A DNA stretch of 64,000 nucleotides from NCBI GenBank assembly GCA_030280995.1, contig JASXTE010000005.1, positions 38,790,242-38,854,241 on the forward strand. The letters run 5' to 3'. Below the pieces are notes generated by a model. That model made no database searches. It was given only the letters and a program-made list of their open reading frames with translations, and was not told where the DNA came from. Within the stretch, counting starts at the first letter, position 1; each line of letters opens with the position of its first letter. The translations under genes were made by a program, and so were the position numbers. Positions 1 to 64,000 of the stretch are shown here, one piece after another. The DNA is from Hemileia vastatrix (lineage: Eukaryota > Basidiomycota > Pucciniomycetes > Pucciniales > Zaghouaniaceae).

Positions 1-2564
1 TACATCTTCTGGAACATTATGAAATAGTAAAAAATGAGTCATTAATTGATGCTTTAGATTCTGAAATCATAAGAGATATCAAAAGTGATTCCATAGTTGT
101 CACTCCAGTCAAAGTACTTGTGATAATAAATGAGAGAGCAATGAATTTAATCTTGGATACTGATGCTAGAGGAAGTGTAGTATCCTCAAAAAGCATTAGC
201 CATTATTGAAAAAGACTTTGTGAGTAATCTGCTACCAATGGAAAATACATATTAGAAAGTTTATGGTTAAGTATTAAGTCCTATAGAGAAATATAAAAAC
301 ACAGTGTTCTTTAAATACAGCCATGGGTTTGTAAGAGCTGTATGTGGATTTTTTGTCATTAGTGGTGATAACTTAATTAATTTGTTTATAATGTGAAATG
401 ATCTTATAACCAATTTTAGTATATGATTATATCCAGCTAATCAATTCTTCACAATGGTTTCAAATGGTAAAAAGAAGTCTAAAATTGCTTCTTCCACAAA
501 ACCCGCAATTCAGCTCATAAATCATGTTTTACCATTGTTGAATTAAAAGGTAGTCTAACTGATGAAGAAATTGAATTAAAAAATGAAATTAAGAGAGCAT
601 CTTTTGGGGAGAAATTCGAAGAAGTGCAAAAAGACTCAATATTGAAATTAATTCAATCTTTTCCAATGGCCTTTACACATGATAGACATGAACTGGGATT
701 GGTTGTGTATCAGGAGGTGACACTAACTTTAACATGTGACTTGGACAAGATACCACCCAGCTTAAAAAAATAAAACTTATCCTGCATTTCTCTCCAAAAT
801 AAAAGATATTTAAGACAATATCTCAACCTTTCTGAAGATTAACGTCATTGAAAATTTTGATGTAACACTCAAATATTGTGTTATATCACCTGTGCTAATA
901 TCTTATGAAAAAAAAGACAAGTCAAGATTGTGTGGTGATTATAGAGCCCTTAATATTCCTACAGTTGATTTTATTTATCCTTTTCCCAGGATTCACTCAA
1001 TACATGCTACTCTACATGGAGAAAGGTATATAAGTTGTCTGGATGGAAATATGGGATATCAACAGATACCACTTGAAAAAAATTATCAAATTTTTTTGTT
1101 AATTTCTACACACATGGGTATCTACAAATATATTAGGATGCCTTCTGGCCCTAAGAATTCTCCATCTGTATTTCAGAAGGTAATGGATAATACATTCCAC
1201 CAAGAAATAATGGATGGATAGATTATGTTATATAATGATGACATCATTATATTTTCTAAAACCTTTGAGGATCATTTGTATCACCTGAGTAAAGTATTTC
1301 ATAAAATAGATTAAACTAAGTATGATGCTTTCTTTAAAGAGATGTTATTTTTTTTCTTTTTCAAAGGTATTAGGCCATGTTATCTCAGGCTTACAAATAT
1401 GTGTTGACCAGGACAAAGTAGCTGCTGATCAGAGAGTAAATTCCTCTGCTAATATAAAGGAACTAAAAAATTTTCTGGATATGTGTGGCTATTATATAAA
1501 ATAAATTAAGAATTATCAAGTATTGGCTGACCCCTCACACAGTTGATAAGAAAGGAAGAATAATTTTTCTTGAATAATAAAACACAAAGGGCTTTTGATA
1601 GACTAAAACTATTCTTGGGTTCTGCTCCTATACTAGGACTACCAGAATTTAATCAAACATTTTTTATACACTGATTCGAGTTTCACTGGACTTGGTACTT
1701 CCCTCTACCAGAAACAGGTCATCAGTAATAAAGTTTCAGAGGTAGTAATTTTTTATATTTCAAGAAACTTGAGAAAGAGTGAAATGAAATGTGGAGCTAC
1801 TCAACTGGAAAATTTGGAATTTGTGTGGGATCTAGATAAATTACATTATCACCTGGAAGACCAAAAATCTAAATGGATTACTGATTGTAGCACAGCTATA
1901 TCATTATTGAACCTAAAAGCCCTGAATAGGCACATGTTTAGATGGAAACTGGAAGTACAAGTGTATAAAGTAAGAGTGAAAATCATCCATAGATCAGGGA
2001 AAATGCATTCTAATGTTTATATATTGTCTAGATTACATCTTCAAAACAATTATTTTAATCCTGCATATGTACCAGAGTAAGATGGTACACATATCTTTGG
2101 TGTATATATTGTAGATATGGAAGAAGAACTAATGAATTCATACTGGCCTCATATTAAGAAAATGTTGAGTTAAAAAACTATCAAAAATTTTTAAAGACCC
2201 TAAGAATAATTTTATACAAAACTTGATAAAAACACTACCTAAAAAGTACCAGAACACTTTTAAAAATGGAAAGTTCTCCATTGAGGATGGTTATATGTAT
2301 TACAGAAGAAGACTGAGTAATTTTATAGTGACTTCCTCTTCTATGAAATAAATATTTTTAAATCTTTGTCATGATAACACATTGACTGGTCAATTTATCT
2401 GGAGAAAACAATTAAAGACTTAAAAAATAAAGTATTGTGGATTAGTATATCTGATGATGCAAATTCCTATGTTAAATCTTGTGATGTTTTCCATAAATCC
2501 AAGTGAATTATGGGTAAGAGAGCTAGATTAATGCAATATATTGAGAAACCAAACAAGCCGTTTT
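1..2564 (+). pseudogene. Degenerate Ty3/gypsy retrotransposon pol (protease, RT, RNase H, integrase zinc region)
   Basis: The frames read as a Ty3/gypsy polyprotein in family order. Near 110-190 there is a retropepsin-like LILDTDARGSVVS, with the DTGA triad altered to DTDA. The reverse transcriptase core lies at 892-1313 (DYRALN, GYQQIPLEK, MPSGPKNSPSVFQ, then YNDDIIIFSK as the YxDD motif, in frame just after a TAG at 1219-1221). The RT thumb/connection is at 1322-1504 in another frame (LGHVISG). RNase H is at about 1600-2065, ending HRSGKMHSNVYILSRLHL. An integrase zinc-binding region is at about 2220-2520, its second cysteine pair degraded (SCDVFHKS). Many frameshifts and stops make it non-functional. 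Sequence ends abruptly at an inverted LTR. The catalytic integrase core is absent here. The chromodomain piece at 62830-63441, on the same strand, could be its other end. Confidence 0.85.
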
Positions 2565-3274
2565 AGACAATCCTATAGTACTAGCTATAGGCCTTGACCA
2601 AGGGAGTTGGAGTAAAGCTGGAGAGAAAAACCCCTGTCCCTTTGAAAAATACCAGGTGAGATTTATTTGCTACAGAAAATTAGAGACTTTTACTATACCC
2701 CTTCCAACACACATCTGACTTCTTAACAAGTCAAGACAGTAGCCAATAGAAGACCACTAAGAACAAAAGAACAAGAAACATGAAATGCAGAAAGATCCAC
2801 AACAAAAAAAACAAAACACTGTGCATTTATTGCACAGAAAACTGAAATAATACTTGATGCAGGTTGCTAAGATACACCAGAGAAACCAGTTTCCAAAGTT
2901 GAGTTAAATGAAGAACTAACCTTGCAACAAACACAGCCAATTGTGGCCAAAAAACAGTGAAAACTAAGTGAGGAACAATGATATCACCTACAGATGGTTG
3001 TATGATAATTAAAGTTGCCCCAAACTGTCTTATTCACTATGTACACACAGACCACTATCTAAGAGCCCATGCTCACCAACAAATTTGGTATTCTTGAGTG
3101 CCAAATTGCATAAAACCCCTCTAGAAATGCTTTTCAGCCTTCTAGCACTGAGGTGGGCAGCCCACCTAGAAGCGGACAGATCTCCCTGAATTCAGAAAAC
3201 CACCAAAAACCTCCAACAAAGCCCAAAATACTTAGAAACATCTACTACAACTACTAAAACATTTAAAACACATA
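2565..3274 (-). mobile_element. Partial LTR, inverted relative to the adjacent pol
   Basis: This matches, in reverse complement, the LTR copies at 53951-54705 and 61320-62413. All share the block with TAGCTAGTACTATAGG, the CCCTTGGTCAAGG block and the run ending in GGGGCAACTTTAATTATC. Reading on the minus strand, the terminal TCTACA-like end lies at about 2565, and the copy breaks off at 3274 where element G begins. Its orientation is opposite to the pol at 1-2564, so it is not simply that element's own 3' LTR. Confidence 0.7.
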
Positions 3275-3310
3275 CACCACGGGAAATCTAGGGGTGAATT
3301 GCTAGCAATC
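3275..3310 (+). repeat. Left terminal inverted repeat tip of element G
   Basis: It begins CACCACGGGAAATCTAGGGG and runs into a small palindrome GAATTGCTAGCAATCC. It is the inverted match of 40314-40349 with one or two differences. Just inside lie short direct repeats of a CACATTGAGCA unit (about 3487-3515). Confidence 0.8.
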
Positions 3311-4205
3311 CCCTCTCCTGAAATTTTGAGTGTCCCTTAATTATGCCAGGTTAATGAATACTTTATAAACATAAGTAAATTAGAGTTAGATTTACATTTA
3401 TTCTCAGATTGGTCCAAAAATGAACCTCAACTGATCTCAAGTTATGCATAAGTTGATCAACTATAACAATGATTTTATCCTTCATTGAGCACACATTGAG
3501 CACACATTGATCCAACATAAGCTTTTGAATATACAATATTTTTATCAATTTAGAGGAAGAAAATTATTCTTTAACATACCTAATCATTACTTTGCATTCA
3601 AAAGATAAACCATAAAATTATGAAAGTAAATTTAATTTACAATAATAATATCTTTTACTACATAATTGTAACAATAAATAAATTTAGCAAATTTTTTGAT
3701 CACAAATATTAATAACTATAGGAATTGAAATAACTAATGCCATTCCTATTTTCAAAATTTAAAAAGATTAAAGTCACTTCTCACTTCTAATCTTTTAAGT
3801 CTTTGCAAAACTAAATTTTGTATAATTTTTTAAATTTTACCAAAAATATAAGACCTACAGGCTATTGAAAATAAAATCTTCAGTTACTCAACTAAAAGAA
3901 ATATTTATATTTAAATAAAAATAAAAATAGTCCTTAAAGTGTATAACATGAAAGGTTTTTATGGAAATTAATATGCAAGTTTTCCTTTTTAAATATTTAA
4001 TGCTTATATAAATCACTTTCCCAAGTTTTGGTATGAGTACATGTGAAATAGTAACTGCATTTAAAAGTGGAAACCAATATAATGACAAAAATATTTACAA
4101 AATTTATTTCAATTTAATATTTATCTGTAAAAAATTTTGAAAGTAATATTTTATTCATCTTCTTAAGGATCTCTTCCTCCTCCTCTACCCATCTACTTTT
4201 TAATA

Positions 4206-7200
4206 GGGGGTCTCAAACTTGAACAAATATGCCTGGTGGATTTCATTTGAAAACCACCACATAAACACACCATGAAACATGGCTGATTTGGTACATGAGA
4301 TTATAAACATGGGGTCAAATATGTCCTACTTTAGTGAAAATTTTCCAACCACAGCACAGGCAACCAATCTAAAGATCCTCCCAATTCACCACACATCACA
4401 TCTTTCCCAACCCACTTTTTTGAAACAAATTTTTACACATGGTGCCCCAGTAGATTTTGAGCTTTTCATTACTTTCTTTATCAACAATTCCTGAACAAAT
4501 TTATATCCTCAAAACTCAGTCATCATGCCAAGAACACTACAAAATTTTCAACACAACACTTTTAAATCCTTTTTTCATGCTCTCAAAATGATCAAGTTGC
4601 ATGTACTTTCCACTTGGTTTTGTTTTATTTTTGCATATTAAATTTTATTTTGAATTTTCACTGAAAGCATAATTTTTCCCTTCCTGATTCATTTTGGTTA
4701 ATCATCTCAACATGAAGTTGGATATTTCAGAAATTGCATAATTTTTCATTCTTTCTGTTTTTCAATGATCTTTCATATCCTTTTATTCATCTTCTCCCAC
4801 TTCCTTAACTCTTCTTCTATTTTTTTATCCATCACTTCCTGAACTTCTATCTGGTCCTTTTACATCTTTGAAGACATCTCATCAGGTAAGTCATCCTCCC
4901 ACCATATTTTTTTCAATTTTAACTGAAGTTCTTTTTCTGAATTTGTTTTTTTTTCTTTTTCTTTTTTTGTTTTCTCAAATCACATTTCCAATTTTAAGAA
5001 GGTTCTACAGAAGCCTAGCTCTCATATCCACCAAGCAACATCTGATTTGGCTCACTGGTTAATGAGATATTTATTATTTACTTGGCTCAAGCTTCCATCA
5101 ACTTTATTTTAATCTTCTCAAGTAGGTCTTACTCTGGAACAAATATAATACTTATAAAAAACATAGGTAGCTAAAATAGATCTTTTTAGACCATTGATAA
5201 TACCTGACTTTAATTTTTATAACCCTTTTTTGATTTTCTTTTAAGTCAAAAATAAAAGGTCAGAAATAGGGTTAGGTTTTTTTAAATGACATATCCTTTT
5301 GTTGGAAGAATCTCAAGAATCATTTATTTTATTTCCAGCAAATGGTGTTGAATTTGGTCTAGTGGTTGCTGAGATAACTTCTTCCAAAGTTGAATCTTGT
5401 TTCATAGACTAATTTACATTTTTTAAGTTCAATGTTGCATAATATGCATATAGGGCTTATGCAATCTATTTCAAATAATACTTCAGGCTTTTGGCTCTGA
5501 TTTGATCAGCTAAATATCAGTTTTGGATGAGTCCTTCATATTTTGTAATTTTTTTATGAGGATGAATATTAACATTTGATGAATTTTAGCTCATTCAAAT
5601 CCCACATTATTTTGATTTCAGGTTCTCTATAGGCATGAATTTCATTTCAATAAAGCATAATCAATTTTGGCTCAGAAACTTCTGAGATATCTACTTTTAA
5701 AGTTGAGTCTTTCTATGTAAACTAATTTAAATTTTTGAATTTTGATATTCTGTAATATGCATGTTTTTTCTGATACTTTTCATTGTACGACTCCCAAGGT
5801 ATGTCAATTCCTCAACTGTTTTTTATCATTTGTTTCCTCAATTTTTCTTCTTTATAAATCATTTTTTTCCCTGATTTAATGATGTTTTGGATTTTTTTCA
5901 GGAGATGGTATAATCAAATCTATTTGGAGCTCTTCTCAGCATAATCATCAATCAAAAATTCAAGAGATAATCATCAAACTACCAAGGAAACTCCTGGTTT
6001 GATATCTTGTAAAAAATTTTCTCATTTTTTTGGAATCTTGTGAAGCACTTACTCATTTTTGTTTTTAATTCCAGATCAACCAAAGTCTGATAAACCAGGT
6101 AAGTAAAGCAAGGGGGAAGGGCCCTACTTATAGTAAATCTTTGAGGAGGGGTTCCAAATAGGGTAATTAGAAGATTTTTCATTTTTTTATTTTTATTTCA
6201 TAAATTTTTAATTTATCAATTATTAAATATAATCAATCAAATAAAACGTTTGTGCAATTGAGCCTTGCTGCTGTATAAATTTGTTCAATTAATTATTTAT
6301 TTGTATTGAATGGATGAATTGTCAATACATTGCTTGTCATATGATTTATTTGGCTTTGGTCACATCTGAAATCATTAGCAGGTGGAATTGTGAATCCCAT
6401 TACTTTTACTTGGCTGATTATATTTTTTTATTGTTTATATAAGAATTTATGAAATTAAAATGAAAATTTGGTAATCTTTACCCCCTCCCACAGTAAGTTG
6501 CAGAGAGAGGTATTGTAAATTTTTTTTTCTTACATTAATATTTTTTTTAAAATGAAAAAAAATGGCAATCTCCACCCCCTCCCACAGTAAAATTCAGGAT
6601 TAAGTATTGCCATTTTTTTTTTTCAGACATAAAAAATTTTTTTGACATGAAAAAAATGGCAATCACCACCCCCTAATATAGTGAAATTCAGGGGAGGGTA
6701 TTGCCAAATTTCTAGATTTAGAAAAATAAAATTTGTTAATTTATGTATCTTGTGCATAAGTGTTGATTAATGAAGCTGTTGAAAAACCATATTTAACCAA
6801 ATTATTAATAGAAATCCAGAATGAATTTTAGTCAAGTAGATATGGAGAAAAACATTACTTATAATTTAAATACAAAACATTTAATTAACTGGAATCCTAA
6901 AAAATAGCAAGAGTAGAAGCATGCAATGTATATAAGAGAGATTCAAAGCATTTTTTTACAATCAAAATATTTATTTCCATCTCTGATCTGGAAGAGGTTT
7001 TCAAGATGGGTAAATGTGCCACCATTTCAATTTGAACTAAAATGACAAAGTGCAACACAGATTTGAATAGGAGGATCTCTTTATGAACAACAAGAATCAT
7101 TTCTGAAAATTGAGTGATATTTTATCAGTTCAAGTAACTGAGAAATCGAGGCAAGGTTGTGCAAAATATCTGTTTAAAGCTAATTTAAGGAATGCTTTAA

Positions 7201-7728
7201 AGAACCTCAAGGTTAAATTGTGGTTGGTGTTGTATGGAAAGTGTTCTGGAATATAAGCAGCGATTCTTCAGCATGTCACACATGTAAGCCAAGTCAATTT
7301 CAGCATTGGAGTTGGTATCTGAGTTAACCAATAGATCTAGGGCTAGAGTGGTAGCAGTTATTTCTAGTTTACAATGGACTGAAAGAGGAATTTTAGTGAA
7401 TGGTGATTAAGACTAAGGGTGAGTGTATGATGAAGTGGCTGCTTAAGTGGTGGGAAGTCATGTTTTTCACATGTTGAATAATAAGCCCTTAAGAATTAGG
7501 CGGAAAAGAATCTAAAGAGATGGCTTGTCTGTACCTATTTCTGACTAATCAAGATGAAGGAGAAAAGTGTTTTGATGGCTTTTTTTACCAAAAGAAGGTT
7601 TGTTTGAGGCGAAACACACCATCAAAATACACCTGTCCATGGCAGGTGTATTTCATTTTCTGATGGTGTGTTTGGTACTTTTTTTGTGGTGTGTTTATGT
7701 GGCGTATTTGATCAAGTTTGAGATGCCC
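4206..7728. mobile_element. Z1: TIR element carried in the left arm
   Basis: Ends are inverted: the left begins GGGGGTCTCAAACTTGA and the right, read inwards, GGGCATCTCAAACTTGA, followed by CAAATA(T/C)GCC. Both are flanked by TA, as in Tc1/mariner-like insertions, though that assignment is weak. GGTGTGTTT-type motifs lie just inside the right end. No recognisable transposase was found; short open frames (for example 6897-7100, 5979-6182) are not convincing. A diverged tandem repeat with a period near 315 bp is seen at about 5340-5760. Confidence 0.5.
6478..6712. repeat. Three tandem GGCAAT...ACCCCCTCCCACAGT hairpin-like units (Z1)
   Basis: Three units of about 80 bp each contain ACCCCCTCCCACAGTAA-type sequence between inverted GGCAAT and ATTGCC segments and long T or A runs, so each can fold on itself. 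Confidence 0.6.
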
Positions 7729-7984
7729 TAATGTACTCCATCCCATCTAATTTTCATAGATAATCTCTATTGTTCTAGAACTCTCCTTATCAGCAATGGC
7801 CAATTTTATTTTTGAGCCATCAATCCCTTCATCAATCCTTTACCACTCATAATTCTTAATATATCAAAGAATATGCTTTTTTTATTTCATATAATGTTTT
7901 TTTCAAGCTTTCAAATGTCAGATAACACTACCAGAAAGATTAATCCTAGCTTGTAGTAATTTATAATTACATAAAAAAAAAGAA

Positions 7985-8423
7985 CCCGAGCCACAGGAAG
8001 TGGCTTGGGATTGAAATATAAAAAAAAATTGCTGCCAGCTTTAAGCTGGCAGCGTTTAATAAAAAAAAAAAAAATTGGCCAAAGCCACTAAAAGTGGCTT
8101 TGGCCAATTTTATAATACATCTTTCAGGCAGTTTAAAAATGCCTGCAAGATTGTGAGTTTAAAAGCGAGCGAAGTTGCATGCAGCAACTTCGCTCTCTTT
8201 TTTTTATATTATTGACTTGCAGCCAGTAATAAACTGGCTGCAAGTCTTTTTTTAAAGCAACCAAAGTTGCTACAAGCGACTTTGGTTGCAAACTGATTTT
8301 TGCATCTCCCAGCCAGATAACACTGGCTGGGAGGTTTGATGGTGAGATTTGAGAAGCCAATGTTGCTTAAAGTAACATTGGCTACTATAAAAATAAAATA
8401 CCAGTCAGGGCGAGCCTGGCTGG
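7985..8423. repeat. Palindrome array 1, left-arm copy: ten different short hairpins in fixed order
   Basis: Ten successive inverted repeats with unrelated stems and very short spacers occur at 7985-8009, 8031-8053, 8072-8110, 8119-8151, 8161-8200, 8214-8246, 8257-8289, 8306-8333, 8355-8383 and 8401-8423. Example stems are CCCGAGCCAC/GTGGCTTGGG, GCTGCCAGCT/AGCTGGCAGC and CTCCCAGCCAG/CTGGCTGGGAG. Loops are 3-10 nt. The same ten types recur in mirrored order in the right arm. No coding capacity is apparent. I know of no named element with this layout. Confidence 0.9.
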
Positions 8424-8837
8424 TTTGAATTAATAAGAAATAAGATTAAAGTTGATATACATTTAAATTTGCGCTACTCTTTTACATGCCATTTGCCATT
8501 AGTTTTTTGACAGTGTGAAATGTATATGTGCATAATAAAAAATCAAAGCCAAAAAAAGAGGTATTGGATATTTTTAAATGCCAAAACTTATATGCCCAGT
8601 TTTAAAATGTTTGAAATAAAAGAATAAGGATTTTGTGTGTAGATTGTTTTTCAGAAATGCATACTTGCTTGTTAACTCTTTTGTAGCCAAATTTCAACTT
8701 AGTGGCAAAAAAAATAATAAGTGATAAAAAATTGGTCCATAACATCTGAAGGTTAGTTTTCTAACCTTATGTGAACAAATAATATGGATAAGTGGATTGA
8801 TTTTGTAAAATAAGTGAATGTAAATATTAATTGCATC

Positions 8838-10250
8838 CGTGTGAAACTATCCGAGGCTTTGGTTCCTCGAATTATACTTTGTGAAACCCTATAAAAATAA
8901 GCTGTAAAAACAATATGTAAGTTTTAATTAAAAGCATGTGAAAATGTTTAGTCATCATTTGTACAATATATTGCTGTGTAAAAACCTGTTGCATATACGC
9001 CTTATGCAAGTCACTGCATGCCATGCAACTGGCTTCAGTAACTTGCATGTTTCTATACGCATAACTGTAAGCAAATTTTCATCCGAGTGGCAAATTTTCT
9101 ACTTCTCTCCTTCAACTTAGAAGAGACAGGTTATTATAATTATTAGCTTTCCATCTGTTTCACTTAAGAGTTTTTTATTCTGGCTTGTCCCTTATACTTG
9201 TTTCTTAAGTAAAAATATTAATTTCACTTTAAATATAAGTACAACTTTTAGGGAATCCATTTTTCTCAATCATTAGGTTTGCCACCAAAGTAACTTGTTT
9301 ACAGATTACTAACTTAGATTTTTAGTATTTTACTCTCCTTTTTAATCTCTTTAAAAAAAACATTAGAACTGATGATTGTTTTTAACTCTTGGCAGCTTGA
9401 TCTCTAACTTGTCATAGTATCATCAAAAAGCTAATTTTTGGTTAGCATCAAAATTTTATTTTGGTTTGTCTTTCTCTTTTTATTTTTTTCATTCAATAAA
9501 AATGATACTTATTTTTCTACAATAATCTATTCCTAAAAATTATAATTAACAGATTAGTTGTCCATTTATCAATCAATCAGCTCCTACCAAAGGATTTTTT
9601 TTAATTTTCAAGTAAGAATATCTTTTTTTCACTATTTAATTTTTAAACTTTTTATTATTCTCAATCATTATATATTAAATAATTAAAAAAAATAAAATAT
9701 CATAGTATCCACATGTGTATGTGATCAATTTTTTTCTACATATCAATAATTTATTGTATTGGCCTCCTGTAATTCTATTAATGGTAGAGGTATAGTTGAT
9801 TCTTGTTTAAGGAAACTATACCTTTCAACATTATAAATTATGGATATCTGGCGGTTTGATATATTATTGATATATGGAGAAAAATTAAATAAAGCATCAA
9901 CAGATACTTATGTATTATTGCTGTATTTATCATAATAATTGGGCATTGGATTTAAGCTTCACATTTAATTGTTTATGTTTAGGGTATAGTTGAATCTCGT
10001 GTGCCAAATGCATACGGCAGAATACTATACTTGTAAGCAATAAAATGAAGCTTTAATTCAAAATACTTGATTAATATTTTAAATGCAGCTAATACTGATG
10101 TTTTCTACATGCATGTTGGATATGATTTTTTATTTAATATTAAGAATATAATGATTATTTTTGGAGGCCTTATTTTTAACCATTGCATTATTTTGCACAT
10201 TTTTTATTTATTTTTGAATTAAATTAATTTCTTATTTACTACACTACAAG
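8838..10250. other. AT-rich arm sequence, no gene recognised
   Basis: Lies between palindrome array 1 and the TET/JBP gene and is mirrored at 23895-25313. It contains several short inverted stretches, for example TATACGCCTTATGCAAG near 8993-9010. It may hold the TET/JBP promoter, but no motif is convincing. Confidence 0.5.
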
Positions 10251-11446
10251 ATGCAGGCTTCACAAAGTTTGTTTATAAAGAAAAATCACCACCAAGGAAA
10301 AAAATCAAACAAAAAGCATGTGAAAAACATTGAGAATGCATTACTTATGGTTGAAAATTATGGTGTTGAGACAGATGGAAAGAGGGCAAAATATTTTTCT
10401 AGGATTTTTGTAAAAAATTTAGTTAATCCAGAACGGTATGTGATTTCAAATTCTAGCTGTTATATTTTCCATCCGATCCGCTCCTCAATTCCAAGTGTTA
10501 TAGTGAAAACATTTTCTATTGAAGATCTCATTCGATTAAACATGCTTGAAGCAACAATTCAGTGCATCAAAGACTTTTCTTATTTTGAACATTGAGTTTT
10601 GCAAAATAAAGCTCATAAAAATGGTGGTGGATTTGGTAATATGTTTGTTGGTGGTCGGTGTTTAGATAGGAAAAAGTCTCTATTAATTTGTAAGTATTAT
10701 AAAGTTTTATTTATGAATAGTTTTAATCTATTATTATTTTAATTACTTTTTTAGGTAAATATGCTTCTAAGCCCTTAGATTTGGCAGAGTATGTTTGTTG
10801 CATGAAGCGAATAGAGTTATTCTTTAAATTTTTTTATCAAAATATATCTAATGTTAAGTATCAAGAAGCAGTAAAACTCTGTCAAAAGCTTGGGATTCCT
10901 GGGTTTGGAGAAAATTTTAACAATGAAGAAATTGAACCATTTGCTGGCAATTTTACTTGGACAACAGGCTCAAATGGAAACGGGTTTTCGAATAGTTCTC
11001 ACTGTGACTCAGACCGTAGCGAGTATAGATTTGGACTTTTCATACCTAAAGACACTGAGAAAAATTCTCTTCATCAATCTTATGACTCAAATCAACCACG
11101 TCAAAAAGGCGGAGAGCTTCATTTTCCTGAAATAGCTTGCAAAGTAGACATGGAGGCCACTAATGGCATCACAGCAATTCTATGGCCAGCAAACCTTCTT
11201 AAACATTTCACTTCACGATGTTATGAAATTGGTGGATTCACTTGCCTTGGCTCTTCTATTCAAGTTAGTAAAAGACTTTTCAATACATTTAAAAAACTCC
11301 AAGAGTTTGAAATAGATATTTCTGAGTACTTAAATATAAATGAAGAGTTAGAAAGATGTAATTTTCTTATGATGAAACTTTCTAAGTACAATAAAAAGAC
11401 TGATTTAACAAAAAAAAAGAAAGTTAGTGAATCACTATATATTTAA
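10251..11446 (+). pseudogene. TET/JBP-like 2-oxoglutarate/Fe(II) dioxygenase, nearly intact, one premature stop
   Basis: Exon 1 (10251-10689) and exon 2 (10755-11446) are joined by a 65-bp GT-AG intron and would give about 376 residues. The C-terminal half shows the family core: HCD (HxD, two iron ligands) within SSHCDSDRSEYRFGL, then a GGELHFPE strand, GITAILWP, and KHFT with the likely distal histidine, then GSSIQVSK. Fungal TET/JBP proteins oxidise 5-methylcytosine in DNA and are known to be carried by KDZ-type transposons in basidiomycetes. The single in-frame TGA (10593-10595) is CGA in the right-arm copy (23551-23553 reversed), consistent with a C-to-T mutation. The start is the ATG after the AT-rich region, shared by both copies. 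The family call rests on motifs and spacing; no search was run. Confidence 0.7.
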
Positions 11447-13802
11447 TGCTACTAAAGATATTGAAAAATTAAATACAGAAAATGATTCTGATATACATGT
11501 TAATAAAAAAAAGGAAAAGACCATTAAGTAGTGATAGGTAAAAATGTGATTTTATTGTACAGGTATAGTTTTAGTTTAGTGGTAGAATGATATATTTACA
11601 CACATGTCTATAAAAACTTTTTATGAAGCTGATTATTATGTATAATCTGGTGAAAAACCTAAAACAATAAAAGTATCAAAAAAAATGGATGTAAAAATTG
11701 AAAAACCATATTACAATAAAAAATTATAATTGCTACAAGTAAAATAAAATATAATATAAGAAACAAAATATAGCTTTGTAACTTGCTTAATTATTGCAAA
11801 TGGAAACTAAAAATAAACAATATCTTACAAATCCTTCTTAAAAGATCATATGCATCAACATAAATAGATCTGTACTATTATTATTATTTTTAAAAATATT
11901 AAAAATTTGCTAATTTTTGCAATAAGACTTTACTTATTAATAAATAAAGTAAAACCATGTATTATTTTATTTTTATTTAAGTAAAAATAAAAATAAAAAA
12001 TAAATTAAAGGAAAATTAAATATTAATTTTTTTCTTTGAGTCATTCATTATTTGCTTTCATATCTAACTTGAATTAATTTAGTGGCATTACTCAATCTTA
12101 AATATAATGAAATTTGTACACTAGTGTGACTTGTGATTTTATTTTTTGATAAATTGAATATTTTTCATCATATAATTATATTTTATTGAAGCATATAACT
12201 GCAAAAGTAGAATTGAAATAATCAATAAAAGGAAATGAGATATATTGAGAATAATGAATCTATCAATCAATTTAGATCTCCAATAAAAATTAATTCTAAT
12301 TTTAAAAATTGTCTTGTAGAAGAGGAATATTTAATTAATATGAATTTAAATTTCCTTGTAGATCTTGACTTTGCCTTTATCATCTATCTTTAATTAAGGT
12401 GCAGAGTTCAAAAAGCTGAATTATATGATGATATTTCTATATATCTAATTGAATTTTTTTTAAAAATTTATAAAACAAGGTATGTAAAATAGAAACTACT
12501 ACTTCATTTTTAAGTAAATTTTATTATATTATAATAAAATATTAATAATTATGAAAGGGCTTTTACTTTTGTGAGAGAGTGGACCTCAATATATTTAAAG
12601 ATAAATATAACGCAATTAAATTGAAATTTATTTTGAAGTGTTTGAATATTTATTCATTGAATTAATTTTTAGAGTTTGGGATGAATATTTCTTTTTTCTT
12701 GGAGTTGAATGAATCTTAAAATCCTAGAAAAAGATTGTAGATATATTTTTGTTGACCTTTATCTATTCAGGTAGATGTAAGTAGAATTTGATTCATATGA
12801 AATTCTACTTGAAAAATAATATTTCAATAACTTATTATTGACATTTAAGGATGAACAAGAAGGATGGAAATCTAAAAAGGGTTTGTTTTAATATTTATAG
12901 AAATAATATTTTTAAGTTCTTAATAAGGAGTACCCTAGTTGCTTTCTTTTATTTTTTTGCTTTCATAGAAAGAATTAAATATCTTTTTTACCAAATTATT
13001 GAACAAAATTTGATATCTATACATGAATCTGTAAGTGTAAAAAATAATCAATATAAAATATGAATCAAAATACAGCAAGCTAAATTATAGATCATCAAAC
13101 TGTAGAGTAAATTTTGTTTTTCAAAATAATTGACACTGATAAAAAGATATTTTTTAAATTTAACTAGTTTTTCAAAGACACTTTAATATGATTCCATACC
13201 AATATGATGGCTTCTCATTATTTAAATGTCTAGATATTATTTTATCATGGTACATATATATGTTACTATTATTAAATGAATTGAATATTATTTCCAGGAG
13301 TTTTTCATAGAGAATACTTAGTATAATTAAGATAATTATGCACCTAGAAATTATAGAAATTAGATTAAGAAAAGTCTACTTAAGAAAAAGCTTTGATGAA
13401 TTGTGAGCAAAAATTCATTACACTTAATATTTTTAACTTTTTAACATGATGAAAAGAATTGATAGAAAACTGTTTCAATTTTTTGTAATAATTATCTTAA
13501 AATTTGCGACAAATGCTAAGATGTATTGCCATCTTAAAGAAATATATAGTGTTATGAGAAAAATGACTTATAATGTATTCTTAATTTTTCTTCAAATTTT
13601 TGATCCATCATGATTTTGAGTTATGATTATTGAAATAATATTTACTGAATAGCAAAAAGGTGCAAGAAATTTATACAATAATATTTATTGATAGTTTAAG
13701 CATCTTTATTCAGATTCGGTAATAAATCTCACATAAATAAATAATTTGAGTTACACAAAAAATGTAGCAATAGGATAAAGTATATATTTACATGAAGTAG
13801 GA
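11447..13802. other. AT-rich sequence, no gene recognised
   Basis: Very A+T rich with scattered stops in all frames. The open frame at 12851-13063 has no recognisable features. Nothing supportable is seen. Confidence 0.5.
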
Positions 13803-16226
13803 TTATGTATTAATTATGTCAACAATAGAGAAAAATGACGAATTCGGCTTAATAAGATTCCAATAATCAAGAAAATCAGCTGCCATTGCTTTAGCAATAT
13901 GGCTCATGGTGGGAGTATTAAAATTAAGTGGCATAGGCCCAGAATTATCTATTAAGGGTTTGATAATATTAAAGATATAAAAATTAAGGTTTTTCCAGAT
14001 TTTTTCACCACCCAGATTATTATTATCACAGTATTTTCTAAGGAGGCCGAGTTGTGTTATGAATTCTAAGCAGTCTGAAGCTGACACAAGCCGGTGGTCC
14101 TGTGAGGAAAGAAATAATCCACGAACACCATCAACCAAGTAAAAAGTAAATGATTGATATTTATGGTGTGAATATTCTTGATTCATCTTCTGAATAGAAT
14201 CATTATGAGACTCATAAAATTGCTACATATCTGTTGTTTTTTTTTTATTCCTTGAACGTTGTCGTTTCTTGCTTTCAGCTTGAGTTATATTTGCAGCAGC
14301 CTCTCTAGATTTTAAAATAAATATTGAAATTATGACGTCGATTATTATGTTTCTAAATTGGCATAGGGGAGTGATTGAAAAATTTTCAGCAATTAACTGT
14401 GATGTTGAGCTGTCAAATGTATTGGGAACTTTGCTTTTCAGATGTGTAAGGCAGGCTAGAATATGTAGGGCACGTTCAATAGGACAATCTGGATTGAAGT
14501 TGGATTCTTCAGCAGGAAGGGTAAACTCTTGAGAAGCAAGATAAAGAGATGATGCGACGAGGGATGCCCAAAAAGAAGGCTGGTGAGCAGTTGGGCTAAC
14601 TAGTCTTGATAGCATGCGTATCATCAATGATTCAGGGTGATCAGTCTTCTTAAACGGAGAAAGATTATTTGATTTTGGTTCTTCAGAGTTACAAAAATTT
14701 TCCAAATTTTCAAAGTTCAAATTATTGACCACCCAGATCTGCAAAGTGTCAACATTAAGAAAATCCAAAGCTAAAAAAATAACAACAATTAGTTATCATA
14801 AAATAAATTATCCAACTTCAATTAAGTGATACATACAGAGTTCATTAATTTTTGTAAGCATTTCGTCATGAGCAGATTTCATCCATAGAAAATTGAATTT
14901 GTGTGAAATTTCGTGTGGCTTTTCAAGAGAAGCAGACAAACGGATTTCAAATAACTGATCGATTTCTGGCCATGCCCTAAGTACCTTTTGACCATTGATT
15001 CTACCTTCAAAAAATCAATGAATTTCAGCTATTTGCTTCTGTAATTTTGAGTTTCCAATCATTGTTGGAGTATAAGGAAGGGAGTTATTAGAAATTTTTA
15101 TTGATGATGATAGAGACCGTAGGATTTGGGGAATTTCAATTTTAGATTTTGAAGATACGGCAACTATAAGCTGTTTCTTTGAACTTGAAGTATTTTTTTG
15201 TGGCTGGCTAGGTGGATTGATTTATTCATTTGGTGTTTTCTCAACCTCATCAGCAGAAGTAGCTTCATCATCTTTTTTAGTTTGAGAAGCTTCATATTTT
15301 GAAACTTCATCATCATCATCTTCTTCTACTTCTTCTTCATTAGAGCAAGATTTGCTATTAGTTGACGCTTTGGAGTGATTGTCGTTTTTAGAGCTGGATT
15401 AAAAGATAAGAAAAAGACAAGAAATAATAAATAAGAAAGTAAACAATTTGGAGATAGCTTTAAACACTAATATAAAATTGATTGCTATATTACTCATGAA
15501 AGAAATAACATACCCTTTCGACACATTTTGGCTAGTTTGTTTGGATTTTTGAGATGCTGAGTAAGAGGAATCCTTGGCAGGAGGAGTTTTAGTAGCACTG
15601 ACAAAACTAGAGCCCCTAGAAAGTCTCATTCTTTTTGAACGCCGAAGAATAGTCTTATCTCCCCCTCAAGATGTTGATGCATAGCCTTCAGCGTCAGGTA
15701 TTTCATTATCATCATCATCTTTGATGATAATGACATCATCAGGAGGAATGATACCTTTTTCATAAGCTGAATTTGAATAAGTTTTAAAGAAAAAGTGTCC
15801 ATAATTTATTGTTCTGAGTTTAAAGAATTTAATATAAAATAATTACTTACATTTTTCTAGGTCATCAATGTATTCAAGCACATTGTTGTAGGCATTTGAA
15901 ATATAAGATGGCAAAGGCTTCTCGCTAAGAGTTGACAGTAGTTCTTCAGTTTTTCCTTTAGAAAACTCAAGTATCTTGCCATATTGAGATCGGGTAATTT
16001 CAGTACTTTCATTGGCAAGAGAAGGGGGGTTTGGAGACATGCCTAGAGGTGGTTTTTTCTTGAGTTTGAAGGATTCGAATCAAGGATGCTGATGAGATTT
16101 CGTCAAATAACTACTTGGTGCTAATATATCAAATATATTAATGGAAAAGAAAAGTTAGTCTAAGAAGATATAAGAGATAAAGCAATAGATCTTACATAAA
16201 GGAGGTGTCTGTTTATCACGAGGCAT
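13803..16226 (-). pseudogene. Unrecognised multi-exon element-G gene (G1), with several stops
   Basis: Minus-strand gene starting MPRDKQTPPL at 16226, with a GTAAG donor directly after it. Further segments are SNAYNNVLEYIDDLEKC (near 15850), EKGIIPPDDVIIIKDDDDNE (near 15720), a Ser/Lys-rich stretch, an acidic EEEVEEDDDDEVSKYEA stretch (near 15320), then a long C-terminal part (14768-14223 and 14186-13803) including FWASLVASSLYLASQEF and FYLVDGVRGLFLSSQDHRLV. Low-complexity acidic and basic N-terminal regions followed by a helical C-terminus could suit a chromatin or DNA-binding accessory factor, but I do not recognise a domain. Stops at about 16080, 15665, 15220, 15017 and 14223 indicate decay. 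It sits between the two arms and runs in the same direction as G2 and the transposase fragment. Confidence 0.55.
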
Positions 16227-17527
16227 TTTAATGACTTATTACTTGAAAAAAATAAAAAATTCTTATATCAAGATAATAAAGAGATAAAAAATATATGTTG
16301 CTATTTGTATTTTCAAGCTGTACTAACACAGATAAATGTGATAACCAAAAGATAATAGTAGTAAAATTGAGAGAAATAAACGAATTGAGAAATGTGGTAC
16401 TAAACAAGAGGGTTTATATATTACCAGAAGCAGGTTTTTGATAGGGGTTCTTTTACAATGGCATCAAGCTAGTGAGCATATTGTAAAATAGTCTGATGAT
16501 AATAATGGGGTTAATAGTAAAAGGGAAGTAACTAGACATAAACATTGGGAACTTAAAAGGATGACAAACAAAGAAAATGTTCAATTTACAATTTGATAAT
16601 CGCAAAGGGTAAATAGTTGAGAATATAAGTTTAACTAATTTAAATATTTAAATTAATTTTTAAATATTGACATCATGCAATATGACAAAGGGATCTATTA
16701 TTGGAAATTTTGGCATCTTTATGTGTTATAAAAAATAGGGGACAAAAACAAAGGAAAAAGATAATTTAAAAAAAGGGGATAAAAAAAGATAACACTAAAT
16801 AGTATTATATAAAATTATTAAAAAAAATTAATTTATTCTATTATAGGAGCTTGCTTGGCCTGCGCTGACACCCCATGGCACAAACCTAGTCTAAACTTAG
16901 TTAAAGTTAAATTGATATAATAAATCGGAAATAGAAACACTTAAGAATCTTAGCATATGAATAAAGTATAAAATTATTTGAAATTATTGCCATATAAAAT
17001 CCAATAACCAACTACAAAAGTCACAATTTTTTTAAATTAGTTTACAGATTTGTACAAGGTTACGTACTGTAAACATCATTCAATAGTAATTGATGAACAC
17101 TTTCCACTGAGATAACTAAGTTGAAAATGAAAATAGATAATGGATATATGTTTCTAACTTGAGCTATTATTGAATAGGAAAAGTCAAAAAAAATATAGCA
17201 GGATTAATCAGGGTATTTTTTACATTGATGTAAAGCTTGGTTGATAAAATAGTAAAAAACTTTAAATAAGGACTAAAAAAAATAATCAAATCAAAGAGGA
17301 ATATTAGAAATAGGTGTTATAAAAATTATAACCAATATCTTAGAAATATTGAGGGAAATAAATTACTGGTAATCGCAAAAAATATTGTACACTTTTACCT
17401 TAAAATGGAAATATCAACTACTCATAATATACTCAAAACAACTACCAATAGCTAAAGGTTTCCCTTTTTACCAAAAGACCATGGTAAGGAATATGTAGAC
17501 AATTGAATCCATCAAACTGTTTTGAGT
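16227..17527. other. Non-coding stretch upstream of G1
   Basis: AT-rich and without a gene. It separates the G1 start from palindrome array 2 and may carry the G1 promoter. No defined site is seen. Confidence 0.45.
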
Positions 17528-18522
17528 AAAGTGTCCAGCACAAGTTTGGCCAAACTTGTGCTGGACACTTTTATAAGGAAATCCTCACTTCTCCTAAAAA
17601 AACATGCAACTTACCAACTTCAAATTGGAAAAGTGTCCAGCATAAGTTCGGCCGAACTTGTGCTGGACACTTTGGCCAAGACCAGTGACTAAAAATTGCA
17701 AGGAAAACCAAAAATCAATAGGCTATAAAAGGAAGTTAATTGATGGCATCAAATTGTTTTTTGGTAAAAGTGTCCAGCACAAGTTCGGCCGAACTTGTGC
17801 TGGACACTTTTATGAGGAACACCTCACTTCTCTTAAAAAACATACACCTCTCCAACTTCAAATTGGAAAAGTGTCCAGCATAAGTTCGGCCGAACTTGTG
17901 CTGGACACTTTGGCCAAGAACAGTGACTATGAATTGCAAGGAAAACCAATAAAAATAGCCCATATAATGAAGATAATTGATGCTATCTAATGTCTTTGGT
18001 AAAATTGTCCAGCACAAGTTCGGCCAAACTTGTGCTGGACACTTTTATAAGGAAAACCTCACTTCTCTTAAAAAAACATGCACCTTACCAACTTCAAATT
18101 ATAAAAGTGTCCAGCATAAGTTCGGCCGAACTTGTGCTGGACACTTTGGTCATGGACAGTAACTTATTACTTCAAGGAAATAAAAAAAATTTAGGCTATA
18201 ACATGAACATATTTGATAGCATCATTTTTTTTTTTGGTAAAAGTGTCCATCACAAGTTTGGCCAAACTTGTGCTGGACACTCTTATGAGGAACACCTCAC
18301 TTCTCTTAAAAAAACATACAACTCACCAACTTCAAATTGGAAAAGTGTCCAGCATAAGTTCGGCCGAGCTTGTGCTGGACACTTTTACCAAAAAACAATT
18401 TGATGCCATCAATTAACTTCCTTTTATAGCCTATTGATTTTTGGTTTTCCTTGCAATTTTTAGTCACTGGTCTTGGCCAAAGTGTCCAGTACAAGTTCGG
18501 CCAAACTTGTACTGGACACATA
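17528..18522. repeat. Palindrome array 2: nine copies of a 38-bp near-perfect palindrome with two alternating spacers
   Basis: Palindromes lie at 17531-17568, 17633-17670, 17770-17807, 17871-17908, 18005-18042, 18107-18144, 18243-18280, 18345-18382 and 18482-18519. Each arm reads GTGTCCAGCACAAGTT, around a GGCC-centred core. Start-to-start spacing alternates about 101-102 and 134-137 bp, so the unit is a 237-bp dimer with two spacer types. The last long spacer (18383-18481) is the exact reverse complement of the spacer at 17671-17769 (99 nt, no difference seen). Mismatches within stems are mostly C-to-T changes on one arm. Open frames crossing the array are repeats of the palindrome and not genes. 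Confidence 0.95.
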
Positions 18523-19275
18523 GCACGATACTTAAATTCTACTAAAGTATGTTTATCAATTACATGTTATTAAAGCGTCTTTTATTTTTTTAAGGCATGA
18601 AAACCAAATATAAATTGATGATTTTTTGGTTTTTAGTGATTAATAATTTTCAATTATTGTTGCGAAAAGTGAAGTTTAAAAATAAAAATTTCTTAAGATC
18701 CTTGTGTAAACAAATTCCCATTGTTTGAATGCTTTAATTTTTTGTATATATTTAGTTTATTAACTATGGTAATGGATTTTTGAGTGCCTTTAATGATCTT
18801 TCTTTTTTGGTTAGGGAAGGTGTTCACTTTCATTTTTTTTTTCACATGTGCATTTTTATACTAATCATTGGTGGCGTTTAGACAATAAAAAAGCAATTAT
18901 AATTATTGAAAAACAGGTATTTTAAATTGAAATTTAGAATCTAATTCTATTCTTGCTTTAGGCTTTAATTTGATCTTGTCGTAAGTATCTGAGAAGAGAT
19001 TCAATTTAATTTATTTTAAGTTCATTTATTGTGCATAAAAAAATTTCACATTTATTTAATCAAAACGTTTATCATGTCTTAAAGTTTTACAAAAATATAT
19101 ATATGTTTTTCTATGCTTAATAATTTTAAAATCTTTAATTCTTTTGCTCTCGTTTATCTTATACATCAATTGGAATTTTTTATAAGAAAGAATAATAATG
19201 TTATATTAAAAAAATGATTACTATCACTCTATATACATGGTTACCAGTTGGGTAAAAAATTTAAGGTTCTGCTGC
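18523..19275. other. AT-rich sequence between array 2 and G2
   Basis: No gene, repeat or site recognised. Confidence 0.45.
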
Positions 19276-20951
19276 TCAATCTAGTGCTTCATTAACTTTG
19301 GCGAAATCTATATCTTCTCGAACATCAAGTAACTCCCTCTCATTAACCAACAAATTTGCTAAATATCCAGGTGAATAGCAGTTTTTTGGAAGAAATTTGG
19401 GCACATTCAAGATACCATCTGTTGAAGCTGTCTTTTTAGTTGAGCGATCATAAAGTTTCTTCATTGAAGCCTTTTCAACATTTGAATGGGCCGTCTTTTT
19501 AGTCAAGTTGTCCATTTTATCTAAAATTTCATCCAGTTTTGTATTTCTCCATCCAGGAACTACTTGTTTAGGAAGATTCTCTTCTGGATTGGGTGGGGCT
19601 TCTTCTAAATCAGACATGAGACTTGTATCATTAAAAAGTGCTACAAAGCCTGGCTGATCAAAGCACTTTTTTCTTGCAATGTCGTAGCGGTTTTTTGAAA
19701 TCTAAAATCAAATTAGATTAGTAATAGACTTTCTTTAATTATTATGCTTTGAATAAATACCTTTGTTTGATAACGCTTTATCTGTGCTCTTGATCTCTTT
19801 TCCTTTCTACTTGCCTCAATCACCTCACAGTTTTGACCAGCCACCTTTCGAATCTCCTTTCCCTTGTTGACCACCCATTGCTCGACAATGATTGGTGTAA
19901 ACCTGAGTTTGCTGAATCAATATTTTTCAATGTTGAGAGCCACTTAGTACAATGGTCTGATACTACACTCCCCATTACTTGATTCCATAGTGACTCAGAA
20001 AAATTTTGACAGTTCCAATCAAAAGCGAGTTGACGAAATCCTTTCTCTTGAAGCTCTCGTTCCAAATGCTGTTTTACAGAGATCGGTACAGAAGCTCCTC
20101 CCTTTAGTCCGCGGGGCTCAGGTGTTGAAATAAAAGTTGGTAGATGAATTTTGGAACGTAAGAATATAGCAGTATTTGTTAAAATAAATTGACGATTTGC
20201 AGCTGAAGTTGCCTGCGGTGCGTTTTGAACCTGTTTTAATGCTGTTTCAATCGTCAATAGCTTGTAATCATGCCAATTTTTCCAATATATAAGTTCTTCA
20301 TTTGTTGCGCCTATAGGAAACTCAGATACATTAATGGGTCCACCAAGACAGAACTTCAAAAAGTGATAGATATTTCGGTTAATAGAATCTGAGCTCCTTG
20401 GTACATCACACCTCGTAACTATGCTTCTAACCATTAGCAAGTTTCGGTCATTTTGAAGTGACTCAGCATCAAGTATTCTGCGCTGATCAGTAGCTCGAAT
20501 TAAAAGAGAGGGATTAACTGCAAATTTTTGAAAATAAAAATTGGTAAACCTATTTTAAAACATAAAAGCATGTTGAAAAAGTTTACTCACCAGGTCCACT
20601 GGTACTGGCGGCTGGGTTAGTAGAAGTGGATCCTTCACCGCTTCCAAGAAACTGATTCAACAACATACTAGCCCAATCATTACCTACACTTTCTGCTTCC
20701 TGCTGAAAATTACCAGGTGCGGATTGACCATCTGTATTTGTGATATTAAAAGAGCAATCAGTTGATCAAATTTGGTGATCTGATGAAGACTGAGGAGGAG
20801 GTTAGGGTTTACCTGGATTTTCACTCGGTCTTTCAGGGGGAGCAGGACCCGATGGAGGCATTCTAGGATTTTGAGGGGGAGGATTATTTTGCACTCCAAC
20901 ATTACTTTCTAATGGAGGATCAACCTGCATGGCATCACCAGTATTAGACAT
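19276..20951 (-). pseudogene. Unrecognised multi-exon element-G gene (G2)
   Basis: Starts MSNTGDAMQVDPP at 20951 with a Pro-rich N-terminus. Introns follow at GTAAAC (near 20812) and GTGAGT (near 20591). A central exon (about 20520-19760) holds NRNIYHFLKFCLGGPINVSEF, and a last exon after an intron near 19700-19760 holds QPGFVALFNDTSLMSDLEEA, VPGWRNTKLDEILDKMD and PKFLPKNCYSPGYLANLL. A frameshift near 19830-19850 separates the RWLVKTVR frame from the following basic RKEKRSRAQIKRYQ segment. This layout resembles repetitive hypothetical proteins of rust fungi that travel with KDZ-like transposases (from memory, not searched). Function unknown. It lies downstream of the transposase fragment on the same strand. 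Confidence 0.6.
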
Positions 20952-21347
20952 TCTGGGCTTTATAAAAAAAAATTATTAACTTTCAGAATATAGACAAGAT
21001 AATATTAAAGAGAAATTAGTTATACATTTTAATTGTGAGTTTAATGAATAAAATATTCAAGTGAAAAAATTAGTTGAAAACTCAGTTTTATTGGCTTGAA
21101 AAATATGGTCCTTAGATTTTTCAACCCTGGTTCTGAACTATTTATACTATTTTTAAAGTATAGGTAGACTTTGTATAGTACATTGAATTACTTTTAGTTG
21201 AAATTACATTTACAATAAAAGGTCACTCATTAATAGCAGGGTTTCTAAACCAAAAAGAATGCCCTTGTATTTGTTTTCTTAAACATTTAGGCAACATCTC
21301 AAAAAGTTTTATTTATTAATCTTGCATCTAGCTGTTCCAAAGATCTA
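20952..21347. other. Spacer between G2 and transposase fragment
   Basis: No gene recognised. It probably contains the G2 promoter and the end of the transposase transcript. Confidence 0.4.
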
Positions 21348-23031
21348 TTACAAACTTTCCAAATCCTCCAAATTCTTACCAATCCTAAATAATTTCAACC
21401 ATATTAACGAAAATAAAATGTCGATGTTGTTTAATTTATTACTTACTAGTGTCTGAAGTCCAACAGCAGTGATAACATCGTACTTTATTCCAAACATTCC
21501 CCTTTGGTGCTGTAAAGTGGCGGCATGTCCAATAATTGAATCTTGATTTATCACAATTTGTGTCACTTTTTCTACTCTTACTAAACGGCAATGCACTTGT
21601 GGAAACGCCTCATAGGGATCCTTTTTTGTATCTTCTGGTATAAGCTCTTTAAATGGACTAACGATTAGATAGACTTTTTCATTATCGTCCTTTGAACTAA
21701 AAAGCTGATCAATATGCCCAAACTGACTATCTTTTCCAAAGTAGAATTCAATGGTAGAATTCCCAGGATTCTTTTCATGAGTCCTATAACGCTTTCCATG
21801 GACCAATATGCTTGCTATATTTTCAACTACCCTGTCTGCTACCTTCTCTGATGGTAACAAAGCCCGTTTAGATGTCTCTTTTCTTAAGCGTGCCCTTACC
21901 CATTTTGTAAATAATGCCTCAGTTAAATGGAAATGTCTTTTTTTTGTATCGTACTCAAATTTTTTAATATTAGATCCATACTGAGAATCATCTTCAGCTT
22001 CACCTAGTTCCAATACCCTAGACTTCCGATGCCAGTGCTTGAGCATGGTCCATGGTATTTCTTCTATGTTCAATAAAAATAAATTAGCTCATTTGCATTT
22101 TTAAGCGCTCAAATACCAAACTAAATACCTGGATGATGATTGTTTGGAATTTCCAATAATATACCATTAACTCTTTCAGCAGCCCAAGTAGCCATACCTA
22201 CGGGTGGACCAAAAAGTTTGATCATTTCTGGAAAATGTTGAGTGAAATGAAGATTTGGCTTAAAGCTAATACTTTTCCAACCTTCTTCCAAGCAGTTAAA
22301 ATACTCCAATAGCAGTTGTTTTAATTCATCAACTTCATTGGCAGACACATTTTTTAAAGTCAAAAAGTTGGTAATTGAACTTAAAGTGGTGAGTGATTTG
22401 AGAAGATAATATTCTCTAGGTTTGTGGTCTGACGTCATGGATGTCTCGGCTTGATTTAATTTTTCTACCCAAAGGGGGATAAGTGACAAAGGAGAGTAAA
22501 CAGTATAAAGTACATGCCACTCCGCAGCTTTGAGGGAACCTGACTTTTTAGATCCTACTTGTTTTGGCACTCGTGAAATCCAGGAAGGTTTTTTTGTTTG
22601 CTCTATCACATTCCACACTGCCTCTATCTCAGTGGCTGACAATCGTGGATTCTTAGTTCTTTCACTTTCCTTCTCTTTGCCCCTCTTTTTATCTTCCTTA
22701 CTTCTAATAGTCTCAACAGATGAATTAGATCTTTCACTTTTTAATATACTGATACTTTTTTGCCTTAAGTTATAGGTTGAATTTCGACTTCCACTTTCAG
22801 AAGCATGTTCGGAGCCAAACTCTAAGGTTTGAAAGTGATGTTCAGAACTTGATGACTTTGTCCGGCTGTTTGATCCTTCCAATTCAGCTCCTCCACTATC
22901 CATTCTAAGATATGTTTGTGACCGTCTCATTGTACTTGTATATCATAGTCTTTTTTGCCGTCCCACTGGTTCAATATTATTGGCATCAGTGCTGATTAAG
23001 CTGCTTCTACGTTTTTTATATTGCTTATTTA
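21348..23031 (-). pseudogene. KDZ/Plavaka-type transposase, C-terminal part only
   Basis: Two exons (about 23031-22121 and 22073-21430) are separated by a short intron. The first has an Arg/Ser/Lys-rich linker, then the conserved block KAAEWHVLYTVYSPLSLIPLW, then KPNLHFTQHFPEMIKLFGPP followed by WAAERVNGILLE, which is typical of the C-terminal region of KDZ/Plavaka-like transposases of basidiomycetes. The second exon matches the family tail (FTKWVRARLRKE, FYFGKDSQFGHIDQLF, DPYEAFPQVHCRLVRVE, IIGHAATLQHQRG). The N-terminal catalytic core is missing: at 23031/23032 the reading frame passes directly into the truncated TET/JBP copy. A TGA at 22943-22945 interrupts the joint frame. It would not encode an active transposase. 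Confidence 0.6.
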
Positions 23032-23894
23032 AAGCTATATCAGGAAAATGAAGTTCTCCACCTTTTTGACATGGTAGATTTGAATCATAAGATTGATGAA
23101 GAGAATTTTTCTCAGTGTCTTTAGGCATGAAAAGTCCAAATGTATACTTGCTACGGTCTGAGTCACAGTGAGGACTATTCAAAAACCCGTTTCCATTTGA
23201 GCCTGTTGTCCAAGTAACATTGCCAGCAAATGGTTCAAGTTCTTGATCATCAAAATTTTCTCCAAACCCAGGAACCCCGAGCTTTTAACAGAGCTTTACT
23301 GCTTCTTGATACTTGACATTAGATATATTTTGATAAAAAAATTTAAAGAATAACTCTATTCTCTTCATGCAACAATCATACTCTGCCAAATCTAAGGGCT
23401 TAGAAGCATATTTACCTATAAAAGTAATTAAAATAATAGTAGATTAAAAATATTCATAAATAAAACTATATAATACTTACGAATTAATAGAGACTTTTTC
23501 CTATCTAAACACCTACCACCAACATTTTTATGAGCTTTATTTTGTAAAACTCGATGTTCACAATACAAAAAGTCTTTGATGCACTGAATTTTTGCTTCAA
23601 GCATGTTTAATCAAATGAGATCTTCAATAGAAAATGTTTTCACTATAACACTAGGAATTGAGGAGCGGATCGGATGGAAAATATAACAGCTAGAATTGGA
23701 AGTAAAATACCGTTCTGGATTAACTAAATATTTTACAAAACTCCTAGAAAAATATTTTGGCCTCTTTCCATCTGTCTCAATACCGTAATTTTCAACAATA
23801 AGTAATGCATTCTTGATGTTTTTGCATGCTTGTTGTTTGATTTTTTTCTTCGGCGGTGATTTTTCTTTATAAACAAGCTTTGTGAAGCCTGCAT
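23032..23894 (-). pseudogene. Truncated TET/JBP dioxygenase copy, right arm
   Basis: Inverted partner of the gene at 10251-11138, starting with the same MQASQ start at 23894. It keeps the HCD iron-binding pair (within SPHCDSDRSKYTFGLFMPKD) and the GGELHFPDIA strand, but stops there, before the distal histidine and the GSS-QVSK end, so catalysis is impossible. Coding then continues in frame into transposase sequence (LNKQYKKRRSS). It has a TGA at 23611-23613 where the left copy has CGA (10533-10535), and lacks about 24 nt of a Gly-rich segment present on the left near 10625. Confidence 0.7.
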
Positions 23895-25317
23895 CTTGTA
23901 GTGTAGTGGATAAGAATTTAATTTAATTCAAAAATAAATAAAAAAAAGTGAAAAAGAATGCAATTGTTAAAATTAACACCTCCAAAAATAATCATTATAT
24001 ATTCTTAATAATAAATAAAAAATCATATCCAATGTGCATGTAGAAAACATGAGTATTAGCTGAATTTAAAATATTAATCAAGTATTTGGTATTAAAGCTT
24101 CATTTAATTGCTTACAAGTATAGTATTCTGCCGTATGCGTTGGGCACACAAGATTCAACTATACCCTAAACATAAACAATTAAATGTGAAGCTTAAATCC
24201 AACGCCCAATTATTACAATAAATACAGCAATAATACATAAGTATGTGTTGATTCTTTATTTAATTTTTCTCCATATATCAATAATATATCAAACCTCCAG
24301 ATATCCATAATTTATAATGTTGTAAGTTATAGTTTCCTTAAACAAGAATCAAATATACCTCTACCATTAATAGAATTACAGGAGGCCAATACAATAAATT
24401 ATTGATATGTAGAGGAAAATTGATCACATACACATGTGGATAAAATGATATTTTATTTTATTTTATTATTTAATATATAATGATTGAGAATAATAAAAAC
24501 TTTAAAAATGAAATAGTGAAAAAAGATATTCTTACTTGAAATTTTAAAAAAAAATCCTTGGGTAGAAGTTGATTGATCAATAAATGGACAACTAATCTGT
24601 TGATTTAAATTTTTAGGAATAGATTATTGTAGAAAAATAAGTATTATTTTTATTAAATGAAAAAAATGAAAAGGGAAAGACAAGCCAATATAAAATTTGG
24701 ATGCTAACAAAAAATTAGCTTTTTGATTATACTATGACAAGTTAGAGATCAAGCTGCCAAGAGTTAAAAACAATCATCAGTTCTATTTTTTTTTATTTTT
24801 TAAAGAGATTTAAAAGGAGACTAAAAGACCAACAATCCAAGTTAGTAATATGTAAATAAGTTAATTTTGTGGCAAACCTAATGATTTAGAAAAATGGATT
24901 TTCTAAAAGTTGAACATATATTTAAAGTGAAATTAATATATTTACTTAAGAAACAAGTATAAGAGTCAAACCAAAAAAAAAAACTTTTAAGTGAAACAGA
25001 TGGAAAGCTAATTATTTTAATAACCTGTCTCTTGTAAGTGGAAGGAGAGAGGTAGAAAATTTGCCACTTGGACAAAAATTTGCTTACAGTTATGCATATA
25101 GAAACACGCAAATTACTGAAGCCGGTTTCAAGGCATGCAGTGACTTGCATAAGGCGTATATGCAAAAGGTTTTTAAACAGCAATATATTGTACAAATGAA
25201 GAAAAAACATTATCACATGCTTTTAATTAAAACTTACATATTGTTTTTACAGCTTATTTTTATAGGGTTTCACAATGTAGAATTTGAGGAACCAAAGCCT
25301 TGGATTGTTTTACATGG
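23032..25317 (-). repeat. Right long inverted arm of element G, inner part
   Basis: Inverted copy of 8837-11138, ending inside the truncated TET/JBP copy. At its outer end an ATGG (25314-25317) is the target duplication of the solo LTR that split the arm. Confidence 0.75.
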
Positions 25318-25603
25318 TGTAGAGTAGACTCCTACAGTCACCTTGCTGCAGGCAGAATCCAAGGGAGTTGGAAAAACAAAAAGAAATCCCTGTCCCTCTA
25401 AGTAAACGTAAGATTAAATTAACTAAGCTTGAAGATCTGCTTGAAGAAATGGATAATTTAAAAATCTGAGAGAAAGACTTTGAAAGTGTTGGAAACCTAT
25501 AATATAGAAAAAATTAAGTGCAATAAATGATTACATCCCCAAAACAAATACCTTATACCAGATTACACTGATAAAAGTCACAGAAAATACTTAGAACAAG
25601 CGG

Positions 25604-26768
25604 TATGGTAAGGTAAACTCTTACAGTCGCCTTGCTGTAAGCAGAATCCGGAGGAGATATGTGGATTTAGCTGAAAACCCCGTCCTTCCAATAAAAATAA
25701 CAAAGTAGGTGTTCTAAATCACTAAGCTAACCAATCTACTTAGATCTGATTGATAAAATAATGAAACTCTAAAATAATTAACGCTTATTGAGATTAAATG
25801 ATCGTGGCTGTTGATAAAGAAATACTGATAACAACAATTAAGGTGTACCAGTGAAAGATCTGAAAAGATTGACTTTTATGTTTTTATAATATTTTTAATT
25901 TTTATGAGACAGCAATAATCAAGTCCCAGTGACGAAGACCTTTCTAAAGATACCCTATATGAAGTGTTATTTTAATTGTTGAGTAGTATTTCTAAAATGT
26001 TATATATAAAATATAAAGTTATAAGGGTATTACAATTTTATTTAATTTGTTGAGTAATAAAAAAATGAGACCGTGGTGGTCAATGATTAAGCTGTATGAT
26101 GTGTCCCCCCCCTCAATTTCGAGTTTGAGAGTCGCTTAAGTATTCCTAGTCACGTGCCTAAATTTTCCCCTCCAGAGCTCTTCCAGAGTCAATCCGGAGC
26201 CCGTACGGAGTCCGTACGGAGCCGGAACGGAGTCCATACGGAGTCCGTACGGAGTCAAAGCGGAGTCCGTACAGAGTCGAAACGGAGTCCGTCCGGACTT
26301 CCGGACTCAATTTAGAACCTTAAAACCATAATAAAAAATCTAGAAAAATTACACATAATAGAGCTACTTCCCCTTTACATACCAAACTAATTTTCGTAGT
26401 CTGCGAAGCTCTAATTACCCCGTGAAAATTCATCAAAGTTAAGTAATTTTTGAAAACGTAAATATTTCTATAAAACTTTAAAATTCATTTAAAAAAATAA
26501 AAAAAATAGTAAAAATTCTGGGAAAATTTCCCAAGGTTCTTGAGTAACTCGACTTGATACTTATAAATTTTCAGACCGTAAAAATAAGTTTTCTCCGTAA
26601 AATAAATTTTTTTCGTGTAGGCATTCGCTCGTGACCAATTTCTTCATATTTAAAACTCAAATAATTAAATAAAACCCTTTTTTTAAAAAAAATAATAACG
26701 CCAATCTTGCACGCCGTAATAACTCCATTTACATATTTAGGTGCCGTACTAAACTTTAGGCTACCACA
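25604..26768 (-). repeat. R1 3' LTR
   Basis: 1165 bp. On the minus strand it starts TGTGGTAGCC and ends TTACCATA. It differs from the other LTR mainly by more copies of a 12-bp GGAGTCCGTAC minisatellite at about 26190-26290. Confidence 0.9.
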
Positions 26769-26778
26769 TCCTCCCTCC
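26769..26778 (-). promoter_or_regulatory. R1 polypurine tract
   Basis: The minus strand reads GGAGGGAGGA directly before the LTR start TGTGGTAG. R2 has the identical tract before its LTR. Confidence 0.85.
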
Positions 26779-26891
26779 AATCGAGAATGTCCCCATTCTT
26801 AAAACTTTGCATAAGTGGTTGAACACAATATTCATCTTTAACCTTCAACCACCATCTTCTTTAATCAACTATAAAATTCATCTTCATCAAT

Positions 26892-27583
26892 ATGTCTTCC
26901 AAAGAACTTGTCGCTCCATGTGAACTCTGCGCTCGATACCAGGTACCTTGTTTAATGTCCAACCCTAATCTTCCTGGCAGAACAGCTTGCGACTTATGCC
27001 GTTTGAAAAAAGTCAAATGCAACCGGCCAATAGTTCCTTCTAAAACAAACGTATATTTAGGACCAGCAGCTCTCCCTGATCCCTCAACTTCTAAAAAGCG
27101 ATCCAAAATTCCTGTCTTCTTAAAACAAATAAGATCAAAAACAGCTTCAAAAGTTCAATCTTCATCAATGGATCCCGGCCTAATTTTGCCTTCACAAGAT
27201 CCTAATCCTATAACGCCAGTACCCCCAACTAACTTTGCTGAGACTATGTTTCCTGGCTCTAAATGTAAGACCCTATTTATGTTACTAAAAAAACTTTTAA
27301 TCAAAATTGACTAAACCTATGACTTAATAACATATTTGAACTTCTAGCTGTCGAAATAACCAACACTGATGATGTTGGTAGAGTGAAGACGGACTATATC
27401 AATCATTATCCAAATTTTCATTGCTATCTTTTTCTTGACTTTACTAATGAGTTGAAACAAAAAATGCTGGCCTATTTTCAAGAAACTCCAGCTAATAACC
27501 ATGAAGACCTCATGAAAAGAAGAATTTTAATGCAAAGCTTTGATAATGATGTTGAACAATTTCAAAGAAATTATCTTTTCTAA
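26892..27583 (+). CDS. Gene B, R1 copy: intact antisense zinc-cluster protein
   Basis: Exon 1 (26892-27264) and exon 2 (27348-27583) are separated by an 83-bp intron with GTAAG donor and CTAG acceptor. Splicing keeps frame and yields about 202 residues with no stop. The N-terminus has CELCARYQVPC and then TACDLCRLKKVKCN, two cysteine clusters spaced like a fungal Zn2Cys6 or related DNA-binding module, the second followed by a basic stretch. The C-terminus has FTNELKQKMLAYFQETPANN and RRILMQSFDNDVEQF, matching the C-termini of B1 and B3. It runs antisense to gag and starts about 110 bp from the polypurine tract. A DNA- or RNA-binding regulatory role is inference. Confidence 0.65.
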
Positions 27584-28139
27584 CAGTATAACTTGATAAA
27601 ATTTTGTTTTTGCTTGGTCTTCTTAAACTTTCAACATAAATGATTTTTTCTTTCTTCTCTGGCTTGATATAACATAAAATAAAATAAAATAAATCTTGTG
27701 ATGATTCCACTACTGAGAGCAAGGTTTGAATCCCTTCAGACTCCCATATACCAGTCTTCCTTCTTGTCACAGCATTGAGAGAGTGGATCTTCCTATGAGC
27801 CGAATACTCCTGATTCCAACCTCATAGGGCCCCCCACTGAGCCGAATTCTATGATTCCAATCTCGCCATAAGGTCCTCCAAGCTTCACACCAAAAAAATG
27901 GCCTAACTATGAGGCACTAAAAAAAATCATTCCCTAGAATCCAACTACCATCCTAACTTCTGATTCCTTCATCACAATTTTCAAACTTTGCTATACAGCA
28001 AACCCATAAAATACTTTTGCCAGGATTCCAATAATAATATTAACTTTAGACCATGTTAAAGCGCCACAAATTTCACCTAATTAACCATTATGCTTTCCTT
28101 AGCATCATCACCACCTAAAATTTTAACCTCCTAAAGCTA
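27584..28139. other. Region after gene B, no gene recognised
   Basis: Two imperfect GAGCCGAAT(A/T)CT blocks near 27797-27850 and otherwise unremarkable sequence. Probably the 3' flank of gene B. Confidence 0.4.
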
Positions 28140-29035
28140 TCAGCACCCAATTCCAGAAATAATTGAATAACCAGTTTAGAGTCTTAGTGGACAGTGATAA
28201 ATTAAAAGATTGAATTGAGTTATCCAAACAAGATTGACATTCCAGTTTAAAGTCTTGGTGGACCAAACATATAATCGATTGCCAGTTTATGGTCTTGGTG
28301 GACCAAAGATCCTTTAGGTGCATAAATAACTTGAAATATTCCTAAGTAAGGCCTAGGCTTGACCAAAGATTGAATAAATTTGATAATCCAGTTTAATGTC
28401 ATAGTGGACCAAACATTTGATCGACAAGTAATCCAGTATAAGGCCATAGTGGTCCAATGAATGTTGAATTATCCTGCAGATATTAATTTTCTAGTTTAAA
28501 GTCATAGTGGACTAAACAATGAATGAACTACCAGTTTAAAGTCATGGTGGACCAAACATTTAATCGATAAGAAATCCAGTTTAAGGTCATGGTGGACCCA
28601 ACACTTGATAATAGTCCAGTTTAAGGTCTTGGTGGACCTAACATTTGATTGATAAAAAAAATAAAAAAATATGTCTCCAAAAATATCCATAAAATCTTGA
28701 ACATCCTTGAAATTCAGTTTAAAGTCTTGAAGGACTAACAGCTCCAATATAAAATCTTTAATGACAGTCTTGAAAATTAGGCAGTTTAAAGTCTTGGAGG
28801 ACTAACAGCTCCAAAATTTGTATAAAACCTTATGGAAAGTCTTGAGCAGTAGCCAGTTTAAAGTCTTGGAGGACTAACAGCTCCAAAATATGTATAAAAA
28901 ACCTTAAAGAACGTCTTGAACAGTAGCCAGTTTAAAGTCTTGGAGGACTAATAGCTCCAAAATTCGTATAAAAAAACCTTAAGGAAAGTCTTGAACAGTA
29001 GCCAGTTTAAAGTCTTGGAGGACTAACAGATGTCT
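28140..29035. repeat. R1 field of AGTTTAAAGTC(T/A)TGG(A/T)GGAC repeats
   Basis: At least fourteen copies of a 20-24-nt core occur. They are loosely spaced at 28160-28660 and then in a regular tandem of about 73 bp at 28780-29030 (core plus TAACAGCTCCAAAAT and a CTTGAACAGTAGC segment). The same core occurs in R2 and R3. Confidence 0.85.
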
Positions 29036-29149
29036 TGAAGTAAAATCCCATAGGTATTGAGTTCCCCCAGACCCTGTTTCCTGTCTTAACTATATGAATA
29101 AACTAAAAAGAATAGTGACTGAAAAATAAAACTAAGAAATATAATAATA

Positions 29150-29400
29150 ATTTTGATTTAATTAATTAATTTTTTTTATAATTTTTTTTTTTTTGTTTAT
29201 TTTATTATTTTATTATTTATTATTTTTATTTTTTTTATTATTTTATTTTTTTATTATTTTTTTTTTATTTTTATTTAATTTAATTTAATTTTTATTTATA
29301 TTTTTTTTTTTTTAAATTTAAATTTGTTTGTTTTTTTTTTTTTTGTTTTTTGTTTTTTGTTTTTTGTTTTTTTTTTTTTTTTTTTTTTAATTTAAAATAA
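29150..29400. repeat. T/A-rich low-complexity tract in R1
   Basis: Long runs of T broken by A and G, including GTTTTTT tandem steps near 29330-29370. No coding content. Confidence 0.9.
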
Positions 29401-29525
29401 AAGATTTTAGAAAAGATAGTTTTGAAATAAAAGTTAAAATTTAATTTTTAAAGAAAGATAAATGAGTGTGAAAAGAAAGATAAAAAAAAGTAATAAAAAA
29501 AATTTTAAAATAAAATTTTAAAAGA

Positions 29526-29990
29526 TGCCCCCCGGCCATTTGATGAGCCGTACCCTCGACATCATACCCACATCCAAGTGCAACTTGATGTGGTTACACA
29601 ATTTTGAGTAATTGAAAAGAAAATAAAATAAATGAAAGTTTTTAGAAGCTAATTTTTATAATGATGATCACTGGGTGGGCTCCCTCCAATTTATAAAAAT
29701 GATTAGAGACCACCAGTGAGCATCACCTTTACAATAATTCATAATATATATTAAAGTAAAGAAATCACAATCTAACATAAAAAAAATCAAAAACAAAATA
29801 AGAAAATCTTGAATCCGGCGTTGAGAGCAGTGTCTCTTGATTCGTTCCAGTTTATAGTCTTAGTGGACTTCCTAAAATTTAAAAGACAAAGCCAGAATTC
29901 AACTAGAAACAGGGAAAATTTTGGAAACGAACATTATGGGGTAATTGTGTATAGAGCAGCCAGCCCATCAATTACCCCCACACTTACCAA
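29526..29990. other. Non-coding module shared by R1, R2 and R3
   Basis: Contains CCCACATCCAAGTGCAACTTG, a CACTGGGTGGGCTCCCTCC block and a GCAGCCAGCCCATCAATTACC block, which reappear in R2 (40560-41275) and R3 (near 58020 and 59105). Conservation across three otherwise different elements suggests a retroelement function such as packaging or a UTR. Confidence 0.6.
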
Positions 29991-30174
29991 TATTTAATTA
30001 AGAAGGTTCCCCTGTGAACACTTCTTCCAATAAATTTTAAAATTTTTTCCAACACTATCTTCACCCATATTTTAAGTATTTTAAGTTTTTGAAAATTTCA
30101 AAGAAGGTCTTCTTGAATTTCGTTAAGTTTCATCATAGTTTCGTCGCCCATAGGAAGTGTAACGATAGTAAAGT

Positions 30175-30710
30175 ATTTTTGATAAAAATAAGAAGATAGT
30201 TTATCCTCGTTGCGGAGGAATCCATAAAATTTTGTTGATATCATAGTTTATCCTCATTTCGGAGGAATCCATAAAGTTTCATTGATATCATAGTTTATCC
30301 TCATTTCGGAGTTATCCAAATAATTTCATAAATGTCATAGTTTATCCTCATTGCGGAGGAATCCATTAAATTTAAGAAATTTCATAGTTTATCCTCATTG
30401 CGGAGGAATCCGTAAAATTTCATCAATATCATAGTTTATCCTCATTGCGGAGGAATCCATAAAATTTGATAAATGTCATTAAAATTGTAGTTTATCCTCA
30501 TTTCGGAGTTTGTCCATATAATTTCATAAATGTCATAGTTTATCCTCATTGCGGAGGTATAAATTTAATAAAAGTCATTAAAATTGTAGTTTATCCTCAT
30601 TTCGGAGTTGATAAAATTTAAGAAATTTCATAGTTTATCCTCATTGCGGAGGAATCCATAAAATTTCGTAAATATCATAGTTTATCCTCATTGTGGAGGT
30701 ATAAATTCTT
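30175..30710. repeat. R1 minisatellite: TAGTTTATCCTCATTGCGGAGG units
   Basis: About eleven units of 40-60 bp. Each contains ATCCTCATTGCGGAGGAAT, a small hairpin (TCCTC/GAGGA) with a six-base loop, followed by variable A/T-rich spacer. Confidence 0.9.
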
Positions 30711-31909
30711 GATATCCCCTGGAGATAATCCATAATTTTGCCCCAAGGGCTTATCCACCGATTCCATAAAACCCAAAAATAAACCCCCATAATTTGTCCT
30801 ACCATTGGACATAAAAAATAAACAACCCTTTTCCAAAATATGAGCGCATCCAATTTATGCACTCTATTATCAAATACCACTACACTCTTTATTAGTGCAG
30901 GGAAAACCATATCCTCCTTAACAATCTCTCCCTGAGATTGTAACAAATCCACCATATCCATATCTTCATTGCAGACAGTCTCTGCTTCTGAAGACAAAAA
31001 CTGAGGCGAAAAATCCTCTAAATCCGATTCCAAATCATTCAACACAAAATTATCCCCATCATCCAAATTTTCTTCATCAGTGACAATAATATCTTCATCT
31101 TCAGAAACCTCTTCTTTCCAAACAGAAGAGTCAACAAAAATAATATCTTCAGGCTGGACAAAATCTTCAGGAATGGCTGAATCCAAAATTTCATCAGTAA
31201 CTAGTTCTTTTACACCATCCTCTTCTATCTCTTGAGCGACCTCAGTGTCTTCTCCAGAGTCCAAATCAACAGAGTTATGAGTATCCAGATGTTCCAAAAT
31301 AACCTTCTTTAGCACCTCCATACCAGGAATCCTAGTTTCTCCATCTGGAAGATCCTTCATTAAATTTGCTTTAATAAGCACCATCAAAACATCTTTCTTA
31401 ACCTTTTCCCCCATAGCATCCCAAAAAATATACTTTGATGCATTATCATGAAATAAAATTTCATACTCCAACAAATAATCCAGAACCACCTAAAATTCAA
31501 CCATAAACTGATGATACTGATGCAGAGATGTTACACCACCTTTTGATTCCCATTTCCTAGATATATCCTTTAGATCCTCCAATGAATAAACTTTTGGCCA
31601 CCTTTTTTCCATTTCCATCTTGAGCTTTCTCCAATCTTGATCTTTATAACCATCCATAGAAATAACCTCCTTTTCCACCTCTCTGTCCAAAATAAAGAGC
31701 CTAATCTGCTTCACCATATCCAAAGGTAAAGCACCATCAATCGCAGCTGCAGTTTCATACCTATGTAAAAATCCTTCTAAATCATCTCCAGAAAACTTGG
31801 GCCCAACCCAAGATACAATCCTTACTGATGCCCTAACAGGTACACCAGCAGCCAACATAGCAGTTCCACTAGTAGAAGACATCCCAAAACATAAGAAAAG
31901 CGTTAACAA
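30641..31909 (-). pseudogene. R1 gag, one in-frame amber codon
   Basis: Starts MLTLFLCFGMSSTSGTA, with a likely functional start at the later methionine. The first 139 codons carry KFSGDDLEGFLHRYETAAA and DWRKLKMEMEKRWPK, typical of Ty3/gypsy capsid sequences in rust-fungal elements. A TAG at 31490-31492 is followed in the same frame by 281 more codons with FHDNASKYIFWDAMGEKVKK, then a long acidic region (about residues 220-330). The reading frame ends inside the downstream minisatellite. No zinc knuckle (CCHC) is seen. Readthrough of the amber codon is possible but unproven. The protein would form the retroelement's particle, supplied together with pol from another copy. Confidence 0.75.
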
Positions 31910-32032
31910 CCGTTAAAATAACAAGCCTCTTGCAGGCCAATAACAAAAATCCAATTAGTGTTCCAGAAAATATACCTCTTGCAGGCTAATAACGTTCTTG
32001 ATCCAAGTAAGTCTTTAAAGAAAGCTAGAGAA

Positions 32033-32055
32033 TTCGAACCCCATGTTGGGCGCCA
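32033..32055 (-). promoter_or_regulatory. R1 primer binding site
   Basis: Two bases after the 5' LTR, the minus strand reads TGGCGCCCAACATGGGG. Its complement has a tRNA 3'-end layout: TTCGAAC T-loop, five-base T-stem half, seven-base acceptor half, a G discriminator, then CCA. The tRNA identity was not determined. Confidence 0.8.
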
Positions 32056-32057
32056 AC

Positions 32058-33167
32058 TATGGTAAGGTAAACTCTTACAGTCGCCTTGCTGTAAGCAGAA
32101 TCCGGAGGAGATATGTGGATTTAGCTGAAAACCCCGTCCTTCCAATAAAAATAACAAAGTAGGTGTTCTAAATCACTAAGCTAACCAATCTACTTAGATC
32201 TGATTGATAAAATAATGAAACTCTAAAATAATTAACGCTTATTGAGATTAAATGATCGTGGCTGTTGATAAAGAAATACTGATAACAACAATTAAGGTGT
32301 ACCAGTGAAAGATCTGAAAAGATTGACTTTTATGTTTTTATAATATTTTTAATTTTTATGAGACAGCAATAATCAAGTCCCAGTGACGAAGACCTTTCTA
32401 AAGATACCCTATATGAAGTGTTATTTTAATTGTTGAGTAGTATTTCTAAAATGTTATATATAAAATATAAAGTTATAAGGGTATTACAATTTTATTTAAT
32501 TTGTTGAGTAATAAAAAAATGAGACCGTGGTGGTCAATGATTAAGCTGTATGATGTGTCCCCCCCCTCAATTTCGAGTTTGAGAGTCGCTTAAGTATTCC
32601 TAGTCACGTGCCTAAATTTTCCCCTCCAGAGCTCTTCCAGAGTCAATCCGGAGCCCGTATGGAGTCCGTACGGAGTCGAAACGGAGTCCGTCCGGACTTC
32701 CGGACTCAATTTAGAACCTTAAAACCATACTAAAAAATCTAGAAAAATTACACATAATAGAGCTACTTCCCCTTTACATACCAAACTAATTTTCGTAGTC
32801 TGCGCAGCTCTAATTACCCCGTGAAAATTCATCAAAGTTAAGTAATTTTTGAAAACGTAAATATTTCTATAAAACTTTAAAATTCATTTAAAAAAATAAA
32901 AAAAATAGTAAAAATTCTGGGAAAATTTCCCAAGGTTCTTGAGTAACTCGACTTGATACTTATAAATTTTCAGACCGTAAAAATAAGTTTTCTCCGTAAA
33001 ATAAATTTTTTTCGTGTAGGCATTCGCTCGTGACCAATTTCTTCATATTTAAAACTCAAATAATTAAATAAAACCCTTTTTTAAAAAAAAATAATAACGC
33101 CAATCTTGCACGCCGTAATAACTCCATTTACATATTTAGGTGCCGTACTAAACTTTAGGCTACCACA
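32058..33167 (-). repeat. R1 5' LTR
   Basis: 1110 bp, same ends as the partner. The minisatellite at about 32640-32705 is about 55 bp shorter. Confidence 0.9.
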
Positions 33168-33599
33168 GCGGCAACACTTGCCCCAGAGACCGAAAAGTAC
33201 AGTAAAGTACCCCAGAAACTACCCTTGGGATGATCTGTTCAAAGGTGCCTTATTAAAGGTCTGCCCCAGATTTACCCAGTTTCCCACCAAAATTAAAGAG
33301 TGTTCTTTATTATATTTTTATTTTATAAATTTTATAAGAAAAAAATAAATTTGAGTCACCCAGGATGAGAGCTATCCAATGGTACCCTATATGTTGATAT
33401 TTTTTTATTATAATTGTTGTTATATGTTAAATATTGTTAATTATCAAAAAAGACCCTTGTTATTGAAACTAAAAGATAAAAAACATGTAGAAGACTAAGA
33501 TTCCCTCCCCCCATATGATTATCCTGCTCCAGACCTTTCCAACAATACCCTACATGCATATGATCTACAATAAACTATTGATCTAGTAAGCATAATAAC

Positions 33600-33905
33600 T
33601 TTCTAACCAAATTTTGCCACAATAGCCAAACTTTTGGCACAGTGACCAAACTTTGCACTGGTGATCAGAATTTTCTACAGTGACCAAACTTTGCACTGGT
33701 GATCAGACTTTTCTACAGTGACCAAACTTTGCACTTGTGATCAGACTTTTCTACAGTGACCAAACTTTGCCACAGTGCCCAGACTTTTCTGCAGTGACCA
33801 AACTTTGCCACAGTGCCTAGACCTTTCTGCAGTGACCAAACTTTGCCACAGTGCCCAGACTTTTTGCACCAATGATTAAACTTTGCCACAGTGACTTCGC
33901 TTTTG
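33600..33905. repeat. Minisatellite in the solo LTR
   Basis: About seven diverged units of 36-39 bp built from GTGACCAAACTTTGC and CAGACTTTTCTGCA segments, followed by a short ACCGGAGCGC repeat at about 33908-33942. Confidence 0.8.
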
Positions 33906-34671
33906 CACCGGAAAATCACCGGAGCGCACCGGAGCGCACCGGAAAAAAATGGCTACTCCATGAGCACACTGCATCCACCAAAAAATACCAAGAGAGCACT
34001 TGAAAATCCAGTAAAACCAATACCCAATCCATGAAACCATCAAATAACAATAGGAATACCAACATATATCCATTCCAAAACACCATAAATCCTCCAAAAA
34101 ATCACCATAAATCCTCCAAAAATCACCATAAATCCACCCAAAAAAAATCCATTTAACTCCCTTCAACCAAATTAACACCTGCTAACACCATGATTTTCTT
34201 TCAACCAAGGTCCAATCAAATTTACACCTAAGTAGCCTACCCAGATTTGGAATGCCACAACGGATGAAATTAATATTTATTTTCACTTGTTTTTCAAATT
34301 CAATTCACTTATCCACATCATTTGTTCACATAAGGTTGGAAAACTAACCTTTAGCTGTTATGGACACCTTTTTTATCACTTATTATTTTTTTGGCCACTA
34401 AGTTGACATTTGGCTACAAAAGTGTTAACAACCAAGCATAAATTTCTGAAAAACAATATGCACACAAAATCAGTATTTTGATATTTAAACTTGTTAAAAC
34501 TGGGTATATATGTTTTGGCATTTAAAAATATCCAATACCACTTTTTCTAGCTTTAATTTTTTATTATGTACATATACATTTCACACTGTCAAAAACTTCA
34601 TGCCAAATGACATGTAAAAGAGTAGCGCGAATTTCAATATCTCATCTCATCTTATTTCTTATTAATTCAAA

Positions 34672-35635
34672 CCAGCCAGTTTCCCCCTGGCTGGTAGTTT
34701 ATTTCCTATAGTAGCCAATGTTGCTTAAAGCAACATCGGCTTCTCAAATCTCACATTAAAACTTCCCAGCCAGTGTTATCTGGCTGGGAGATGAACAAAA
34801 TATTATTGCAACCAAAGTCGCTACAAGCAACTTTGGTTGCTTTAAAAGAAGACTTGCAGCCAGTTTTATACTGGCTGAAAGTTATTAATATATAATAAAA
34901 AAAGTGAGCAAAGTTGCTGCATGCAACTTCTCTCGCTTTTAAACACAAGATCTTGCAGGCAGTTTTAAACTGCCTGCAAGATGTATTTTAAATTTGACCA
35001 AAGCCAATTTTAGTGGCTTTGGTCTTTTTTATTAATTTTTTTTAAATGCTGCCAGGTTAAAGCTGGCAGAAATTTATTTTTTTTTTCAATTCCAAGCCAC
35101 TTCCTGTGGCTCGGGTTATTTTTTTTATAATTTATTTTAAATAATTAACAGCCAGGCTCCCCCTGGCTGGTAGTAATTATTTTAAGCAGCCAATGTTGCT
35201 TAAAGCAACATTGGCTGCACAACCACATTAATACCTCCCAGCCAGTTTTATCTAGCTGGGAGATGAATAAAATATTATTGGAACCAAAGTCGCTACAAGC
35301 AACTTTGGTTGCTTTAAAAAAAGACTTTCAGCCAGTTTTATACTGGCTGCAAGTTATTAATATATATAAAAAAAGCGAGTGAAGTTGCTGCATGCAACTT
35401 TGCTCGCTTTTAAACACAACATCTTGCAGGCAGTTTTACACTGCCTGAAAGATGTATTATAAATTTGACCAAAACCACTTTTAGTGGCTTTGGTCTTTTT
35501 TTTCATTTTTATTAAACGCTGCCAGCTTAAAGCTGGAAGCCATTTTTTTTATTTTTCAATCCCAAGCCACAGGAAGTGGCTTGGGTTATTTTTTTTCGTT
35601 TTTTTAAATTATTACCAGCCAGGCTCCCCCTGGCT
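34672..35635. repeat. Palindrome array 1, right-arm copy: the ten-hairpin series twice, plus one
   Basis: The same ten palindrome types appear in reverse order, in two tandem units (34672-35115 and about 35148-35585), followed by another copy of the tenth type (35617-35635): 21 palindromes in all. Order is conserved in both units. In the second unit the loop of the CCCAAGCCAC palindrome (35571-35575) reads AGGAA, whereas the first unit (35101-35105) reads TTCCT in the same flanking orientation. Confidence 0.9.
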
Positions 35636-35838
35636 CTTAGGTTATCTGACATTTGAAATCTTGTAAAAAAGTTTAGAGGAAATATAAAGTGCATACTCTT
35701 TGATCCATTATGAATTATGAGTGGTAGAGGATTGATGAAGGGATTAATAGCTTTAAAATAAAATGGGCCATTGCTGATAAGGAGAGTTCTAAAACAATAG
35801 ATATTTTCTATGAAAATGAGATAGGATGGAGTAAATTA

Positions 35839-38800
35839 GGGGGTCTCAAAATTGATCAAATACTCCACATAATCACACCATAAAAAATTACCAAACACCC
35901 CATCAGAAAATGAAATACACCTGCCCTAGACAAGTGTATTTTGATGGTGTGTTTGACCTCAAACACACCTTCTTTTGGGAAGAAAAAGACATCAAAACAC
36001 TTCTCTCCTTCATCTTGATTAGTCAGCACTAGGTATAGAAAAGCCATCTCCTTAGATTATTTTTCACCTAATTTGTAAGGGCTTATTATTCAACATGTGA
36101 AAAACGGGACTTCCCACCAATTAAGCATCCACTTCATCATACACTCACCCTTAGTCTTCATCACCATTCACAAAATTCCTCTTTCAGTCCATTGTAAACT
36201 AGAAATAACTGCTACCACTCTAGCCCTGGATCTATTTGTTAACTCAGATACAAACTCCAATGCTGAAACTAACTTGGCTTACATGTGTGACATGCTGAAT
36301 AATCACTACTTCTATTCCAGAGCACTTTCCATACAACACCCACCACAGTTTAACCTTGATTTTCTTTAAAGCATTCCTGAAATTAGCTTTAAACAGATAT
36401 TTGGCAAAACCTTGCCTGGATTTCTCAGTTACTCGAACTGATAAAAGATCACTCAATTTTCAGAAATGATTCTTTTTGTCCATAAAGAGATCCTCCTATT
36501 CAAATCTTTGTTGCACTTTGTCATTTTAGTTCAAATTGAAATGGTGGCACATTTACAAATCTTTGTTGCACTTTGTCATTTTAGTTCAAATTGAAATGGT
36601 GGCACATTTACCCATCTTGAAAACCTCCTCCAGATCAGAGATGGAAATAAATATTTTGATTGTAAAAAAATGCTTTGAATCTCTCTTATATACATTGCAT
36701 GTGTCTACTCTTGCTAATTTTTAGGATTTCAGTTGATTAAATGTTTTGTATTTAAATTATAAGTAATGTTTTTCTCCATATCTACATGACTAAAATCAAT
36801 TCTGGATTTCTATTAATAATTTGGTTAAATATGGTTTTTCAACAGCTTTATTAATCAACCCTTATGCACAAGATACATATATTAACAAAAATTTTTTTAC
36901 TAAATCTAGAATTTTGGCAATACCCTCCCCTGCATTTCACTATATTAGGGGGTGGCGATTGCCATTTTTTTCATTTCAAAAATTTTTTTTATGTCTGAAA
37001 AAAAAAATGGCAATACCTCATACTGAATTTTACTGTGGGAGGGGGTGGAGATTGCCAATTTTTTCATGTCAAAAAAAATATTTATTTAAGAAAAAAAAAT
37101 TCACAATACCTCCCCCTGCAATTTACTGTGGGAGGGGGTAAAGATTACCAAATTTTCATTTTAATTTCATAAATTCTTAAATAAATCAATAAAAAATATA
37201 ATCAGCCAAGTAAAGTAATGGGATTCACAATTACACCTACTAATGATTTCAGATGTGACCAAAGCCAAATAAATCATATGACAAGCAATGTATTGACAAT
37301 TCATCCATTCAATAAAAATAAATAATTAAATGAACAAATTTATACAGCAGCGAGTCTCAATTGCACAAAAAATTTATTTGATTGATTATATTTAATAATT
37401 GATAATTTAAAAATTTATGAAATAAGAAAAAATTGAAAATCTTCTAATTACCATATTTAGAACCCCTCCCTAAAGATTTAATATAAATAGGGCCCTTCCC
37501 CCTTGCTTTACTTACCTGGTTTATCAGACTTTGGTTGATTTGGAATGAAAAACAAAAATGAGTAAGTGTTTCTCAAGATTCCAAAAAAATGAGAACACTT
37601 TTTACAAGATATCAAACAAGGAGTTTCCTTAGTAGTTTGATGATTATCTCTTGGATTTTTGATTGATGATTATGCTGAGAAGAGTTCCAAATAGATTTGA
37701 TGATGTCATCTCCTGAAAAAAACTCAAAACATCAACAAATCAGGGGAAAAAATGATTTATTAAGAATAAAAATTGAGGAAAAAAATGATAAAAAACAGTT
37801 GAGGAATAGACATACCTTGGGAGTGGTACAATGAAAAGTATAAGAAAAAACATGCATATTATGGAATATCAAAATTCAAAAATGTAAATTAGTTTACATA
37901 AAAAGACTCAACTTTAAAAGTAGATATCTCAGAAATTTCTGAGCCAAAATTGATTATGCTTTCTGGAAATGAAATTCATGCCTATAGAGAACCTGTAATC
38001 AAAATAATGTGAGATTTGAATGAACCAAAATCTAGCAAATGTTAATATTCATCCTCATAAAATAAAATTGCAAAACTAAAAGGACTCATCCAAAACTGAT
38101 ATTTAGGTGATCAAATCAGAGCCAAAATCCTGAAGTAGTATTTGAAACAGATTGCATAAGACCTATATGCATATTATGCAACATTGAACTTAAAAAATGT
38201 AAATTAGTCCATGAAACAAGATTCAACTTTGAAAGCAGTTATATCAGCAACCACTGGACCAAATTCAACACTATTTGCTGGAAATAAAATCCATGATTCT
38301 TCATATTCTTCCAACAAAAGGATATGTCATTTAAAAAACCCTAACCCTATTTCTGACCTTTTATTTCTGACTTAAAAGAAAATCAAAAAAGGGTAATAAA
38401 ATTTAAAGCCAGGTATTATCAATGGTCTAAAAAGATCTATTTTAGCTACCTATGTTTTTTATAAGTATTATATTTGTTCCAGAGTAAGATCTATTTGAGA
38501 AGATTAAAATAAAGATGATGGAAGTTTGAGCCAAGTGGATGATAAATATCTCAAAAACCAGTGAGCCAAATCAGATGTTGCCTGGTGGATATGAGAGCTA
38601 GGCTTCTGTAGAACCTTCTTAAAAGTGGAAATGTGATTTGAGAGAACAAAAAAAGAAATAGAAACAATAACAAAAAAAAATTCAGAAAAAGAACATCAGT
38701 TAAAATTGAAAAAAATATGGTGGGAGGATGACTTACCTGATGAGATGTCTTCAAAGATGTAAAAGGACCAGATAGAAGTTCATGAAGTGATGGATAAAAG

Positions 38801-39417
38801 AAATAGAAGAAGTGTTAAGGAAGTGAGAGATGATGAATAAAAGAATATGAGGGATCATTGAAAAACAGAAATAATGAGTAATTATGTAATTTCTGAAATA
38901 TCCAACTTCATGTTGTAATGATTAACCAAAATGAATCAGGAAGGGAAAAATTATGCTTTCAGTGAAAATTCAAAATAATAGTCAATATGCAAATATAAAA
39001 CAAACCCAAGTGGAGAGTACATGCAACTTGATCATTTTGAGAGCATAGAAAAAGGATTTAAAAGGGTTGTGTTTAAAATTTTGTAGTGTTCTTGGCATGA
39101 TGACTAAGTTTTGAGGATATAAATTTGTTCAGGAATTGTTGTTAATGAAAGTAATGAAAAGCTCAAAATTTACTGGGGCACCATGTGTAAAAATTTGTAT
39201 CAAAAAAGTGGGAGGGGAAAGATGTGATGTGTGGTGAATTGGGAGGATCTGTAGATTGGTTGGCTGTGCTGTGGTTGGAAAATTTTCACTAAAGTAGGAC
39301 ATATTTTACCCCATGTTTAATATCTCATGTACCAAATCAGCCATGTTTCATGGTGTGTTTATGTGGTGGTTTTCAAATGAAATCCACCAGGCATATTTGT
39401 TCAAGCTTTAAACCCCC
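35839..39417. mobile_element. Z2: inverted copy of the Z element in the right arm
   Basis: Same inverted ends as Z1 (GGGGGTCTCAAAATTGATC on the left, a degraded partner ending ACCCCC on the right). An open frame at 36097-36369 (+) has a partly conserved counterpart in Z1 (minus, about 7190-7480) with the shared segment LAYMCDML. It may be a remnant exon, but I do not recognise it. Confidence 0.5.
36928..37158. repeat. Three tandem hairpin-like units (Z2 copy)
   Basis: Inverted counterpart of 6478-6712, with three GTGGGAGGGGGT or TTAGGGGGTGGCG cores, each enclosed by ATTGCC and GGCAAT segments. Confidence 0.6.
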
Positions 39418-40313
39418 TTTTAAAAATTAGATGGGTAGAGGAGGAGGAAGAGATCCTTAAGAAGATGAATAGAATATTGCTTTAAAAAAGTTTTTACAGA
39501 TAAATATTAAATTGAAATAAATTTTGTAAATATTTTTGTCATTATATTGGTTTCCACTTTTAAATGCAGTTACTATTTCACATGTACTCATACCAAAACT
39601 TGGGAAAGTGATTTATATAAGCATTAAATATTTAAATCGGAAAACTTGCATATTAATTTCCATAACAACCATTCATGTTATACACTTTAAGGACTAATTT
39701 TATTTTTATATAAATATAAATATTTCTTTTAGTTGAGTAACTGAAGTTTTTATTTTCAATAGCCTGTAGGTCTTATATTTTAGGTAAAATTTAAAAAATT
39801 ATACAAAATTTAGTATTGCAAAGACTTAATAGATTAGAAGTGAGAAGTGACTATAATCTTTTTAAAATTTGAAAATAAGAATGGCATTAGTTATTTCAAT
39901 CCCTATAGCTATTAATATTTGTGATCAAAAAATTTGCTAAATTTATCTATTGTTAAAATTATGTAGTAAAAGATATTATTATTGTAAATTAAATTTACTT
40001 TCATAATTTTATGGTTTATCTTTTGAATGCAAAGTAATAATTAGTTATGTTAAGGAATAATTTTCTTCCTCTAAATTGATAATAATATTGCATATTCAAA
40101 AGCTTATGTTGGATCAATGTGTGTTCAATGTGTGCTCAATGAAGGAAAAAATCATGGTTATAGTTGATCAACTTATGCATAACTTGAGATCAATTGAAGT
40201 TCATTTTTGGACCAATCTGAGAATAAATGTAAACCTAACTCTAATTTACTTATGTTTATAAAGTATTCATAAACCTGGAATAATTAAGGGACACTCTAAA
40301 TTTTAAGAGAGGG

Positions 40314-40349
40314 GATTACTAGCAATTCACCCCTAGATTTCCCGTGGTG
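40314..40349 (-). repeat. Right terminal inverted repeat tip of element G
   Basis: This is the inverted partner of 3275-3310, ending TAGATTTCCCGTGGTG on the plus strand. The flank beyond (ATTGTCTGTTTTC) belongs to retroelement R2. Confidence 0.8.
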
Positions 40350-41443
40350 ATTGTCTGTTTTCAACCCTTTATCTTAATTTGGTTGAACCCTAGCATTGGT
40401 TTCTTTTTACAGGTTTTTAGTCCTCTATGACTTTAAACTGGAATTTCCTTTGGTTTTCAAGTGCTGGACTCTTCAATCTTATTGGTTTTAGTTTATTGTG
40501 TTGGAAGTTGTGATTTTGTTAGAAGGTACCCAGGGGGGGCTTCTAGATTTTATTTTGGAAAGTGTGGGGGTAACTGATGAGCTGGCTGCTCTGTAGAACA
40601 GTTACCCCAGAATTTCTGTCTCAAGTCTTTTGTTTTTCCTAGTTGAATTCTAGTTCTGTTGTTTATTATTAAGGTTTTAAAGTCCATTATTACTTCAAAC
40701 TGGTTTGGGACTGGCTTCTTTGTCTTGGTTTTTTTGGGTTGGTTTTGGATCACTGGTGGTCTCCCATCTTTTTTACATATTGTTGGGAGCCCACCCAGTG
40801 ATAATTTCTATGGACAGGACTTTCTCTTACTGAACCTTTTCTTTATCTGGACCATTCGTGGAGCTGGACTTTCTTTGATTTTTTAGTTATGATTTTGCTA
40901 GATAGCAGTTTCAGATTATTTTCTTTTTTCTCTTTTTTCCTTTCAATTTTTTATGGGGGTTGTTAAAATTATAAAATCAAAAATATAGGGTGTTACCACA
41001 TCAGGGTCACCTGGATGCGGGCAAGCATTGGTGGGGAAAGGCTCATCAATTGGCCGGGCAATGCTATTTTATCATTTTATTTTATTTTATTTTTATTTTT
41101 TTATTTTCATTAATGTCATTTTTTTATTATATTTTATTTTTTTATTCTCATTATTACCCTTAATTTATGTTTCTTATTTCAAATCATTTAAATTATTTAA
41201 GGTGTATCCACATCAAGGTGCACTTGGATGTGGGCAAGCTATCAGGGGATCAGCTCATCAATTGGCTGGGGGATACCATTTGTATTATTTTTATCTTTTA
41301 TTTTATTTCATTTATTTTTATTTTATTTATCAATTTTTTTAATTTTAGTATGTTAGTAGAATGCTATTAAAAAAATTAGAATTAATAGTTATTAATTTTT
41401 ATATATTTATTTATTATTATGTTTTTAATCTTTTTTCAGGATC

Positions 41444-42979
41444 TCAATGTCTGGATGATGAAGTTTCTGGAGGCTGGTCGGAATTATGATGTCGTTTTTG
41501 TTTTTTTTTGGGATTGTTGGAAGCACTGTGTTCTTTGAAGTGTATCCTGCTGGAGAGATTATATGGATTATAATGGGCAGGAATGGGTTTTGATGGAAGT
41601 TCAGAAGAGGAAGAAGAAGAGGCAGGAATGGATTGTTGAAAGGTGTGCTTAATGATCCTAGACATCTTCCAGTGGTTTTTTAGTAGTTGGTTCCTCAAGG
41701 TTTTCTCAAAGTCATTTAAAGGTCCATGGAGGGCAAAGGCTTTCAGCACGTTTGAACACATGGTGTTAAGGTGTTGTTTCATGTCTCAAAAATCCAGGGT
41801 CAAAGAAGTTTATAGAGGTTGGCCAACTCCAATAGTAGATTCACGAGGAGGGGTGCCAACAAGACAAGAAGAATTGGATCAGTAATTATTTTTTTTGAAA
41901 AAATTGGATGAATTAATGTGGTACTTACAGATTGGAAGCTCATCAAATTTGTAAGCAGCCGGAATTTGGACTTCTGAAGATTTTGGAATGGTGATAGTAG
42001 GTGGATTAATCAGGGAAAGATATGGATTCTCTTGGTCTTCTTCTGAAAGGTTTTGAGAAGGTGAACTAGGAGGCTGATGCTCCTGGGGCCTTGTTGGAGT
42101 AGCAGGCCTGTTGTTGCTGTTGTTAATATTTCTGCTTGATCCAGTTGGATGAGGTGCTGGTGATGGAGTACCAGGGTTGTTATAAGATGGAGCAGGAGAG
42201 GGTGATTTGGAAGCGGATTTATCTCTTCTGGATGGAGCTTTTGAAGGAGTGGAACTAGCAGAAGAATAGTTGGCTGACAGAGGAGAGGTGTAGGTTTGCT
42301 GCCTTAACTGGGGAAGAAGTTGTTGCTTTGGTGCAGTGTTGGGTGCTCTGGTTTCTTCCTGGGGTCCTCTGGAAGGTCTCCTAGAAGTTAGGGAAATTTT
42401 GGATCTTTTGGACCTTGGAAGGATTGGCTGCATTGCTCTGGGAGCAGTGGGAGGTAATTGTGTGGAGTTGTTTTCGTTGATTGGAGGAATTTGGCTGTTT
42501 TCTGGTTGTTTTTGGAGGTTTTGAGCCTGATTTTCACTGTCTAGTGAGGCAGACGGGCCGCCTGGACACGGTTTAGAAGCCTAGGAGCTGATTTGGAAGC
42601 TTTTGGAGCTAATTTAGCAAAGGTAAAAGCTGTTTCTTGGGAAGTTAAGGCAGGCCTTTTTGGGTGAGTTCCACGATCTTCTGGATGGTGCTGAGGATAA
42701 AGATGGAGAGGCTGGATCAAGCTCTGGGGATCTGGTAGGGGATCTGGAGAGGTATTTATGAGAAGGTGAAGGAGGAGGAATAGGGTAGTTGGCATCTCTG
42801 TCACATTTCTTCTTTTTGGAGTAGCAAGAATCACAAGCCCTGTTGTAGAATTTGGCTTCAGGAGTTGGAAGAGTGAATGTGCAATGTCTGCACATTTGGA
42901 TGCACTGTTTGCAGGCATAGTCCTTGGGATCAGTGAAGCAAGGAAGAGTAGAGGGGTCAACATCAGGGGATCCAGCCAT
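41444..42979 (-). pseudogene. Gene A, R2 copy (A1): zinc-cluster protein with Ser/Pro-rich middle and conserved C-terminus
   Basis: Exon 1 runs 42979-41939. It starts MAGSPDVDPSTLPCFTD, has ACKQCIQMCRHC and then ACDSCYSKKKKCDRD (zinc-cluster-like cysteines with a basic stretch), then a long Ser/Pro/Asn-rich region ending PAAYKFDELPI before a GTAAGTAC donor. Exon 2 (about 41876-41444) encodes MKQHLNTMCSNVLKAFALHG, then FEKTLRNQLLKNHWKMSRII and a Lys-rich end. The frame holds throughout exon 1 apart from TAA (42614-42616) and a TAG about 36 bp further on, which is CAG in the R3 copy. No acceptor AG is seen where the R3 copy has TGTAG. It is transcribed away from the 3' LTR, antisense to the element. 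Function unknown; nucleic-acid binding is inferred. Confidence 0.6.
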
Positions 42980-43649
42980 GATCTGTGGTGAGAAAAGATG
43001 ATAGAAAGAGATAAGAAGGAGATTTATGACAGTGATGGGTAGATGATGAAGTGATGGTGGAAGTTCAGCAGTTTGGCTGTAGGTGTGTTCTGTATGAAAT
43101 TGGCTGCTTTTATTTTATGCAAAACTCTGTCAGTCCTCCAAGACTTTAAACTGGCTGGTTTCAAGAATATTCCATCAAGACTCTAAACTGAAAAGTCTAT
43201 GATTTCAAGATTAGTCCTCCAAGACTTTAAACTGAGGGCTGTTAGCCCCACAAGACTTTAAAGTCAGGTTTGCTTGATTGTGTAGTCCCCCAAGACTATA
43301 AACTGAGGAATGGGTTTTTGTTGTTGGAATGGGTTTGAAAGATTGGCGGAGGGTATCCACAGGGGAAGCCTCTGAATTTAGCAAAGGCAAGTCTGGGGGC
43401 AATTGATTGGCTGGAAGCTCTATTCACAATTACCCCAGAATGTTAGTTTTCTCTCTATATCTTAATGTGGTTGATCTCTGGCTCTGGGTTTATGATTTAG
43501 GTTTTTGAGTCCCCCAAGACTTTAAACTAAGGGTTTTGAAGTCCCCCAAGACTATAAAATGAGGATGGTCCCCCAAGACTTAAAACTGAGGGTTGTTTGT
43601 GGTTACATCCTATAGAGGGTGTGGTCAATTTTTCTTTTCTGAATTAAAC
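42980..43649. repeat. Intergenic B1-A1 region with repeated AGTCC(T/C)CCAAGACT(T/A)TAAACTG cores
   Basis: About ten copies of the core seen in R1 and R3 lie in the space that separates gene B from gene A (in reverse orientation to the R1 field), plus the shared GAGCTCTATTCACAATTACCC block near 43415. It could be the A1 promoter region. Confidence 0.8.
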
Positions 43650-44291
43650 TCAAGTACTAGTGGAATTACAGAGGTAATCAAGAGATGAAATGAAGTGTTC
43701 AGAATTAGCCTTGAACTGGTGAATGAGATGTCTTCTGTTCTCAATGTCCTGTGGATCTCTTGCAGGAGTATATTGGAAGTAGTTTAGCAGAAGGTGTTTC
43801 TGTTGAGTTGTGTTTTGTTGGATCTTGGCCTTAATGGTGGGCAAGTGGTTTGGTGTTTTTAGTTCAATGGAACCTACATTGTTATCATCATTGTCAGAAG
43901 ATAAAGGAACTGAGAAGTCGTCAGTTTTATAAAGTGGAAAGAAGAAATGGTAGTTTTTACCATCAGATGGACCAGGGATGGTGGAACTTGTTGTTTTAGT
44001 GGTTCTGGCACTCTTCTGGGAAGGGTGTAGCTTTTTGATTAATCTGGGAATTAAGATGGATTGCCCAGATCTTTTGGTGCTGGTAGAAGATGGACCAGGT
44101 TGAGGTGGAGGTGAATCTGTTGCAGAAGATAATGGACCAGGTCTGTAGCAGGACTTCTTTCTGGAGTGGAAGACATCACAAGACATTCTGTATGGGTGGA
44201 CAGGAGGTGTGATGGTGCAGATTAAATTATTGTTGATGCAGTATTGGCAAGGACCCATTTCAGAGGCAGATTTGGGAAGAAAGTTGAACAT
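43650..44291 (-). CDS. Gene B, R2 copy (B1): antisense zinc-cluster protein
   Basis: Single open frame of 213 residues from MFNFLPKSASEM at 44291. An upstream in-frame extension reaches into the LTR and is disregarded. Cysteine clusters are GPCQYCINNNLIC and MSCDVFHSRKKSCYRP, then a Ser/Pro-rich linker. The conserved C-terminus is LLNYFQYTPARDPQDIENRR and IHQFKANSEHF. It aligns in both end regions with the R1 gene at 26892-27583 but has no intron interrupting it. The start lies 39 bp from the PPT, and transcription runs away from the LTR, antisense to the element. The second CxxC is CxxF here, so zinc binding may be impaired. Confidence 0.6.
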   Translation of the reverse strand: MFNFLPKSASEMGPCQYCINNNLICTITPPVHPYRMSCDVFHSRKKSCYRPGPLSSATDSPPPQPGPSSTSTKRSGQSILIPRLIKKLHPSQKSARTTKTTSSTIPGPSDGKNYHFFFPLYKTDDFSVPLSSDNDDNNVGSIELKTPNHLPTIKAKIQQNTTQQKHLLLNYFQYTPARDPQDIENRRHLIHQFKANSEHFISSLDYLCNSTST

Positions 44292-44329
44292 GGTGGTTAG
44301 ATGAAGAAAGAATGTGGAAATTCTTAATT

Positions 44330-44339
44330 GGAGGGAGGA
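44330..44339 (+). promoter_or_regulatory. R2 polypurine tract
   Basis: GGAGGGAGGA directly before the LTR start TGTTGTCTTCC. It is identical to the R1 tract. Confidence 0.8.
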
Positions 44340-44678
44340 TGTTGTCTTCCAACATTGGCAGGGGCCTTTGTTGTGTGTTTTGGCGCTGTTTGTGCATGTC
44401 TTAATTGACATCTGTTGAAGAATTGGGTATTTTTCTAGTTTTATTCTGTGGATATTGGGTCTACAGGTATGTGGGTACTATCATTGGATAGCCCCGGTTT
44501 TTCTATATATTTCATGTCTTGATAATATTGTTCATATTCTAAGTTTTAAGGGGTCAATTCCTCATTCTTCAGTTAAAAAAGATAGCTGTTTAATTTTGTT
44601 TTTTGTGTTTTACAGGCTAACCTTAAGTCTTAGGGTTAAGTACTTAGTACCATTGGATAGGGCTAATTTAGCTCTGTA

Positions 44679-45500
44679 CACTAGGTCAAAAGTTAGACGA
44701 CTTGCAGTGAAGTGGTTGTTTAGTACCTGTGGTCTAACCTGAGTCAAACCTGTGTTGGAACTTTGGTGGGACAATTTTTCATCATGACACATAGCTCATA
44801 GCTGAATCATTAGGACCAATTTGAATTCTTCATATAGTGCTGCTTGCATAATTTCCAACAGGCAATAGATCATACTTTGGTGTCTAAAATACATATATTG
44901 AATTCATAATGGATATTACAAAGGTGACTAATATGCACCAGCTATATTACTTAATGACGTTATACAGACAGTATCTGATAAAACACCACCAAAGCCACTT
45001 GGATTGAGAGTTCTTGAATCATGTCCAATAATATCTTTATGAGTAATAATAACACTTTTAGACCATCAATTGTAGCACCAAAATGTTTTGAATCCTGATT
45101 TTGAGAAAGGATTTTCTATTTTTTTTCAACAGCATCATACAATTCAACTAGAATAAAGATTTTATCTGGTAAAATTCAGTGACTTCCACATTCTCAAAAA
45201 AAAAACTCCAAACTTGTTGCCTCTTGATATTCCCATAACCTTGTTGTTTTGAGTATAATGAGAAGTATTTACCACCAATGTTTTAGTATTGGAGATCAGT
45301 AATTTTAGATTGTAGAAATTTTTAAGCACCAATGAATTTATCTTTTTAAAAAATTGTTTAAAAAAGACATTTTTCTATAAATCTTGTTTAAATATTCCGG
45401 CCATAAATCATATTCTTCACAGAGCAATATAACAGTTTATTTTAAAGTCTTTCCTTTTCTATATTGAAAAAATCTTTAATTTGTATTTTAAATAAATTGT
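44679..45500. other. Left part of V, no gene recognised
   Basis: AT-rich sequence between the TIR and the transposase remnant. Some may be very decayed transposase coding sequence. Confidence 0.35.
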
Positions 45501-45539
45501 CATTCATCTCAAGAAGAGATTGAAGATTTACTATCATGA

Positions 45540-46599
45540 TGAACATTTTCATTAACATTTTGTCCATTTCAAATAAAAACAAAAAAATAATGTAAAAAAT
45601 TATGGGTAATAAAAAGAATTATGAAAAAATGAGTTTATTAATATTGTGTGGGATAGATCTTAAAATTTGATTCATACTCTCATGATCCCAAGCTTTCTCT
45701 GATGATTCTGGGCCAAATATTTGCAGAACTTCAGGAAAATTTTGGGCTAAGTGGACATTAGGCTTGATGTGAATTTGTGGCCAAAAGTTTCCATGGAATT
45801 TTTATACTCCTTCAGCTAATCATGAAGAGATATAATTTCATCTTCATTGATTTAAAAGTAAGTTAAAAGGTTTTTTATTGATACAAAAATGGAAATACAC
45901 TTAATTAAATTCTTCTCTTTACTTTCAGAATTCTCTATATTCACAACTAGAAACAAAGAAGCCACATCATAATTTTTTTTTAGCAAAATTCATTCTTCTG
46001 CCTTGAGATTTGTTCCAGTCTTCCCTAAATGGTGTGGAACACAGTTGAACCATGAGGTAATGAGTGTATGAAAAATAAAATTTTGAACCATCATTAAATC
46101 CTTAGTACTAAGATCCAAATAAAAAGTTAAATAATTTGGTGTTGCAACTGATCCCCATTTGATTTAAGGTCTAAAACAGGCAGAAAATTCCTGAAATGTG
46201 GACTCTAAGGAAGATATTTATTAGGAAAAATTTTATCTAATGATGATTCAGCTATAATTACTTGAACTATCTACATCAGAACTATATTTTTCATTATATG
46301 ATCTGGGTCCAACACCTAGTGGATTAGAACTTCCTGATGGCCCAATAATTTTTAGAGCTTCTTTTGCCTTCTCTCAACAAATTTCATCATAAGATAATTT
46401 TTGCTTGAGGTCTGTTCTCAGTGGTGGTATCACTATGCAAACTGTACTCTCTTTTTTCTTCTTTTACTTGAGTCATGAGAGGAATAATTTGAGGGGAAAG
46501 ATAGTATTTTTGAAAATAAATTCCTTTTGTGTGAATTCTGTCTTTGAGTGTGAACCTTTCTCTTTCTGTGTATTGCCGTTTAGTAGTCTTAGTCAACAT
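45540..46599 (-). pseudogene. Degenerate KDZ/Plavaka-like transposase-associated remnant
   Basis: Minus-strand pieces in shifting frames: IYFQKYYLSPQIIPLMTQVK (near 46500), then KAKEALKIIGPSGSSNPLGV (near 46340), and near 45700-45790 a segment matching the 'N-H---FPE---IFGP' block seen in the element-G transposase at 22190-22240. Many frameshifts and stops. The fragment supports V being of the same broad transposon group as G. Confidence 0.4.
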
Positions 46600-48870
46600 T
46601 GTGTTGTTTTCTATTGTTTTATATGGTGCAATTTGTCATATAATCAAGCCTCTTCTTTCTGTTTCCATTTTCCCCATCAAAATTTTTTTCTCTCTATTCT
46701 CTTTATCACTTCCATTTCTCCCTCCTGTATGCTGCCTCCCCCTTTGCTGAAACTTACATTCCTTGAATTTTTTGGGGATAATAGAGTCCTTTTTCCAGGT
46801 TCTTTCCTTTTAATTTCTGCTTATTCTTTTAATCCTAACCACAGAAACTCATCTTTTTGTACCTTCTTATTTCATCACATTCTTTTTTGTAGTTGTTGTA
46901 AGGTGCACAGTTGCTGATTGACCTATTTTTAGGTATGTTTGTTTTTGAAATGATATACAAGTATTTTTACCTCTATTATCTTTATTCCCTGCATTGATCC
47001 CTCCTGTTAGCTTCTTCCCCCTTGGCTGCATCTGACAGTACTTGCTCCATGTGGGGAGAGTAGAGTATTCTCTCCATTTTTATCACATGCTTTGTTGTAG
47101 TTTCTTTTTGAAAGGTGAAAAGTTTCTCATTGAAATGTTTTTCACCTTCCCCTGTGCTAAAAAATCTTCATTGATGTCTTTTATAGAATTATAAGGTCTG
47201 ATAAGAAATAAAGAATCAGGGGAGATAGAGGATATTTAATTGTTTTGATTGAATATATCTTTTACAGGACAGCCCAAATTAATCAATGGCTTATAGTCAG
47301 GAATAAGATTAAATATGTTGGGGAGTGACTCAAGTCCTTGGGAGATGGTTATTAGGAAATTAGAAAGATAGAAATTCAAAATATTAATTAGTAGGGGGAA
47401 GTTGGTATCTTTTTGGGGTAATAATGTATCTTCAACTCATATGGAGGATGAATCCTGCCCTAGAAGCTAAACCCCCAACAGGAGAAAATAAAGTTTGATA
47501 TCCTGAGAGGCCAATTATTACATAGAGGATGTGGGAATTAGAAGGGCACTGTTTACTAATGTTAATATGAGTTGAATGTGCCCTAGCCCTGATAATATGT
47601 TATGTATGAGAGAGATGAAGTGAAAAAGGTTTCTCAATAAAACCTGGGAAGCTTCTGAAGTCAGATATGTGAAATTGAAGTAAGCTAATACAGATGGGAG
47701 AGGAATTATACAATGATTCCATCTTGAATATAAATTAATTATGAGAGGAAAGACCATAATTCAGGAAGAAATTACTATTTATAAAAGACTAAAAACATTT
47801 CTTGGAAAAGTAAGTCACATGATTTAAATAATGAACAGATTTCCAATAATTTTCAGAGATTTTTCAATTACTCTAGGTTGAGATAAACCATCAGGAAATA
47901 TGTCAGAAGCTAATATTAACTGAATTATAATTTGTACATAGATTGAAGTCATAAGAGGTCCCACTTGACCAATGAAAATTTGAAAAATTAATGATTGGTT
48001 TTTTCATGTATAATTTGAACTCCACTTGTTTAAAATATGAATTAAGGTTTTCTCTCAAATTAAAAGAATAGATTAGGAAAAATTGAAAAGTAAAAAAATA
48101 CTGAAACTTCCATTTTTACAAAAGAAGAAACCAAATTTTTGACTTGTGAAAAATGCTTATGGACACATAAATACATCCAGTAATTTTCTCATGTTTCTAT
48201 TATCTAGTATTGAAATAAAAATGCAGGATCTGAAGTGCCTTGAATATGCTCTTACTTTAAAGTCCTGTTTTAAAAAACTGCACAAAAATGAGTTAAAATA
48301 AAAGTGGATCTCAGTCAAATTATATGAAAAATCTATTATTGCACATGCCTTGTAATCTTACTTGATTTCTGTTTAAAATCCATAGCACAGGTTCAACTTC
48401 TTATAGTCAAAAAAGTTTTAGTAAGTTTATGAGATTAAGTCTATCTATTAAAATAATTTGCTTTTAATAAAAAATTTTATATTATATTTTTCCTCTGGAA
48501 TTCTCTTAAAAAGGTTTTAAATAGTAAAACCAGATTTTAATTCACTGAACTCAAGTTCCAGTACAAATAAAGAAATTCATAAAGATACTCAACAATATAT
48601 ATTTACAAAAAACTTCAGAAACTTGAAATGCTCTACAGTTATGCCCAGGGGTGCCCCACCCTGCCCCCCTTTTGGCAGCCACAAGGCTTTGCACAAGCCT
48701 CTCAAAATAACACTTACTTACTTCAATTTTTTCATTCTTACTTAGCATATATTTATCATATAATCTGAATTTTTTCATAGAATGAAGTTTTAAAATGAAT
48801 TAGATAAACTTTTCAACAAAGGTTTAAGGCAACAATTGCCTCATGTTTTCAATAACAGCAGCTCAGAAAA
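46600..48870. other. V interior, no gene recognised
   Basis: AT-rich, with scattered short frames of low complexity (for example the Phe/Ser/Cys-rich frame at 46405-46917) that I do not accept as genes. Confidence 0.4.
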
Positions 48871-48874
48871 AAAA

Positions 48875-50697
48875 AGAGGCAAAATATGAGGCACCATGTT
48901 GCCCCATATTTCACTCTTTGGTCAAAGGCAGATGTGACATACACTAGAGTTCATCTGCATAAATATGAGGTGGCATGCTGCCTCATTGTTTTCTTTCTGG
49001 TAAATATTGATAGTAATGGGTAGGTTAGTTGCTTACATGCATACATAAGGCGACATGTCGCCTCATATATGCATGTGGGCAACTTTCTCTCTCACATTGA
49101 AAAAAAAATTACAAATAAAAACTAAATATTTACTTTGCATACATGAGGCGACATGTCGCCTCATGTATGCAATAACAAAATCTCAGAAAAAAAAGAGCTA
49201 AAAGATGAGGCACAATGTTGCCTCATCTTTTGCTTGTTTGTCAAAGGCAGATGTGAAATACACTCACCACACAATATGGGGGGCGGACTTGCTAGCAAGT
49301 CCGCAACCTTGGACCCAAACTCACCATAGATTGAACACACATTGAGCTATTGATAAAGGAACCATACAATCAGGGATGAACACCACTCAGCAGAACAGTT
49401 TTAGGTGGGTGTTCAAGTAGAGTTCAGTATGGGTTCAGTATGAGTTCAGTCTGAGTTCCATCTGAGTTCCATCTGAGTTCAGGTTGAGGACTTGCTAGCA
49501 AGTCCACCCCCTATATTGCGTAGTGACTAGGGTGCATAGGAATAAAGATGAGGTGGCATTTTGCCTCATCTTTTTCTTCCTGTAAAATAGTGAAGCTAAC
49601 TGGTAGGGTAGTTACTTACATGCATAGATGAGGCGACATGTCACCTCATGTATGCATGTGGGCAACTTTCTTTCTCACATTGAAAAAAAATGAAAAAAAC
49701 TTAATATTCTAATTGCATACATGAGGCGACATGTCCCCTCATGTTTGAAATAACAGAAGCCCAGAAGAAAAAGAGGCAAAAGATGATGCTCCATGTTGCC
49801 TCATATTTTGCTTGTTGGTCAAAGGCATAAGTGACATACATTAGTGTGCATTTTCATAAAGATGAGGTGGAATGTTACCTCATCTTTTACTTTCTGGTAA
49901 ATAGTGAAGGTAGTTGGTAGTGTAGTTTCTTACATGCATACATGAGGCGACATGTTGCCTCATGTATGCATGTGGGAAACTTGCTTTCTCACATTGTAAA
50001 AATAAAAATTATACAAAATAAAATTAAATATTGTAATTGCATACATGAGGCAACATTTCACCTCATGTATGCAATAACAGCGGCTCAGAAAAAAAACAGG
50101 CAAAAGATGAGGCACCATGTTGCCTCATCTTTTGCTTGTTGGTCAAAGGAAGTTGCCACATAAACTAGGCCATATTTTCTCAAAAAGATGATGTGAAATG
50201 TTGCCTCATCTTTTTCTTTCTGGCACATAGTGAAGGTAATGGGTAGGGCAGTTGTTTACATGGATAAATGAGGCAACATGTTGCTTCATGTATGTATGTG
50301 GGCAACTTGCTTTCTCACATTTAAAAAAAAATACAAAAAAAATACATAATATTATAATTGCATACATGAGGCGACATGTTGCCTCATGTATGCATGTAAA
50401 CAACTACCCTACCCATTACCTTCATTATTTTCCAGAAAGCAAAAGATGACACAAAATTCCACCTCATCTTTATGCAAATATGGCATAGTGTATGTGGCAT
50501 CTTCCTTTGACCAACAAACAAAAGATGAGGCAACATGGTGCCTCATCTTTTGCCTGTTTTTTTTCTGAGCTGCTGTTATTGCATACATGAGGCGACATTT
50601 TGCCTCATGTATGCATGTAAGCAACTACACTACCCATTATCTTCACTTTTTTCCAGAAAGTAAAAGATGATGCAACATGCCACCTCATCTTTAGGAA
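48875..50697. repeat. Palindrome array 3: about twenty GAGGCGACATGTCGCCTC-type palindromes
   Basis: Three palindrome types recur. X: CATACATGAGGCGACATGTC and its mirror (for example 49037-49076, 49138-49170, 49933-49972, 50361-50396). Y: GCAAAAGATGAGGCACCATG and its mirror (48879, 49199, 49776, 50099, 50519). Z: AAAGATGAGGTGGCATG and its mirror (48958, 49543, 49855, 50184). They follow the order Y-Z-X-X in units of about 310 bp. After the palindrome at 50361-50396 the unit runs in reverse complement (Z at 50439, Y at 50519, X at 50582, Z at 50660). A MITE interrupts the second unit. ORFs across it are palindrome translations. Confidence 0.9.
49265..49525. mobile_element. 261-bp CACTA-type MITE with ACT target duplication
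   Basis: Ends read inwards CACCACACAATATGGGGGG and CACTACGCAATATAGGGGG, each followed by the palindrome GGACTTGCTAGCAAGTCC. ACT flanks it on both sides (49262-49264 and 49526-49528), and the empty array unit has a single ACT (48945 region). Inside are about five short GAGTTCAGT/CTGAGTTCCAT direct repeats. No coding capacity. Confidence 0.85.
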
Positions 50698-51420
50698 AAT
50701 TTACCATGTCCTGGCAATATTTATAAATGCGCTGCATCATGTCATGAGGACATGGTAGATATTTTTTATGTACAAAAGTGTGCCAACATATCATTAAGGT
50801 ACTATGTTGGATTGAAAAATATTGGTTAGCATATGTAGGAGAACTTGTAGCAGCATTTTGCCTCATGTTTTACATATCTTGTATAGTAAATTATATTGTG
50901 ATTGGATGGATGAAATGCTATTATGGGAAGGTTTTGATGAACTTTTCAATTTTAGATGAAAGTATTATAGATGAGGCAGTTTTCAGATCTCTTCAGAGGT
51001 GCAGCACATGAGAAGCTAATAAATTTTCTTATATAGCTAATGATAAATAAACCTATTCTTAAAAGATAGAAAATGTGAATCTGAAAAAATTGAAGTTAAA
51101 CTTTCTAAAAGAAGAGAATTAATAGTATTGTTTATATAGCTCTAAAATAGTTATTATAAATTAACATCACATTTTTTAAGTTGTGTGATGGAATAATCAA
51201 AATTTATTCATATTTTTTGGTCCCTGAAATTACTGGATTTTTTAAAGATATCTGTATTTACTCTAATACTGAGGAAAGACAGGATGGGAGTAGTGTCATA
51301 ACTCCAATCCTATGGAGGAGTGCTTGTTTTACTTGATGTTTAAATAAACATAAAAAAGGTTGGATGTCTAAATTTTTTCAAGTTTTCAATCTCAAACATA
51401 TAAGTAAGCTATCACGAAAA
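50698..51420. other. V interior after the array, no gene recognised
   Basis: AT-rich. Nothing supportable. Confidence 0.35.
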
Positions 51421-51775
51421 GGTTGATCAAAAATTGAAGGTCCCTAAACCCCCAGAAATGGAAGGTGTTCAGCCTTTTTCAGGGCCCAGGAGTTTTCCTA
51501 TGGATGATATTGTTGAAGAATATTTTACTGGGAAACTTCCAAAAGTCTTTCTAGAAGAAACACACAATTATAATTTGTCTGTGACAGAGTAGTTCATTTT
51601 TGATACTGAGAAAAAGGTCATTTTGGAAGATTTATCAACTTTTATAGAACTTTACTATTGTAAAAGTCAAGCTAGTTTGAAAGCAGGACAGCTTGAGTTT
51701 TTACAGAAGGATAAATTGTCTTATTTATTTATACTAACTGCAGCTGTACTGTTTTTAACAAAAAAGAATTCTAGT
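51421..51775 (+). pseudogene. Unrecognised coding remnant
   Basis: A single frame with one TAG encodes PPEMEGVQPFSGPRSF, DDIVEEYFTGKLPKVFLEE and ILEDLSTFIELYYCKSQASL before fading out. The amino-acid composition and continuity look like real coding sequence. It may be a transposon protein fragment; no family was recognised. Confidence 0.4.
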
Positions 51776-53910
51776 TTTAATCCTTATTTTTCATCATAGC
51801 ATAGAGCATACATGTAATCTGTTTAAATACTTTAAATTTCCCCTCCCTAAGTTTCTAAAATTACCCTTTAACTAAAATAATTATTAAAAATTTTAAATAA
51901 AATTAGATTGAGTACTAGAAGGTGCCTGATTAGCTAGTTATGTTTGGTGAAAGTACACTTTTTTCTCGCCTATTTATATTTTTATCTGCTCTTTCATATT
52001 TTTTTTCAAATCCTTTTGTTTATCACTATAGGGTAAAACCTCAAATGATCAACTCATCTATTTTTTTTAGATTATGGTGAAGTATATTCCTGAAACTATG
52101 ATTCAATTTTAAAAATTAGAGGTTTCAGATTGATCTGAAAGAGTGCATTCTTTTATATATATATATATTTATAAAATTTCAAGTATAAGTCTATTTTTAA
52201 ATTGAGATTCTAACTCTTATACCATAAAAAATTCATCAAGTAATTTAAAAAAATTTCAGATTATTTTCTAGAGTTCATTTTGAAAATATGGTAAAATTAA
52301 TAATATTATATTATTTCATGTAGTAAAATTTTCAATGATTAAATTAATCCCACACTTCCTTCACAAAAACAGGGTATGAGAATTTTATATGTTCTTTCAT
52401 TGAATTTTGTCCTGGTAAAGTCTATGTTTCCAGCCTGCTGAAAGAAAATTATGAAAAGGTATTGCATGGCCTGAAATAAATGTTGTAAAGGAACTTAGTA
52501 TGAAGGACTTCTTGCCTGGAAAATGAAGCTAATATAGAACTAAGGCAAATTTTTTGAAAATTACTCAAGTTCAAATCAGATAGGCAGCTTCAACAATAAG
52601 CATTGGGATATAATTTTTCTAATTTTTTTTGGTACAGTGACATTCACAGTTTTTGTTTGGCTTGTAACTACTTTAAGCAAGAAATTTCCTTCAAAGGTTA
52701 CTTTTCAGCCTAGATATCCCTAGGACTGAGTATTTCTTATACTTAAAATAAGATAACCTTAAGTAAATTAAGCTTATATCTTAAAATAAGGTTAAAATAA
52801 TAATATATATGATTATATTACATATATATATAATTATTACTCTATTATATAAATTATAGTAATTTAAATAGCTTATCCATAGCCTAATAGTACTTATTAA
52901 GGTGTTAATGGAGTGATAATATACTTATCTTAAGTGATATGAAGTAATCATTGACATACATAAGCTTATATGTATACATAAATCTCATATTCAGTGAAAT
53001 ATGCAGTATATTATGTATTATTAGGTATATAAGTGGGTTTTAGCCCCTTAATAGCCTATAAACTTTGTTTTTCTGCTTATTTTAGGTCATATGGACGAAA
53101 TAAGTGGACTCAAAAAGCCTACAGAAGCATAAACATCTATATCAGGCGCATACACTCAGTCTGGACAACTTAATCTGCTTCCTTGGATGAATATTCACGG
53201 ATTTATGGGTTGGGAGGTCATTGCTGGGTTAATATGGATGCTTGGGGATGTTATTGGGGGCTTGGAAATTTCAATTGTTTCTTTATATGCTTTTGGTTTC
53301 ATTAAATCTCTTTTTGATTGTTTATTTTACCTGTTTCTTTATGGTATCCGCTTTTATCTGGATTTTCTATTTATGGTATGGATCTGTGTTATTATTAATA
53401 GTGATGGAGGGTCCTTACTGGAGGTCTGTATGTTGAAACTGCTTGAAGTGGAAACCATGGGGAGGTGATGGGCCCTCACAGTGCTTTAATTTCCGGGGAT
53501 AGCAGTGACATCATCTGGATTGAAGGTCTGTGCACTCCATGTGATTTGGGTATAAGTAAGGTGGGATTTTGATGGTTATTTATCATCAATTACTTACTAA
53601 AATTCAATAAAACACTTCAATACAATTATTAACATTTAGAAATATATTATAAAGCCTTTTATAAGTTGATATTATTATTATATAAGCTATAATTATATTC
53701 TATTTATCTATTTTCCACCACTAAGCACGCATTTCAATCCAAGTATTGTGAGTTTAAATTGAGTATATCTATTTTATTAGTCTTCCCCTGAGGTTTAATC
53801 ACTAAATCATTTATCAATAAGTAGTAGGACCATAAATAAACACTATTATATCATACTTATATATTAGACTATACTGACATTACTTCTGATGTTACTTTAA
53901 GATACCTGAA
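51776..53910. other. Right part of V, AT-rich
   Basis: Includes a zone of short TA-rich palindromes at about 52740-53000 (TATATATA and AAGCTTATAT types). The frame at 53187-53468 is Phe/Leu/Ile-rich and is not accepted as a gene. Confidence 0.4.
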
Positions 53911-54793
53911 AAACCACTTGACTGCAAGTCCTCTAACTTTTGACCTGGTGATATTTCATGTCTCAATGTTGTTATAGTGAAATTCCGTGTTTTAAAGGTT
54001 TTGGTAGTTTTAGCTAATTTTTCTAGGTAGATTAGGTGTTTTTATTGGTTTTCTGGATTCAGGGAGGCCAGGCCGCTTCAGGCGGCACCTCTGACGTCGG
54101 GCGGCCCACCCGCCTCTGTTTTAAAAGGTTGAGGAGCACTTCTGGAGGGTTTTTATTCAATTTGGCTGGTACAGGCGCCAAATTTGTTGGTGTGCATGGG
54201 CTCTTAGATAGTGGTCTGTTTTTAAATAGTGAATAAGAGAGTTTGGGGCAACTTTAATTATCATACAACCATCCGGAGGCGATATCCTTGTTCCTCACTC
54301 AGTTTTCACTGTTTTTGGCCACAATTGGCTGTGTTTGTTGCAAAGTTAGTTCTTCATTTAACTCAACTTTGGCAACAGTTTCTCTGGTATAGTCTTGCAA
54401 GCTATTTCAAGTATTATTGCTGTCTCTGGTGTGGATTTGCAACCTACATCAAGTATCATTGCTTTCTCTGATGTGGACATTGATCTACATTTCAGTTCTT
54501 TGCTCTTGTAGTCTGTTTGGGGACTACTTTCTTGGCTTATCAAGCAGTCAAGTGTGTTGAAAAAGGGGCATTAGCAAACAGGAACCAACTTACTTTAGCA
54601 AGTAAATCTCACTCTATTTTTCTAAAGGGACAGTGGATTTTCTCTCTGGTTTTTCTCCAGTTCCCTTGGTCAAGGCCTATAGCTAGTACTATAGGATTGT
54701 CTACACCAATCAACAGTCTGCTGCTCAACTGCTGGATTCCAATTTGGCTCCTATTTCAACATTGAACATATAAAAAATTTAATATTTTTGTTC

Positions 54794-56820
54794 TTAATAT
54801 GAAATATAAGACATTGAGTTCACCATTATATATACATTTTGAGCACACTTGAGATCTATACCCACTCCTGAAGCCTCAATTGTTCCAACCAAAACTTGGA
54901 AATTTTTATTAAAATGGAATTCATGCATATTTTTGTCTTGCTTTTCCCTGCTGAGCTCACCCTTAAGCTGGGTATACCTAATATTGTCGTCATCTAGAGC
55001 CATTTTTATTCTATTTTGAAAAATTAGAAAATTGTTTTTAGTAAGCCAACACAATTTTGTAAAAAAATTCATTATAGAATCACTAACATCTGCAAAAAGT
55101 CTGCAAAGTTGGAGAATATAACAGCTTTTGGAATATTTATACCCCTTTGACCAGACAAAAAGTTTTTCAAGTGGCATATAAGATGACAAATCTTTGCGGA
55201 ATGCTTCCAAGTGAAATCAAAAGTTGGAGTTTCATCCAGATTTTTGTAGATTGAATTGTTGCCGAATTTTCTTAAAATCATCAGCTCTCTAAGAAACTCA
55301 GATGAATCCCAAGAGAGGTCAGTGCTTCTGAACAGCCCTTATCACTCAGTGAATACTTTGTGAAGCACATCAAGTTTAGACCTCCATGGATCTGCCAATT
55401 GAACCAATATCCCCCTTTGAATCTTTATTGGAAGAGACAAAATTGCATCTTTTGTTCTGCGTAGGCTTATGACTTTCATTAAATGATTGATTGATTTTAT
55501 AGAATTAGCCTTTCCTTTTTGCAAACCTGGAATAAGGAAATTCTTCCAAAACCAGTCTTCTTGCCATTTTCGATTCTAAGAAAAAATATGAGACTTTGAA
55601 GGTCAGTGGGCCTGTTCTGAAGTGGAGTTCCAGTCAATCATAGTCGGTATTGGGATTCCAAGTCAAATATTGTTTGAGCCCTCTGCGAGTAAGGATTTTT
55701 AATGTAACTAAAAGAATATTTATAAAAATTGATTATAAAAATTAAGTTTTAAGTTTTAGATATAGAAATGTGCACTAACTGAGCTTCATCTAAAACAACT
55801 CTATACCAAAAGAGCTTTTGAGTCACCGGTATCTTTTTTTGGCATTGATTTTTTGACATCGTTGGGCTAGCTGTTTCATAGGTGGTTAAAACAATATCAG
55901 TGTCCTGTAGCTCATTGACATTAGTATTTTGACAATCCTTCCCATAAAGAACCTTGAAAGGAAGCCCATTATCTTCAAAGTGCACACTAATTTCATTGAT
56001 CAAATTCAATAGTGTTGCCAGTGGGCATATAATCAGAGTGGCTGAACTCCGATTAACACCTTCTTGATTTTCCAATACCTGGAATTGTCTTGCTTCACTT
56101 TTAGTTGCACTTATAAGAGAAAGAGTTGACAGCGTCTTTCCCAAACCCTTATCATCAGCCAGTATTGACCCGTTTCCTTCAGGGGTTAATTGATTATTAT
56201 GAAACTGATCTTTATGGTCATCAAGTCTAGTTCTAAGCCAATGGTTGTCCTGGTGCCTCCACATGATATCCAACTTTCCTTTAACATTTTTTCATTTTCA
56301 ATCATAAAATTTATTGCTTGAAGTTGATGTGTTTTGAGAACTTTTTTTATTCCTCGGATAAGTTGATCAGCTTTCCAATCTTGAGTACTCTGAGATATTT
56401 GGAAAGAGCCTTCAAAAATTACATGCGGGATATTAAAAAAGATAGTGGAGTCGTAGTTCAGGATCGGACATAAATCAATTTGAGCAGAAGATAATGCTTC
56501 TTTAGCAAGACTGATTAGTGTACTTGAAGAAAAGAGGCATCCCCAAAGTTGATACTGATTACCAAAAACTGGAACCAAATAACATTAAAATAGAATGGCT
56601 TCATAGGATTCAAGGCACTTCTTTGGTTTAAATGGTGAGATCCAGACCCAATGTCACCCAATTTTGGTCCAATGTTCTGACTCTGCATTTGAGAAAGATT
56701 ACCAACAAGGGTTGGTTTTCTTTCTTCAAATAGTCCAAAAATATGAACATTCAAATGGCCTCGCTGTAAAATCGTGGGGGTTGGTGAGTTTTGAAATCTT
56801 GAAATTAAATTCATATAAAT
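54794..56820 (-). pseudogene. RAD16/RAD5-like SNF2 helicase remnant
   Basis: Reads on the minus strand as an SNF2-family ATPase. The N-terminal part is at 56814-56530 (LNVHIFGLFEERKPTLVGNL). Then follow HQLQAINFMIENEKML, a frameshift, GSILADDKGLGKTLSTL (Walker A), TLIICPLATLLNLI and IVLTTYETASPTM. A 72-bp GT-AG intron (55779-55708) splits the DEAH box, which would be restored by splicing and followed by YIKNPYSQRAQ. Next come LTGTPLQNRPTDLQSLIFF (near 55610) and the helicase C-terminal domain (LVGTIEASGVGIDLKCAQNV, near 54860). Several frameshifts and stops make it inactive. RAD16/RAD5-like proteins remodel chromatin in repair. In rust fungi many truncated copies exist (recollection). It lies just beyond the R2 LTR end. 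Confidence 0.75.
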
Positions 56821-57699
56821 TTGATCGATTGTTATTGAGAACTGTCAAACACATCTGAGACTTGACATATTAAGTAAGAATAGTATCTGAAGATAGTGGT
56901 TGTTAAAAGGATGAATTGAACCAAAAAATGAATAATAATTTTTGAATAAAACCACAAAATAACTTTTTAGCATATGCTACACTAAGATCATAATTCTTTC
57001 ACATGTATTATTATTATCTTTTTAAAAAAAATTGGAAGTAAATGAATGATAACTGAAATAAATAATATGGCTTAAAAATAAATCTTGAGCCTATAGAGTA
57101 AATTTGGGTTTGTGGAAGAAGAAATATTTTCTTAATAAAAATGTGCTTTATTGTTACATTATAATCACAAAATAGAATAATTTCACTCTTATTACACTTA
57201 TTTATGGTTCTGTCTTATAGTAAAGTGCTTTAGATGGCAGTTCAAAATCCAAATTGAAACTACTACCTAGAACAATGTCTTGATACTAACATACTTTTTG
57301 TAAGTCTCCGGACAGACACTTATGGTGATCTCAATAATATTAAAATTGATTTGAATTGTATGTTTTATCAAATATCTATGTGGTCTAATGTAATAATTGA
57401 GATACTACAGTTTAACCTTCTGTTACCAACTTGGCAAGAAAATATCTGTAGATTTTTTTAGACCGAATATCAAATTTTGCTTTCCACAAGATGGGAAAGT
57501 GAATATTATGATATGTTAAGTGATATGTTCAAGCTTTGCTTAATCTGTGCTCATCTGAAGATCAAAATAATCACCAAGCTTCAAGAGACCTGTGATTGAG
57601 CTGGGTTGAATATAGGTCTAACCGATTACCAAATCTTTGTCCAAATGATTTAAATCTTGTTTCACAATGAATTCCCAACAGCTTCCCAACAGCTTTCCA
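56821..57699. other. No gene recognised
   Basis: AT-rich. Near 57665-57710 there are short CCCAACAGCTT-type direct repeats of the subterminal kind seen in the other CACTA-like ends. Confidence 0.4.
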
Positions 57700-57765
57700 A
57701 CCAATTCCCAACATTTTTAAATGAGGGGTATTGCTCGCAATACCCCCACCAAATTTTCTGTGGTG
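57700..57765 (-). mobile_element. Right end of another CACTA-like element
   Basis: The plus strand ends ...GGGGTATTGCTCGCAATACC, a palindrome, then AAATTTTCTGTGGTG. Read inwards the tip is CACCACAGAAAATTTGG. It abuts gene-B sequence at 57766 (TCT flank). No left partner was found in the window. Confidence 0.6.
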
Positions 57766-59405
57766 TCTTGATTCTTTTCTGTAGTTACTTCTTGCCCAAA
57801 AATCTTGATTTAGAAATAAAAATATATAAAAAAACTCCTCATTTTAAAGTCTTGGGGGACTAATCCTCAGTTTTAAGTCTTGGGGGACTAACAGCCCTCA
57901 TTTTATAGTCTTGGGGGACTCAAAAACCCTCAGTTTATAGTCTTGGGGGACTTAAAAATGTAAATCAAAAGTCAGAACCAGAGATCAAAACATTAAAGAC
58001 CAAATAAACAAACTAACATTCTGGGGTAACTGTTCTACAGGGCAGCCAGCTCATCAGTTACCCCCACACTTGCCTTAACAAAATTCAGAGACTCCCCCTT
58101 TGATACCCTCTGCCAGAATCACACCAACTACACATTATCAGTTTATAGTCCTGAATGACTCAACCAACAACCATCCTCAGTTCATAGTCTTGGGGGACTT
58201 TCCACAGTGTTCAGTTTAAAGTTTTGACGGACTACAGATCCACAGTAGTAAAAAAAATAATCTTGAAGCAATCTTTAAATAATCAGCCAGTTTTAAGTCT
58301 TGGAGGACTACCAGTGTTCAGTTTAAAGTCTTTACAGACTATCATTTTGCATATTAAGGCGGAGCCACCTCCATGCACAGTGCTCCACAGCCAACCTGCT
58401 GAACTTCCACTCTTTCTTCATTATCTACACATCACTGACAAAACTTTCATTCATCTCTTTTCTCTTCATTATTTTTCCTTCACAGATCATGGCTGAATCC
58501 CCAGACTTTGACCCATTGGACCTTCCCTGCTTCACTGCTCCAAAGGACTTTGCTTGTAAACAGTGCATCCACATGTGCAGGCCTTGTACCTTCACTCTTC
58601 CTACTCCTCAAGCCAAATTCTATAACAGAGCCTGTGATTCTTTCAACTCTAAAAAGAAAAGATGTGACAGAGACCCCAACTATTCAATACCTCTGCCTTC
58701 ACCTTCACACAAATATATTTCTAGATCTCCTACCAGGTCACCAGAACTTGGACCTGCTTCCTCTTCTTTATCTTCTGCTCCTTCCAGAAGATCATGCCTG
58801 AAAATTTTGTCAGTGATGTGTAGATAATGAAGAAAGAATGGAATTTCAGTAGGTTGGCTGTGGAGCACTGTGCATGGAGGTGGCTCCGCCCTTATATGCA
58901 AAATGGGTTTTAGTCCGTCAAGACTTTAAACTGAACACTGGCAGTCCATCAAGACTTTAAACTGAGAAATGGTACAGTCCCCCAAGACTATAAACTGAGG
59001 ATGGTTGTTGGTTCAATCCTTCAGGACTATAAACTGATAATGTGGATTTGGTGTGATTCTGGCAGAGGGCATCCAAGGGGGAGTCTCTGAATTTTGTTAA
59101 GGCAAGTGTGGGGGTAACTGATGAGCTGGCTGCTCTGTAGAACATTTACCCCAGAATTTTAGCTTGTTTCTTTGGTCTTTAATTTTTTGATCTCTGGTTC
59201 TGTCTTTTTTATTCAGGTTTGGAGTCCCCCAAGACTATAAACTGAGGGTTTTTGAGTCCCCCAAGACTATAAAATGAGGGTTGTTAGTCCCCCAGGACTT
59301 AAAACTGATGATTAGTCCCCCAAGACTTTAAAATGAGGAGTTTTTTATTTATTTTTATTTCTAAATTAAGATTTTCAGGCAGAAGTAATTACAGAAAAGA
59401 ATCAA
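57766..59405. repeat. R3 foldback: inverted arms of about 0.6-0.7 kb
   Basis: The left arm (57766-58447) and the right arm (58804-59405) are inverted copies around a 356-bp loop holding the gene-A start. Both arms carry several AGTCCCCCAAGACTATAAACTG cores and the GAGCTGGCTGC block. Confidence 0.8.
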
Positions 59406-60885
59406 GAGATGTAACAAAATGTTCATCATTGGCTTTGAACTGGTGGATGAGGTTTTTCCTTTTCTCAAGGTCCTGTGGGTTCCTGGCAGGAGTGCATTGG
59501 ATGTAATCTAGGATAAGATGCTTCTGTTGAGAAGAATGTTGTTGGAAGTTGTTTTTGATGGTTGGTGATGGATTAGGTGGGGGTTCTTCAAGGGTTCCCA
59601 CATTGTCATAATCACTGTCTGGATTGGAATGAACTGGAAATTGGTCAGATTGAAGCCGCTCTATTCCCAAATCACTCCCTAAAAGACCTGCTTTATCTTC
59701 TCAAGAATCTGCTTTTGTCTCTGCAAATTTAGCCAAATCCACTTCAAAATCAGCTCCCAGGCTTCTAGACCGGGTCCAGGAGGCCCTCCCGCCTTGCTAG
59801 AAAGCAAAAATCAGGCTCAAAACACCCAAATTCAGCCAGATAACAGCCAAAATACACCATTAAACACCAACGACTCTATGCAAACACCTCCTAGTGCTCT
59901 CAGAGAAATGCATACACATAAAATTACTTACCCAGACAACCCCAAAAATTCCAACATCTCTAGAAAACCTGCCAGAGGACCTTCTGAAAACAACAGAGCA
60001 CCCAACACTGCTTCCAAACAAAAATCTCCGGTTACTTCAAGAAGAAATAACTACACCTCTCCTATGGCCGCCAATTATTCTTCTAGATCTTCATTTAGAA
60101 AATAACAATCAGCTTCGAGATCATCTTCTTCTGATCCTTCCTTCAACAACCCTGGTTCTCCACCACCAGTGTCCAACCCAACTGGGCCAAGCAGTAATCA
60201 TATCCACAACAACAACAGTAGCCCTGCTGCTCCAACCAGGCCACAGGAATGCTGTTCTTCTCATTCATCTTCTCAACACCATTTAGAGAATAATCATGAG
60301 AAACCATACCTCTATCTGGGTGATCCTCCTTCAACATCCATTCAGCTTTCTTCAACAGCTCAAATCCCGGCCGCTTAAAAATTTGATGAGCTTCCAATCT
60401 GTAAGTACCAAATTAATAAATCCAATTTCTTTAACAAAGAACAATTACTGATTTAATTCTTCTGTGTAGTCAGAACCCCGCCTCCTGAAACTACAATTGG
60501 GATTGTCCAACCTCTAGAAACTACCTTAATGCTGGATTACGCCAACATGAAACAACACCTAAGCATGATGTGTTCAAACATGCTCAAGGCCTTTGCCCTC
60601 CACAGTCCGTTGAATGACTTTGAAAAGAATCTGAGAAAACAGCTCATTGATGACCACTGGAAGATGTCTAGAATAATCAAGTACACCTTCCAACACTCTA
60701 TTCCTGCTTCTTCTACTTCTTCCCAAAAATTACCTTCCACTCTGGTCCCTGACCATTACAACTCATATACACTTTCCAGCAGCCTACACCGCAAATAACA
60801 CAGTTCTTCTTCCAATCCTAACAAAAAGCAAAACCACCACTATAATCTGGACCAACCGCTGGAGGCTTCTTCTTCCAGACATTAA
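58489..60885 (+). pseudogene. Gene A, R3 copy (A2), interrupted by an inverted segment
   Basis: N-terminal part 58489-58800 (MAESPDFDPLDLPCFTA, ACKQCIHMCRPC, ACDSFNSKKKRCDRD, where one cysteine is changed to Phe). The reading continues at about 59700-60400 with the Ser/Pro/Asn-rich middle. A GTAAG-TAG intron (60401-60469) follows, then the C-terminal exon 60470-60885 with MKQHLSMMCSNMLKAFALHS and FEKNLRKQLIDDHWKMSRII. The segment 58801-59700 between the pieces is an inverted duplication of upstream sequence. Additional stops at 60104 and 60376 confirm decay. Comparison with A1 defines the gene and its C-terminal domain. Confidence 0.65.
59389..59690 (-). pseudogene. Gene B C-terminal fragment (B3)
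   Basis: Encodes LILDYIQCTPARNPQDLEKR and IHQFKANDEHF, closely matching B1. The cysteine-rich N-terminus is missing. It lies inside the inverted segment that interrupts gene A2. Confidence 0.7.
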
Positions 60886-60979
60886 AATACACAAAAAAGA
60901 AATTACTAAGTCACTAAATAGATATAACAATAATAATTAACAGAAATTTATATTAAAAAAATTTGATTTATTTTTATTT

Positions 60980-62413
60980 TGTGGTCTTCCAACATTGGCG
61001 GAGCCCTTTGTTGGTCTATTTGGTGTTTTTTTGGTATGTCTTAAATGGTATTGTTTAATAATTGGGTGTTTTTCTGGATTTATTCAGCAAATATTTGGAC
61101 TTCAGGGATGTGGGTATTACCATTGGATAGCCCCGGTTTTCTCTATATTTTATGTTTTGATGACATTTTTCATATTCTAAGTATTTAAGGGATTATTTCT
61201 CATTTTTCTTTTTAAAAGATAGCTGTTTAATTTTATTTTTTGCATTTTACAGGCTAACTTTAGGTTTTAGGGTTAAGTGCTTAGTACCATTAGAATGAGC
61301 TAATATTTATCTACATTTTATGTCTGAATGTTGTTATAGCCTAATTATGTGTTTCAAAGGTTTAGTAGTTGTAGTAGATTTTTCTAAGTATTTTGGGTAT
61401 TTTTGGGGGTTTTTGGTGCTTTTCTGGCTCCAGGGAGGGCCTCCCGACGTCAGGCAGACTGCCTTCCTTGGTGCTAGAAGGCTGGGAAGCGTTTCTATAG
61501 GGGTTTTATGCAATTTGGTGCTCAAGAACACCAAATGTGTTGGTGTTCATGGGCTTTTAGATAGTGTTCTGTGTGTACATAGTGAGTAAGACAGTTTGGG
61601 GCAACTTTAATTATCATACAACCTTCCGGAGGTGATATCCTTGTTCCTCACTAAGTTTTCACTGCTTTCTGGCCACAATTGGCTGTGTTTGTTGCAAGGT
61701 GAGTTATTCATTTAACTTAACGTTGCCACTGGTTTCTCTGGTATAGTCTTGCAAGCTATATCAAATAGTATTGCTGTCTCTGGTGTGGATTTGCAACCTA
61801 CATCAAGTATCATTGCTTTCTCTGGTGTGGACATTGGTCTACATTTCAGTTCTTTTCTTTGGTAGTCTTGGTGCTCAAGAACGCCAAATTTGTTGGTGTG
61901 CATGGGCTTTTAGATAGTGGTTTGTGGGTACATAGTGAATAAGACGGTTTGGGGCAACTTTAATTATCATACAACATTCCGGAGGTGATATCCTTGTTCC
62001 TCACTCAATTTTCAATGTTTTCTGGCCACAATTGTCTGTGTTTGTTGCAAGGTGAGTTCTTCATTTAACTTAACTTGGAAACTGGTTACTCTGGTATAGT
62101 GTTGCAAGCTATATCAAGTATTATTGCTGTCTCTGGTGTGGATTTTCAACCTACATCAAGTATCATTGATTTCTCTGGTGTGGACATTGGTCTACATTTC
62201 AGTTCTTTGGTTTGGTAGTCTGTCTGGAGACTACTTTCTTGGCTGATCAGGCAGTCAAGTGTGTTGGAAAAGAGGCTTTAGCAACGAGAACCAATTTAAT
62301 GTAGCAGGTAAATCTCACTTTATTTTTCTAAAGGGACAGGGGTTTTTCTCTCTAGGTTTTTACTTCAACTCTCTTGGTCAAGGCCTATAGCTAGTACTAT
62401 AGGACTTTCTACA
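60980..62413 (+). repeat. LTR of the R2/R3 family with a 353-bp internal duplication
   Basis: Starts TGTGGTCTTCCAACATTGG and ends ACTTTCTACA. The segment beginning GTGCTCAAGA is present twice (61518 and 61871). Without the duplication its length is about 1.08 kb, like the other LTRs. No PPT directly precedes it, in keeping with rearrangement of R3. Confidence 0.75.
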
Positions 62414-62829
62414 CAGGAATATTTAATTAAATACATTTCTTTTGGCATATACAGTAAATAGAATATTCTAAATTATTATTTATAAAACAATTCTATAATT
62501 TGAAATGTTCTTTCTTCTGAAAAATTCCTTCCCTCTCTAATACACTTCTTTTTAAAAGTTTTTACTCTATCACTTGTCTCTACTTTGCCTATATACGGCT
62601 TCACTTTCTGTTTGTTTTTGATCATTCTTACTTACTTACTTATTTTATTAAATCATTAAATCAAAATTTTTATTAAAATTTTTATTATTTTAGTACTTAC
62701 AACATAGTAGTCCTAAATTCTAGATTATAATAATAATTATAATAATTTTATCTCTTTTAAATTGGGTAAATAAAAGAAAGAAATTATATGTACTTTTGAC
62801 TTTGAACAGTGTAAAAATCCACCTATCAC
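62414..62829. other. AT-rich spacer, no gene recognised
   Basis: Nothing supportable is seen. Confidence 0.4.
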
Positions 62830-63441
62830 TGCCGTTGAACCTCCATTAAAAATCTTCTAGACCATCAGGATTCCTTGACAAATCTTATCTTCTAATGCAA
62901 CAATTATGCAGAGAACCATGCAGAAAATTTTATTGAAAAGGCTTTAAAATATTAAAACAAAAGATGGGATAAATATCATAAAGATAGCACTTTTAATGAA
63001 GGGGATGAAGAATTAATGTCTACTATACATTTTTCCTTAAAATGCAACAATAAGCTGAAAGACACTTTTATTGGTCCCTATATTTTCAAAAGAATGATTG
63101 GAAAAAATGAATTAGAGGTTTTATTATATGCATCTTATGATAGAAAAAATTGTGTATTTCCAATATCTTTTATAAAATCTTATAGATCAAATGATGATTT
63201 GTTTTCAACAATGATAGGAAGACCTAAGAAGACTCCTTTGGAAATAAATGGTAATTCTGAGATTGATAAAATTCTAAAAGAAAGAGTTCTGACAAAAGAA
63301 AATTATCCTAAGTATTTATCTAGATATAAGGGCAAATTCACCAAATATGACAGATGTATCCCTGCCGAGGAGATTAATAACTTATCTACTCTCTTTAAAA
63401 AATTAAAAGAGAAAAACTTAAGATTTTTTATTTATTTTTAA
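62830..63441 (+). pseudogene. Ty3/gypsy integrase C-terminus with chromodomain
   Basis: Upstream frames are broken. From about 63016 a single open frame of 141 residues reads LKDTFIGPYIFKRMIGKN (GPY/F-like integrase tail), then KILKERVLTKENYPKYLSRY and KYDRCIPAEEI, which is a chromodomain layout, and ends at 63441. Chromodomains steer integration of chromoviruses to marked chromatin. No integrase core precedes it. The piece could be the far end of the pol at 1-2564. Confidence 0.75.
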
Positions 63442-64000
63442 GTTTTAGGAGGTTTCAGTCAGGTGTTAAAAATAAAGAAAAAGTACTTACTTCATTTTTC
63501 CAGTATCACTTAAGAAGTACTCAATAGGGGGTATCAATGTTCAGGGATCTGCATTTAGGGATCAGGAATTTTTTTTCCAGGATCAGACATTATTAATTTC
63601 CAAAGATTATTATCCACTAGCCTTGGGGCTTGTGTATAAGCATTGCATGATAATGCATTATCCCACCTTCTATACCCCAATTTCCATTCCTAATTCTTGA
63701 TCCCAAACTCATAACATCTATGATTGATTTGTCAGAAAGTCACATAACATATAATTGCAGATTCCATCCTTATGTCTCTTTTCACTATATGCTACTTAAT
63801 TTTGGTGGAAAACACATAAAAAAATTTTCTATCTACACACCCAACCTTCTCATTTGGTGGAAAATTCCCACTTCTAACTCATCACCTAAACCTTCTAGCA
63901 ACAACCTTTTCTACCAAATATAATGAAGCACCTCTCTACTAGGAAGCATATTCACTCAGCTATGAATGCTATCACATTAACTTTAGCTGCTGACTCTGAT
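63442..64000. other. No gene recognised
   Basis: Includes several GGGATC(A/T)-type words at 63540-63710. No structure that I can support. Confidence 0.35.

Follow-up and report, generated by a model that had tools for sequence, protein, structure and literature searches.

Ten consecutive hairpins of two alternating types within a TET-carrying EnSpm/CACTA transposon of Hemileia vastatrix

The 64,000-nt stretch of Hemileia vastatrix DNA that was analyzed here (hereafter the window; contig JASXTE010000005.1, positions 38,790,242 to 38,854,241, in a genome assembly of 747.6 Mb and 791 contigs) has a low GC content of 22-43% in 2-kb steps; a GC content of 33.8% has been reported for A. psidii (PMC8063080). 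The window contains a copy of an EnSpm/CACTA transposon on the plus strand (3275-23043), which runs from its left end, CACCACGGG.., to a truncation point within the transposase gene. This copy carries an ORF for a TET-like 2OG-Fe(II) oxygenase (10727-11446, plus strand; PF20515, E 2.5e-21) and the C-terminal part of a tnp2-type transposase (21348-22942, minus strand), the part that matches PF02992 being missing here. No Pfam family matched the transposase fragment or the minus-strand translations, in all three frames, of 11000-16500 and 18600-23100. Neither the fragment nor the TET-like ORF had a homologue in the protein collection searched, and the TET-like ORF had no match in viral contigs nor, by sequence, in the PDB.

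A complete copy of the element, 29,018 bp in length, was found on contig C42. It begins with the left end seen at window position 3275 and is collinear with the window up to 23043, with an identity of 97-98% by block and of 93% across the repeats of a second hairpin array described below, and it contains SNF2-like ORFs and the PF02992-matching part of the tnp2 transposase (E 3.7e-11; 43.1 bits, cut-off 28.6). The element has CAC..GTG termini, with CACCACGGG.. at the left end and ..CCGTGGTG at the right end. The left end was read in both window copies and in seven further copies (CACCACGG or CACCACAG), and the right end in two copies; both window copies are without it. The two copies in which both ends were read are flanked by 3-bp target duplications (TTT/TTT on C42 and TAT/TAT on C338), and the right end of a third copy could not be located where it had been predicted. 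A TTGCTAGCAA palindrome near 25.28 kb of the C42 copy was rejected as the right end, since it belongs to a 260-bp insertion that is absent from another copy. CAC..GTG ends and 3-bp duplications are also features of the TET-carrying EnSpm families of P. striiformis, described in a study that reports TET-like oxygenases in rust DNA transposons and names related EnSpm families from other rusts, including A. psidii (Kojima 2025, PMC12730594).

The hairpin array that is the subject of this report belongs to this TET-carrying EnSpm/CACTA transposon of approximately 29 kb. In the left copy of the window it occupies positions 7985-8424 on the plus strand, 5' of the TET ORF; in the 29,018-bp copy it spans 4716-5158 bp as counted from the left end. 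No hairpin with a score of at least 9 was found within 4 kb of either end of the element. The ten hairpins are h1 (7985-8009), h2 (8031-8053), h3 (8071-8111), h4 (8119-8151), h5 (8161-8201), h6 (8214-8246), h7 (8257-8289), h8 (8306-8333), h9 (8353-8385), and h10 (8400-8424), all on the plus strand, with arms of 10-19 bp, loops of 3-6 nt, and a centre-to-centre spacing of 46.1 +/- 2.6 bp. The sequence-only reading had described ten consecutive palindromes, and this description was borne out: the array contains 10 hairpins with a score of at least 7, compared with a mean of 0.41 and a maximum of 3 in 300 dinucleotide shuffles. The array also folds far beyond its shuffles, both as DNA of the plus strand (-142 kcal/mol versus -56.7 in 100 shuffles, z -23) and as RNA of the minus strand (z -17.7).

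Over the whole window, 44 hairpins reached a score of at least 10, compared with 0-2 in each of five simulated sequences that follow the local base-step frequencies, and 41 of them lie in four places: 7 in this array, 13 in its mirrored copies, 9 in an array at 17.5-18.5 kb, and 12 in an array at 49.0-50.6 kb. The array at 17.5-18.5 kb (17493-18519) is a second hairpin array of the same element, comprising nine hairpins with arms of 16-22 bp and a GGCC centre in 238-bp repeats; the last of these hairpins differs from the others by a paired change, and the corresponding array of the C42 copy has 25 longer hairpins at 14.3-17.1 kb. The third array (48827-50700) lies outside this element and consists of 326-bp repeats with TGAGGC..GCCTCA palindromes, some of the repeats being reversed. 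Several further features were seen in the window. A short non-autonomous EnSpm-like element (49265-49525; CACCAC..GTAGTG, duplication ACT) has the TTGCTAGCAA palindrome near both of its ends, and a 94% identical insertion is present in the C42 copy. The stretch at 54709-56339 is 71% similar to positions 7099-9016 of locus L050, which hold SNF2-related ORFs within the complete EnSpm copy, and positions 41429-43594 and 57862-60900 form inverted arms, 74-81% identical in their main blocks, with cysteine-rich ORFs.

The right arm of the window is a second, more diverged copy of the same element in the opposite orientation (23032-40349, minus strand), which has its left end at 40349, is cut off inside the TET-like gene, and is interrupted by an LTR retrotransposon (25604-33167; LTRs at 25604-26768 and 32058-33167, 99% identical). 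The junction of the two copies lies at 23032-23043, where the left copy breaks off within its transposase gene and the right copy within its TET gene. A giant terminal inverted repeat, to which the 94% identity of the arms had pointed, was rejected because the complete C42 copy is without such an arm and because the junction in the window lies inside two genes. The two mirrored recurrences of the array are present on the minus strand, at 35585-35147, where the loops of h1 and h7 are inverted, and in tandem at 35115-34671, where the loop of h7 is inverted; a remnant of hairpin 10 (35614-35634, minus strand) precedes the first of them. The three arrays of the window are 87-88% identical, two of them being tandem duplicates in the inverted second copy. 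Since the right arm is a homologous copy of the element, the shared order of the hairpins follows from descent, and the conservation of order can no longer serve as an argument for function. Several marks of the right-arm subfamily, namely an A-T stem pair in h3, the inverted h7 loop, and the h6 loop, are common to loci L068, L073, L082, and L086.

The hairpins had been described as unrelated, but the odd-numbered and the even-numbered ones each align as a family. When the 5' halves were aligned, hairpins of the same parity scored a mean of 6.45 and hairpins of different parity a mean of 4.68, and among 252 labelled splits this difference was reached by the odd/even split alone (counted twice). 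The odd hairpins (type B) fit a common frame, ten inner pairs long with a five-base loop, the inner part of the arm ending in GCCAC, TTGC, or TCGC, whereas the even ones (type A) have GCCAG or GGCAG in the inner part of the arm. Among the consensus odd hairpins, all 50 cells of the ten inner pairs are Watson-Crick although 7 of the 10 columns contain more than one type of pair, and none of 5000 within-column shuffles reached 50 paired cells. All 40 cells of the eight inner pairs of the even hairpins are paired as well, with 3 of 8 columns varying, which 18 of 5000 shuffles reached. For h9 and h10, these pairing figures are based on the upstream form, the proximal consensus being mismatched at one position of each stretch. 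Up to 6 of the 10 inner pairs differ between sister hairpins without any loss of pairing. In longer frames, taken from the majority of the three window copies, an unpaired position was involved in 28 of 140 comparisons for the odd hairpins (14 pairs) and in 17 of 72 for the even hairpins (12 pairs, h8 omitted), mostly in the outer part; in h1, h3, and some of the even hairpins, pairing frequently fails at the outer positions. An odd-hairpin pattern had 0 matches in viral contigs. The parity families and the paired variation within columns indicate that the array is a two-hairpin unit of about 92 bp that was repeated about five times, and that the stems were afterwards changed mostly in pairs.

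To follow the array through the genome, 40 of 624 candidate loci were scored, and 39 loci plus the window yielded 59 full arrays, four partial arrays being left out; one to four arrays occur at one place, the fourth being partial. Loss of stem pairing in other copies at the rate of neutral sequence had been named in advance as what would refute the functional reading; single copies of the proximal type show just this, and the outcome differed between sets of copies. The 40 proximal copies decay neutrally after insertion: the rate of change is 2.28% in the stems and 2.60% elsewhere in the array, and 207 stem changes are one-sided whereas 11 are two-sided, 9 of which keep a pair. In the 17 upstream-type copies, the stems have changed more slowly (2.65%) than the rest of the array (5.34%), with 105 one-sided changes and with six of the seven two-sided ones keeping a pair. 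Eight pair positions show a paired change in the pooled set, of which five are CpG, two are subfamily differences (in h3 and h9), and one, in h6, is neither.

A third set was sought in elements with a diverged transposase. Among 25 further stretches, array sequence was present in nine (L068, L073, L074, L077, L080, L082, L084, L086, and L089); the other 16 had no array within reach of the sequence examined, which does not imply that their elements are without one. The R consensus was built from eight diverged rows, namely six arrays (one each from L068, L082, and L086 and three from L073) and the two right-arm arrays of the window; it does not include the arrays of L074, L077, L080, L084, and L089 or a broken array of L082. 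Pairing holds at 130 of 135 positions in the proximal consensus, at 132 of 135 in the upstream consensus, and at 118 of 126 in the R consensus; the R rows show CpG decay, and several of the unpaired stem differences in R are CpG positions.

Between subfamilies, stems differ 2.6-5 times less than spacers. The proximal and R consensuses differ at 11 of 253 stem and 16 of 142 spacer positions (p 0.010), the upstream and R consensuses at 10 of 253 and 18 of 139 (p 0.0015), and the proximal and upstream consensuses at 5 of 253 and 14 of 143 (p 0.0007); when restricted to variable sites, the stem deficit has p values of 0.008, 0.002, and 0.0006, respectively. The reference for all three comparisons was the set of changes within the proximal copies (237/10115 in stems, 115/5774 in spacers, and 73/1800 in loops), the spacers are A/T-rich, and the tests are not independent because tandem arrays exchange sequence. 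The corresponding changes were 117/4262 in stems and 84/2431 in spacers within the upstream set, and 109/2013 and 114/1132 within R. In nearly all of the stem pairs that differ, the change is not a paired one (9 of 10 for proximal-R, 8 of 9 for upstream-R, and 4 of 4 for proximal-upstream); one paired change, from GC to AT in h3, sets the R consensus apart. Most stem positions are paired in each subfamily consensus, and stems have diverged less than spacers; with the caveats given, these statistical comparisons support a constraint that would have acted on the stems at the level of the lineage, while the element was active. The structural or binding function that had been proposed from the palindromes therefore gains support at the level of subfamily consensuses, from paired stems, fewer stem differences, and covarying sister hairpins, with no preference among cruciform, binding site, and RNA; the decay within single proximal copies speaks against it.

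The loops of several hairpins are exactly inverted in some copies. The h3 loop reads ACTAAAAGT in 34 of the 59 copies and exactly the inverse, ACTTTTAGT, in 21, the remaining 4 having another sequence; counted as exact 13-mers, the normal and inverted forms number 25 and 11 among proximal copies and 7 and 10 among upstream copies. In the whole genome, the inverted form occurs at 48 places (exact 37-mer, with this orientation alone counted), compared with 0 for a backwards control. On a tree built without the loop from 37 proximal copies (3 of the 40 rows were left out, one with a foreign flank and two with another h3 loop), at least 10 changes of orientation are needed, and a single clade of inverted copies was rejected (p 1.3e-9). 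However, the tree is star-like (the version with all 40 rows leaves 26 of 37 inner branches open), so the number of changes alone says little; shuffled labels required 8-11 changes (ten of 200 shuffles), like the observed count. Distances revealed no local linkage in proximal copies (494 of 500 shuffles reached the observed value) and little in upstream copies (62 of 500).

The h1 loop is normal in 53 and inverted in 3 of the 59 copies. Its inversion accompanies a paired stem change to A-T (2 of 4 copies with the change versus 1 of 55 without it, p 0.010, in a comparison made after the association had been seen), and the two cases may share descent because two of six further R arrays also have the inverted loop. 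In one right-arm h1, the loop is inverted and a mismatch repaired relative to the sister copies, exactly as a single template switch predicts. The h7 loop is inverted in both right-arm arrays and in six related R arrays, three of which have a base change at the edge. The loop of h8 is the inverse of the h10 loop in seven upstream-type copies and, apart from a base change, in an eighth, whereas another copy carries the h10 loop upright in h8; the presence of the h10 loop, mostly inverted, in h8 (8306-8333) was noted as an exchange between hairpins. No inversion was found in h5 or h6 among the 59 copies, and single-base 'inversions' of the loops of h2 (1 copy) and h4 (2 copies) were not counted because they equal point changes. 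Template switching between inverted repeats produces exactly inverted spacers, with or without repair of the arm (PMC8604942, PMC8794818). We infer that the loop inversions are the footprint of this process, or of recombination among copies, which could mimic a recurrent inversion.

The reading that best accommodates these observations, to which we assign a probability of about 0.5, takes the array for a cis-acting site in the interior of the EnSpm/CACTA element, built of tandem two-hairpin units whose stems were kept while the element was active and whose loops are inverted by template switching. Tandem repetition of a unit of one type B and one type A hairpin would have produced the array, and each hairpin would be an inverted pair of half-sites, most likely for a dimeric DNA-binding protein of the element. 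By analogy with TNPA-type proteins on plant CACTA repeats, binding of this protein might control transposition or the neighbouring TET gene; our best guess is an internal version of the CACTA stem-loop repeats that is bound by an element protein. The stems would be kept during the activity of the element and decay neutrally after insertion, and polymerase template switching between the arms would invert loops and sometimes repair a mismatch simultaneously, thereby supplying some of the paired changes.

A variant, which we regard as unlikely, is that the element needs self-complementarity and not a fixed sequence; the array would then be a structure-specific hairpin or cruciform site, with template switching contributing the paired changes and loop flips by which the stems could drift and yet remain paired, and it would represent a DNA cis-element that evolves by hairpin-templated mutation. 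Also unlikely is the proposal that the palindromes have no function and were made and kept by template switching (quasi-palindrome correction) alone. It would account for the exact inversions in h1, h3, h7, and h8 and for the right-arm h1 in which inversion and repair coincide, and it has a parallel in yeast, where spacer inversions occur on arms longer than 9 bp and an AA/TT flip recurs in SPO75 (PMC8604942). The process is nevertheless too slow in most hairpins, as judged from the 207 one-sided and 9 pair-keeping changes in the proximal copies; moreover, five of the eight pair-keeping positions are CpG, and h5 and h6 remain without inversion despite arms of 18 and 14 bp.

It is improbable that the array is an ordinary decaying tandem repeat whose stems are well paired only because the element multiplied soon after the repeat had arisen: the neutral decay of proximal copies, the variable number of arrays per place, and the rarity of paired changes between subfamilies would all be expected of such a repeat, but the pairing retained by diverged sister hairpins and the deficit of stem differences between subfamilies would not. 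Equally improbable is a transcribed array acting as a structured RNA or a source of small RNAs, since the folding of the minus strand and several G-T or T-G consensus mismatches that one RNA strand would tolerate as G-U have to be set against the lack of any Rfam family at the gathering threshold in the window, the expectation of G-T mismatches from CpG decay as well, and the 10-19-bp arms, which are on the short side for Dicer products.

Stem-loop series are known from CACTA elements of plants. The soybean element Tgmt* has 12+2 stem-loops with a common 7-bp motif, which were taken as sites of a TNPA-like protein (PMC2613891). The present array resembles Tgmt*/Tgm1 and the TNPA sites of En/Spm in its series of stem-loops with a recurrent core within a large CACTA element that makes 3-bp target duplications. 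In contrast, the stem-loops of Tgmt*/Tgm1 lie no more than 159 and 732 bp from the ends and share a single motif (PMC2613891), whereas the array described here is not subterminal but lies 4.7 kb inside the element, alternates between two types of hairpin, covaries in its stems within the array, and has inverting loops. In the parts covered of the study on the P. striiformis families, no hairpin array is described, and its main text contains 'hairpin' 0 times and 'palindrom' once (PMC12730594); no such array in a fungal transposon was found in the titles and abstracts of the partly covered open-licence literature, which is a weak negative. The array may be of a known kind, the CACTA stem-loop arrays, with its internal position, alternating types, and loop inversions as possibly new features.

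The exact inversions with or without arm repair are the same as those described for template switching at inverted repeats (PMC8604942; PMC8794818), although their distribution differs. In the rRNA set, a compensatory change combined with a loop inversion was very rare (6 cases, compared with 69 of loop inversion alone; PMC8794818), and ten inversions were reported in yeast coding genes (PMC8604942), whereas here a single hairpin, h3, is inverted in 21 of 59 copies. Whether pairing stems from selection or from template switching has usually been studied in rRNA, in which the mutations are masked by selection. With many copies of the array in one genome and a measurable neutral decay, selection on pairing becomes separable from pairing produced by template switching, and the array thus offers a natural test bed for the evolution of DNA palindromes. 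If the constraint holds, a palindrome array would be kept internally, and not only subterminally, in a large CACTA element with its own TET-like oxygenase.
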